This document shows, in pieces, positions 1 through 64,000 of a stretch of DNA of 64,000 nt. Position 1 is the stretch's first letter. Each line of letters starts with the position of its first letter. Under the pieces are notes generated by a model. The model was not told where the DNA came from. It saw only the letters and a list, made by a program, of their open reading frames with translations, and did not search any database. Made by a program: the position numbers and the translations under genes. Source of the stretch: Xestospongia muta (lineage: Eukaryota; Porifera; Demospongiae; Haplosclerida; Petrosiidae); NCBI GenBank assembly GCA_963693285.1, contig OY848919.1, positions 12,795,639-12,859,638 of the forward strand. The letters run 5' to 3'.

Positions 1-203
1 GCAAGTATATATCCATTTTGTATTTTATTTATCCATTTAATTTATTAAGCATCCATTTTTATAATTATTGTAGCTATTATGAATCCCTAGTATTAATTAT
101 CTATCTATTTATTCTGTATGATATATCCATTTTTTGTCACACATCCATATGATAAAATGTCCATCCATAATACAATAAGTCATTTATCCATTTTGTTTTA
201 TAG

Positions 204-3200
204 GTATGGATTACGGCAATAGACCAATGTATCAGCAACATCCTATGATGGGAGGTGGTGGAGTACCTCTTAGACAACCTCAACCATATCCTCTTCCCCC
301 TTCTCAAACGTAAGCCCCTATCATTAATTATAATAATATTTTATTATTAATATTCTATCTGTTTAGTGGTGTAGTACCTAGAAATTGGCATTCTGAGGTC
401 AACTCTGATTTACGAAATCACCTTATTAAAAAATTGTAAGCTGATAGACAGATAGAATGATGGATGAATTAGTGGATATACAATGGAGTCATTACATGAT
501 ATATTGTCTAGGGTTGAAGCTATTTATCCAGTGCCTGAAAGTCAAGTACCAGTTGATAATCGAGTCGCTAGTCTTTATCAGTATGCTGTACGTGTAGAAA
601 GATCAATGTTTGAGACAGCTAATAGCAGAGTATGACCACATAATCACATATATATGTATATATTATTAATATATGTGATATATAGGAGGACTATTATCAG
701 AAATTAGCTGAAAGAATTTATAGGATCAGGAAAGAACTAGACGAGAAACGTAAGAACAGAAGAAATGGTGAGAAAAATGGATAAATAAAAGGATGGATAA
801 ATAAATATATGATGAATTTATGGAGAGACTGGTGACATAATAGATTATCATCTCATGAATTATTACTATATCTGGACAACCGCCTCTAGCTGCTCTTCCA
901 GCTGATGTTAAAACTGATCCCGATACTAAAATGGACTCTGTTCCTTCACTTTATGATATTAAACAGGAGTCAATGGAGACGTCCTCTCATAATCCTTCGG
1001 CTAGTGTGTCACAATCACCTCAGTCAGGTAGTAGATTGTCATGTGATATAATATTGTTGTTATGTGATTGTTTTATGATCTATTGCAGTTATCATATGCT
1101 AATCATGTGATATAATACTGTTGTCATGTGATTGTTTTGTGATGTAACACAGTTGTCATATGTTAATCATGTGATTTAATACAGTTGTCATGTGATTGTG
1201 TGTGATTTAATGTGATTATCATGTGATATAATACAATCGTCATGTAATAATCTTTTCTGTAGTTTCAGGTATTAAGGATTCCTCTGTTCGAAGGGAGAGT
1301 ATTACTGAAGTCCCACCTGCTATATCATCACCTTTGCTAATTTCAGAAGAACCTTCTCAAACAAAGCCCAGTCACAAAGTTAAACCAGACCCTAATTTAA
1401 TTAAGGTAATTAATAACAGGAGCATCTAATTAATATTCATTAATGATAGGAGTCCCCTCATAATGTACTTTATATTAAAATAGGTCTTTACAGCAGAGGA
1501 AATAGAGGTGGCATTACGTCCAGTGTTTAATGCTGTATGGTTTCAAGATCCTGAAGCTTATCCATTTCATAAACCTGTAGATCCTTATGCTCTAGGAATT
1601 CCTGTAAGTGTGTGTCCATTAAATGTTATTTGTCCATTTATGCAGTATGTATGTCCATACATATACTCATGATCATTCATTCATATTATATAGCAATATA
1701 TTCATTACTCTTTTTTATTCATCCATTTTAATAACTATTTATCCATTATAGGACTACTTTGAAATTATCAAAAACCCTATTGATCTTTCAATAATTGACA
1801 ACAGATTAAAATTGGGAGAATATACCACACCTTGGGAGGTGGGCATTAATTAGAACAACCAACTTTTTTACGTGTTTGTAAATTAACAATAATTAGTGGT
1901 AATTACACCAATTTTACTCTAATTCTCTCCTACACTAGTTCTGTAATGACATGATGTTAATGTTTGATAATGCATGGACTTACAATAAGAAAACATCGCG
2001 AGTCTACAAGTTTTGCTCAAAGTTAGCGGAAGTCTTCAACGAACATATTGATGATGCAATGAAAAGACTTGGATATTGTTGTGGACAAAAGGTAATAGAC
2101 CACACCCCTTTAATTACTTATTACTTTCACTTTTACTTTGTAAAATGACCCTGTAATAATTATGTTATAATGAGTTAATTGTCTCTTTTTTGTAGCACAT
2201 ATTCCATCCTCAAGTATTGTATTGTTATGGTAAACTTTGTCCTATACCACGTGATTCACCTTATTATGGATACCAGAGCAAGTAAGACTGAGACCTATAC
2301 TAGTATGAGTCTGAGACTAAGTATATATGACCTTATTGGTATGAGTCTGAGACTAATGTGAAACTAAGATCTGTGTTACCCAGTATGAGAATGAGACTAG
2401 GAGATATTAGAGTGTATTTCAAACTAAGACTTGAAATTTGATGTACAGTTATATTTATAAGAATATGTTAGTTTGAGTTTGAGACTTGGATTAGGTCTGA
2501 GTCTAAGATTAGGTTTCAGTCTTTCATATTTCCTTTAGTCGTTATGTCTACTGTACAAAATGTTTCCAAGAAATCCCTGGAGAATGCATTGCTGTTAATG
2601 ATGAAGGAGCCAACCTGAACTCTATACCCAAAGGAGCTTTTAAAAAAATGAAAAATGACTCTGATGGAGTTGAGCCGTAAGTCACATGACTATCACAAAT
2701 TATCACATGATCTTTTTTGATATAGGTTTATTGAGTGTATTCATTGTAAGAGACAGTTTCATAAGATATGTGTATTGTACCATGAAGCTATATGGTCAGA
2801 AGGATATCAATGTGATAACTGCTTAAGAGCTCTGCTAAGTAAAAGGAGAGAGAATAAATTTGTGGCCAAACGTAAGAATGAAGGAATGGATGGACATAGA
2901 AACAAATGGACAGATGGATTATAAAATGGATGCATAAAATAAATCGAATGGATGGATAGATGGCAACATGGATGTATAAAAATTGTAAATAGATATATGA
3001 CTTGTTAAAAATCACAGTCTATGTTTTATTCCATATGCTCTGATAGGTTTACCACCCACCAAACTTGGTAGTTTTCTAGAAGAACGTGTAAACACATTCC
3101 TACATAATGTCAATGCTGATGGAGCAGAGGTTACCATCAGAGTAGTTTCTTCTTCAAACAAGTTCCTTGACACCAGACTAGGTAATGTCACACCCACAAA

Positions 3201-6200
3201 GCCACACCCTTTTATTTAATATTACAGGTATGGTGGATAGATTTTCTGGTTTCCCTAACCAGTTTCCATATCGAACTAAAGTTCTCTTTGTCTTTGAGGA
3301 AATTGATGGAGTGGATGTTTGTTTCTTTGGTATGCATGTACAGGAATATGGCTCTGATTGTCCTGCCCCTAACACAAGGTAAATTTTATTAATATTCATT
3401 AGAATATTATTTAATTTGTTGTTTTTGTAGGCGTGTCTATATCTCTTATCTGGACAGTGTTCACTTTTTCCGTCCCAAACAATACCGTACTTTAGTATAT
3501 CATGAAATACTCATTGGCTACTTAGAGTTTTGCAAACAGAATGGGTAAATACTTAATTATTTATTCACCATGGCAATGTTGATTAATATATCACCATGGT
3601 GATGTTAATTAATTAGAGTTATATACCTATTTGTGTTATTATTATTTGCCACACCCTCTAGTTTCCAGACTGCCCATATATGGGCGTGTCCACCTGGTGA
3701 AGGGGATGACTATATCTTCCATTGTCATCCAATTGAACAAAAAATTCCTAAACCTAAACGTCTTGTAAAATGGTGTCAAAACATGTTGGAACGAGCAGCA
3801 CAACAAAATGTGATTCACCAGTTTCAAGACATCTTTCAATATTGTACTGAAGAAGAGATCACCATGGTAACAGAGATACCATATTTTGAAGGAGATTTTT
3901 GGCCCAATTTTATTGAGGAGACAATAAAAGAGTTGGATCAAGAAGAAGAGGAGAGGAAGGCTTGTGAAGCTTCTGGCAATGTAAGGAGAGAGAGAGCTGT
4001 TTTATAATGTGGAATTATTTTTAACCCTTTCACAGCAACAACTTGTCGGATCGAGGATAGCTGGTAAACAAAGTACAGCCAAAAATAAGAAAGGAAATAA
4101 AAAGGCAGCTACTAGAACTAAGAGTAGTAAAAAAGTTAACCCTCTCATTAGTGGAGATGATTTGACTCAAAAAATATATCAAACAATGGACAAACATAAA
4201 GAGGTAATGGATGCATGGATAATGGACAGACAGACAAGTGGATGGACAAACAGACAAATAGATTAATGGATGAACATATGTACAAAACTTTTGTCTCTTT
4301 TTTAGGTCTTTTTCGTTGTTTCCTTACAACCTCCTCAAGTATCTTCACTTCCAGCAACAACAGATCCCGATTCTCTAGTAACATGTGAATTAATGGAAGA
4401 ACGAGATGCATTTTTGAACTTAGCATGTGAGAAACACTGGGAGTTCTCATCACTACGTCGTGCTAAGTATTCTACCATGGCTATGTTGTATGAGTTACAT
4501 AACCAAGGAGATCAATTTGTCTATACTTGTAACTATTGTCACACTGATGTGGAATTCAGATGGCATTGTAAAGAATGTGATGTAAGTAAATGTACTACCA
4601 TCTGATCTGATCGGATCTGATCTTTTTATGCATCCATTTGTTATATTTATTTGTCCATATATTCAACTATGTAAAGTACTTTATGTATCCATCCTTTCAT
4701 CTATTCATCCATTACTAACACTCATGTATCCATTTATCTTATAGGATTATGATTTGTGTCAAACCTGTTATACTACAGTTGGTCATGACCATCCAATGGA
4801 GAAGCTTGGTTTTAATATGGGAGACGAAGAAAAAACATCTCAGAATACAATAGCTAATCGAGCACAGCTCTTTAAAAGACGAAATGAGTTCCTTATCCAT
4901 GCCTGCCAATGTCGAGATCACACTTGTTCTAAACCACTGTGTATCAAGATGAAACAACTACTGCGTCATGCCAGAGATTGTAAAATGAGAGCATCAGGAA
5001 AATGCAGTGCTTGCAATTTCTTTATTCGTATGTGTGCTAGCCACGCCCAGGAGTGTAAAGAGGCAAAATGTCCTGTACCAATATGTGCCACATTGAAGCA
5101 GAAAATGAGGCAGAGACGTCAGCGAGAACAAGACAGGAGTTACCAATTAGCTCAAAGAAGAATACACAAAATGAATCAATCAAATCCTTCGCCACCTACA
5201 AATGAAGAAGCTCCTATATCAGCTCCCTCACCCGCTACTCCTCATGTAGCTGCAGTTCCTACTCCTGGAAAAATGGTAGCAACAGGTTCTCCGAATCCTC
5301 GCACACCAGTCAACCCAACTACCATTCCAGCTAGCCCCGCCTCCTTGCCTAATCCATCTACTCCATTTGTTCCAGTAACACCTCAAACACCCATGACAAA
5401 ACCTGCTGAGAGTGTAGCCCCTAATATTGTAGTTCAACCAACACCAGCTCAGCAGTTCCAGCAGAGTATGGCAGAAACAACCCAGACACTTATCAATGCT
5501 CTTACATCACTAGCTCCTCAGGATAAATTCAAAGCTAAGGAATATTTACAAAAACATCCTGACTATTTACCACGTGTCATAAATACCTTGAAACATCAAC
5601 AACGTGAACAAGAAGTCTTCCAAATACAACAAGAGTTTATGGGTGCTCCTCGTGCACCCATTTATCAAAATCCTATGCCACCTCATCCAATTCCTTGTAC
5701 CAATATGATGCAGGGGGTGATGCCGCGAGAACAGGACAGGAGTTACCAATTAGCTCAGAGAAGAATACACAAAATGAATCAATCGAACCCTTCACCACCT
5801 ACAATTGAAGAAGCTCATATATCAGCTCCCTCACCTGCTACTCCTCATGTAGCTGCAGTTCCTACTCCTGGAAAAATGGTAGCAACAGGTTCTCCTAATC
5901 CTCACACACCAGTCAACCCAACTACCATCCCAGCTAGCCCCGCCTCCTTGCCTAATTTACTTAGTGGTGTAGAACAAGACAAGAGGATGGATTTATTAGA
6001 TCAACATCATCTTCATCAAGCTTTTCAAAAAAGTGGATCTATTAAAACTAGAATTACTAAAGCTGTTATACAAGGTCCAGCTAGAGCTGGTAAAACATCA
6101 GTAAAATGTCTAATTCTCTCAAAACCATACACAGGTAATATCAGTACAGGTTGTATTGAGTCTCCTCAAATTGCTGTTGGAGAATTTTCAATGAGTCGTC

Positions 6201-6319
6201 ATTGTCAACAAAGTGAATATCATTGGGAATTAGTGGATCATGAAATCATGGTTAAAAAATTTGTCAGTGAAATTAGAGATCTTCTAGTAGCTAGAGAACT
6301 AGATGACAATGAGCTATAA
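204..6319 (+). CDS. CBP/p300-like acetyltransferase, copy A (5' end outside window)
   Basis: This is a second CBP/p300 body, very close to copy C. Exons seen: 204-309, 367-435 and 512-629 and 686-767 (KIX), 890-1027, 1263-1405, 1484-1603, 1752-1838, 1939-2091 and 2196-2281 (bromodomain into RING), 2539-2676, 2726-2871 (PHD), 3047-3181, 3228-3378, 3431-3544, 3662-3980 (HAT), 4036-4203, 4306-4581 (ZZ) and 4745 onward (TAZ2, NCBD). Exons before 204 lie outside the window. Three oddities stand out. The exon equivalent to C 28733-28813 and most of the next one are deleted. The HAT motif reads VKWCQNML where copy C has VEWYRNML. The last exon does not reach the p300 C-terminus but runs in frame into a Roc GTPase and stops at TAA 6317-6319. 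Known p300 proteins acetylate histones and dock transcription factors in the nucleus; whether this copy still does is doubtful. Confidence 0.85.
5123..5956 (+). repeat. Internal duplicated p300 segment at the fusion junction
   Basis: The Pro/Ser/Thr-rich stretch after TAZ2 occurs twice in copy A, at 5123-5353 and 5726-5956, in the same frame. Between the copies lies the NCBD-like helix region ([10 protein letters not shown]) followed by a cut at MQGVMP. The second copy ends LPNLLSGVE and leads straight into Roc. Copy C has only the first segment and continues into its Gln/Met-rich tail. Confidence 0.85.
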
Positions 6320-9300
6320 CATAGTGATGATTGCCAATCTAGTGATGAAACAAGTCTCATTGTTTCTGTACCTTTATCTGTACTTTCTAAATCTTCATTT
6401 AGTCAATTTACTAGTCATAATGATTCAGTTCATCAGTCTTCTTTTAAAGATGACACACTTACAGACAATGTAACAAAGGAATTATATAATATCATGAGCA
6501 CAGCTTATAGTAAGGTGAATAAGTTAACAAATCATAAAGAATGGCTTTATTTCATTGAATGTGGAGGTCAAATACAATTTCAACAGTTAGTACAAGCATT
6601 TGTACCTTGTGCATCAGTTCTTATGTTAGTTACTAATCTAGCTGAAGATCTTTCTAATCAATCGTCCACTGACTTACAATGTGAAGATGGACGTTATTGT
6701 GTAAGTGACTATTCTCCATCTGTTGAAACACTTCTAAGGCGTCTTACACTTATGGTTACTTCAAGTGGTCATCAACAGCAATTAGTAACTAGTGGCCTTT
6801 ATGATATAATCAAGATACCAGAAAAAGCTCTTATTACTGTTGCTACCCATCGAGATGATTATGATTATAAGCAACAACAGAACAGAGAGAAAATGGAAAC
6901 TATTGAAGAGAAAGAAGAAAAACTTGCACAGATATTTCATTCTGTAGAGAACAACTTGTTGTATCGTGATATAGAAAATGAGAAGATCTTGCATGAAGTT
7001 GATGGTCGTAATGCTTCCCATGAAATCTTTGATGATCCAGTAATTAAAGAGATTCGTGCTGAATTAAGAAATCAAGCTTTGGAAGTAGATATTCCGTTAA
7101 GTTGGTATGCATTTGAAATTTTGTTGTATAAAAATGCCGACAAAGGTTGTGGGGTACTCTCATTAGATGAGTGCACAGCTATTGGTTCAGGATTAGGGTT
7201 CACAGAAGAAGAAGTACAAAGTGCTTTGAAATTTTTTCACCTTCTAAATACTATCTTGTATTATAAAGGAGTCTCCGATTTAGTGTTTGTTTTCCCTAAC
7301 AGGCTGATTGAAGTTGTCAATGAACTGGTTGTACTTGTCTGTAAAGTACAAAATAATGTTCCAATTGGTCCAGGGTCACATCATTTTAATAGAGCTGCAA
7401 AAAAGGGCATTATTTCAAAGTCTGTGTTTAGTAAATCAGAGAAAAGTTTAAAGATATCTAGATCATTTCCTAATTTTAGCTCACAGCTTCTGGATATATT
7501 TGAACATCTCCTTATAGCAACAAGAATGTCTGCAGACGAGTATTTTATGCCTGCATTATTACCACTAACAGATCCATCACAATTTAGTCCATCCAACCAT
7601 TCCTCTCTGCTCTACTACTTTAAGAATGGAGCTCCACTTGGTCTTTTTTGTGCTATGATTGTCAACCTCCTATCAACAGCGCTAACAGTCAATGTAGATG
7701 ACTGCTATATGAGTCAACTCTTGGATGACTCCTTTGATAATTCTGTTTGGTCATTTGATACTACATCAACAATGTATGCTAACATGATCACATTAGATCA
7801 CTGTGATATAAGTGAGAATGTAGTTTTTGTAGAATCAAATGATTGTTATGAGATTTACTTTAAATGTCCTGAGGACAAAGCAAGACTTGAGAAAGAACTT
7901 GACTCTATTTTATCAGACACCATTATGAAACGTCAATTAAAGAGTGAAATTCAACCCAAAAAAGCCTCTTTCTGTCCTTGTTTTCAACAACCTCGTCATG
8001 CTGCTATTTTAACATCTAGAGGAGCTTGCTGTACTAAATCTAATAAAGTTGTGACTTTACCAAAAGGTATGTACATATTTGTTATTTTATACAACCCAAA
8101 ATAGTATCTTCTAATATAGTGGTAGCATCTAAATTTGTTTTCATTACACCTAGTTGTACTAAAAATTAAAAAATGGTTTACTTAATCCTTAATATTAAAT
8201 ATCCTTTAAATTTGGCAGGTCTTAATCTTAGATGAAATGTCATAAAACCTATCTAACTATATGTAATTGATTAAAATGCTATTTGCGTGCATTACAAAAA
8301 AGCACAAGGAAAATTTTTGATAAAACATAGGTGGCTATATTGATGCCCAGTGTTGCCAGATGGTGTGATCAAAATTATGCTAGACAGTCATTCAAAAAAT
8401 GCTAAATACCCACCCAATATGCTTAAATGGATTTTTTCCAGAAATAATACTATTCTAATCAAGTTTACGTAGTTGTATAGGTTCTGTGACTTCCAAAAGC
8501 ATGCTTGGTTATACATGTAGCTTTTGTCCTTTTACATTGGATAGATGCAACTATCTGTGAATCAGGATACACAGATATAATGACATCGATAAGATGATCC
8601 ATCACAAGAAAAGAAAGGTTATGCTCAGCTAAAAGAGCTACTAATTTAATTTCAGCTTCCTTCACCTTAGCCAGGTCAGTGAACTCAGCAGTGCTAGTTG
8701 GTATTACTTGCTCAAGCGTTTAAACCAATGGATCCTTTAAGGCTTTCATATTTGTAATGTGCAGATCAGTTTTACCGTGAGCTTTAATAACAGATAGTTT
8801 TGACTGCAGATCCTTACAACACACTTTACAGAAAGCTTAATCTTGTTTACCTTGAAGCTAACCTTGGAAACAAAACTTCTCCCAGCTTTTTCTATATTTT
8901 TTGTGTATTTAGTTTTAACTTGACCTTTAGTCTTTTTGGATACCTTCATTACAAAAAGTCATCGTTTATTAGGAATAAAGTTAAGGTGCAAACATACTTT
9001 TGGTTTCTTAGATGCTGACTCAAACATACTAGTTATTTCTTCAGAGCTTGAGTCAGAAGACTCAGAACTGGTACCACTTTGTCCTCCATGTTGTCACTGA
9101 AGTTTGCAATGCAGCTGGACTTAGAGACTTAGAGTTGTTTAGTATGCATGAATATTATCATTGCTGCATTGCAGAATTAAATCCATGAATATAATTACTC
9201 AATAGCACAGATGGACATGTTTTAGACATAGTGCTAAAAAAGTTCTAAACATTTTTAAAATGTGCTAAAAAGTGCTAAATAATTTCTAGTGCTAAATTGA

Positions 9301-12300
9301 TGCTAAATTTAGCACTAATTGTGCCAATCTGGCAACGCTGTAATGATGCCAGACCACACCTCTTTCAATTTCAATTATAGTCAATAATGTACAGGCATTA
9401 CCTTTGATATGGGCACATTGAACAGTAAATAATTATTCTATATAGTCAGGTACTGCACATAATCTACCAAGAGTTGTAGGTATGTGTGCAATGTATATTA
9501 TTGCTTTTATTTGTGACCCTACTTTGAAATGTTGTTTGTTAGATTCTGACAGAGTGTCTTTAGAGCCTCAACAGTGTGTTGATGTGACTTCTGATAATAC
9601 AGGTATGTAATGTCATTATAAATTTAATGTTAATTTTGTTCATTGCTAACTCCATATTAGCCTCACTTATTATAATAATTTATACTGAGAAATATTTTAT
9701 TACTCTAGATATTACTATTGTGAACTCTGAGTTGGCTAGAGAAGCTCTAGCTCAATATACTAACAATACATTATACTCAAAAGTACTAGTTGAGCCACAG
9801 AGATCTGAACACAGTATGTTATTGAAATAATTTATTGTATCAGAGTCAAATTTCAACAGATAGAAGAAAATCTGAGAGAGTAGATTCTGATGAAGATATA
9901 CCACACCAAAAACAACAAGTTTATGATCACAGTACATCATCTGATGAAGACTCAAAGTCATCAAGTAAATATGGAAAGGAACCAGCAGGAGGTAGACATT
10001 ACACAAAGAAAGGAATACTAAGACCCACAGAACTTAAAGGTATTATAATAGCTTCTATCAACTTGTTTACTTATTTTGTTACAGGACACAAGAGACAAAG
10101 ATCAGAAGACAGTAATTCTGATGGACATCAGTCATCTAGTAAATGCAAAGCTTATTCTAAAGGATCTGATTCATCACATAGAACACAATCATTTCAAGTT
10201 GCAAGGAAAAGTGTAACTGTACAAACAGAATCAATAGAACTGTCAGTAGATAAACATGATGTGTCAGTTCAATTTAATTATCTCATCCTATCAGATGGTA
10301 CTGCTATTTTATAACTGATCCTCTTTATATTGAGTCTTTATAGATACTCTCAAAGGTGTGTGTATTGGAGGAGAGGAGATGTTCCTAATTCAAGGAGATT
10401 CTGCTCAGTTCTTCAACTGGGAACAATATGGATTGAGAATTACTGTTCTTGAAGGCACTTTATCTCCAACAGACACCTGTGAAGTTGCTGTGAGAGCACT
10501 AGTTGGTGGGCAGTTTCAATTACCTGAAGACACAGAATTAATTAGTGCTGTATACAGCATATCTGTGTCTAAACCACTTCTCAAACCAGTCATATTAGAG
10601 ATGCAACATTGTGCAGATCTAGTTACTCAAGATCATACCAGTTATTTGAGTTTTGCTAAAGCTTCTGTTAATACTGGACCTCCTTATCAGTTCAAGCTTG
10701 AAGAAGGAGGACAATTCCACACTGGTGATCAGTATGGTAGCATTTGTCTTTCACAGTTTTCCTTATGGGAAATTGTCAAGAGGTTGCTGGGATATCCTAC
10801 AAGCAGTAAATCATCTTCTGATGATAAGTTATCCTCTGTAGAACTTACTCAAGAGTTTAGAAATGAAGTCAGTCCAGCAATAGGTATACTAAATAAAACA
10901 ATATGCCATTTCATGAATTTTCTCTTTGTAAACAATTCTCTATATAGTAACAAGTTCTGGTATTGGAGACATAGACAGAACAAAGTCATTGACACCTTCT
11001 TTAACAACTGATGATAATGAGCCCAGTTCTGTAGACATATCTACATCTAGTTTAGAACATAGTCCAAAACGTCCTTACTCATCAAGTCTACCTAGTGAAC
11101 AGTCCCAGACAAAAGGTAGACTAATAGTTTTGACAATATTAATAAATGTTCCTGTAGATGTTAGCAAACCATTTATTGATAACAAATATGTAGCTCAGAT
11201 AGTATATGAGGTTAAAAGTCATGGTACTGAATGGTTAATGCACTTTATGGTTGCTAAACATCTCAATGTTTTGCTAGAGGTAAGAAAAAACATTAATAGA
11301 GTTGAATAATATAATAATATATATGTAGTATACAAAGAAATGTCTTCCAGCTGATGTTGACAAAGATGTTTACTTATCCTTCACATTTGAGAAGGATGGC
11401 TACATTGAATTGATCCTTAATGAAAAACAAGAACGTCCTTTTAATGGATGGAATATTGATCCTCATCAAGACCCAGTGGTATATAGGATATTATAGATGT
11501 ACAAGTATTGATGGGTAATTTTTATAGGTATTATATAAACGTGACGTGGACATGTTTGGTTCTCAAAACCCTCCAAGTTGTCCTTCTATACTGATCACTG
11601 TGTCTGCTATACATGGACCTGATACAGTGGCTAAAATAAAATATGGTATATCGTTGAAAAAAATCAAACCTGCTAACACAAAGATATATATTATACGATC
11701 TCTTGGTAATAGTAGAAATGGTAAGTAATCCATTATATTATATATAGTCATGTTCTTTTTAAGAAGGAGCATCAAGTATAGCATCAGCTTTTAAGAGTAC
11801 TTCTACACAAGATATAAGTAAGTGATATTTATTATCATTTATTATTAATAGCTAGTAATTTTCACATTGAATATTGTTAGTTATGTAAACACTGCAGTTA
11901 ATTGTTTGTAGATATCTGTATTGCTTCCTGTCTGTTATGTTATAAGAACTGTAACTTTTGATGTCACTACATGTAATCATCATGTCAGTGCTAAAAGGAA
12001 TCATTGTTAGACAAGAAAAGAATAGAAACAAAATGATAAAAATCATTTTTAAAGATACTGTGGCTAGATTCTAATCAGAAAAAAGCAATACATCAATGTG
12101 AAATTAATGCATTTAGGTTCCAAGGTTTAGGGTTTAGGATCTAGTGTATAATGTTAAACATTAATTAACCATCATATTATAGATGATCTGTTCTTTCTAA
12201 TACATTATTAATAGCTATATCTTTTGTCTCTATACTCTAGATGATACTCTGGACTGTGATGCAGCTAGACGAGCTTTAGTTAAATGTACCAGTGCTATTG

Positions 12301-13765
12301 TTGAATCAAATATTAACCCCATTACTCTAGCAAGGAGACTGATTTCAGAAGAAGTTATTTCTGAGAATGTTTACAAGACTGTAAGAGACAAGAGAACAGG
12401 TGATACAAGTGAAGATCGTCACGACAAGATTCTTGATGATCTAAAGGATCATGTCAAATACAATGCTAATGCCTTCATGATTTTCCTGGATATTTTGAGA
12501 GATGACAGTCTAAATCAAAAAGACTTAGCTGACAAAATAATGTCAAAATATAAAGGTATGATATATTAACTTTAATCCTTTAATTAGTAAATATTCTTTT
12601 CTGTTTCAGAATTAGCTACATGAATTATAGTATAAAAAAGCAAAAGAGTTCACAACATTTTGTTTCACTAACAAACAGTTGTACATATTTTAGAAGTATT
12701 ATGTAAACAATTGTTGTTATTGTCAAGTTGTTAAGTATATTTATATCTTGTGTAAACCAGTGTTAGGGTTTACCAATGTGACTATATCCTTTATAATCTG
12801 ATATAATTTCTTTAACTAATAAATGATCTCTATACATCTATACTACTTACATAGCCAAGAGCAGCTGGAGCAGTTTGAGGTCTACTAGCCACTCCTCCTC
12901 CTCTTTGTGTACAAGAATTTGTCAGAAATAGTTGAGGTTTTGGAGCACTAGTGTTGTTGATCTTCTATAGATATAATAACTAGTAATATAACTAGTAACT
13001 ATTACCTGTGATGTGTATGGTCTATTAAGACAAAACCATTGATATATAGTTAACAGTTCTTGATGTTGTATTTCAACATGAGGATTACTACAGAGACAAC
13101 AATGATAGGAGAGAGAGAGAGACAATTATAAAACAAGTGATCATGTAACATACTTGAGTACTTGATTCAACATTATTGTTAATGTCTGATAAAAATTATA
13201 TTCTTGCTGTGACACTAGTGTTAATGAAACAGTTCACATGTTATTGCTCAGTTTGGTGTAAGTTATTGCTCAGTTTGGTGTAACTTGATATTCATAGAGT
13301 GTTACATACATTCATTTGATACACGGAGGTAAAATAATTGTTTATGTTACAAGTACTGTTTTAATAGTTTTATTATATTTATTAAAATAAACAATAAGTA
13401 ACTCTACCTCTATGTGTGTTTTTTTTATATTCATTACTCTGGCTACAGATAATACTACCGAGAGTTGTGATAAGGCTGTAAGAACTTTAGTTCAATGTAC
13501 TGACATTATTGTTGAATCAAATATTGATCCCTCTGTTCTGGCAAGGAAGCTTTATACAAAAGAAGTCATCTCTGAGAATGTTTACATGAGAGTAAGAGAT
13601 AGAGCCAGTAGGGATACAAATGAGGAGAGTCTTGAAACCATTTCTGTTGATCTTAAGAGTCGTGTCAAGTATAATGTCAGTATCATGATGACATTTGTGG
13701 ATATTTTGAGAAATGATTTCAAACAAAATGACTTAGCTAATATAATCATGTCAAAATTTAAATAA
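5960..13765 (+). pseudogene. Roc-COR-ZU5-CARD-CARD gene fused to p300 copy A, one in-frame stop
   Basis: The Roc-COR part lies in the same exon as the p300 tail (4745-8066). A P-loop (GPARAGKTS) is followed by TAA at 6317-6319, where copy B has CAA, and the same frame then stays open to 8066. The G3 motif reads ECGGQ (DCGGQ in B) and the G4-like motif THRD; a COR-type region follows. Later exons, all phase-compatible: 9543-9602, 9709-9813 (N-terminal third of a CARD-like fold), 9860-10039, 10085-10297, 10344-10883 (ZU5-like), 10975-11115, 11158-11279, 11329-11478, 11528-11720, 11767-11817, 12241-12555 (CARD 1) and 13449-13765 (CARD 2, ends TAA). A poly(A) signal lies near 13797. Families of this architecture are intracellular GTPase-linked signalling or immune sensors; the role here is inferred. 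With a single stop and all downstream splicing preserved, this is either a young pseudogene or a gene with an unseen start after the stop (for example ATG 6494). Confidence 0.75.
8348..9340 (-). mobile_element. hAT-like DNA transposon remnant
   Basis: A 993-base insert lies in the intron after the Roc-COR exon of copy A and is absent at the matching place in copy B (about 21.4-21.7 kb). The ends are inverted repeats: CAGTGTTGCCAGAT at 8348 and its inverse with one change ending at 9340. Flanks read tattgatgcc and taatgatgcc, a 9/10 match that looks like a target-site duplication, although hAT elements normally give 8 bases. The minus strand at 8465-8665 encodes a peptide with KEAEIKLVALLAEHNLSF and later CKRTKAT, typical of the region after the BED finger in hAT-related transposases. 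Stops and frame breaks show it is dead. Confidence 0.75.
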
Positions 13766-14507
13766 GGTATACTATATATATGTTATGATTTTTATTAATA
13801 AATGCATTATCTGCTTAAAATAATCATGCAGGTGGTAGCACTGCCTAATTGGAATGGCCCAGATTGTCCATTGAAAGTGTTAGCATAAAACATTAATATT
13901 TCAGCTAAAACACATCAGAATCTCTCAATAATTGGCAGCTTTTCTTCCTACAATAATATCTATGATAATAAATGATTTACAGTTTAATGTAATGTTTCTA
14001 AACATTACTGTAAATTCTACTGCAATACTAATGATAATTAACCAGTTACCAAATTCTGACATTTTCTTGTTTATTTTTTAAAATGGTTCACTAAGTCCTG
14101 AATACTAACTATATATCCTTTAATTATGAAAACTCTAAATTTAAACAAAGCAAAAACTACATAGATACATACAAAATGAAATGCTTTTTATTAACTCTAG
14201 ACATACACAGTTGTTCCAGAACAGCTAAAGCAATCTTTAGCTAAGGCTTGTGAATTTATAGGTAAGTGTGACTGTTAATTTAATTAATAACATTTTTCTA
14301 TTTGATAGGTTGAACTGATTTAGTAGAATTATTCAAACCCACTTTACTAAACTTATAGTGTGGCCATTGAAGCTGATCCTCTTCATATCATTAATGGACT
14401 TATTGTCAGTAAACTGATAGTATCATATGTTGGGAATAATGTAACAAGTATGAGTTATACAGCATATGAAAAAGATAATAAAATAATTAGAAGAAATATC
14501 AGAAACT
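13766..14507. other. 3' flank of copy A Roc-COR gene; one possible exon
   Basis: Mostly AT-rich non-coding DNA. A possible exon at 14201-14261 (after ctctag, before gtaagtg) reads TYTVVPEQLKQSLAKACEF, and the stretch near 14360-14500 reads IEADPLHIINGLIVSKLIV. I could not join the two in a consistent phase and do not recognise the protein. The second stretch is repeated in decayed form at 22,595-22,720. Confidence 0.4.
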
Positions 14508-15083
14508 CCATCTTCTCGTCTGCTAAAAGATCTGGTTCTCCTTCTCTTTGTCTCATAAATGGGACAAAGATTACTCATCTCTCCTCTCAATGTTTAACCT
14601 TCCAATCCTCTCAACTCATCGCTCTATTTCCAAATGATGTCTTCTCTATAAAATCACTAACAACCTCCTCTACTTTCCTTCCAATATTTTCATTCGCAAA
14701 CCTCTGCCAAGTTATGCTTCTCGTCACTTTGATCCTCTCACTTTTACCATCCCTTTTTCTCACTCGTCTGCCTCACAAAACTCATTTGTCCCTTCTGTTC
14801 TCTCTCTGTGGAATTCACTTCCTTATCATGTAAAATCTAGCTCATCTCTAAACACTTTTAAATCTAAAGTAAATATGCTTCTTTACTAACCATCAATTCA
14901 CCATCACTTATCACACTAAATCCTATTATATACTATCAGTCACTTATTCTATCTCAGTATTATTTATGATACTATATCCTGTACTTAAATACCTTAATTC
15001 CATATTATTAATTATTGTTCTATTCAGTTTATGCCCTTTAAACTAGCAGCTGCTATTGGGCATTCATTTTGTCAATAAAAAAA
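14508..15083 (+). mobile_element. 5'-truncated non-LTR retrotransposon, reverse transcriptase C-terminus
   Basis: In one frame from about 14,527 to 14,887 the plus strand encodes the typical end of a LINE reverse transcriptase: YSSLLSMFNLPILSTHRS, then LLYKITNNLLYFPSNIF, then SFVPSVLSLWNSLPYHV and a final stop. An internal TGA near 14,632 shows decay. The insert ends in a short A-run (aataaaaaaaag). It is flanked by agaaact (14501-14507) and agaagct (15084-15090), an imperfect target-site duplication. The copy B unit has the unoccupied site near 22,720-22,735. Confidence 0.8.
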
Positions 15084-16210
15084 AGAAGCTGTGAGAACTC
15101 AGTCTAATTTTTTAAATAAATTTGTAACTTTCTACAAAAGAGACAGACAAGACTCTATATTATGTATATGAATTAAATATTGGTGATTAAAAGAGCCAAA
15201 CATATAAGATTTTATATATTCAAATTATAACCAAAGCAAGTTAGTTTCACTGAGATATGGAGCTCCACTATCATTGAGTGATTTGGCTGTGTTGTAGCCA
15301 GATGCAAAAAATGAACTTCAACAATTATACAAGATAACCTGGATGTCAGTAATAAGGCAGTTGCTATGCAAATACTGGAAATGCTTCCAGTAAGTGATCC
15401 ACTAGGATGTGTTGAGTTGGCCCATGGAAGAAATGAAGTATATCACGTGACCTCATTTACAATCTATGACTCAGTAAACTGTCCACAAATGCAAGAAATG
15501 CCATTTTCTTCTTTTATTGCTAATTTTGTGTTTATTTGAGGATTATTGTGAAATATTTTGCAAATAGTTATTGCAGAAGTACAGGGGTGGAGCTAGTTAC
15601 TGCAGGAAGCGTCACGGATATTTGCGCATGCGCAAACTTATTAAGCTCATTACTAATTATTTTGTTATATCTGAAATTTCTACCTCTGTGTTAACTAACT
15701 TAACTATAATAATTGTATTCATAGAAAAATATATAAAAATATGTAGAGCACACAATTTAACGACAACGTTGCAATAATAATGATCATTGAATTACCAGAA
15801 TGCATTGCATCATCTGATCTTTACAATTTGTTATAAAATGTCCTTTAATTATTACTACATAAAGTTATATATAATTTATCTTCACAAGACTATAACACAA
15901 CTAAAGTTGAAGTCAGTATCATTTATCCTATTCCTGTCTAGCCTCATACCAAGGTGTTCTAGTAAAGAGTTTAGTCTGGGTACGAGGCTAATTCCTGTCA
16001 TTCTATCATCATACAATTGAGCAGACATAAAGTAGTAACTAAATGCAGAAACGTATGCACAGCCAAATGTGACCAGTTTCCTTCAAAAAGGAGATTACTG
16101 GTTTTAAAAAGGACCAGCAATTCTATAGCATATAAATTACATTTAAATCATATAACTAAATTATATCATAATAGCCTGAGACCAAGGTGATATAATAAGA
16201 GCATTATCTA
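15084..16210. other. Non-coding tail of the A unit, duplicated at about 22.73-23.86 kb
   Basis: No convincing gene. It contains a pair of short inverted repeats (see 15939-15990) and otherwise AT-rich sequence. Almost every base has a counterpart in the B unit. Confidence 0.6.
15939..15990. mobile_element. 52-base inverted-repeat micro-element with 9-base direct flanks (A unit)
   Basis: TAGCCTCATACC at the left end and its inverse (one change) at the right end enclose a 28-base loop. The element is flanked on both sides by attcctgtc (15930-15938 and 15991-15999), as expected for a target-site duplication. The size is far below a normal MITE. A rearranged hairpin within a larger repeat is the alternative. 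Confidence 0.55.
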
Positions 16211-16215
16211 TGAAT

Positions 16216-17168
16216 CTAGAATAAATGTTCTGAGTATATTCTTCATTGTAGCTCCTTTCTTCTCTTTATTATTAAATGGTCCACAATGTATACCTAATAA
16301 GGAAATATACATGTAGCTATGTATCCATATATTGTCCATTTGTCTGTCCATCCATCCATCCATCCATCCATCCATCCATCCATCCATCAATATATGTCAT
16401 TTTTTATACCTAGCATAGTTGGTTGCTCATTGCTGATAATACCTATATTATTACAACAAGTTACAATATAAAGTCTGTGTACACATGTACTTACCATTTT
16501 AAAAGATTTAAGTGAAAGGTAACTTAATACAAGACAATATAAACTTATAAAGTGATGCCATGTTTTAATACTTCCTTTTGTCCTTTAGTGGAACTATAAA
16601 CCTGGATAAAAGATATGTGACTAATTTATTAATTCATCTATCTATCTCCAATTCATCCATTCATCCATCTTTCTGTTCATTGTCCATCTATCCATCCACT
16701 CATTATACCATTAACTTGTAAATCAATAAATCCAGGTGATGCTATAAGTTCATTACACTCTATCGTCACTTCAGGTTGATGACGCTCTTGATAAAACAAG
16801 ACCATAGGATCAATCACCTGACCATCTCGAACCCATATGTCTCCTGGTATTAAAACTCCACCCCTTAAGACTTGACAGTTACGATAACGTACAACTTTAT
16901 TACCGGACAAACCTAAACAGCATTAGTATTAAATTTTAAATACATGTACATGTTTTAATTTAGTTGTAGCATTCTAATAAGGTATGATTCTATTATTATC
17001 ATTAACAATAACACTAATATTAATGGCATATACTCACAATACACCCTCAAATAAAGATCATAGCTCTCTACTGTTTTTACAAGTTTACCACAAAGCATTT
17101 TCACTTAGCTTACAGTATTACCCACCATTTTTATGAACCTCGACTCCCTTACTTGATGGGGAACTCAT
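16216..17168 (-). pseudogene. AMDHD2-like 5' gene fragment, A unit (N-acetylglucosamine-6-phosphate deacetylase)
   Basis: Reading the minus strand, a start exon 17168-17126 (MSSPSSKGVEVHKN) joins in phase to exon 16912-16709, giving YRNCQVLRGGVLIPGDIWVR and then SPGFIDLQVNG, a clear match to the N-terminus of AMDHD2-type amidohydrolases of amino-sugar catabolism. A decayed third piece near 16,590-16,500 shows KEVLKHGIT followed by stops. A fourth near 16,293-16,216 reads [16 protein letters not shown], where the family has a Glu before GPF that contributes to the active site. The rest of the enzyme is missing. I therefore call it a truncated relic, although the first two exons remain open. 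Confidence 0.7.
16342..16388. repeat. (CCAT)n microsatellite, A unit
   Basis: About eleven tandem copies of a CCAT/ATGG tetranucleotide. The B unit counterpart at about 24,018-24,097 is longer and interrupted by cattcatc. Confidence 0.9.
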
Positions 17169-17381
17169 TTGCAGTGCTGGCTGTAGCTGTGGGTGGCATC
17201 ACGTGTGCCAAACAGCAAAAAGAGTATACTTGCGGACATCCGGATACTTCCGTGCATTTAAATGGTGGATTTTTAGGAATACCCGACAACTATACTATAA
17301 TTATAATAATAATAATTATTATAATTATTATTTGTGGAACAAACCTTGAAACAAACGTTTCACTATAAACAACCACTGGTG
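17169..17381. promoter_or_regulatory. Divergent promoter between AMDHD2 fragment and chimera B
   Basis: The two start codons face away from each other, 213 bases apart. The stretch holds an E-box-like CATCACGTGTG near 17,198 and an inverted ETS-type ACTTCCG near 17,246. Sequence up to about 17,260 matches the promoter of copy C (24,891-24,981) almost base for base and then diverges, marking a duplication breakpoint. Function is inferred. Confidence 0.5.
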
Positions 17382-20300
17382 ATGGCGGAGCTGAACTCTG
17401 TAGACATCAGTGAAGATGGTGTACCACTATCAAAAAGGCCCAGAATAAGTGAACGTGGAGAGAATAGTAGGTTTAACGTATTTGTCTGGTATGCCTTTTA
17501 TAATGTCTGTCCATTCTGTTTCTGTAGACATGGATTATCGCCGACCACATCTACATCACATGATCAGAGGTACAGTAAGCCCCTTTAATTAACTCTATTT
17601 AATTTATTAATATTGCCTGTAGGATCTCCATTGAGTGACCCCTGGCCCTCATCATTACCTTTGAAGAAGAGAAAATACAAGATGAGTCATTTGAATCCAT
17701 CACTTATAAATGAAGAAACGCCTAAATCAGCTCCCTTATCTGCTACTCCTCATCTAGCTGCAGGCCCTATCCCTGGGAAAATGAGGGCAACAGTTTCACT
17801 GAACCCAACTGCCATCCCAGCTAGCTCTGCCTCCTTGCCTAATCCAGCCACTTCGTGGCATTGTAATGAGTTTGATGTAAGTAGTGCTAGTGTCCTTCTC
17901 TACAAGCACATATCTTTTCAGTATTCTTAAAAAAGGTTCAAAAGTGAAACGACCAAACCTTCCATGCTTTATTTCTTTACTTACGTTTTCTTAGATACAA
18001 AACTTTGCTGACATAAATGTATAAGTTTTTTGTGTCATTGAAATAAATGCAATAAAGAACATTTTGAGTAATTCATCACCAAACCAATAAATAGACCTTT
18101 TTGTCTCGGTCCTATTTTAAATATTTTTAATCTATGAGTTATGATTTTACTTATCTAGCCATCCTTTCATCTATTCATCCATTACTAACACTCATGTATC
18201 CATTTATCTTATAGAATGTTGATTTATCTCAAACCTGTTATACTTCAGTTGGTCATGACCATCCAATGGAGGAGCTTGGTTTTAATATGGGAGACGAAGA
18301 AAAAACATCTCAGAATACAATAGCTAATCGAGCAGAGCACTTTAAAATACGAAAATTCCTTACCCATGTCTGTCAATGTCAAGATCACACTTGTTCTAAC
18401 TCACTATGTTTCAAGATCAATCAACAGCTTCGTCATCCCAGAGACTGTAAAAACAGATCATCAGGAAAATGCGATGCTTACAGTATCTTTCTCCAATTGT
18501 GTACTAATCATGTCAAGGAATGTAAAGAGACGAAATGTCCTGTGCCGATATGTGCCACATTGAAGGAGAAAAACAAAGAAAAACAGGGCAAGAGTTTCCA
18601 ATTAGCTCAGCGTAGAATATACCAAACAAATAAATTGAAGCCTTCACCATCTAGCAGTGTAGTACTTAGAAATTGGCACTCTGAGGTCAACTCTGATCTA
18701 CGAAACAACCTCATTAAAAAATTGTAAGCTAATAAATGGATGGATGGATGAATAAATTGGTGAACATATAATTAAGTCATTACATGATATATTGTCTAGA
18801 GTTGAAGCTATTTATCCAGTCCCTGAAAGTCGAGTGCCTGTTGATAATCCATTCTCTAGACTTTATCAGTATGCTGTACGTGTAGAGAGATCTATATTTG
18901 AGACAGCTAATAGCAGAGTATGACCACATAATCATATATATATATGTGTGTTATTAATATATGTGATATATAGGAGGACTACTGTCAGAAGTTAGAAGAG
19001 AGAATTTATCGGACTAAGAAAGAACTGGATGAGAAACGAAAAAACAAACAAAAGGGTGAGAATAATGGATGGATAGAAGAAGGGATGGACAAATAAAGAT
19101 AAATAGATGGATGAATTTATGGACAGGCTGACAACTAAATTACTCAATATTTTTATATTCCCTTGTTAATGGTGTAGAACATAACAGGAGGATGGCTTTA
19201 TTAGATCAATATCTTCGTAAGGGTCTTAAAAAAAGTGGATCTATTAAAACTAGAATTACTAAAGCTGTTATACAAGGACCAGCTAGAGCTGGTAAAACAT
19301 CAGTAAAATGTCTAATTCTCTCAAAACCATACACAAGTATTATCAGTACAGGTTGTATTGAGTCTCCTCAACTTGCTGTTGGAGAATTTTCAATGAGTCG
19401 TTATGGTCAACAAAGTGATGAGTATCATTGGGAATTAGTGGATCATGAAACCATGGTTAATAAATTTGTTAGTGAAATTAGAGATCTACTACAAGATGTC
19501 CTACAACGTAGTGATGACTGCCAATCTACTGCTAAAACAAGTCTCATTGTTTCTGTAGATTCTAAATCTTCATTTAGTCAATTTACTAGTCATAATGATT
19601 CAGTTCAACATTCTTCTTTTAAAGACGACGTGCATAGAGACAATGTAACAATGGAATTACGTGATATTGTAATGACAGCTTATAGTAATGTGAATAAGTT
19701 AACATATCATAAAGAATGGCTCTATTTCATTGATTGTGGAGGTCAAATACAATTTCAACAGTTAGTACAAGCATTTGTACCTTGTGCATCAGTTCTTATG
19801 TTAGTTACTAATCTAGCTGAAGATCTTTCTAGTCAATCATCCACTGACTTACAATGTGAAGATGGATGTTATCGTGTAAGTGACTTCTCTCCATCTGTTG
19901 AAACACTTCTAAGGCGTCTTACACTTATGGTTACTTCAAGTAGTCATCAACAACAATTAGTAACTAGTTGCCTTTCAAATATAATCAAGATACCAGAAAA
20001 AGTAACACTTATTACTGTTGCTACCCATCGAGATGATTATGATTATAAACAGCAACAGAACAGAGAGAAAATGGAAACTATTGAAGAGAAAGAAGAAAAA
20101 CTTGCTCAGATATTTCATTCTGTTGAGAGCAACCTGTTCTATTGTGATGCAACAAGTAAAAAGATTTTGCACGAAGTTGATGGTCGTAATGCTTCTCGTA
20201 AAATCTTTGATGATCCAGTAATTAAGGAGATTCGTACTGAATTAAGAAATCAAGCTTTTGAAGTAGATATTCCATTAAGTTGGTATGCATTTGAAATTTT

Positions 20301-22309
20301 GTTGTGTAAAAATGCCGATAAAGGTTGTGGAGTACTCTCATTAGAGGAGTGCAAGGCTATTGGTTTAGGATTAGGGTTCACAGAAGAAGAAGTACAAAGT
20401 GCTCTGAAATTTTTTCACCTTCTCAATACTATCTTGTACTATGAAGGAGTCTCCGATTTAGTGTTTGTTTTCCCTAACAGGCTGATTGAAGTTGTCAATG
20501 AACTGGTTGTACTTGTCTGTAAAATACGAAATAATGTTCCAATTGGTCCAGGGTCACATCATTTTAATAGAGCTGCAAAAAAGGGCATTATTTCAAAGTC
20601 TATGTTTACTAAATCAGAGAAAAGTTTACAGATATCTAGATCATTTCCTAATTTTAGCTCACAGCTTCTGGATATATTTGAACATCTCCTTATAGCAACA
20701 AAAATGTCTGAAGACCAGTTCTTTATGCCTGCGTTATTACCACTAACAGATCCATCACAATTTAGTCCATTTAACTGTCCCTCTCTGCTCTATTACTTTG
20801 AGAATGGAGTTCCACTCGGTCTTTTTTGTGCTATGATTGTTAACCTTTTGACAACAATTGATGTGGATGACCTTGATATGAATCAACACTTGGATAACCC
20901 ACACATTTTTTATGATAATTCTGTTTGGTCAGTTGATACTACATCACCAATGTATGCTAACATGATCACATTAGATTGTTGTGATATAAGTGAGAAAGTA
21001 GTTTTTGTAGAATCAAATGATTGTTATGAGATTTACTTCAAATGTCCTGAGGACAAAGCAAAAATCGAGAAAGAACTTGACTCTATTTTATCAAGCACCA
21101 TTATGAAACGTCAATTCAAGAGTGAAATTCGACCCAAAAAGGCTTCTTTCTGTCCTTGTTCTCAACAACCTCGTCATGCTGCTATTTTAAAGCTTAGGGG
21201 AACTTGCGCAATGCGCTGTACTAAATCTAACAAGATTGTGACTTTACCAAAAGGTATGTACATATTTGTTATTTTATATGTACAACCCAAAATAGTATCT
21301 TCTAATATAGTAGTAGCATCTAAATGTGTTTTTATTTTACCTAGTTATACTAAACATTTTAAAGATGGTTCACTAAATCCTTAACATTAAAATCCTTTAA
21401 ATTTTGCAGGCGTTGATCTTAGGTAAATTGTCATAAAAACCTACCCGACTATATATATACAATCGATTAGATGCTATTTGCGTACATTACAGAAAAAGCA
21501 TTAGAGGTATAATCAAATAGTTGAACTGCTTTATCAATATATGAGACTTAATCTTGACAGCTCTCAATTTCCAAATGACACTCCTAAACCCTAAACCCTT
21601 TAAATCACTGTGGAGATCTGCCAGACCACACCTCTCATTCATTATCAATTTCACTGTACAATAATGACCAATAATATCCAGGCAATGCTTTGATATATAC
21701 CCAGACATTAAACAACAAAGAACTATTTTATGTAGTCAGGTACTACACATGACCTATCACTAAGTATTGTGTGTATGTATCTAATGTAAATTATAACTTT
21801 TATACGTGACTATACTTGAAATATCGTTTGTTAGATTCTGACAGAGTGTCTTTAGAGCCTCAACAGTGTGTTGATGTGACTCCTGATAATACAGGTATGT
21901 AATGTCATGATAAAATTAATGTTCATTGCTAATTCCTAGTTAGCCTTTCTTTTTAATAATAATATATACTGTAAAGTATTTTATTACTATAGGTAATATC
22001 ATTCTGAACTCTGATTTGGCTGTAAGAGCTCTAGTTCAATGTACTGACATTATTGTTGAATCAACTATTAACCCCATTGTTCTGGCAAGAAAACTTCATT
22101 CAAAGGAGGTCATATCTGAGGATGTTTACAAGAAAGTAAAAGACAAAGTCAGTAGAGATACAAACGAGGAGCGTCTTGATACTATTCTTGATGAATTAAA
22201 GGATCGTGTCAAGCACAATCCTGGTATTTTCACTAAATTTGTGGATATTTTAAGAGAGAAATTAAACCGTAATGACTTAGCTGACGAAATTATGTCATAT
22301 ATAAACTAA
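17382..22309 (+). CDS. Chimeric TAZ2-KIX-Roc-COR-CARD protein (copy B)
   Basis: Nine exons join in phase to an open frame of about 1180 aa: 17382-17466, 17528-17569, 17623-17876, 18215-18723, 18800-18917, 18974-19055, 19178-21253, 21835-21894, 21993-22309 (TAA). The start MAELNSVDISEDGVPLSKRP matches the p300 N-terminus. Residues 128-150 are the second half of a ZZ finger, about 172-245 a TAZ2 domain, about 271-363 a KIX domain, about 390-640 a Roc-type GTPase (P-loop GPARAGKTS near 397, DCGGQ near 549, THRD as G4-like motif), about 715-930 a COR-type region, and the last 105 a CARD-like fold. TAZ2 before KIX is the reverse of p300. The TAZ2 second zinc site has Tyr (CDAY) where C has Cys (CSAC). 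No bromodomain, HAT or ZU5. Known Roc-COR proteins are dimeric GTPases in signalling; here a GTPase seems joined to coactivator docking modules. A poly(A) signal lies near 22,415. Confidence 0.8.
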
Positions 22310-23582
22310 GGTAAGTAATGTATTATATTTCATACTTAGCATTTGTACATCATATTCCCACTTTTGTTTACATTTAGAATTAACTGAAATCACATCAGAA
22401 GCAGAACAGTTTGCAATAAAGGTTATATCAAAATCTACCTATTTTATTTTCACTCTTAAGATACTTAATTTATAGCATTCAATGTTTTTAAATTTATATA
22501 ATATTTATATAATGGATTAAAAAGAGTAAAACCATTGATACATTGTACAAAACATAACAATTGATAACAATGGGAGAACTAACATATTGGACTACATCCT
22601 CTTCATATTGTTAATGGACTTATTGTCAGTAAACTGATAGTATTATATGTTGGGAATAATGTACCAAGTATGAGTGATACAGCATTAAAAAAGATAATAA
22701 AATAATTAGAGGAAACATCAGAAGACATGAGAACTCAGTCCAATTTTTTAAAATAAATTTGTAACTTTCTACAAAAGAGACAGACAAGACTCTATATTAT
22801 GTATATAAATTAATATTGGTGATAAAAAGAACCAAACATATAAGATTTTATATATTCAAATTATAACCAAAGCAAGTTAGTTTCACTGAGATATGGAGCT
22901 CCACTATCATTGAGTGATGTAGCTGTGTTGTAGCCAGATGCAAAAAATAAACTTCAACAATTATACAGGACAACCTGGATGTCAGTAATAAGGCAGTTGC
23001 TATGCAAATACTGGAAATGCTTCCAGGAAGTGATCCACTAGAATGTGTTGAGTTGGCCCATGGAAGAAATGAAGTATATCACGTGACCTCATTTACAATC
23101 TATGACTCAGCAAACTGTCCACAAATGCAAACAATGTCATTTTCTTCTTTTATTGCTAATTTTGTGTTTATTTGAGGATTACTGTGAACTATTTTGCAAA
23201 TAGTGATTGCAGAAGTACAGGGGTGGAGCTAGTTACTGCAGGAAGCGTCACGGATATTTGCGCATGCGCAAACTTATTAAGATCATTATAATTATACTAA
23301 TTATTTTGTTATATCTGAAATTTCTACCTCTGTGTTAACTAACTTAACTATAATAATTGTATTCATAGAAAAATATATAAAAATATGTAGAGCACACAAT
23401 TTAATGACAACGTTGCAATAATAATGATCATTGAATTACTAGAATGCATTGCATCATCTGATCTTTACAATTTGTTATAAAATGTCCTTTAATTATTACT
23501 GCATAAAGTTATATATAATTTATCTTAACAAGACTATAACACAACTAAAGTTGAAGTCAGTATCATTTATCCTATTCCTGTC
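22310..23582. other. Non-coding tail of the B unit
   Basis: Counterpart of the A-unit tail without the LINE insert. It holds the unoccupied insertion site near 22,720-22,735 and decayed remains of the unidentified possible exon near 22,595-22,700. I see no gene. Confidence 0.55.
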
Positions 23583-23634
23583 TAGCCTCATACCAAGGTG
23601 TTCTAGTAAAGAGTTTAGTCTGGGTACGAGGCTA
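23583..23634. mobile_element. 52-base inverted-repeat micro-element (B unit)
   Basis: Same element, loop and attcctgtc flanks (23574-23582 and 23635-23643) as at 15939-15990. It therefore predates the unit duplication. Confidence 0.55.
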
Positions 23635-23849
23635 ATTCCTGTCATTCTATCATCATCCAATTGAGCAGACATAAAGTAGTAACTAAATGTAGAAATGTAT
23701 GCACAGCTAAATGTGATCAGTTTCCTTCAAAAAGGAGGCTACTGGTTTTAAAAAGGACCAGCAATTCTATAGCATATAAATTACATTTAAATAATATAAC
23801 TAAATTATATCATGATAGCCTGGGACCAAGGTGATATAATAAGAGCATT

Positions 23850-24890
23850 ATCTATGAATCTAGAATAAATGTTCTGAGTATATTCTTCATTGTAGCGACT
23901 TTCTTCTCTTTATTATTAAATGGTCTACAATGTATACCTAATAAGGAAACATACATGTACATACTGTCCATTATAAAACATACATGTAGCTATGTATCCA
24001 TATATTGTCCATTTGTCTGTCCATCCATCCATCCATCCATCCATCCATCCATTCATCCATCCATCCATCCATCCATCCATTCATCCATCCATCCATCAAT
24101 ATATGTCATTTTTTATACCTAACATAGTTGGTTGCTCATTGCTGATAATACCTATATTATAACAACAAGTTACAATATAAAGTCTGTGTACACATGTACT
24201 TACCATTTTAAAAGATATAAGTGGAAGGTAACTTAATACAAGACAATATAAACTTATAAAGTGATGCCATGTTTTAATACTGCCTATTGTCCTTTAGTGG
24301 AACTATAAACCTGGATAAAATATATATGACTAACTGAGTATATATTTATTAATTTATCTATCTATCTCCAATTCATCCATTCATCCATTTGTCTTTCTAT
24401 TTGTCCATCTATCCATCCATTTATTATACCATTAACTTGTAAATCAATAAATCCAGGTGATGCTATAAGTTCATTACACTCTATCATCACTTCAGGTTGA
24501 TGACGGTCTTGATAAAACAAGACCATAGGATCAATCACCTGACCATCTCGAACCCATATGTCTCCTGATTCTAAAACTCCACCTCTTAAGACTTAACAGT
24601 TACGATAACGTATAAGTTTATTGCCCGACAAACCTAAACAGCATTAATATTAAATTTTAAATACATGTACATGTTTTAATTTAGTTGTAACATTCTAATA
24701 AGGTATAACCCTATTATTATCATTAACAATAACACTAATATTAATGGCATATACTCACAATACACCCTCAAATAAAGACCATAGCTTTCTACTGTTTTTA
24801 CAAGTTTACCACAAAGCATTTTCACTTAGCTTACAGTATTACCCACCATTTTTATGAACCTCGACTCCCTTACTTGATGGGGAACTCATT
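23850..24890 (-). pseudogene. AMDHD2-like 5' fragment, B unit, with stop codon
   Basis: Minus-strand counterpart of the A-unit relic. The start ATG corresponds to bases 24,888-24,890. In the main exon (about 24,640-24,425) CAA has become TAA within YRNCQ, directly before VLRGG. The later piece near 23,950 has lost the family GPF motif (reads HCRPF). It is clearly non-functional. Confidence 0.7.
24018..24097. repeat. (CCAT)n microsatellite, B unit
   Basis: Interrupted CCAT tandem array with about twenty units, expanded relative to the A unit. Confidence 0.9.
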
Positions 24891-25405
24891 TGCAGTGCTG
24901 GCTGTAGCTGTGGGTGGCATCACGTGTGCAAAACAGCAAAAAGAGTAAACATACTTGCGGACATCCGGATACTTCCGTGCACATTTCGTCTTTACAAAGT
25001 AAACCACAACAAAATGGCTACCTTTTCCTAAACGGGAAGTCCAGTGACAGAGCTTAGAGGAGCCTTTGTCAGCTTTGATTGTAGCTAGTTTGTTCTTCTA
25101 GATATTGAGCTATTGTATTAGTGTCTTCTCTGTGAAGACCAGTGAGCGCCAATCTTTTTTTGTCGAGTTATTGTCTGTTGTGAGAGGCGTGAGTTAAAGA
25201 AGTTCTCCTATCTTCCTTGAGGTATCTAGCGAGTACTTTCTGTCAAAAGTCACATCAACTTTCTCTCTGATTCTTTTGGGAAGTATTTCAAGGATTTTGA
25301 GGGAAAACTATCCACTGGAAAGCCTAAATTACCAACTTCGTACTTTAGCGATTGCGTTTATTTTGCGATGGTGTACACTTTCTTGCTGTGGGCAGAGTGC
25401 TACTG
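24891..25405. promoter_or_regulatory. Divergent promoter and 5' UTR of p300 copy C
   Basis: Between the AMDHD2-fragment start (24,890) and the p300 start (25,406). It contains the E-box-like CATCACGTGTG and inverted ETS-type ACTTCCG motifs shared with copy B, then about 420 bases unique to copy C that are richer in G+C than their surroundings and are probably 5' UTR. Confidence 0.5.
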
Positions 25406-28400
25406 ATGATGGCAGAGCAGACCTCGGCAGACACCAGTGCTCCTGGTGTACCACCATCAAAAAGAGCTAGGATGAGCGAAAGTGGTAAGTAAAGCAGGTT
25501 TTAGATGTCCTTCTCGATGTGGGCCGGGCTGGCTACACACGGCCATTGTTGTCTGTGTATATTAGCGAAGAGCGTTTGTTTGTACGCATTATTTAAAGTC
25601 ATTTCGATTTGCTGTTGAGTTTAAACTCCTTAGAATTGATATAAAATTGAGCTTGATAAGTAAGAATAGAAATTAGTGACTGATCTTTGTCAGCAATAAT
25701 TTTGAGACTGCTCAGTTTCCTCAATTTATTATTGAAAATAATTTTTGCTTGCTTTAGCAATATTCAAATAATATTGTATATAGTTATAATATTGTTATAT
25801 TTGATAGATAGCTCAAGGACAGCTCATATGCTTCTGTTTTATGTAATAATGTCAAGCAGAAAAGCCATTGTGTTAAAAGTTACCTAAAAATTTTAAGTCT
25901 GTTTGAAATTTAAGATAATTTTTTTGAAATTTAAATAATACTTAAACATTTCAATGCGTTTATCTTTTTTTCTTTGTATTTATCCATTTCGTTTATTCAT
26001 GCATCCATTTAACCATCTATCCATCCATTTATCTACAGATATGTTAGTGCAGCTCCTAGACCTTCCAGACGAACTGAATGAAATCAGTGATATGAACAGC
26101 AATGCATTTCTCGGAGCTCCACTTCCTTCTTCCAATAACATTGATTCACAAACTGTTAATATGGGACAGCTAGGAAATCCTGGTGATCTAGCCACACCCC
26201 CATTGAATAATATGAGCAATTCTGCGACTCCACCCCCCAATATTGGGATTTCTAACCAACTAAATTCTCATGTTCTCGGTAACTCCACACCCCCTCCAAA
26301 TGCTGTTATTAGTACTTCTGGGGATCCTACCCCTCCTTTACCCTCGGTATCTGCCTCTCCCACTCACTCTATCTCTGTTCCTTCATCCTCATCCCTAATG
26401 GCACCCTCGGCCAGTATTGGGTCACCCTATCATCATATGACTAACAATACCATGTATAACCATGGCAACCATATGACCACACCCCCAGGCATGATGGCTG
26501 GACAAATGGATGGCCGTTTACCTGGATATGCTCAAGGTCCTCAGCGTCCTTATAATCCTAATGTCGGAATAGGAACCCAAAGAATGGTATCTCGATTCCC
26601 TACACCTCACATGAACCCACACATACCTCACCAAACCCCACCCCCTCACTTAATGAACCAACATCCAGTAGATCCAAGATTCTCTGTAGTTCAGCCGCAG
26701 CAGGTCCACACTAACCCAGTCAATATGATGCCACATCAACCTAATCCTGGTACCATGCCTCAAATGTCTTCTGTTAACAGACCTCCTATGCCAGGTCCAG
26801 GAGCTGTGGGATTATCATCAGAACAGCCTCCTCAGCAACAACAGGTATAATAACAATTATTCTATAAGTGCGTAGAAATAAAAAGAGTTTGTTTAGTTAG
26901 GACAAGACCTTGACCTGAAAAGCACAATGTATTAGTAGTTAAGTTACCAATAGTATCTATTATATTAACTATAGAACAATACATTGTAATGATGAGCTAA
27001 GATACAGCTATCTTCTAGTCTTAGTGGACTAAAATCTTAGCAATTTGGCTATCTTTCATTTCCTCTCTCTTTAGCCTCAGTTACCAGGTCCTCCTGGAGG
27101 TGGACCTCCTCAACCAGTTCCCAATATGCCACAGGCATCATCAGCTAGTAATGATCCTGAAAAAAGAAAACTCATTCAGCAACAACTTGTGCTTCTCCTC
27201 CATGCTCATCGCTGTCAACAGAGAGAGAAAGAACAGCAGCTACATGGGACCTTTAGACCTTGTTCTTTGCCTCATTGTCGTACTATGAAGAATGTTTTAA
27301 ATCACATGACTGGTTGTCAGGCTGGACGAGACTGTGATTGTAAGTTATTAGTAATAATTATAATAGGAGTTCACCCATTGTAACAGAAAGAATATGTTGT
27401 CAATTAACACAGGGGTTTACCCATTAATGTTGTACTAATACTAGGTGTTAATAATATACATTAATTGCTGGAATTTACCTTTATTTGCAAAAAGCAACTA
27501 TAGTATCTCTTAAATTAACCCTTTAATCATAAATACAACAACTGAATAATTAATTTTATAATGACAGGGATCATCCCCTGATTATTATATTTAACCCTTT
27601 AGTTGCACATTGTGCCTCATCACGTCAAATTATCTATCATTGGAAGAACTGTACACAACCAGAATGTCCAGTATGTTTACCTCTTAAGTCGTCAACACGT
27701 GGACCCATGGGAGTGGGACCTCTTGATCCTAATGGAGGAGTGGGAATACCCCCGTCTCCTGCAGGTGGTGTCCACGCCAATATGATGGGTCCTAGTTCTC
27801 AATATTCTAGTAGTCCCGGCCATCTTATGTCTAATGGAAAGTCTAGTATGTTCATTGTAGCAAGTATATATCCATTTTGTATTTTATTTATCCATTTAAT
27901 TTATTAAGCATCCATTTTTATAATTATTGTAGCTATCGTGAATCCCTAGTATTAATTATGCATCTATTTAATCTGTATGATATATCCATTTTTTGTCATG
28001 CATCCATATGATAAAATGTCCATCCATAATACAATAAGTCATTTATCCATTTTGTTTTATAGGTATGGAATACGGCAATAGACAAATGTATCAGCCACAT
28101 CCTATGATGGGAGGTGGTGGAGTACCTCTTAGACAACCTCAACCATATCCTCCTCCTCCTCCTCAAACGTAAGCCCCTATCATTAATTATAATAATATTT
28201 TATTATTAATATTCTATCTCTAGTGGTGTAGTACCTAGAAATTGGCATTCTGAGGTCAACTCTGATTTACGAAATCACCTTATTAAAAAATTGTAAGCTG
28301 ATAGACAGATAGAATGATGGATGAATTAGTGGATATACAATGGAGTCATTACATGATATATTGTCTAGGGTTGAAGCTATTTATCCAGTGCCTGAAAGTC

Positions 28401-31400
28401 AAGTACCAGTTGATAATCGAGTCGCTAGTCTTTATCAGTATGCTGTACGTGTAGAAAGATCAATGTTTGAGACAGCTAATAGCAGAGTATGACCACATAA
28501 TCATATATATATGTATATATTATTAATATATGTGATATATAGGAGGACTATTATCAGAAATTAGCTGAAAGAATTTATAGGATCAGAAAAGAACTGGACG
28601 AGAAACGTAAGAACAGAAGAAATGGTGAGAAAAATGGCTAGATAAAAAGATGGATGGATGGATATATGATGAATTTATGGACGGACTGGCTACTCAAGAT
28701 GATCATCTCATGAATTATTCATATTTCAATAGGTCCCCTTGTTAATGGTGTAGGCGATGGGAGTGGTCATCCCCTTAACACTCCTCAACCCACTCCATCT
28801 TCACAAACTAATAGTAAGCTCCTTTAATTAACTCTAATTAATTCATTAATATCTTGTTCTAGTGCCTTTAGTATCTCCATTGGATGACTCCCTATCGTCA
28901 AACCCCTCATTAACTTTCCCGCCCACACCACACTCTGATAATGGAGAGAATAAAAAGAGCGAAGTTCTCAAAATGCTCATGTCAACTGCTCCTGTTTCAT
29001 CCCTACCAACTCCCTCTTTTTCACCTTCAACGACCACCAATAACCTTTCTTCTGACTCTCTGGCTTCTAAGATGTTGTCAGATAACACTACTGTATCTGG
29101 ACAACCGCCTCTAGCTGCTCTTCCAGCTGATGTTAAAACTGAACCCGATACTAAAATGGACTCTGTTCCTTCACTTTATGATATTAAACAGGAGTCAATG
29201 GAGACGTCCTCTCATAATCCTTCGGCTAGTGTGTCACAATCACCTCAGTCAGGTAGTAAATTGTCATGTGATATAATACTGTTGTCATGTGATTGTTTTA
29301 TGATCTATTGCAGTTATCATATGCTAATCATGTGATATAATATTGTTGTCATGTGACTGTGTGTGATATAATGTGATTGTCATATTATATAGTACTGTTG
29401 TCATATGATGTTATTGTGATGTAACGCAGTTGTCATATGTTAATCGTGTGATATAATACAGTTGTCATGTGACTGTGTGTGATGTCATACAGTTGTCATG
29501 TGATTATTGTTTGATATAATGTGATTATGATGTGATATAATACAATCGTCATGTGATAATTTTTTCTGTAGTTTCAAGTATTAAGCATTCCTCTGTTCGA
29601 AGGGAGAGTATTACTGAAGCCCCGCCTGCTATATCATCACCTTTGCCAATTTCAGAAGAACCTCCTCAAACAAAGCCCAGTCACAAAGTTAAACCAGACC
29701 CTAATTTAATTAAGGTAAATAATAACAGGAGCATCTAAATTTAATTAATATTCATTAATAATGGGAGTCCCCTCATAATGTACTTTATATTACAATAGGT
29801 CTTTACAGCAGAGGAAATAGAGGTGGCATTACGTCCAGTGTTTAATGCTGTATGGTTTCAAGATCCTGAAGCTTATCCATTTCATAAACCTGTAGATCCA
29901 TATGCTCTAGGAATTCCTGTAAGTGTGTGTCTATTATGTATGTTATTTGTCCATTTATGCAGTATGTATGTCCATACATATACTCATGATCATCCATTCA
30001 TATTATATTGCAATATATTCATTACTCTTTTTTATTCATCCATTTTAATAACTATTTATCCATTATAGGACTACTTTGAAATTATCAAAAACCCTATTGA
30101 TCTTTCTATAATTGACAACAGATTAAAATTGGGAGAGTATACCACACCTTGGGAGGTGGGCATTAATTAGAACAATCAACTTTTTAGATGTTTGTTAATT
30201 AACAATAATTAGTGGTAATTACACCAATTTTACTCTAATTTTCTCCTACACTAGTTCTGTAATGACATGATGTTAATGTTTGATAATGCATGGACTTACA
30301 ATAAGAAAACATCGCGAGTCTACAAGTTTTGCTCAAAGTTAGCGGAAGTCTTCAACGAACATATTGATGATGCAATGAAAAGACTTGGATATTGTTGTGG
30401 ACAAAAGGTAATAGACCACACCCCTTTAATTACTTATTACTTTCACTTTTACTTTGTAAAATGACCCTGTAATGATTATGTTAATGAGGTAATTATCTCT
30501 TTTTTGTAGCACGTATTCCATCCTCAAGTATTGTATTGTTATGGTAAACTTTGTCCTATACCACGTGACTCACCTTATTATGGATACCAGAGCAAGTAAG
30601 ACTGAGACCTATACTAGTATGAGTCTGAGACTAAGTATATATGACCTTATTGGTACGAGTCAAAGACTAGTGTGAGACTAAGACCTGTATTACCTAGTAT
30701 GGGTATGAGACTAGGAGATATTAAAGTGGATTTCAAGCTAAGACTTGAAATTTGATGTACAGTTATATTTATAAGAATATGTTAGTTTGAGTTTGAGACT
30801 TAGATTAGGTCTGAGTCTAGGATTAGGTTTCAGTCTTTCATATTTCCTTTAGTCGTTATGTCTACTGTACAAAATGTTTCCAAGAAATCCCTGGAGAATG
30901 CATTGCTGTTAATGATGAAGGAGCCAACCTGAACTCTATACCCAAAGGAGCTTTTAAAGAAATGAAAAATGACTCTGTTGGAGTTGAACCGTAAGTCACA
31001 TGACTATCACAAATTATCACATGATCTTTTTTGATATAGGTTTATTGAGTGTATTCATTGTAAGAGACAGTTTCATAAGATATGTGTATTGCACCATGAA
31101 GCTATATGGTCAGAAGGATATCAATGTGATAACTGCTTAAGAGCTCTGCTAAGTAAAAGGAGAGATAATAAATTTGTGGCCAAACGTAAGAATGAAGGAA
31201 TGGATGGACATAGAAACAAATGGACAGATGGATTATAAAATGGAAGCATAAAATAAATCGAATGGATGGATAGATGGCAACATGGATGTATAAAAATTGT
31301 AAATAGATATATGACTTGTTAAAAATCACAGTCTATGTTTTATTCCATATGCTCTTATAGGTTTACCACCCACCAAACTTGGTAGTTTTCTAGAAGAACG

Positions 31401-32457
31401 TGTAAACACATTCCTACATAATGTCAATGCTGATGGAGCAGAGGTTACCATCAGAGTAGTTTCTTCTTCAAACAAGTTCCTTGACACCAGACTAGGTAAT
31501 GTCACACCCACCAAGCCACACCCTTTTATTTAATATTACAGGTATGGTGGATAGATTTTCTGGTTTCCCTAACCAGTTTCCATATCGAACTAAAGCTCTC
31601 TTTGTCTTTGAGGAAATTGATGGAGTGGATGTTTGTTTCTTTGGTATGCATGTACAGGAATATGGCTCTGATTGCCCTGCCCCTAACACAAGGTAAATCT
31701 TATTAATATTCATTAGAATATTATTTAATTTGTTGTTTTTGTAGGCGTGTCTATATCTCTTATCTGGACAGTGTTCACTTTTTCCGTCCCAAACAATATC
31801 GTACTTTAGTGTATCATGAAATACTCATTGGCTACTTAGAGTTTTGCAAGCAGAATGGGTAAATACCTAATTATTTATTCATCATGGCAATGTTAATTAA
31901 TATATCACCATGGTGATGTTAATTAATTAGAGTTATACAACTATTTGTGTTATTATTATTTGCCACACCCTCTAGTTTCCAGACTGCCCATATATGGGCG
32001 TGTCCACCTGGCGAAGGAGATGACTATATCTTCCATTGTCATCCAATTGAGCAAAAAATTCCTAAACCTAAACGTCTTGTAGAATGGTATCGTAACATGT
32101 TAGAACGAGCAGCACAACAAAATGTGATCCATCAGTTTGAAGACATCTTTCAGTATTGTACTGAAGAAGAGATCACCATGGTAACAGAGATACCATATTT
32201 CGAAGGAGATTTTTGGCCCAATGTTATTGAAGAGACAATAAAAGAGTTGGATCAAGAAGAGGAGGAAAGGAAGGCTTGTGAAGCTTCTGGCGATGTAAGG
32301 AGAGAGAGAGAGAGACAGAGAGACAGAGAGAGAGAGACAGAGAGACAGAGAGAGAGACAGAGACAGAGAGAGACAGAGACAGAGAGAGAGACAGAGAGAG
32401 AGAGAGACAGAGAGAGACAGAGAGACAGAGAGAGACAGAGACAGAGAGAGAGACAGA

Positions 32458-32489
<32 letters not shown>

Positions 32490-34847
32490 CAGAGAGAGAG
32501 AGAGAGACAGAGAGAGACAGAGAGAGAGAGAGAGACAGAGAGAGAGAGAACTGTTTTATAATATGGATTTATTTTTTAACCCTTTCACAGCAACAACGTG
32601 TTGGATCAAAGAAGGCTGGTAAACGAAGTACAACAAAAAATAAGAAAGGAAATAAGAAGGCAGCTACTAGAACTAAGAGTAGTAAAAAAGTTAACCCTCT
32701 CATTAGTGGAGATGATTTGACTCAAAAAATATATCAAACAATGGACAAACATAAAGAGGTAATGGATGCATGGATAATGGACAGACAGACAAGTGGATGG
32801 ACAAACAGACAAATAGATTAATGGATGAACATATGTACAAAAATTGTATCTCTTTTTTAGGTCTTTTTTGTCGTTTTTTTACAACCTCCTCAAGTATCTT
32901 CACCACTTCCAGCAACAACAGATCCCGATTCTCTAGTAACATGTGAATTAATGGACGGACGAGATGCATTTTTGAACTTAGCACGTGAGAAACACTGGGA
33001 GTTCTCATCACTACGTCGTGCTAAGTATTCTACCATGGCTATGTTGTATGAGTTACACAACCAAGGAGATCGATTTGTCTATACTTGTAATTATTGCCAC
33101 ACTGATGTGGAATTCAGATGGCATTGTAAAGAATGTGATGTAAGTAAATGTACTACCATCTGATCTGATCGGATCTGATCTTTTTATACATCCATTTGTT
33201 ATATTTATTTGTCTATTCAACTATGTATCTATACAAGTACTTTATGCATCCATCCTTTCATCTATTCATCCATTACTAACACTCATGTATCCATTTATCT
33301 TATAGGATTATGATTTGTGTCAAACCTGTTATACTACAGTTGGTCATGACCATCCAATGGAGAAGCTTGGTTTTAATATGGGAGACGAAGAAAAAACATC
33401 TCAGAATACAATAGCTAATCGAGCACAGCTTTTTAAAAGACGAAATGAGTTCCTTATCCACGCCTGTCAATGTCGAGATCACACTTGTTCTAAACCACTG
33501 TGTATCAAGATGAAACAACTACTGCGTCATGCCAGAGATTGTAAAATGAGAGCATCAGGAAAATGCAGTGCTTGCAATTTCTTTATTCGTATGTGTGCTA
33601 GCCACGCCCAGGAGTGTAAAGAGGCGAAATGTCCTGTACCGATATGTGCCACATTGAAGCAGAAAATGAGGCAGAGACGTCAACGAGAACAAGACAGGAG
33701 TTACCAATTAGCTCAGAGAAGAATACACAAAATGAATCAATCGAATCCTTCACCACCTACAAATGAAGAGGCTCCCATATCAGCTCCCTCACCTGCTACT
33801 CCTCATGTAGCTGCAGTTCCTACTCCTGGAAAAATGGTAGCAACAGGTTCTCCGAATCCTCGCACACCAGTCAACCCAACTACCATTCCAGCTAGCCCCG
33901 TCTCCTTGCCTAATCCATCTACTCCATTTGTTCCAGTAACACCTCAAACACCCATGACAAAACCTGCTGAGAGTGTAGCTCCTAATATTGTAGTTCAACC
34001 AACGCCAGCTCAGCAGTTCCAGCAGAGTATTGCAGAAACAACCCAGACACTTATCAATGCTCTTACGTCACTAGCTCCTCAGGATAAATTCAAAGCTAAG
34101 GAATATTTACAAAAACATCCTGACTATTTACCACGTGTCATAAATATGTTGAAACATCAGCAACGTGAACAAGAAGCCTTCCAAATACAACAAGAGTTTA
34201 TGGGTGTTCCTCGTGCACCCATTTATCAAAATCCTATGCCACCTCGTCCAATGTCTCGTACCAATATGATGCAGGGGGTGATGCCGCAAGGAGGCTCAAT
34301 GATGAATGCAATGTCTACAATGACACCTGCTCAATATGGAGGTCATCCCTCATATCATGGTAGTATGATGCCTAGTCATAGAATGCCAGGACAAATACCT
34401 ATGTTCCACAGTCACTCGACAGGGCCGATGACCACAGGTCCTCCACAACATCCTCACTTACCACCGCATATGATGCAACGACCAATGCCTGGACAATATC
34501 AACAATATAATATGCCTGGGGGACAACCTCCTCCACAGTATATGAGACCACGGCAACAGTATCAACAACCAACGATGATGTCCCAACCTATTATGCGTCA
34601 GATTAATATGGGAGTGCCCCAGCAATCAATGGTTAGTCAAATGAACCCTCAACAAATGAGACCAATATCAATGACTCAATATCGTCCACCTATGGATCCA
34701 AACATGGGCATGGCAGACCCATCAATGGTGGGCGGGGCTCCGTATCAATATGGTGCTAACACCAATAACAATAACAACAATATTCATCCACAATTGTTAC
34801 TAGGATCGAGAACTTTTAATAGCATGGACCCACGTACGTCATCCTAG
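25406..34847 (+). CDS. CREBBP/EP300: CBP/p300 histone acetyltransferase, complete copy C
   Basis: Twenty-four exons join in phase to about 1938 aa: 25406/25409-25484, 26039-26844, 27075-27339, 27603-27845, 28063-28168, 28224-28292, 28369-28486, 28543-28624, 28733-28813, 28863-29252, 29572-29714, 29799-29918, 30069-30155, 30255-30407, 30510-30595, 30853-30990, 31040-31185, 31361-31495, 31542-31692, 31745-31858, 31976-32294, 32591-32758, 32861-33139, 33306-34847. Domains: TAZ1 about 320-400, KIX 499-590, bromodomain 794-905, RING/PHD 910-1040, HAT 1040-1340, ZZ 1395-1440, TAZ2 1477-1543, NCBD about 1672-1713, then a Met/Gln/Pro-rich tail. The HAT keeps the catalytic tyrosine (VEWYRNML, codon 32088-32090). 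The family acetylates histones and bridges transcription factors in the nucleus. Two adjacent ATGs at the start are both possible. Splicing at 34,838 to 34,989 could give another short tail. Confidence 0.95.
32297..32551 (+). repeat. (GA)n/(GACA)n microsatellite in p300 intron
   Basis: About 255 bases of gagagaca-type repeat directly after the splice donor at 32,295. The same intron in copy A has only about ten bases of it. The repeat has no stop in the preceding exon frame, so a retained intron would add about 85 residues rich in Arg, Glu and Gln before TAA at 32,559-32,561. Confidence 0.95.
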
Positions 34848-35430
34848 CACCTCTCTCTCTCCTCTGTCTCAAAACCTATATTCTAACTCTCTAGTTTTTT
34901 GAAGTGCTACATTCTTCATCGTCATATAAAATAGAACTTTTTTAAGAATTTAACAAATTTCTTTTCATTTCCAATTATTACTTTACAGACTTGAATTATT
35001 ACGCTCCACAACCATTGTTTGTTCTGTCCACACATCAAAGATATTTGGTTTGTCTATGTTGTAAGTTTTTTGTCATTTGTCTTATTATAAAATACTTTGA
35101 GGATATTTCGATATTCTCACATGAAAAGGTTTAGTTTATTTCATAATATTATAATAATTCTTATGTTTATTAAAAAGTCATTGTGTTAAAATGTAAATTA
35201 TACTTTCACTGTCTTTATGTGCTACATTACAATCCTCGTTCAGTTAGGTCAGTTTTAATATTCTCTTTTAAAAGTGCAATTGTTACTGGTACACCCAAGG
35301 GATCCATTAAAATAACAAATCTTCAAATACTGTATATTTTTATAATAAATGATCTTATTTGTTTTTGTTTCAATTTTTTGCAAATAAAATTGAATTCCGT
35401 ATATCTGCTCGGATATCATTGTAGTACTAA
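34848..35430. other. p300 3' UTR and intergenic DNA
   Basis: AT-rich, no gene seen. Poly(A)-like aataaa occurs near 35,344 and 35,380. A possible alternative last exon of p300 begins at 34,989. Confidence 0.5.
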
Positions 35431-35434
35431 GCTT

Positions 35435-35516
35435 AGTATCCGGAAGTGTACTGACGTGCACGGATATCTGATATTGTTGTACTAAGCCATAGTATCCGGA
35501 GGTGTACTGACGTACA
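35435..35516 (+). promoter_or_regulatory. Duplicated ETS plus CRE-like promoter element of FRG1
   Basis: A 26-base direct repeat at 35435-35460 and 35491-35516 holds CCGGAAGTG or CCGGAGGTG (ETS type) followed by TGACGT (CREB/ATF half site). The second copy ends ten bases before the FRG1 start codon, so it overlaps the likely transcription start. The same CCGGA...TTCCG theme occurs in the p300 promoters. The motif assignment is by eye. Confidence 0.5.
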
Positions 35517-35525
35517 CTGAGAAAC

Positions 35526-36365
35526 ATGGCTGAATATACAGCTGTGAAAGGAGGTCAGTTAAAACTTAAAGGGAATAAAGGATCATCTGGTCAGAGAAAA
35601 AAGAAGAGAAAGAAAGATAAAGATGAAATGACAGAAGAGTGGATGAAAGAGCCTGGAGCAGTCAGACATGGTACGTATACATGTACTACTGGTTTATTTG
35701 TTTGTTTATTTGCTTATTTGTTTACTCCTTTATTTACTTATTTGTTTATTTGTTTGTTAGGGAAGTGGCGTAAAATACGTTCAATAGAGGAAATGAAAGA
35801 TCGTGTTATTTTGGAGATGTACAATGGACAATATCTCATTGCATTGGTGGGTGGAGCTAAATGTTTAATAATTATTATAATTAAAATTTTCTAGCATAAA
35901 AATATTTCTATTAATATCCTATTAATATCCTATTAATATCCTGTTAATATCCTATTAATATTCTGTTAATATCCTATTAATATCCTGTTAATAATATCCA
36001 TATTTAGGATACTGGATATTTTGCTGTTGGTGAACCCAGAAGTGAAGGTAGTAGATCATATGTACATATTGTATATATGTTAATTGTTAATATATTAATT
36101 GTATATATGTTAATTGTTAATATATTAATTGTTATTGTTACTAACTCTATTATTAACATTGTAATATTCTTTTCTATTGTACTATATTTGTTATAGAGGA
36201 TGCTCCTGATGAGGCAGAAATCTTTACTTTGGTTCAGTTATCAGAGAATAAGATAGCTCTCAAGTCAGGGTATGGACGATATCTTGGTGTTAATAGTGCT
36301 GGCGAAGTGATTGGTAAATCAGAAGCAGTGGCTTTACGAGAACAATGGGAGCCTGTGTTTGAAGA

Positions 36366-36403
<38 letters not shown>

Positions 36404-37061
36404 ACATTATTATTATCTCTATTGTCCTGTAGGATAAATTTGCTCTCAGTGGTTGTAATCATAGGTTTCTAACTGTTACTAGTGATGATAGAATTATGGC
36501 CGTCAGTGAGAAAGCTAAAGAAAGAGAAATAATGATAGTAAGGATTTGAATACTGCAATATTGAGTATCAATATATGTTATATAATGTTATGTTATATAT
36601 TAGTAGCAGTCCATGTAAAAATTACTCAATATAATTAATGGTATTATCTCTTATTTTAGTTACGTACTGATGTTCCATTAGTAAAGAAAGTTAAAACTGA
36701 TTTAGAAAAGGAATATAGCAAAGCGTCAAAAGATATGGAATCATTTGAAACTGGATTTGTGTAAGTATAACCTGTTTTTAAAACTTGTTTTTTTAAGTCT
36801 TTGTAATTTATAATTTATTATTATTATCACAAAATATATTTACTTATTATCTCTTTTTATTTGAATAGGAAAAAATTTCAAAGTTTTAAAGATCATAAAT
36901 TGCGTGTTTGTAATGAGAGTAGAGATGTTTTACATGATGCAATTGATGCTGGAAAACTCCATGAAACATTATTAGACAGGTATCTTGAAATCATGTGACT
37001 ATCATGTGACATCACATTTAATAGGAGAGTCAAAATGAAAGCTGATCGATATTGCAAGTAG
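35526..37061 (+). CDS. FRG1: FRG1 homologue
   Basis: Eight exons join in phase to 264 aa, close to the 258 of human FRG1: 35526-35670, 35761-35846, 36008-36047, 36197-36366, 36433-36537, 36660-36760, 36869-36979, 37025-37061. The start [16 protein letters not shown] is followed by a Lys-rich basic stretch as in the family. The fascin-like beta-trefoil core includes [18 protein letters not shown] and [10 protein letters not shown]. The end [11 protein letters not shown] to LHETLLDRR and ADRYCK is typical. FRG1 proteins are nuclear and nucleolar and are linked to pre-mRNA splicing and actin bundling. A (GT)n run follows the donor at 36,367. The promoter lies immediately upstream. The gene converges on the cyclin downstream. 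Confidence 0.95.
35895..36000 (+). repeat. Minisatellite of attaatatcct units in FRG1 intron 2
   Basis: About nine copies of an 11-12 base unit (cctattaatat or cctgttaatat) just before exon 3 of FRG1. Confidence 0.85.
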
Positions 37062-38073
37062 ATTATATTGTATATAACAACACTTTTTCTTCTTTCTTCA
37101 ATTAATGTACCTTTTACAAAATATAATTTTTATATAATATATTAACTCAAGTTTATATATCATTGAATATACAGTAAATAGACTAGTTAATATCAAAGAG
37201 TTCTAAATTATTGTAAGCTTTTAATATTAAGAACATAATGAAACATGTTGTGTTGAGCAAAACAACTTGTATCTGTGTAGTGCCCTTGTGATAGTGTCAT
37301 CAGTACCACTGGCATCTATAGTACCACTGATTTCTATAATACCACTGGCGTCTATAATACCACTGATGTCTATAATACCACTGGTGTCTATAGTACCACT
37401 GATGTCTGTTATTCATCACTGATGTCTATAGTACCACTGATGTCTATGTTATTTATTACTGGCATCTATAGTACCACTGATGTCTATGTTATTTATTACT
37501 GGCATCTATAGTACCACTGATGTCTATGTTATTTATTACTGGTGTCTATAGTACCACTGATGTCTATGTTATTTATTACTGGTGTCTATAGTACCACTGA
37601 TGTCTATGTTATTCATCACTGATGTCTATAGTACCACTGATGTCTATGTTATTTATTACTGGTGTCTATAGTATCACTGATGTCTATAGTACTACTGGTG
37701 TCTATGTTATTTATTACTGGTGTCTATAGTATCACTGATGTCTATAGTACTACTGGTGTCTATAATACCACTGGTATCTATAGTACCACTGATGTCTATA
37801 ATACCACTAGTGTCTATAGTACCACTGGTATTTAACTTGTGTCTATATTATTTATCAATGGTATCTATAATGCCTATAGCTTTAATAGTTAACTGCTTTA
37901 TATAGTGATAGTTGCAAAGCACTCATATTGATATTTGTTACAAGTGGATAGTCCTTTTAATATGTATTTAGCTGTTAATAAGTTTAATTACACAAAATTG
38001 AAGGGATTAACCCCAAAATACCAGTGATTAGTTCAACAATGACAATAACAAGACATCCACTCAATGTAGTACA
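37062..38073. other. FRG1/cyclin intergenic DNA with minisatellite
   Basis: Convergent 3' ends. From about 37,275 to 37,870 lies an imperfect tandem repeat built on gatgtctatagtaccact, with a higher-order unit that adds atgttatttattactgg. The remainder is AT-rich with no gene seen. Open frames through the repeat are by-products of its low complexity. Confidence 0.8.
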
Positions 38074-41000
38074 TTATATGATAGCTACATTAATAGTTCT
38101 GCTAAGAGGTGGACGGTAATGACGTTTGTGTTTACGACGTGATTTCCTCTTTTCCTTTTGTACCTCTTGTTCCTCGTCTTCCTCATCATCTTCGTCATAG
38201 TCATCTGGGACACCCAGTACAACATGTCGCCATTTTTGTCGTGGAGGTTTAGGAGGTGGAGTAGGTGAAGTTGGTAGAGGATATTTTCGGACAATTTGAG
38301 GGTAATCTGCTGCAACTGCTTCATAACATACTGAGAGCTCTCCACCACGTACCTAAATGTATATGTATATATATATTTGTGTATATATCTTGATAAATAC
38401 CTGTGCTAAAGTCTGAAGTGACAATATGGTGGAGAGCCAGTCACAGTCCAGTAACTTTAAATCGCATCCCAAAACAGCGAGAGCTAACATAGAAGGCTAA
38501 AGTGTGTACGTGAGAGAGAGAGAGAGTGAATGAGAGGGAGATCTCCATTAGCTTACCCTATATTTCATTAACTTGTGATTACATACAATATGCTGTGCAC
38601 ATTGATAAAGATGGTTGAGGTGTGTATTAAACTTGAGATAAGAAGGAAGTTGGAATAAGTGACTCTTAATAGCCAATGAATGAAACTATAAAAAATTAAG
38701 AATATATATTACCACAATACAGTACATATTACCACAGTACGGTACATATTACCACAATACAGTACATATTACCACAGTACAGTACATATTACCACAGTAC
38801 AATATATATTACCACAATACAATATATATTACCACAATACAATATATATAATACATACAAATATATCTATTATGTATATATATATATATAGCAAGAAATA
38901 ATATGACATAGTATATTATTATATATATATAATTTGGCTGAGTTGAGAAGAGCTACCCAGACATGTAAATAAAGTTGATCATTTTACATGCTATCCACAT
39001 GGGACTTGTACCAATCAATTCAGTTTGCAAATGCTTATTTTATGTATAAAATTTGTCTCTCTAGTGCTACGAGAAAGTAGCAAACTATAAAACTCCATAC
39101 ATTTTCAATGGTATATCTTCAATATACTTCAAATTTTGCATATTTGAGGATCTATAATATATTATGTGTGTGGGTGGTACTTACTTTATTATCTCTGTGG
39201 GTGGTACCTACTTTATTATGTGTGTGGGTGGTACTTACTTCATTATGTGTGTGGGTGGTACTTACTTTATTATGTGTGTGGGTGGTACTTACTTTATTAT
39301 GTGTGTGGGTGGCACCTACTTTATTATGTGTGTGGGTGGTACTTACTTTATTATGTGTGTGGGTGGTACTTACTTTATTATGTGTGTGGGTGGTACTTAC
39401 TGTTTTAATAAAATCTTGTATTGTTGGACGTGTCAATTGATATTCGAGTTTTTGCATTATAATAAGTTCCATTTTTTGTATATCCTTTTTAGTACATTCA
39501 CAACCATATTTATCAACAAGTGTATCCAGTAATGTCATTACAGACTAAATGGATAAATAGATTATTGAATGGATGGATAGATTATTGAATGAATGGATGG
39601 ATTATTGAATGGATAGATAGATTACTGAATGGATGGATAGATTATTGAATGAATTGATGGATTATTGAATGGATAGATAGATTACTGAATGGATGGATAG
39701 ATTATTGAATGAATGGATGGATTATTGAATGGATAGATAGATTACTGAATGGATGGATAGATTATTGAATAGATAGATGGATTATTAAATGGATAGATAG
39801 ATTATTGAATGGATAGATTGATTATTAAATGGATGGATACTTGGATAGATTATTGAATGGATTAATGAATGGATGAATAGTATGTTCAATGGACAGATAG
39901 ATACATACCTCAGTACTTTCTTCCAGTTTTGCTGCAATAAAGAAACTAGCGGCAGAAACACAATGAACATAACGATGTCTAACCTAAAATGGACAAACAC
40001 AATTAAACAATGGATACACAGCAATATAAGAAATAATTACATTAAAATAAAAAGGACATAATTCCATCTTTATAATTACCATACCATATATGGTAATACT
40101 ATCATAAACAAACCAGACATATCTTCATTATTTTATGTCAGCAGTGAGAAAACACAACGAACATTCAAAATTACTTATATCACTGTACTACACACACTAT
40201 TTCTATGAACAGACATTGTGAGAACATAACACATAGTTCAATAGTCACAGAGAAAAGGAATTCATTATCAGCTAGTGAGTGATAAACAAGTCTATATAAT
40301 GTCTGAATGGACGTGAAGTTATTGAAACATAATTAGAAAATATTATATATAGTAAGTTACAGATCATATTAATAGATGTTATAGTTTCAACTACTCATCT
40401 TAAATACTTACTAACTTATAATATTGTTACATCAGATGATGCAACAAATCCACTAAAATATCATTCATTGAAAATCTATCAGTCTTCACATGTCCATATA
40501 TGGACAGTAGTAATGTCATATTATAATGGAATATTACATTTAGAGAATGATGTGTCTCTTGTTAACATCCTTAACTAAATATACTCAATATATATATATA
40601 TATGTATTCAGGTGTGACTTATCAACAACACTATTAACATACCATTCATTCTTTAACTATTTTTAGAGATTTAGGTTCAAAGATAGTTTATTAGAAATAA
40701 TAATTTGTAATCAATAACGTTATGTGAATGTTTGATGTTGATTGAAATATGATATTAGTTTGGAGTATTCTACTCTCATAGGAGTATCATTACTACACAT
40801 TACTAATGTAATAATGTAAGAACTATATTGACTATATTTAAACGTAAATTTATGACAATGTTGTCTCACTGGACACTGAGATAGGACATACCCTGTACTT
40901 AGTATATTTTATGATTAATATCAACTTATATATGACACAAAAAAGATATAACAATTTATAAAATTGTATAGCAATTTTACATATCACAGTGTAACAGTGG

Positions 41001-41505
41001 AGTGTTGATGTAATATTAGATACTACCAATATATATGTATTCTATAGTCTTACTTTGACTGTAGACAGAAATGTATCCAGTAATGATGAGCTACGATAAA
41101 ATACATCATTTTTGAACAGAAGTTCTTGAGTTAACATGTGTAACCAACAGACCATACGGTCTCTCTCGCTAGCTGTAGCAAAGTCTGAACCTCCTTGTCC
41201 CTAGTCATTATAGCATAATGATATCGGTTTAATAGACAGTTATTACACATTCTCTATAAATTATTCATTCTTCTCTCTATCCATCCATTCTATCTATTTA
41301 TCAATCCATTCCTCTATTACTGCATCATACATTCTATAATACTTACCTCTGCATGCATAATAACTTGACAATTGCTCTTAGCTTCTTCCTCAAGTGACAT
41401 TTGTAAGTGAGCCAATTCTTCACCATAGGAAAGAGAAGACATTTTCTTCACTCTATCAGGAGGATAAAATAATGCCGGCTTGTTTTTAGCCATCACTAAA
41501 CACAT
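38074..41505 (-). CDS. Cyclin of the G/I type
   Basis: Seven exons on the minus strand, all boundaries in phase 0, give about 342 aa: 41505-41347, 41200-41054, 39983-39909, 39544-39401, 38685-38557, 38496-38401, 38352-38074. The first cyclin box includes RDRMVCWLHMLTQELLF, then AASFFIAAKLEEST and IIMQKLEYQLTRPTIQDFI; a second helical repeat includes HLYQCAQHIVCNHKLM and PSMLALAVLG. The C-terminus turns acidic, then Lys/Arg-rich. The pattern fits the cyclin G/I group, which has roles in cell-cycle and stress control; the exact orthologue is uncertain. A second Met is four residues in. The donor of the 39,401 exon lies in a minisatellite. The 925-base intron 39984-41053 holds no gene that I can see. 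Confidence 0.85.
38695..38850 (+). repeat. Minisatellite tattaccacagtacagtaca in cyclin intron
   Basis: About seven to eight copies of a 20-base unit with A/G and G/A changes, followed by a (TA)n run near 38,870-38,930. Confidence 0.85.
39165..39400 (-). repeat. 27-base minisatellite carrying repeated splice-donor sequence
   Basis: About nine units of tgtgtgggtggtacttact (plus strand, then ttattatg). On the minus, transcribed strand each unit contains gtaagtaccacc, identical to the donor used at 39,400. The array lies directly downstream of the exon end, so it repeats the 5' splice site. Confidence 0.9.
39541..39870 (+). repeat. 20-base minisatellite ggatggatagattattgaat
   Basis: About sixteen imperfect units in the cyclin intron between exons 3 and 4, with gaatgaatggatgg variants. 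It resembles a CRISPR array only at first sight: there are no unique spacers. Confidence 0.9.
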
Positions 41506-41711
41506 TTATCAACACCGTCACACCGAATGCTAATAGTTTCACACTTCCCTCTGCTGAATGTAGCAGCTTTCGAATCCTCGTTATATAATTCTATTATCTT
41601 CAGTAATATTTGTGAAGAAATCGCCTTGAAAGTAAACGAAAACAACAAAAAACAACAGAGAAATTATAATCTTCCTTTGCAGTTACTAACGAGATCAATT
41701 CTGCAGAGATA
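41506..41711. promoter_or_regulatory. Divergent promoter of cyclin and NEK1-like gene
   Basis: Only 206 bases separate the two opposed start codons, so both genes must start transcription here or inside their 5' coding ends. I see no clear TATA box. Confidence 0.55.
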
Positions 41712-44229
41712 ATGCAACAAAACGTGGGTGGAGTTCCACCTGGCTATTTAAAAAAGGCGTTACCAATCTTTGATCAAAAACAAACTTTTTCCGCCTGGGA
41801 CCTCTTCTTCCCCTTCAGTAATATGGATCAATATATTAGAGTGCGTAAAATAGGAGAAGGGTCTTTTGGTCAAGCCCTACTTGTTAAAGGTCGTAGAGAT
41901 GGGAAGCATTACGTCATTAAGGAAGTTAATTTTTCTAAAATGGGTCGACGGGAGTGTGAGGAGGCCAGGAAGGAAGTGAAAGTGTTATCACAAATGAAAC
42001 ATCCTAATATTGTTGCTTATCAAGACTCGTTTGAAGGTAGGGGTTTGTCCATTTTAAAACTATTAATCCATTTCAATAAGATGTACACATTGCCAATAAT
42101 ATTATACATCTATTTTAAATATCATTTGTCCATTCATTTTAGAAAAAGGTTCTTTACACATTGTAATGGACTATTGTGATGGAGGTAAACTCCCCTTTTT
42201 ATTAACCAATTATAATAATTAATTACTCATTATTAAGGTGACCTCTATAAACACATCAATGCTCGACATGGTCAACTATTTCCCGAAGATCAAATCTTAA
42301 ACTGGTTTGTCCAGCTATGTCTGGCATTAAAACACGTCCACGACCGAAAAATCCTTCATAGAGACATCAAATCACAAAATGTCTTCCTCACAAAAAAGGG
42401 TGTGGTCAAACTTGGAGACTTTGGTATCGCTAGAGTATTAAACAGTACTGTAGAACTAGCTCGTACTTGTATTGGGACGCCATATTACTTATCTCCTGAA
42501 ATATGTGAGAATAAACCCTATAATAATAAAAGGTAATTAATTAATTAAGATTGCACCCTCTTTGACCACACCCATTTAATTACAGTGATATATGGGCACT
42601 CGGCTGTGTACTATATGAACTAGCAACTCTCAAACATGCAGTAAGTATATTATAATACATTATACTGGTATGATGTACATGTACATTACATTACATGTAT
42701 TATTTACATATGTTTATTATATAGTTTGAAGCTGGAAATCTACGTAACCTTGTAATGAAGATAGTTAGGTAAATAGATAATGGATGGATGGGTAGATAGA
42801 TGGATGTATAGATAGTCGGATGAATGGATGAATGAACAATCAAACATTGTCTTTTTTCTTGTATAGAGGTTCCTATCCTCCTCTTCCTCCATGTTATAGT
42901 CGAGAACTTCGTCAGTTAGTTGACTCTTGTTTAAAGAACCGCCCACGTGATCGTCCCTCAATTAACTCAATATTACGACTTCCATTTATTCAACAAAGAA
43001 TAGAAAGATTATTATCTGAAACTGTAAATCTTGTTTTATGCATCTATTTTTATATTATGTATCCATTAGGTTGCAGCTGAAGAGTTTAGTCATACTGTGC
43101 TTCATAAAAGGAAGGTGGAGCCTGTATCAAGGCCACTCCCACAAAGGCAACCTGTTCATATAGGTAGAGTGATATGTAATAATTTTATTCTTTCTCTCTC
43201 TCTCTCTCTCTCTAGTTGCTCATTATCCTCCAGGAGTATATGGTGGTGAGAGAAGGGCTTCTGATGACAAGAGAAGAGTTGTTTTAAAACCCAAAGCTAA
43301 ACCTTGTGGTCCCGCCCACAATCCTTCTGGACCTAGGAGGCCTGTAAGCATTATTGTTGCTATGGTTACTGTTTTATATATGTATTATAGTCTGGTGGTT
43401 TGGCTGAGAAGAAGAAGGAATTAGAAAAGAAGTCTCGAGCACAACACGAGGAGATTATTAAACAGAAAAAAGTTGAAGCTCAAATGAAACTAGACCAGCA
43501 AATGAAGAAACAAGAGGTAATATGTCTGTCTGTTGGTCTATTAGTCTGTCTGTCTGTCTGTTTATCTGTCTGTCTATTTGTTCGTCTGTTTATCTGTCTG
43601 TCTGTTTGTCTGTCTGCTTGTTTGTCTGTCTATCTGTCTATTTGTCTGTCTGTCTGTTCATTATTCATTCATCCATCTTTAGATGATCAGAATACAACAA
43701 GCTAAGCAAAGAGCATCCATTAATTGGCAGAATATATTAGCAGAACCTCAAGAGAAGGAGGAACCACCAGTAAAAGAAGAAAAGGTATATAAATTATAGA
43801 CTATATAGTATCATAATAAATGGTTTATAGGAGAATGACCTTCAACCTCATCAAGAGAGAGTTATCTCCGATTTTCATCAAATAAGAATGGAAGCAGCTG
43901 CCAATAAGGCAAAAGCTGAAGGTCATTTAGTAGTTGTGGCTAAACCTAAAGAGGGTGTGGCTATTGGTAACAATAATAGGGGAGAGGTATCCAATAAAGC
44001 TGAACAAGTAAGCACTAATGTTTAATAACTTCAATTAATATTAATATTAATAGGAGTATCTAGCTCGTCTTGAAGCTATCCGTAGACAAAATTTTCAAGA
44101 ACGTAAAAGAATAGAGCACCGAGTCAGCATTTTTGACCATGGTAACCAAGTTCCACCCACTCCAGTACCAGCTGTTAATCCTGAAGCAAGAAGAAAGAAG
44201 ATAGCTGCATTAAAAGTAAGCTTTATACT

Positions 44230-44284
<55 letters not shown>

Positions 44285-46315
44285 ATATGTATCTATGTAT
44301 GTATAATAACATGTATATATAGGCACAAGCTGAACTAGAGGCAGTCAAACTTCGTGAACAGGTTGAACTGAGGCATCATGAGAGAGTTTCTCAAGTGACT
44401 CATGTCTCGCCACCTCGTAAACAGTGGGTGGTACCTGACACACCCATATCGTTAGCACAACAGGAAGCAACATGTAAAATTAGGGAAGGTAAACAATATA
44501 TAATTATTAATAACTATTAATAATTATTAAATAATATTAGGAACTCATTCTTTGATTATGTTTGAGCATCATCCCAAACTACCTCGTGCTGTATGGGAAG
44601 AAGGGAACGCACCACGTCCTAATGTAGTACCTACTGATGTCATTACTCCTGAGTCAACACAAAAAGGAGAGACCATAGTTATTTTTGGAAACATTGATCG
44701 CCCACATACTGAATTAGAAAATAAAGAAGGAGGGAAAACTGTTGTTGTCAGTCGAGATAATAATCAAGTGGGTGTGGTCAGTGAACCCATGGAGATAGAG
44801 CCAAAATCTGAGGCACCAGCTAAAAGAGAGGCATCATCAAGTAACGAAGGGGTGGAGCCAGAACAGAAAGAGACACTGGAAATTAAGCCTCATCCAATTG
44901 ATGATAATGTTCCTGTTATTAAAGAAGCATGGATTGAAGGAAAGGAGGAACCGCCTACACAAGATAACGGTGGAGATAAAGACATCCCCACTACCAACAT
45001 TATAAATGGAAATGTAATTGGTTCTGGTAATGAAAGGGGCGTGTCTACATTTAATGAGGAGCCTTCCTTGTCCGTTGAGGATTTGGAGGACAATAAAGGA
45101 GATAATAATGACATCATTAAACAACCTGAGATACCACAAGTATGTATAAATGGACATGTATTAATTAATGTTCATTCACTCTCCTAGACACATAGTAGCC
45201 CCTTAATATTGGCTGCTAATGAAGATGATGTATTACTAGAATATGAAGCTGAACTAGAAGAAAGAGAAAAAGAAGATATAACGACAATGACACTAAATGA
45301 CACTGCCTCTTGTGGTCATAATACAACTAACATATCACTAACTAATTCCATTAAATTTGGGGTATTTGATACAAGTGTTAAGGTACATATACATATAAAT
45401 ATATCTACATAATGTCTGTCTATAGATCCTTCGGACATGCTCGTTACCTGATCTGAGAGTCCTTTTTGCTAAGTGTGTTTGTAATATAATGTTTAATGAT
45501 GAGGGTTTATTTTTGCTCTTTTTTTTCTCTCAAATTATAGTGACCAAGATGAATTGGCAGATAAGGAGGTGGAGTCAACTCCACCTATTGAAATTTCTTT
45601 GGAAAAGGACAAACAAGATCACAGTGATGATAATGTGGGTGTGGTCAGTGACGAAGACAAAGAAGAAAATGAAGATACTGAGGATGAGGATCTTCAAGAA
45701 ATGATACAAACATTACAAGAAGTAGTGTCCTCTCCTCCGCCCACTAAAATCAAGCCTAATGTTACCTTACATTCTGACGAGGGAGAAGAAGATGGGAAAT
45801 CCCCTTCATTAATCCAAGAGGATTGGCAAGACTCAGATAATGATAGTCCTGTTAATAGCTATCAGTTATCGGATAATTTTAAAGTATTTAATGAATTAGA
45901 AACAATGAGAGAAACTCTTGAGGAGGCAATCGGGTTGGAAAGTTTGACACAAGCGTATGCTCTAATACAAGTATGGATGCATGGATGGATGGATGTATGG
46001 ATGAATGGATAGATAAATTGATGAATGGATTTGTTCTCTTGTTAGGAATTTCAAGGTGATGATGATGAAGTTAGTGAAGATGATTTTCCATTAGCTAAAC
46101 TGACCTCGTTAATAGGGGAGGAGCATTCACAACACTTTCCCGCCCTAATTCATTTAGTCATTGCTGATTCTGTTTACACAGAACTTAATACACAAAGAGA
46201 CGAATGCAATGAAGGTACATTACATGCTGTATATAATTAAATGATCTTGTAATTGTGAGTAGGTGGAAGTGTACAACTGTTACCTATGGCAACTTCACTG
46301 GAGGTAGAACCCTAA
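41712..46315 (+). CDS. NEK1: NEK1-type NIMA-related protein kinase
   Basis: Nineteen exons join in phase to 1121 aa (human NEK1 is about 1258): 41712-42036, 42143-42184, 42238-42532, 42586-42640, 42725-42768, 42867-43023, 43070-43163, 43216-43343, 43391-43516, 43683-43784, 43831-44007, 44054-44215, 44323-44488, 44541-45139, 45188-45382, 45426-45472, 45541-45970, 46046-46214, 46263-46315. Family members often begin at the Met encoded at 41823 ([16 protein letters not shown]), residue 38 here. The kinase has IKEVN (Lys), [20 protein letters not shown] and [18 protein letters not shown]. It is followed by a Glu/Lys-rich coiled coil (43,391-44,488) and a conserved acidic C-terminal region ending near [14 protein letters not shown]. 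Known NEK1 acts at cilia/centrosomes and in the DNA-damage response. Several introns carry microsatellites (43,200; 43,530-43,660; 44,230-44,275). Confidence 0.95.
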
Positions 46316-47301
46316 CTTATTTAGACTTGATATGGCAACCCGATTACTTAATTACATTTACAAATAACAAACAACTAATAGTAAATGATCAAATTACTTG
46401 AAATGTTTTTGTTAAATTAGTTCTAAATATCTTTGTTAAACAGACTAATTAAATAACTAAAACATTACTTTTTAAAAGCTTACTATGTCTGTACATGATA
46501 AATGGTTTTAAGTGAGGATTATATATATTACCACTGGAATGTTGTGGTTTATGTTATAATATCTGAACATTAATATAAAATGGTGAAGAGGTTTTATATG
46601 ACATAGCTGCTGTTGTAACAACAATATACTTATAACACAATTGACTAATTTTTTAAGCCAAACATAATTGCATTTTTACACTAGATCACATGATAAGCTC
46701 TTACTTTAAAAAAACACTCCAAATGTCATGTAACGTATTGATATGTTTATGTAGCCAAAGTCAGCTAAAAAGAATGGGAAGATTACATGTATAAGACATG
46801 GTCGACATGTTATAGGACCTAATCCTAAATGTGGCTATTTTATTTAGGTATAATAACATTACATGTATAGTTATGTAACACATAATTAAATGTTTTTGAT
46901 GAGTGAGTGGGAGTATACAACTGTTACCATGGCAACCTCACTGAAGATAGAGCCTTAATTTATTTTGACTTGTTATGGTAACCCAATTACTTGAATATAT
47001 GTACAAATATAAACATGTACGTGTACAAATAAATGTGTACATGTTTATATCTATTATCTCTTGTTGTAGTATTATGATGTTGTAATATTATGTTAAGAAA
47101 TGAAAGGAAATTTTTTTTGTACAATCTTTTTTTTAACTTGACCAGGCAAAAAATGAATAGCAACTACAAATAAAAGTACATATTTTTATATCATTTCAAA
47201 ACATAAAAAGTAACATATAAAACTTTACAGATACAAGTATATGTCAATAGTCAAACATGTGGTTATGATTATTAACTAATTAATGTAATTACAATCACTA
47301 A
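46316..47301. other. Convergent intergenic DNA with a copy of the NEK1 last exon
   Basis: At about 46,905-47,000 the sequence gagtgggagtatacaactgt and what follows repeats the last NEK1 exon and its flank (46,257-46,350), including CAACTGTTACCATGGCAACC. The rest is AT-rich with no gene seen. Confidence 0.65.
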
Positions 47302-49107
47302 TTATGGGGGTGGATAGACCAAAGGTGGAGGAGGAGGTAGAAAACTCTTCTTAGATGGGAAATCAGCACACAAACTGGGAAGATTGAGCCATGGGTTAAC
47401 AAGTGGGAGAGATATATAATGAACAACACCATTACTAGCAGCGATGTCTAAATGTGTGATAACAGCACCTGTTTTTCCTACAGCAATCCCTCCATCGTCA
47501 AGGACAGACACTGGCACTTTCTTACAAATAGTATAGTACTTTTTCTTGTAATAATAATAATAATAATAGTGATATTTGTGACACGCTCTTGTTGTCAGCT
47601 CTTTCCGTAATTCAACTAATATCGTACTATATTCAGCACCGCATACTAAATGGTAAAGTAGAAATTTCTTCAAAGCTGCAGGTTTTGCTTTGAGACAGGC
47701 AACGATATCCAAATTAAGGTCAGAGACAGCTGTTTGAATGGCTTCATCTGTTGGAGCAAAGAGGGTTAACAAAGGGAGTGGTTTATCGAGATCATCTAGG
47801 AGGTTAGCACACTTTAACAGTGTCTCCAAAGTAGTCAAATTAGCAGAGGCTCTAACAATATCACCAATAGTCTTTTTTGAACTATCAATAACACCTTTGA
47901 TGATGTGGACGATACCATTAACTGCTATACAAGCATCACGAGCAATCAACTCATTTCCATTAATGAAGATACGCTATATAACGAGACAGACAGATAGACC
48001 ACATTTAATAATTGTTTTTACACTAACATTTATTTATACAAGGAATAAATTTGTTATTGTATAGTTACTCTTCTTACAAGGTGATACTCAATTCTACTAT
48101 AAGCTATTATATTGTTACTATTGGTTACTGACCTCATAGTAATAATACTTCCACTTGACCCATTTTTTGAGTTCAACTTCTGTTACATGTATAAATCGTC
48201 CTGTACTCAAACTAGCTATTTTTTGACCATTTGTCAATTTTATTGCAGGAACCAATTTCCCTACAACATGAGATCTCAGGACCGTCTCTAAATCTGTTGA
48301 TGAGAGTGTGTCGAGACCTGAAGAGACTAACACTTCATTTGTAGGTGCAAAAATAGTAAATTTATTGCTATTAATTGTGTTAAGTAATGTCTCCAAGTTG
48401 AGTCCAGGTGTAGAGAGAAGATTGGCAAATTCTGTAAGCCCAAGCTCTCTCAAACACTGAAGTGTTGTATTAATAATAGCTACAACAAAGTAAGACAAAA
48501 ATGTAAGTTAACACTGCCTTGCAACATGACTCTCTTACCTCTGGGGCATCCATTCTTCTTCAAATAGTATGCACTTTTGCTATTGATTCTGTGATGATAG
48601 TCAGTAGGACTAGGTGCTGTAGTAAAACCAGGACAACATTTGTACTCATTAGATTTAGAAGTCTTCTTGTAATCACATTTATCAGTACGAACACACCTAT
48701 AACTAGAATAATATAGAAAACAGAATTTAAAAATATGCAAAAAATAACACTCTCTTTTCCTTACCTGCAATACCATTTATACCACCAACCCTTTCTGCAT
48801 TGTTTCTTGTAAACATAGCTATAATAATACTTGGTATAAGTTCTTGTTGCCTTACAAACATTATGTCTAACAAAAGAAAATAAACATTATCACAATACTT
48901 ACTACAAAGACACAACACACTGCAGATCAGTCACAACACTTACCCAGTACAGTGAGTACATGGAGATAACTTCTCGTCAATCAACATTGTCTTTCCACAG
49001 GGTCTACGTATACCTGGATAACATTTTCCTCCTGTATGCTTACCATAGGTAGCGAGTACTGGTACAATGATACATCCAACCAGGACAAGAAGCAACAGTC
49101 TCTTCAT
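47302..49107 (-). CDS. Secreted EMI-FAS1-FAS1 protein (periostin/TGFBI-like), divergent member F1
   Basis: Five exons on the minus strand join in phase to 482 aa: 49107-48944, 48866-48765, 48702-48539, 48479-48133, 47973-47302. A signal peptide (MKRLLLLVLVGCIIVPVLAT) is followed by a Cys-rich EMI-like module (PCTHC, RVCVRT-like pairs, EYKCCPGF). FAS1 domain 1 contains FTIFAPTNEVL and a late HVTEVE; domain 2 contains LLTLFAPTDEAI, YHLVCGAEY and SNGVVHYISLPLV. It ends in a Pro-rich tail (FLPPPPPLVYPPP). Known relatives are extracellular matrix or adhesion proteins. A run of seven Tyr after TTRACHKYH comes from an (ATA)n microsatellite at 47,546-47,570. No GPI signal or membrane segment is seen at the C-terminus. 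Confidence 0.88.
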
Positions 49108-49928
49108 TATCAGCATCTATACTTGTATCTTGCAGTAGTCTGCAGAAAATGACCTTGACAAGGTGTTTTAAAGGAATGATGGGTGGCAGTTACTATGGTA
49201 TGTGATTAGTTTATAAAAGAATTACTGTTATATCCACCCACTTAATGAGTAGGTGGCACAATCCAAGTATGGGAATGAAGCAGTACAGAGCAGTGACTCC
49301 CAGCACCTCTCCTTGAGGAGCAGTGAAAACAGTAATAACTGAGTAAAGACAGATTGGCTTTGGCCCACGTTTATAGGACAAACTCTTATATAATCTTTAG
49401 AGGATTGCATTCATTAGGAAACACCTTTGAACAAATGACTTCATTAGCACAGACTGCAAGTAGTTGAGCCAACACCTAAAATTATTGGCAATACTTTAGT
49501 ACACAAACAAATAAGTCAATATAAATTGAAAACACTCACCCCATATTATATTATGGGTGTTGTTAGTAGCTGTGGTTACTGTGTCATTACATGATTTCCT
49601 TTGTAGACTGGGTGTGTGATATCTTAATGTCATCTGTTCCATCTAACTCCATTAAACCACCATCATAACATTAGATGTACATATAGATGTACATATATGT
49701 ACATGTAATGTTTAAGTAGATAAATAGAATTAAAAGTGAGTACTGTATGTAGCATTTTCTGATTGAAGTGTCTAAATAGTTCTGTTTATATCAAAAAAGG
49801 AATATATTATTTTTAAATTGAGCAGTATCATTAATAACACATGTCTTTATAACTAAATGAATTAAAGTGTTTGTCAGCAAATTTATAATTGTAGCATCGA
49901 AATAAGGGTAGACGAAAATGTTAGTGTT
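49108..49928. other. Intergenic block, duplicated near 57.6-58.2 and 63.2-63.8 kb
   Basis: No gene seen. From about 49,360 to 49,960 the sequence matches about 57,640-58,230 and 63,230-63,790 (cacgtttataggacaaactc and following), part of the repeating unit of the FAS1 array. Confidence 0.65.
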
Positions 49929-50171
49929 AATTAATAGTGTCACAATTACCAGCAACAGATAACACAATATATATTAATATATGAGGATTATATTATTACT
50001 TACATTAGTACATGGATGTACTTCCTCTGATATGAGCTTTTTCTCTCCACAAGGTTCATACCAATAAGGAGTACAGGGATCTCCAGCCTTGACATTACCA
50101 TTTCCAATATGTATAGCTACAGATGTAGCTACAAGACAACCAAGAATAACAATTCCGAGTGATACTTTCAT
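49929..50171 (-). pseudogene. Internally deleted EMI-FAS1 relic 1
   Basis: The first exon is intact at 50171-50004 (MKVSLGIVILGCLVATSVAI signal peptide, then PCGEKKLISEEVHPCTN) but has lost about eight bases before its donor, which shifts the phase. Intron 1 then runs into the last bases of the final exon (about 49,965-49,929), so exons 2-4 and almost all of exon 5 are deleted. Confidence 0.7.
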
Positions 50172-51489
50172 GATGACACTGGTACAGTGCTATGAAGATT
50201 ATCCAATCAAGCTTCTATTTTATCTCTTTTCTTACCAAATGACAGTGTAGATCTATTCTGGGCAGTGTAGATCTATTTTGCAGAGTGCAGAGTGCATGTA
50301 CATTTTTATAACATTCCATAAGCTTAAAGTATGGTAACTTATTAATGGCTCAGCTTTACTCTGACAATAGTCAACTTACTGGCCAATTTGCAAACTAAAT
50401 TAATTGACCATAAGGCACTACCAAGCAAATTTCTTTATTCTTTTTAGCCTCTCAAGTGACGTAATTAAGTGACAAGAAATATCTCACGTGATGCGTAAGA
50501 TAATTATTTATTGATGACTCAGCATTTAAAGGAAAAAGCTTTGCCGTTTAGTGCGTCTACTGGCGTACTGGTTACTTTGCACTCTAATTGACAAAAGGTC
50601 CAATAGAGGTTCTCCAATAACAGCTATGGTCCTAGTATTTTTAGTCCGCGCTCATTGTATCGACAAAGATAACTGCCAAAAGTTAGTAAAACTGTCATAA
50701 CTTTCCAAACAAGTATTTTTGCAAAAATTCTCACTTTAAAAAGTTGGAAATGTCATAAGATGTATACAGGAGGTTTTATTGAATTCACGAGTCTTCACTA
50801 AAGCTGTGCATTTTTTCAAAGGTTTTTCAGACTTCAAAAGCTTTTTGTTCGTTTGACACTCCTTTTAGCAAAGAAGTACAGAGGTTTTGCTACCGACCAT
50901 TATAGTTTGGTGGCTATCAGTGCCATGTTTGCCGAGTTAAAGCAGTTCAAAGCTATTTACCGGGGTAACACACACACTGACAGACTACAGTACCCTCGTT
51001 ATGCGCCCACACACAGCGGTGTTAACAACAGACTCTTTTTTAATAGCAAACTATCTCATAACATGTTATGAATTAGGAGGTTATCTTATTCTCAGCAGTT
51101 ATAAGATTATACCTCATTGATGTGGACAATACATTCTAGAGCTTCTGTGCATGTCTAACATGATAGAGGTTATTGGATGCAGGCTATTTGATTGAGTTTG
51201 TTAAGATCTTAAGAATATCCAAACTGTTTGAAGTGGTTACTTCACTCAAGGGATAGATGTGTTTGTGATAGAGAATTATTGACTTTTGAAATAATGTACA
51301 TGACTTCTTTCTTAGTTTCAACTTATTTGTTTTACTCACCTTAAATGATTGTACTAATATTCATTGCTCCATCATGTACTTAGCAGTACTTATGGTATAT
51401 AAGTGTATTTTCCTTATATGGAATAATCCCTGACCGTGTTTCAACAATGGTTAGAATACAATGGTTAAAATACAAATATAATGGCAGTT
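50172..51489. other. 5' flank of relic 1, repeated at 58,444-59,790
   Basis: No gene seen. It is nearly identical to the flank of relic 2. Portions from about 51,020 onward also occur at about 54,070-54,540 and 57,160-57,330. One short plus-strand frame (50,853-51,071) has no recognisable content. Confidence 0.65.
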
Positions 51490-51655
51490 GGATGCTTCTT
51501 TGCGATGCTCGTGTGCTCCTGGTAATAGTAATAATACCAAGATCTGTACCAAGAACAAGCCACACTTGTTACTTAATTGATCTCGTTGAATGAGGGATTT
51601 GCAATACTCAGCTTCACAGATGATGTGATAATTGATGAACTTCTTGAGACTTCAT
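51490..51655 (-). pseudogene. Fragment of FAS1 last exon
   Basis: Minus strand shows KFINYHIICEAEYSKSLIQR, a decayed version of KFLNYHIVSGAEYSKSLIQR from the array genes, with nothing before or after it. Copies lie at about 54,545-54,703 and 59,790-59,950. Confidence 0.65.
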
Positions 51656-51673
51656 ATCATTAGATGTACATAT

Positions 51674-52109
51674 CTGTATCTGTATTTGCCCATCACACAA
51701 GCGATGATAGCAGTGTCCTTGAGCACATGCCCTGAACAAATGACAGAGAGGAAGGCTACATTGTCTCATTAGAACTGCTTCAGCAATCACTGTGCCTCGT
51801 GAGGTCTCCTTTTCTTCAAAAAGACCTTCCACATGGACAGGGACAATCATTATTTCTATCAGTTCTATTGGCTGCACAATCATTTGCCTTTCTACGCTGG
51901 CTTTTAATACCTTCATCACAAGACTTTCACCACAAGTATCAATCCTGTGCAAGATCATACCATCCATCTCCTACCCAATTGCTTGCAAGTCTACCTTCAC
52001 TCCATCTCACCACCTCTTCTTCATTTCATGGCACGGCCTTTTCTTCACTAGCTCTCCAAATAACAGCTTCTTTGGTAATCTTTCTTCCTCCATATGTCCT
52101 AGGTGGGCA
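51674..52109 (-). mobile_element. 5'-truncated LINE fragment with 12-base target-site duplication, copy 1
   Basis: Minus strand encodes a LINE C-terminus: MEEERLPKKLLFGEL, KKRWRD, then CPCGRSF and RKGDLTRH, a zinc-finger-like end found in some CR1/L2-type elements. Several Arg codons are now TGA. It is flanked by agatgtacatat at 51,662-51,673 and 52,110-52,121. The unoccupied site remains near 59,953-59,970. Confidence 0.75.
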
Positions 52110-52352
52110 AGATGTACATATATGTACATGTAATGTTTAAGTAGATTAATGGATTTAAAAGTGAGTACTTTATGTAGCATTTTCTGATTGAAGTATCTAA
52201 ATAGTTCTGTTTATATCAAAAAAGAAGATATTTATTTCTTAATTGGGCAACATCATTAATAACACATATATTTATAACTATAATGAAATAATTTTTTGTC
52301 AGCAAAATTTATAATTGTAGGATTAAAATAAGGGTAGACAAAACCATAAGTC

Positions 52353-53984
52353 TTAATTAAAAGTGTCACAATTATCAGCAGTAAAACCAGCACAATAGAT
52401 AGTTAGATTAAACCATGGATGGACAAGAGGAAGGGAGATATGGTGTATAACACCATTTCTAGCTGGGATGCTCTGTTCTATAACAGCACCAGTGGTACCC
52501 ACACCAATAGCATCATCACCAACAGTGATAGGGATCTTGTTACACTTCTTGTAGCAATATTCACTGTTGGACGGTCCTTTGCCATAGCAAAATGTGAAAC
52601 AATCCACACTTGTTACTTGACCTCGTTGGATGAGGGATTTGCTATACTCAGCTCCACTGATGATGTGATATTTGAGGAATATCTCGCGAAGTAGTCTCTT
52701 TCCATCAGCTAAAAGACATTGAGTAATATTAAGACCTAGATCACAGCTACCTCTTTGAAATGCTGCATCTGTTGGAGCAAATAGTGTTAAAAGATATTGC
52801 AACCTGAGGGACTTAAAGACTTTAGTTTTCACTAAAAGAGATTCTAATGTAGTGAGTTCTGATGAGTTTCAAACAGTCCTGGCAATTGTCTTGTTAGAAC
52901 TATTAATAATTCCTTCAATGACATGTACAATACCATTTTTAGCGATACAAGCATCTTTTATAACTAGTTCATTACCATTGATAAAGATGGTTTCCTAATA
53001 ACAGAAACAAAGTGGTTAGTTAAGAGACAAGAAATGTACCTCATCGCTGTTGGCATTGCGATTCCTTTTGTAGATTACTGTGACATGTGTATGTCGTCTA
53101 GGAGACAGTGACTTTTCTTTTTGTCCATCAAAAAACTCAACAGATAAGATTTCTCTTTTAACAATGTGAGATCCAAGGACAATCTCACGATCAGTAGATG
53201 AGAGATTCCCCAAATTAGAGTTAGTAATGAGTTCATTTGGAGGAGCAAAGACTGTGAATTTTTTGTCATTATCTGTTCCAAGTTGATCCTCAAGATCTAG
53301 TCCACTAAAGAGACTAGCAAACTCTGTAAGACCAAGTTCCTTTAAACAGTCCAAAGTGGAATTTTCAAAAGCTTCAGTAAGAGAGATAAATAGAGTAATC
53401 AATAGTACATTGGTATATAGTTTAACTCACTTCGAGGACAACCATGTTTCTTTAAGTAACTTGGACTGTCTTTATGAAAGTAGTGATGATAGTCATTACA
53501 AGAAGGTGATGTAGCAAATCCTTCACAGCAATGGTACTCAGTACGAGTATAGCACTTCTCAACATTACAGCTGTCAGTACGAGTGCATTCATAACTATTA
53601 AAGAATATAGAGTATCATAAAATAATAGAGTTAAGATTCAATGTTGACTTACCGGCAATATTTACCATACCAGTAACTATAGTAACAACGCAATTCATAA
53701 ACATAACTATAGAAATGTTTCGTGTAAGTTCTCAATGTCTTGCAAACATTAGGACTAGAGAATATAACACAATATATATTAATGTATGAGGATTGTATTA
53801 TTACTTACCCTTCACAGTTAGTACATGGATGTACTTCCTCTGATATGAGCTTTTTCTCTCCACAAGGTTCATGCCAATTAGGAGTACAGGGATCTCCAGC
53901 CTTGACATTACCATTTCCAATATATATGGCTACAGATGTAGCCACAAGACAACCAAGAATAACAATTCCGAGTGATACTTTCAT
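52353..53984 (-). pseudogene. EMI-FAS1-FAS1 gene F2 with in-frame stop
   Basis: Five exons: 53984-53809, 53754-53653, 53594-53431, 53371-53040, 52994-52353; 471 aa if the stop is ignored. Signal peptide MKVSLGIVILGCLVATSVAI, EMI-like Cys module (TEYHCCEGF), FAS1 domain 1 (FTVFAPPNEL) and domain 2 (LLTLFAPTDAAF) follow the F1 layout. TGA at 52,869-52,871, where F3 and F4 have CGA, stops translation at the start of the second FAS1 domain. The remaining frame is open to 52,353. It could be a recent pseudogene or give a one-FAS1 secreted protein. Confidence 0.82.
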
Positions 53985-54544
53985 GATGACACTGGTACAG
54001 TGCTATGAAGATTATCCAATCAAGCTTCTATTTTATTTCTTTTCTCACCAAATGACAGAGTGAAGTATCAACAACAGACTCTTTTTTTATAGCAAACTAC
54101 CTCATAACATGTTATCAGTTAGGAGGTTATCTTATTCTCAGCAGTTATAAGATTATACCTCATTGATGTGGACAATACATTCTAGAGCTTCTGTGCGTGT
54201 CTAACATGATAGAGGTTATTGGATGCAGACTATTTGATTGAGTTTGTTAAGATCTTAAGAATATCCAAACTGTTTGAAGTGGTTACTTCACTCAAGGGAT
54301 AGATGTGTTTGTGATAGAGAATTATTGACTTTTGAAAAACTGTACATGACTTCTTTCTTAGTTTCAACTTATTTGTTTTACTCACCATAAATGATTGTAC
54401 TAATATTCATTGCTCCATCATGTACTTAGCAGTACTTATGCTACGTAAGTGTATTTTCCTTATATGGAATAATCCCTGACCGTGTTTCAACAATGGTTAG
54501 AATACAATGGTTAAAATACAAATATAATGGCAGTTGGATGCTTC
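53985..54544. other. 5' flank of F2, array repeat
   Basis: AT-rich, shared with 51,020-51,480, 57,140-57,320, 59,320-59,790 and 61,915-62,200. No gene seen. Confidence 0.6.
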
Positions 54545-54703
54545 TTTGCGATGCTCATGTGCTCCTGGTAATAGTAATAATACCAAGATCTGTACCAAGA
54601 ACAAGCCACACTTGTTACTTAATTGATCTCGTTGAATGAAGGATTTGCTATACTCAGCTTCACAGATGATGTGATAATTGATGAACTTCTTGAGACTTCA
54701 TAT
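54545..54703 (-). pseudogene. Fragment of FAS1 last exon (second copy)
   Basis: Same fragment as 51,490-51,655, in the same position beside the LINE copy. Confidence 0.6.
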
Positions 54704-54719
54704 CATTAGATGTACATAT

Positions 54720-55156
54720 CTGTATCTGTATCTGCCCATCACACAAGCGATGATAGCAGTGTCCTTGAGCACATGCCCCGAACAAATGACACAGAGGAGG
54801 GCTACATTGTCTTATTAGAACTACTACAGCAATCGCTGTGCCTTGTGAGATCTCCTTTTCTTCAAAAAGACCTTCCACATGGACAGGGATAATCATTATT
54901 TCTATCAGTTCTATTGGCTGCACAATCATTTGGCTTCCTACGCTGACTTTTAATACCTTCATCACAAGACTTTCACCACAAGTATCAATCCTGTGCAAGA
55001 TCATACCATCCATCTCCTACCCCAATTGCTTGCAAGTCTAGCTTCACTTTTTCTCGCCACCTCTTCTTCATTTCATGGCACGACCTTTTATTCGCTAGCT
55101 CTCCAAATAACAGCTTCTTTGGTAATCTTTCTTCCTCCATACGTCCTAGGTGGCCA
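54720..55156 (-). mobile_element. 5'-truncated LINE fragment, copy 2
   Basis: Near-identical to 51,674-52,109, with the same 12-base flanks (54,708-54,719 and 55,157-55,168) and the same truncation. It was therefore duplicated with its neighbourhood, not inserted twice. The clearest reading is RMEEERLPKKLLFGELANKR and then DGWYDLAQD, followed by TGA codons at Arg positions. Confidence 0.75.
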
Positions 55157-55399
55157 AGATGTACATATATGTACATGTAATGTTTAAGTAGATTAATAGA
55201 TTTAAAAGTGAGTAGTTTATGTAGCATTTTCTGATTGAAGTATCTAAATAGTTCTGTTTATATCAAAAAAGAAGATATTTATTTCTTAATTGGGCAACAT
55301 CATTAATAACACATATATTTATAACTATAATGAAATAATTTTTTGTCAGCAAAATTTATAATTGCAGCATTGAAATAAGGGTAGACAAAACCATAAGTG

Positions 55400-57078
55400 T
55401 TAGTTAATAGTGTCACAATTATCAGCAGTAAAACCAGCACAAAGGATAGTTAGATTCATCCATGGATGGACAAGAGGAAGGGAGATATGGTGTATAACAC
55501 CATTACTAGCTGGGATGCTCTGTTCTATAACAGCACCAGTGGTACCCACACCAATAGCATCATCATCAACAGTGATAGGGATCTTGTTACACTTCTTGTA
55601 GCAATATTCACTGTTGGACGCTCCTTTGTGTCCCTTTGCAGTGCTCATGTGCTCCTGGTTATAGCAAAATGTGAAACAAACCACACTTGTTAATTGACCT
55701 CGTTGAATGAGGGATTTGCTATACTCAGCTCCCCAAACGATGTGATATTTGAGAAATATCTTGCGAAGTAGTCTGTTCCCATCAGCTAAAAGACATTGAG
55801 TAATATTAAGACCCAAATCACAGCTACCTCTTCGAAATGCTGCATCTGTTGGCGCAAATAGTGTTAAAAGATATTGCAACCTGAGGGACTTAAAGAGATT
55901 AGTTTTCTCTAAAAGAGATGCTAATGTAGTGAGTTCTGACGATTGTCGAACAGTCTTGGCAATTGTCTTGTTAGAACTATTAATAATCCCTTCAATGACA
56001 TGTACAATACCATTTTTAGCGATGCAAGCATCTTTTATAACTAGTTCATTACCATTGATAAAGATGGTTTCCTAATAACAGAAACAAAGGAATAACAGTG
56101 GTTAATTAGGAGACAAGAAATGTACCTCATCACTGTTGGCATTGCGATTCCTTTTGTAGGTTACTGTGACATGTATATATTGTTTAGGTGACAGTGACTT
56201 TATTTTCTGACCATCAAAAAACTCAACAGATAAGATTTCTCTTTTAACAATGTGAGACCCAAGGAGAATCTTTTTACGATAGGTAGACGAGAGATTCCCC
56301 AAATTAGAGTTAGTAATGAGTTCATTTGGAGGAGCAAAGACTGTGAATTTTGTGTCATTATCTGTTGATTGAAGTGGATCCTCAAGATCTAGTCCACTAA
56401 AGAGACTAGCAAACTCTGTAAGACCAAGTTCCTTTAAACAGTCCACCATAGTGGAATTTTCAAGAGCTTCAATAAGAGATAAATACAATAATCAATAGTA
56501 CATAGGTATATAGTTTAACTCACTTTGAGGACAACCATGTTCCTTTAAGTATCTTGAACTGTCTTTATGAAAGTAGTGATGATAGTCATTACCAGAAGGT
56601 GAGGTAGTAAATCCTTCACAGCAATGGTACTCAGTACGAGTATAGTTCTTCTCAACATTACAGCTGTCAGTACGAGTGCATACATAACTATTAAAAAATA
56701 GAGAATCATAAAATAATAGAGTTAACATTTAATGTTGACTTACTGGCAATATGAACGAGACCTGTAACTATAGTAACAACGCATTTCATAAACATAACTA
56801 TAGAAATGTTTCCTGTAAGTTCTCAATGTCTTGCAAACATTAGGACTAGAGAATATAACACAATATATATTAATATATGAGGATTATATTATTACTTACC
56901 CTTCACAGTTAGTACATGGATGTACTTCCTCTGATATGAGCTTTTTCTCTCCACAAGGTTCATGACAATAAGGAGTACAGGGATCTCCATACTTGTCATC
57001 ACCATTATTTCTAATATATATAGCTACAGATATAGCTACAAGACAACCAAGAATAACAATTCCAAATGATACTTTCAT
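55400..57078 (-). CDS. EMI-FAS1-FAS1 gene F3
   Basis: Five exons, 57078-56900, 56845-56744, 56687-56524, 56466-56126, 56071-55400, join in phase to 485 aa with no stop. Signal peptide MKVSFGIVILGCLVAISVAI, EMI-like module (PCGEKKLISEE, TEYHCCEGF), FAS1 1 (FTVFAPPNEL, LGSHIVKREI, HVTVTYKR), FAS1 2 (LLTLFAPTDAAF, CDLGLNITQCLL, NGVIHHISLPLVHPW). It contains an extra Cys-rich insert within the second FAS1 (CFTFCYNQEHMS) that F2 lacks. Inferred to be secreted into the matrix. Confidence 0.87.
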
Positions 57079-58199
57079 GATGACACTGGTACAGTGCTAT
57101 GAAGATTTTCCAGCTTCTATATTATTTTTTTTCTCACCAAATGACAGAGTAAAGTATCAACAACAGACTCTTTTTTAATAGCAAACCACCTCATAACATG
57201 TTATCAGTTAGGAGGTTATCTTATTCTCAGCAGTTATAAGACTATACCTCATTGATGTGGACAATACATTCTAGAGCTTCTGTGTGTAACATGATAGAGG
57301 TTATTATTGGATGCAGACTACTTGATATTAACCCATATTAATAGCAGGAACGCATGAGCATATTGCAAAGTGATGTGAAGGATCCTCAAACTCCAACTGT
57401 TGTTGAATCAAGGCTTAGAACATAATTATGTCCATATATGGACATAACTGCTAAGTGTTTTGCATTTTAATAGCTTCTGGGCTGTAACCTCTTAATTGGG
57501 TATGCTTGAAATAGATACTGCAATCTTATCTGCTTTTGAAAGAAAGTATTTGAAGCAGCAGCAACAGCTGACACCAGAGCACTCTTGTCCAAGCTAGAGA
57601 TCTTATCATTATATTCCAACACAAGGTACTCCAGATTGGTTGTAGCCCACGTTTGTAGGACAAACTCTTATATGATCTTCAGAAGATTGCATCCATTAGG
57701 AAATATCTTTGAACAAATATTTCATTAGCACAGACTGCAAGTAGTTGAGCCAACACCTAACATTATTGGCAATACTTTAGTACACAAACAAATAAGTCAA
57801 TATAAATTGAAAACACTCAACCCATATTATATTATGGGTGTTGTTAGTAGCTGTGGTTACTATGTCATTACATGATTTCCTTTGTAGACTGGGTGTGTGA
57901 TATCTTAATGTCATCTGTTCCATCTAACTCCATTAAACCACCATCATAACATTAGATGTACATATAGATGTACATGTAATGTTTAAGTAGATAAATAGAT
58001 TTAAAAGTGAGTACTGTATGTAGCATTTTCTGATTGAAGTGTCTAAATAGTTCTGTTTATATCAAAATAGGAATATATTATTTTTAAATTGAGCAGTATC
58101 ATTAATAACACATGTCTTTATAACTAAATGAATTAAAGTGTTTGTCAGCAAAATTTATAATTGTAGCATTGAAATAAGGGTAGACGAAAACGTTAGTGT
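57079..58199. other. Intergenic array repeat
   Basis: No intact gene. It contains the block found also at 62,790-63,060 (caaactccaactgttgttga) and the block shared with 49,360-49,960. Confidence 0.6.
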
Positions 58200-58443
58200 T
58201 AATTAATAATGTCACAATTACCAGCAGCAGATAACACAATATATATTAATATATGAGGATTATATTATTACTTACATTAGTACATGGATGTACTTCCTCT
58301 GATATGAGCTTTTTCTCTCCACAAGGTTCATACCAATAATGAGTACAGGGATCCCCAGCCTTGACATTACCATTTCCAATATGTATAGCTACAGATGTAG
58401 CTACAAGACAACCAAGAATAACAATTCCGAGTGATACTTTCAT
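58200..58443 (-). pseudogene. Internally deleted EMI-FAS1 relic 2
   Basis: First exon 58443-58276 (MKVSLGIVILGCLVATSVAI) with the same short deletion at its donor as relic 1 and the same junction to the end of the last exon. Relics 1 and 2 are duplicates of one deletion event. Confidence 0.7.
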
Positions 58444-59238
58444 GATGACACTGGTACAGTGCTATGAAGATTATCCAATCAAGCTTCTATTTTATCTCTT
58501 TTCTTACCAAATGACAGTGTAGATCTATTCTGGGCAGTGTAGATCTATTCTGCAGAGTGCAGAGTGCATGTACATTTTTATAACATTCCATAAGCTTAAA
58601 GTATGGTAACTTATTAATGGCTCAGCTTTACTCTGACAATAGTCAACTTACTGGCCAATTTGCAAACTAAATTAATTGACCATAAGGCACTACCAAGCAA
58701 ATTTCTTTATTCTTTTTAGCCTCTCAAGTGACGTAATTAAGTGACAAGAAATATCTCACGTGATGCGTAAGATAATTATTTATTGATGACTCAGCATTTA
58801 AAGGAAAAAGCTTTGCCGTTTAGTGCGTCTACTGGCGTACTGGTTACTTTGCACTCTAATTGACAAAAGGTCCAATAGAGGTTCTCCAATGACACCTATG
58901 GTGCTAGTATTCTTAGTTCGCGCTCATTGTATCGACAAAGATAACTGCCACAAGTTAGTAAAACTGTCATAACTTTCCAAACAAGTATTTTTGCAAAAAT
59001 TCTCACTTTAAAAAGTTGGAAATGTCATAAGATGTATACAGGAGGTTTTATTGAATTCACTAGTCTTCACTAAAGCTGTGCATTTTTTCAAAGGTTTTCA
59101 GACTTTAATAGCTTTTTGTTCGTTTGACTCTCCTTTTAGCAAAGAAGTACAGAGCTTTTGCTACCGACCATTATAGTTTGGTGGCTATCAGTGTCGTGTT
59201 TGCCGTGTTAAAGCAGTTCAAAGCTATTTACTGGGGTA

Positions 59239-59278
<40 letters not shown>

Positions 59279-59789
59279 ACAGACTACAGTACCCTTGCTA
59301 TGCGCCCACGCACAGTGAGGTTAACAACAAACTCTTTTTTAATAGCAAACTACCTCGTAACATGTTATCAGTTAGGAGGTTATCTTATTCTCAGCAGTTA
59401 TAAGATTATACCTAATTGATGTGGACAATACATTCTAGAGCTTCTGTGCGTGTCTAACATGATAGAGGTTATTGGATGCAGGCTATTTGATTGAGTTTGT
59501 TAAGATCTTAAGAATATGCAGACTGTTTGAAGTGGTTACTTCACTCAAAGGATAGATGTGTTTGTGATAGAGAATTATTGACTTTTGAAAAACTGTACAT
59601 GACTTCTTTCTTAGTTTCAACTTATTTGTTTTACTCACCATAAATGATTGTACTAATATTCATTGCTCCATCATGTACTTAGCAGTACTTATGGTATATA
59701 AGTGTATTTTCCTTATATGGAATAATCCCTGACTGTGTTTCAACAATGGTTAGAATACAATGGTTAGAATACAAATATAATGGCAGTTG
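58444..59789. other. 5' flank of relic 2; (AC)n microsatellite
   Basis: Copy of 50,172-51,489. An (AC)n run at about 59,239-59,275 is expanded relative to the acacacac in the other copy. No gene seen. Confidence 0.65.
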
Positions 59790-59950
59790 GATGCTCCTTT
59801 GCGATGCTCATGTGCTCCTGGTAATAGTAATAATACCAAGATCTGTACCAAGAACAAGCCACACTTATTACTTGACCTCGTTGAATGAGGGATTTGCTAT
59901 ACTTAGCTTCACAGATGATGTGATAATTGATGAACTTCTTGAGACTTCAT
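59790..59950 (-). pseudogene. Fragment of FAS1 last exon (third copy), without LINE
   Basis: Same stray fragment as at 51,490 and 54,545. Here the flank attagatgtacatatatg is uninterrupted, giving the unoccupied LINE site. Confidence 0.6.
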
Positions 59951-60177
59951 AACATTAGATGTACATATATGTAGATGTAATGTTTAGGTAGATAACTGGA
60001 ATTAAAAGTGAATAGTTTATGTAGCATTTTCTGATTAAAGTGTCTAAATAGTTCTGTTTATATTAAAAAGGAAAATATTTATTTCTTAATTGGGCAACAT
60101 CATTAATAACACATATATTTATAACTAAAATTAACTAAATTATTTGTCAGCAAAATTTATAATTGTAAATGTAAGTG

Positions 60178-61854
60178 TTAATTAATAGTGTCACAATTAT
60201 CAGCAGTAAAACCAGCACAAAGGGTAGTTAGATTCAACCATGGATGGACAAGAGGAAGGGAGATAAGGTGTACAACACCATTTCTAGCTGGGATGTCCCT
60301 CTGTTCTATAACAGTACCAGTGGTACCCACACCAATAGCATCATCACCAACAGTGATAGGGATCTTGTTACACTTCTTGTAGCAATATCTCCTTATAATT
60401 TTGGATGCTCCTTTGTGTCCCTTTGCAATGCTCATGCGTTCCTGGTTATAGCAAGATGCGAAACAATCCACATTTGTTACTTGACCTCGTTGAATGAGGG
60501 ATTTGCTATACTCAGCTCCACTGACGATGTGATAATTGAGGAACTTCTTGCGAAGTAGTCTGTTCCCATCAGCTAAAAGACATTGAGTAATATTAAGACC
60601 CAGATCACAGCTACCTCTTCGAAATGCTGCATCTGTTGGCGCAAATAGTGTTAAAAGATATTGCAACCTGAGGGACTTAAAGAGATAAGTTTTCACTAAA
60701 AGAGATTCTAATGTAGTGAGTTCTGACGAGTTTCGAACAGTCCTAGCAATTGTCTTGTTAGAACTATTAATAATTCCTTCAATGACATGTACAATACCAT
60801 TTTTAGCGATACAAGCATCTTTTATAACTAGTTCATTACCATTGATAAAGATGTTTTCCTAATAACAGAAACAAAGGAATAATAGTGTTAGTTAGAGACA
60901 AAAAATGTACCTCATCACTGTTGGCATTGTGATTCTTTTTGTAGATTACTGTGACATGTATATATCGTTTAGGAGACAGTGACTTTTTTTTCTGTCCATC
61001 AAAAAACTTAAAAGATAACATTTTTCTTTTAACAATGTGAGATCCAAGGACAATCTCACGATCAGTAGATGAGAGATTCCCTAAATTAGAGTTAGTAATG
61101 AGTTCATTTGGAGGAGCAAAGACTGTGAATTTTTTGTCATTATCTGTTCCAAGTTGATCCTCAAGATCTAGTCCACTAAAGAGACTAGCAAACTCTGTAA
61201 GACCAAGTTCCTCTAAACAATCCAAAGTGGAATTTTCAAGAGCTTCAATAAGAGATAAATAGAGTATCAATAGTATATTGGTAAATATAATATAACTCAC
61301 TTCGAGGACAACCATGTTTCTTTAAGTATCTTGGACTGTCTTTATGAAAGTAGTGATGATAGTCATTACCAGGAGGTGAGGTAGTAAATCCTTCACAGCA
61401 ATGGTACTTGGTACGAGTAGAGTTCTTCTCAACATTACAGCTGTCAGTACGAGTGCATACATAACTATTAAAGAATATAGAGTATCATAAAATAATAGAG
61501 TTAAGATTCAATGTTGACTTACCGGCAATATTTACCATACCAGTATCTATTGAAACAATGCTTTTCATAAACATAACTATAGAAATGTTTCCTGTAAGTT
61601 CTCAATGTCTTGCAAACATTAGGACTAGAGAATATAACACAATATATATTAATATATGAGGATTATATTATTACTTACCCTTCACAGTTAGTACATGGAT
61701 GTACTTCCTCTGATATGAGCTTTTTCTCTTCACAAGGTTCATGCCAATAAGGAGTACAGGGATCTCCAGCCTTGACATCACCATTTCCAATATGTATAGC
61801 TACAGATGTAGCTACAAGACAACCAAGAATAACAATTCTGAGTGATACTTTCAT
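60178..61854 (-). CDS. EMI-FAS1-FAS1 gene F4
   Basis: Five exons, 61854-61679, 61624-61523, 61464-61301, 61242-60911, 60858-60178, join in phase to about 484 aa with no stop. Signal peptide MKVSLRIVILGCLVATSVAI; EMI-like Cys module with TKYHCCEGF; FAS1 1 (FTVFAPPNEL, HVTVIYKK); FAS1 2 (LLTLFAPTDAAF, YHIVSGAEYSKSL, NGVVHLISLPLVHPW). At the codon that is TGA in F2 it has CGA. Like F3 it carries the Cys-containing insert (CYNQERMSIAKG). Confidence 0.87.
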
Positions 61855-62563
61855 GATGACACTGGTATAGTGCTATGAAGATTATCCAATCAAGTTTCTA
61901 TTTTATCTCTTTTCTCACCAAATGACAGAGTGAAGTATCAACAACAGACTCTTTTTTTATAGCAAACTACCTCATAACATGTTATCAGTTAGGAGGTTAT
62001 CTTATTCTCAGCATTTATAAGATTACCTGATTGATGTGGACAATACATTCTAGAGCTTCTGTGCGTGTCTAACATGATAGAGGTTATTGGATGCAGACTA
62101 TTTGATTGAGTTTATTAAGATCTTAAGAATATGCACTGTTTGAAGTGGTTACTTCACTCAAGGAACTGATGTGTTTGCTATAGAGAATTATTGACTTTAG
62201 AAAAAGTCTATTATATGAATTCTCTAAAGTAGTTTTAAATATTTTGGAAATCAGTAATACTTTTAAATAATAAAATCAACAAACTAAAAGTATTATATGA
62301 CATCAGTTCAAACTAAATGATAACTGTTAAATCATAACAAACATGAGATATAATATATAATGCTAATAATAATCATGACTATTAATTTAATAATATTCAT
62401 AGCTTGTTAAGATTTTACCAAACTTTTGTCGTTATATAATTATGTATAAGGGATTAGATATTAATAAAGTAAACACTTAATTTTAAGATTCATTAATACT
62501 ACTAACAATAATATCGTCAACAAATGTTTAAGATATCAGTAAAAAAGATAAACTTATTATATA
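61855..62563. other. 5' flank of F4 and AT-rich spacer
   Basis: First about 350 bases match other array flanks; from about 62,200 the sequence is unique and AT-rich. No gene seen. Confidence 0.6.
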
Positions 62564-62790
62564 TTAATTAAGATTAATATCAGTAGTGTTACAATTGATG
62601 GTATAATTAGCACATAGTGTGGTGAGATTCAACTTTGGATGAACCAGTGGAAGAAAGATATGATGTATAACACCATTACTAGCTGGGATATCAACTTGTT
62701 CTATAACAGATCCTGTTTTACCAACTGCAATCCCATCATCAGTTGAAGTGATATCAATCTTTTCACACTCAAAGTAAAAACAGAAGTGTA
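62564..62790 (-). pseudogene. 3' fragment of a FAS1 gene
   Basis: Minus strand shows DDGIAVGKTGSVIEQVDIPA, then NGVIHHIFLPLVHPKLNLTT and a stop, the C-terminal part of a second FAS1 domain. It is intermediate between F1 (GGIAVGKTGAVI) and F2-F4. Upstream it is cut off at about 62,790 by a repeat block shared with 57,370. Confidence 0.7.
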
Positions 62791-63788
62791 TGAGCATCGC
62801 AAAGTGACGTGAAGGAGCCTCAAACTCCAACTGTTGTTGAATCAAGGCTTAGAACATATGCCCATATATGGACATAACTGTTTTGCATTTTAATAGCTTC
62901 TGGGCTGTAACCTCTTAGTTGGGTGTGCTAGAAATAGATAAATTTAATGCTGCAATCTTATCTGCTTTTGAAAGAAAGTATATGAGCAGCAGCAACAGTT
63001 GACACCAGAGCATTCTTGTCTAAGCTAGCGATCTTATCATTATATTCCGACACAAGGTACTCCAAAGTGTACTAGTGTTCTGTGTGGACAAGGTGTCACA
63101 AGCCATAGTGCCTACTTCCTTGTACCATGCAGCAATGAAACGACCAAAACGAAGCAGTATAGAGCAGTGACTCCCTAGTACCTCTCCTTAAGAAGCAGTA
63201 AAAACAGTAAACTGAGTAAAGACAGATTGGTTGTAGCCCACATTTGTAAGACAAACTCTTATATGATCTTCAGAGGATTACATCCATTAGGAAACACCTT
63301 TGAACAAATGACTTCATTAGCACAGGCTGCAAGTAGTTGAGCCAACACCTAACATTATTGGCAATACTTTAGTACATAAACAAATAAGTCAATATAAATT
63401 GAAAACATTCACCCCATATTATATTATGGGTGTTGTCAGTAGCTGTGGTTACTGTGTCATTACATGATTTCCTTTGTAGACTGGGTGTGTGATATCTTAA
63501 TGTCATCTGTTCCATCTAACTCCATTAAACCACCATCATAACATTAGATGTACATATATGTACATGTAATGTTTAAGTAGATAAATGGAATTAAAAGTGA
63601 GTACTTTATGTAGCATTTTCTGATTGAAGTGTCTAAATAGTTCTGTTTATATCAAAAAAGAAGATATTTATTTCTTAATTGGGCAACGTCATTAATAACA
63701 CATGTCATTATGACTAAATGAACCAAATTATTTGTCAGGAAAATTTATAATTGTAGCATTGAAATAAGGATAGACAAAACCATAAGTG
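62791..63788. other. Intergenic array repeat
   Basis: Shares blocks with 57,370-58,230 and 49,300-49,960. No gene seen. Confidence 0.6.
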
Positions 63789-64000
63789 TTAATTAATAGT
63801 GTCACAATTATCAGCAGTAAAACCAGCACAAAGGGTAGTTAGATTCAACCGTGGATTGACAAGAGGAAGGGAGATATGGTGTATAACACCATTTCTAGCT
63901 GGGATGTCCCTCTGTTTTATAACAGCACCAGTGGTACCCACACCAATAGCATCATCACCAACAGTGATAGGGATCTTGTTACACTTCTTGTACCAATATC
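63789..64000 (-). CDS. EMI-FAS1-FAS1 gene F5, last-exon part only
   Basis: Minus strand from the window edge encodes KKCNKIPITVGDDAIGVGTT, then RNGVIHHISLPLVN and CAGFTADNCDTIN with TAA at 63,789-63,791. It is nearly the same as F4. The rest of the gene lies beyond the window, so its integrity cannot be judged. Confidence 0.8.
   Translation of the reverse strand, partial: YWYKKCNKIPITVGDDAIGVGTTGAVIKQRDIPARNGVIHHISLPLVNPRLNLTTLCAGFTADNCDTIN

Follow-up and report, generated by a model that had tools for sequence, protein, structure and literature searches.

Open reading frames joining p300-derived modules to Roc-COR and CARD domains in a tandem p300 array of Xestospongia muta

A gene in the window analysed here, a 64,000-nucleotide stretch of contig OY848919.1 from the sponge Xestospongia muta, raises the question of why partner-binding modules of p300 should share a reading frame with a Roc-COR GTPase and a CARD. 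The initial annotation had described an open nine-exon chimera running from a p300-type start through half a ZZ, TAZ2 and KIX into Roc, COR and CARD, and this model is confirmed.

Exon plan and domains of the chimeric gene

The gene, which we call u5 (17382-22309, + strand), consists of nine GT-AG exons that close into a single open frame of 1180 aa, encoding in order p300 exon 1, half a ZZ, TAZ2, KIX, Roc-COR and CARD:

17382..17466, + strand: exon 1, p300-type start MAELNSVDISEDGVPLSKRPRIS..., with a GT donor at 17467
17528..17569, + strand: exon 2, MDYRRPHLHHMIRG, GT-AG on either side, conserved in the chimeras u1 and u3
17623..17876, + strand: exon 3, a piece of the p300 tail that in full copies lies after TAZ2
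18215..18723, + strand: exon 4, half ZZ, TAZ2 and the first part of KIX
18800..18917, + strand: exon 5, middle of KIX
18974..19055, + strand: exon 6, end of KIX, with the native p300 phase-1 donor
19056..19177, + strand: fusion intron, p300's own intron 3' of KIX with its own acceptor TTAATGGTGTAG, as aligned to the u6 p300 gene and to u3
19178..21253, + strand: exon 7, Roc-COR, with an alternative family acceptor at 19205
21835..21894, + strand: exon 8, linker, GT-AG, with a similar frame in u1-u4
21993..22309, + strand: exon 9, CARD, then the stop

The p300-derived start is basic and NLS-like. Exon 3 matches 5153-5362 and 33714-33923 by tblastn (E 3e-18 and 1e-17) and ends in WHCNEFD, apparently the first ZZ residues, which weakly match WHCKECD at 4561 and 33119 (E 0.23).

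Of the domains named in the initial annotation, KIX and TAZ2 are recognised by Pfam, but Roc-COR and CARD both score under its cut-offs; in predicted fold, the former matches Roco/LRRK structures and the latter CARD structures. KIX reaches 65 bits over the spliced exons against a cut-off of 27, as expected of a CBP/p300 KIX. TAZ2 scores 28.3 bits to zf-TAZ, and exon 4 gives 79 bits to the p300 ZZ-TAZ2 in the PDB. Of the 12 zinc ligands of a CBP/p300 TAZ2 it retains 11, a Cys of the second site being replaced by Tyr. Its dN/dS of 0.61-0.81 indicates fast evolution, while that of KIX relative to other copies is 0.19-0.22, a figure not divisible between the two branches compared. With one zinc ligand gone from TAZ2 and its sequence changing quickly, KIX is the better preserved of the two modules in u5. 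Pfam detects no HAT in the 1180-aa protein, which in this respect departs from CBP/p300, and a PDB sequence search recognises no IBiD in the p300 tail, its place in vertebrate p300.

Roc and COR lie in tandem in u5, as in ROCO proteins. The Roc domain carries readable GTP-binding motifs (P-loop GPARAGKT, DCGGQ and THRDD), and residues G25, K31, D177, G179, G180, H275 and D277 are invariant or nearly so across 28 aligned sequences. The AF2 model of Roc-COR matches LRRK2, LRRK1 and Roco structures; in sequence searches of the PDB, the single Roc-COR sequence returns nothing at E <= 1 and a Roc-COR profile gives weak matches only, including LRRK1 at E 0.55. The CARD is predicted by AF2 to form six helices (pLDDT 91.1) in a CARD fold. 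In a Foldseek comparison with the PDB, its top 36 rows are CARD structures or CARD-containing ones (best E 0.077, with probability 1.00), but no row reaches E <= 0.001; by sequence it reaches 11.9-15.5 bits in Pfam, under the cut-off, and its profile has no significant match in the PDB. Pfam finds neither NB-ARC nor NACHT, the ATPases of NLRs, in the 1180-aa protein, and its switch folds as Roc-COR.

Pairwise comparisons of Roc-COR among u1, u3 and u5 give dN/dS values of 0.55, 0.40 and 0.46 (p 0.018, 2e-8 and 2e-6), indicating purifying selection; an earlier count, in which these Roc pairs were delimited differently, gave 0.63, 0.45 and 0.46. In the CARD comparisons, purifying selection is not significant (p 0.10-0.23).

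The p300 array and the KIX-Roc junction

The gene u5 sits in a tandem p300 array of six units, all of which open with an exon related to exon 1 (59-86% identity in the other five). All seven p300-type HAT matches found in the genome fall in u2, u4 and u6. Units u1 and u3 are, like u5, fully open chimeras. Unit u1 encodes 1245 aa comprising p300 tail, TAZ1, Roc-COR and CARD, and u3 encodes 1316 aa comprising p300 tail, KIX, Roc-COR and CARD; in the parts before Roc, TAZ1 of u1 scores 66 bits and KIX of u3 scores 91 bits. The three chimeras jointly carry TAZ1, KIX and TAZ2, and none of them showed a bromodomain, PHD or HAT. In-frame stops occur in the Roc copies behind the full-length p300 copies (4 in u2 and 1 in u4). 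Five stops were also listed in the Roc match of u1; that match extends past the Roc exon, whose own frame is open. Further features of the array are:

4745..8104, + strand: unit u4, end of a full-length p300-type copy, with half ZZ, TAZ2 and tail running in-frame into Roc-COR and one in-frame stop at 6317-6319
12249..13753, + strand: two more CARD-like exons 3' of the u4 Roc-COR, with 62% identity to the CARD exon
25409..34847, + strand: unit u6, p300-type gene (TAZ1, KIX, HAT, TAZ2) without Roc-COR

The first of these CARD-like exons (12249-12545) scores 19.4 bits to CARD, under the cut-off, and the second (13430-13753) has no match in Pfam. The chimeras have upstream sequence in common with the p300 genes of the same array, and their breakpoints vary between units.

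The intron at the KIX-Roc junction of u5 is p300's own and is common to u3, and the donor at the end of KIX is identical in u2, u3, u4 and u6. Two units separated by 27 kb carry the junction, the sequence spanning it being 84.7% identical between them, and in a protein from a contig of another source (P0003) Roc-COR apparently follows directly after the same intron end. A search with the 1180-aa protein (29 matches, 7986 candidates scored) returned proteins related to the Roc-COR part, plus two distant HAT-domain proteins, but no fused protein, a negative that says little because the sponge matches are mostly exon-sized frames.

Related Roc-COR genes elsewhere in the genome

The Roc-COR family is large, with 674 candidates in a search of the sponge's own genome, 60 of which were scored. 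Copies of signalling proteins, namely a Src-type kinase or Rac- or Rab-like GTPases, precede some of the related Roc-COR genes. Of the 20 loci beyond the array that were read, 16 have AG directly before the Roc exon (15 AG|AT and 1 AG|AG), the remaining four not being placed by this pattern; in 15 of the 16 placed loci there is no in-frame Met between the last stop and the Roc exon, the stretches being short (4-58 residues).

On C8, between 6.31 and 6.69 Mb, a Ras-family exon lies at most 0.6 kb upstream of nine of the eleven Roc-COR loci listed, and an SH2 frame lies approximately 1.1 kb upstream of two. One of these SH2-preceded loci yields a stop-free SH3-SH2-kinase-Roc-COR model, short of its first exon, and a Rac-Rab-Roc chain is read as neighbouring exons rather than as a base-by-base spliced model. 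Since the C8 genes are tandem copies, they represent few independent events. No such host module was found in 13 of the 20 loci outside the array, nine of these 13 having been scanned in part; the upstream frame scan took in loci other than L026, L028, L030 and L031. At the level of DNA, host modules are fused into what has the architecture of a switch-signalling receptor.

Candidate bait receptors and alternative explanations

The integrated decoy is a central concept in plant immunity; a Roco-based equivalent in animals is not known to us, and none appeared in the literature searched. The best reading of the locus is that it may belong to a family of Roco-CARD receptors in which signalling modules of the host have been taken up as baits, in the manner of plant integrated-decoy NLRs. 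On this view, at least three open Roco-CARD genes, u5 among them, would have gained p300 modules by exon shuffling, and the u5 protein would act as a sensor inside the cell by means of an integrated bait, an assignment we consider plausible though somewhat short of probable. The initial annotation's proposal of a chimeric sensor or decoy finds partial support, as its architecture and idea fit three open chimeras devoid of the catalytic core, and relatives of which some have a Src-type kinase or Rac/Rab-like modules at the corresponding position, but sit less well with a TAZ2 that lacks one zinc ligand and diverges quickly.

Mechanistically, p300 partner-binding modules may have been taken up by Roco-CARD genes through exon shuffling inside the tandem array. 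Translated from a presumed fused message, the p300-derived start and KIX/TAZ would show p300's surface for activation domains and for pathogen proteins that imitate them; occupancy of this bait may then drive the Roc-COR GTPase switch into an altered dimer or nucleotide state, upon which the C-terminal CARD would nucleate a signalling assembly. The passages of PMC12547938 considered here name four activator-binding domains, of which TAZ1, KIX and TAZ2 are three, and describe viral E1A as bound by TAZ2 and IBiD.

The repetitive array is a typical place for assembly failure, but an artefact joining two genes seems very improbable given that the junction recurs at a distance within the array and apparently in P0003, from another source. 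It is also improbable, if less so, that a p300-like transcript lies beside a separate Roc-COR-CARD gene with its own start. An in-frame ATG of u5 at 19192, 13 bases before the family acceptor, could provide that start, and in u1, u2, u3 and u4 in-frame Mets lie farther upstream; the sequence is thus compatible with a separate start. However, the ATG is not conserved (TTG in u3, no ATG there in u1), outside the array all but one of the placed loci lack an in-frame Met before the Roc exon, the u4 frame runs without a break from TAZ2 into the start of Roc, and the donor after KIX and the acceptor that follows it are a native p300 pair.

Two further explanations accept the fusion, and we consider each unlikely. 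The chimeras might be by-products of an unstable tandem array, recombined p300 and Roc-COR exons whose frames are open by chance and recency and serve no role, as the stops in u2 and u4, the differing breakpoints, the degrading TAZ2 and the non-significant constraint on CARD would allow; yet three distinct chimeras keep open frames of 1180-1316 aa and every splice site, Roc-COR is under purifying selection, KIX has a low dN/dS, and comparable arrangements occur at other sites of the genome. Alternatively, u5 might be a chimeric transcription regulator that competes with p300 for activation domains, as a dominant-negative or scaffold in normal signalling, with Roc-COR providing nucleotide control and CARD a link to cell death or NF-kB, and with no pathogen involved. 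The activator-binding nature of the retained modules, the p300-like start and the shared upstream sequence in the p300 array are consistent with such a regulator, but it leaves unexplained why this slot is occupied by a Src-type kinase or by Rac/Rab-like modules in some relatives, and why the Roc-COR family is so large.

Extending the bait-receptor reading beyond the array, it is possible, though we propose it with considerable reserve, that an animal lineage independently evolved integrated-decoy receptors, namely Roco-death-fold switches whose N-terminal slot, set by a phase-1 intron, is filled by shuffled copies of pathogen-attacked host proteins (p300 TAZ1/KIX/TAZ2, Src-type kinase, Rac and Rab), so that a repertoire of baits would feed into a CARD or death-like output. 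Should the genes be expressed, and should the p300, Rac, Rab and Src parts of their products bind pathogen factors, this would be a case of convergent evolution of bait receptors, and the gene set would list host proteins attacked by sponge pathogens. The array shows a possible route of origin, in which p300 was duplicated in tandem, introns lie in phase 1 and the Roc exon is compatible with different phase-1 donors.

As the initial annotation had supposed, no protein of this architecture is described in the literature searched (titles, abstract openings and best-ranked matches), which likewise held no sponge integrated decoy; the main text of PMC12909245, on NLRs of the sponge Dysidea avara, contains no mention of ROC, COR domain, decoy or TAZ. 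Plant integrated-decoy NLRs, as presented in the sections of PMC5067614 used here, likewise combine a switch protein, a signalling end and copies of host proteins suspected as effector targets, in varied and repeated fusions. They differ in having NB-ARC where these genes have a Roco GTPase; the output here would be a CARD or other death-like domain, and the host is an animal. Brown algal LRR-ROC-COR genes share Roco expansion, exon shuffling and a proposed immune role (PMC11378527, in part), but there LRR exons are shuffled, whereas here entire host signalling modules are. The death-like/TRADD-N expansions of Amphimedon are also big sponge families with variable partners, including SH2, SH3 and kinases, but have a TRADD-N base and variable C-termini, and the sections of PMC8195603 that describe them do not name p300, Rac or Rab modules or N-terminal swapping on Roc-COR. 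Unlike the ROCO proteins LRRK1/2 and Chlorobium tepidum Roco, u5 has neither LRR nor C-terminal kinase, its p300 modules being N-terminal and its CARD C-terminal. Exon 1, TAZ1, KIX and TAZ2 of the chimeras are p300-derived, but the three differ from CBP/p300 in that no bromodomain, PHD or HAT is recognised in them, and in u5 the order itself is altered, with TAZ2 before KIX.

The gene model and its tandem array

Nine exons joined by eight GT-AG introns form a single 1180-codon frame, so the chimeric gene proposed in the initial annotation, in which p300-derived modules are fused to Roc-COR and CARD, is real at the DNA level. The gene is one unit of a tandem p300 array on the contig that carries the window (C3:12,795,639-12,859,638; assembly of 158 Mb, 28 contigs). 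In whole-genome searches, C3:12.75-12.83 Mb holds 9 of 10 TAZ, 4 of 4 KIX and 7 of 7 HAT exon matches; the KIX of the gene under study, which passes solely with its exons joined, is absent from those four. Self-comparison resolves six units that have an upstream stretch in common and a related exon 1 (window coordinates; negative values lie upstream of the window start):

u1, -45449 to -39113: chimera
u2, from -35481: p300-type copy by TAZ1, KIX, HAT and TAZ2 matches
u3, -10001 to -5140: chimera
u4, from -1992: p300-type copy by TAZ1, KIX, HAT and TAZ2 matches
u5, 17382-22309: chimera, the gene under study
u6, 25409-34847: p300-type copy by TAZ1, KIX, HAT and TAZ2 matches

Between them, the three chimeras hold TAZ1, KIX and TAZ2: u1 has a 1245-aa open frame with a p300 tail and TAZ1, and u3 a 1316-aa open frame with a p300 tail and KIX (TAZ 66 bits and KIX 91 bits, respectively; Pfam, part before Roc). 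Pfam-type domain searches found no HAT, bromodomain or PHD in u1, u3 or u5. Roc-COR copies also lie behind u2, with four stops, and behind u4, with one; in u4 a single continuous frame crosses TAZ2, the tail and the start of Roc. Proteins from other sequence data, which may not be from the same species, resemble u1 (P0004, 97%), u3 (P0002, 91%) and u5 (P0001, 85%). All three Roc-COR relatives that have an organism name come from a sponge, Amphimedon queenslandica (31-35% identity), which makes another sponge the probable host of the array.

A ZU5-like frame (window 10334-11011; 20 bits, cut-off 21) separates the u4 Roc-COR copy from two CARD-like exons. On the minus strand, window 47302-60858 carries a tandem array with fasciclin-domain frames (57-60 bits in the three frames scanned), whose repeats extend from about 49000 beyond the window's end. 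Outside the p300 array, a TAZ1-type exon pair on the minus strand of C3:10482500-10492499 (best exon 42.4 bits) lies upstream of a same-strand HECT-type frame (32 bits), possibly another p300-derived fusion.

The KIX-Roc junction and selection on the modules

In u5 and u3, the KIX-Roc intron is p300's own intron 3' of KIX, including its acceptor, which is also present in u6, and Roc coding sequence follows this acceptor directly. The alternative acceptor of related genes (AG/ATCA, phase 1) lies 27 bases further in u5, at 19205, and is in frame too. Among 20 Roc-COR loci read outside the array, a pattern scan placed the Roc exon start in 16 and left four unplaced; all 16 starts follow AG (15 AG/AT, one AG/AG), although only the A tests the acceptor, since the pattern requires an Asp or Glu codon and thereby builds in the G.

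The Roc-COR-CARD part could instead be a separate gene with its own start. An in-frame Met after the last stop is absent in 15 of the 16 placed loci, within short stretches of 4-58 residues. Unlike these loci, u1, u2, u3 and u4 carry an in-frame Met before the Roc exon, and u5 has an in-frame ATG at 19192, so a separate start is compatible with the sequence; these array Mets slightly raise the odds of the two-gene reading, which we still consider improbable. P0003, a protein from a 9.7-kb contig of another source, begins with a stretch that resembles the end of the KIX-Roc intron (65% over 20 residues, E 3e-6), after which it continues into Roc-COR.

In simple pairwise counts that take both branches together, in an array where gene conversion is likely, Roc-COR dN/dS among the three open chimeras is 0.55 for u5-u3, 0.40 for u5-u1 and 0.46 for u3-u1 (synonymous excess, p = 0.018, 2e-8 and 2e-6); when the compared region was given other ends, the same pairs came to 0.63, 0.45 and 0.46, and pairs including a broken copy to 0.52-0.68. 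By the same kind of count, the u5 KIX against the other four yields 0.19-0.22 (dS 0.41-0.53), the half ZZ plus TAZ2 0.61-0.81, and CARD 0.61-0.73, which is not significant.

Modules upstream of Roc-COR elsewhere in the genome

Candidate relatives of the Roc-COR exon in this genome number 674, 60 of them scored. At seven (L019, L020, L032-L036) of the 20 loci read, of which five were picked for lying in a cluster on another contig, C8, a named signalling domain lies upstream of Roc-COR on the same strand. L019 combines an SH3 exon with an SH2-tyrosine kinase frame, in which SH2 scores 94 bits and the kinase, reading DFR for the usual DFG, 317 bits; its spliced SH3-SH2-kinase-Roc-COR model is stop-free over 1215 residues, its first exon not having been found. 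The other six carry Ras-family exons (main exons 46-65 bits), with Rac-like exons also in L020 and neighbours; a peptide pieced together by eye out of L020 and L034 has Rac1 as its best match (257 bits). The upstream exons of L019, L020, L032, L033 and L034 share the end motif TTTACTGAAATTG/GT, and that of L017 is similar. At least one frame was scanned in nine of the remaining 13 loci (L026, L028, L030 and L031 were left out), with these results: L023 has a Death match (24 bits) and L021 a weak one, L025 has ankyrin together with a Roc below threshold, L029 has LRR, and the upstream frames scanned in L017, L018, L022, L024 and L027 gave no domain.

A comparison of module distances, based on genome-wide coordinates, covered C8:6.31-6.69 Mb. 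Among the matches listed there, each of the 11 Roc-COR loci has an upstream same-strand module (nine have Ras within 0.6 kb, and two have an SH2 frame at a distance of about 1.1 kb); these loci are tandem copies and therefore represent few events rather than 11.

L019:5551-6897 is a Src-type kinase frame, with NELSSQ-like repeats between kinase and Roc-COR exon. L020, L032, L033 and L034 run from divergent Rac-like exons through Ras/Rab-like exons and a common QFTEIG linker to Roc-COR. Several frames of L017:776-5521, upstream of its Roc-COR gene, look RRM- or PARP14-like by eye, and the two scanned gave no Pfam match.

Possible function of the chimeras

Bacterial effectors and toxins commonly target Rac, Rab and Src proteins. 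The activator-binding domains of p300 are TAZ1, KIX, TAZ2 and IBiD, of which TAZ2 and IBiD bind viral E1A (excerpt of PMC12547938). Plant integrated-decoy receptors combine captured pathogen targets with a switch and a signalling end (excerpt of PMC5067614), a layout that the Roco chimeras resemble. Judged from this architecture, the chimeras might most plausibly act as integrated-decoy-like receptors, a reading we hold tentatively. Its two main rivals, that the chimeras compete for activation domains in normal signalling or that they are functionless by-products of the array, both seem unlikely to us, and equally so. Two u5 KIX residues that we take to lie near the CREB groove are changed, Tyr to Cys (as in u2) and Ala to Glu, so the u5 KIX may have partners other than those of p300.

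Roco proteins, CARDs, p300 and integrated decoys are each already known; no description of a p300-Roco-CARD protein was found in the literature searched. In brown algae, Roco genes diversified through exon shuffling of LRRs (excerpt of PMC11378527), and the death-like families of Amphimedon are large, with a variety of partners (excerpt of PMC8195603).
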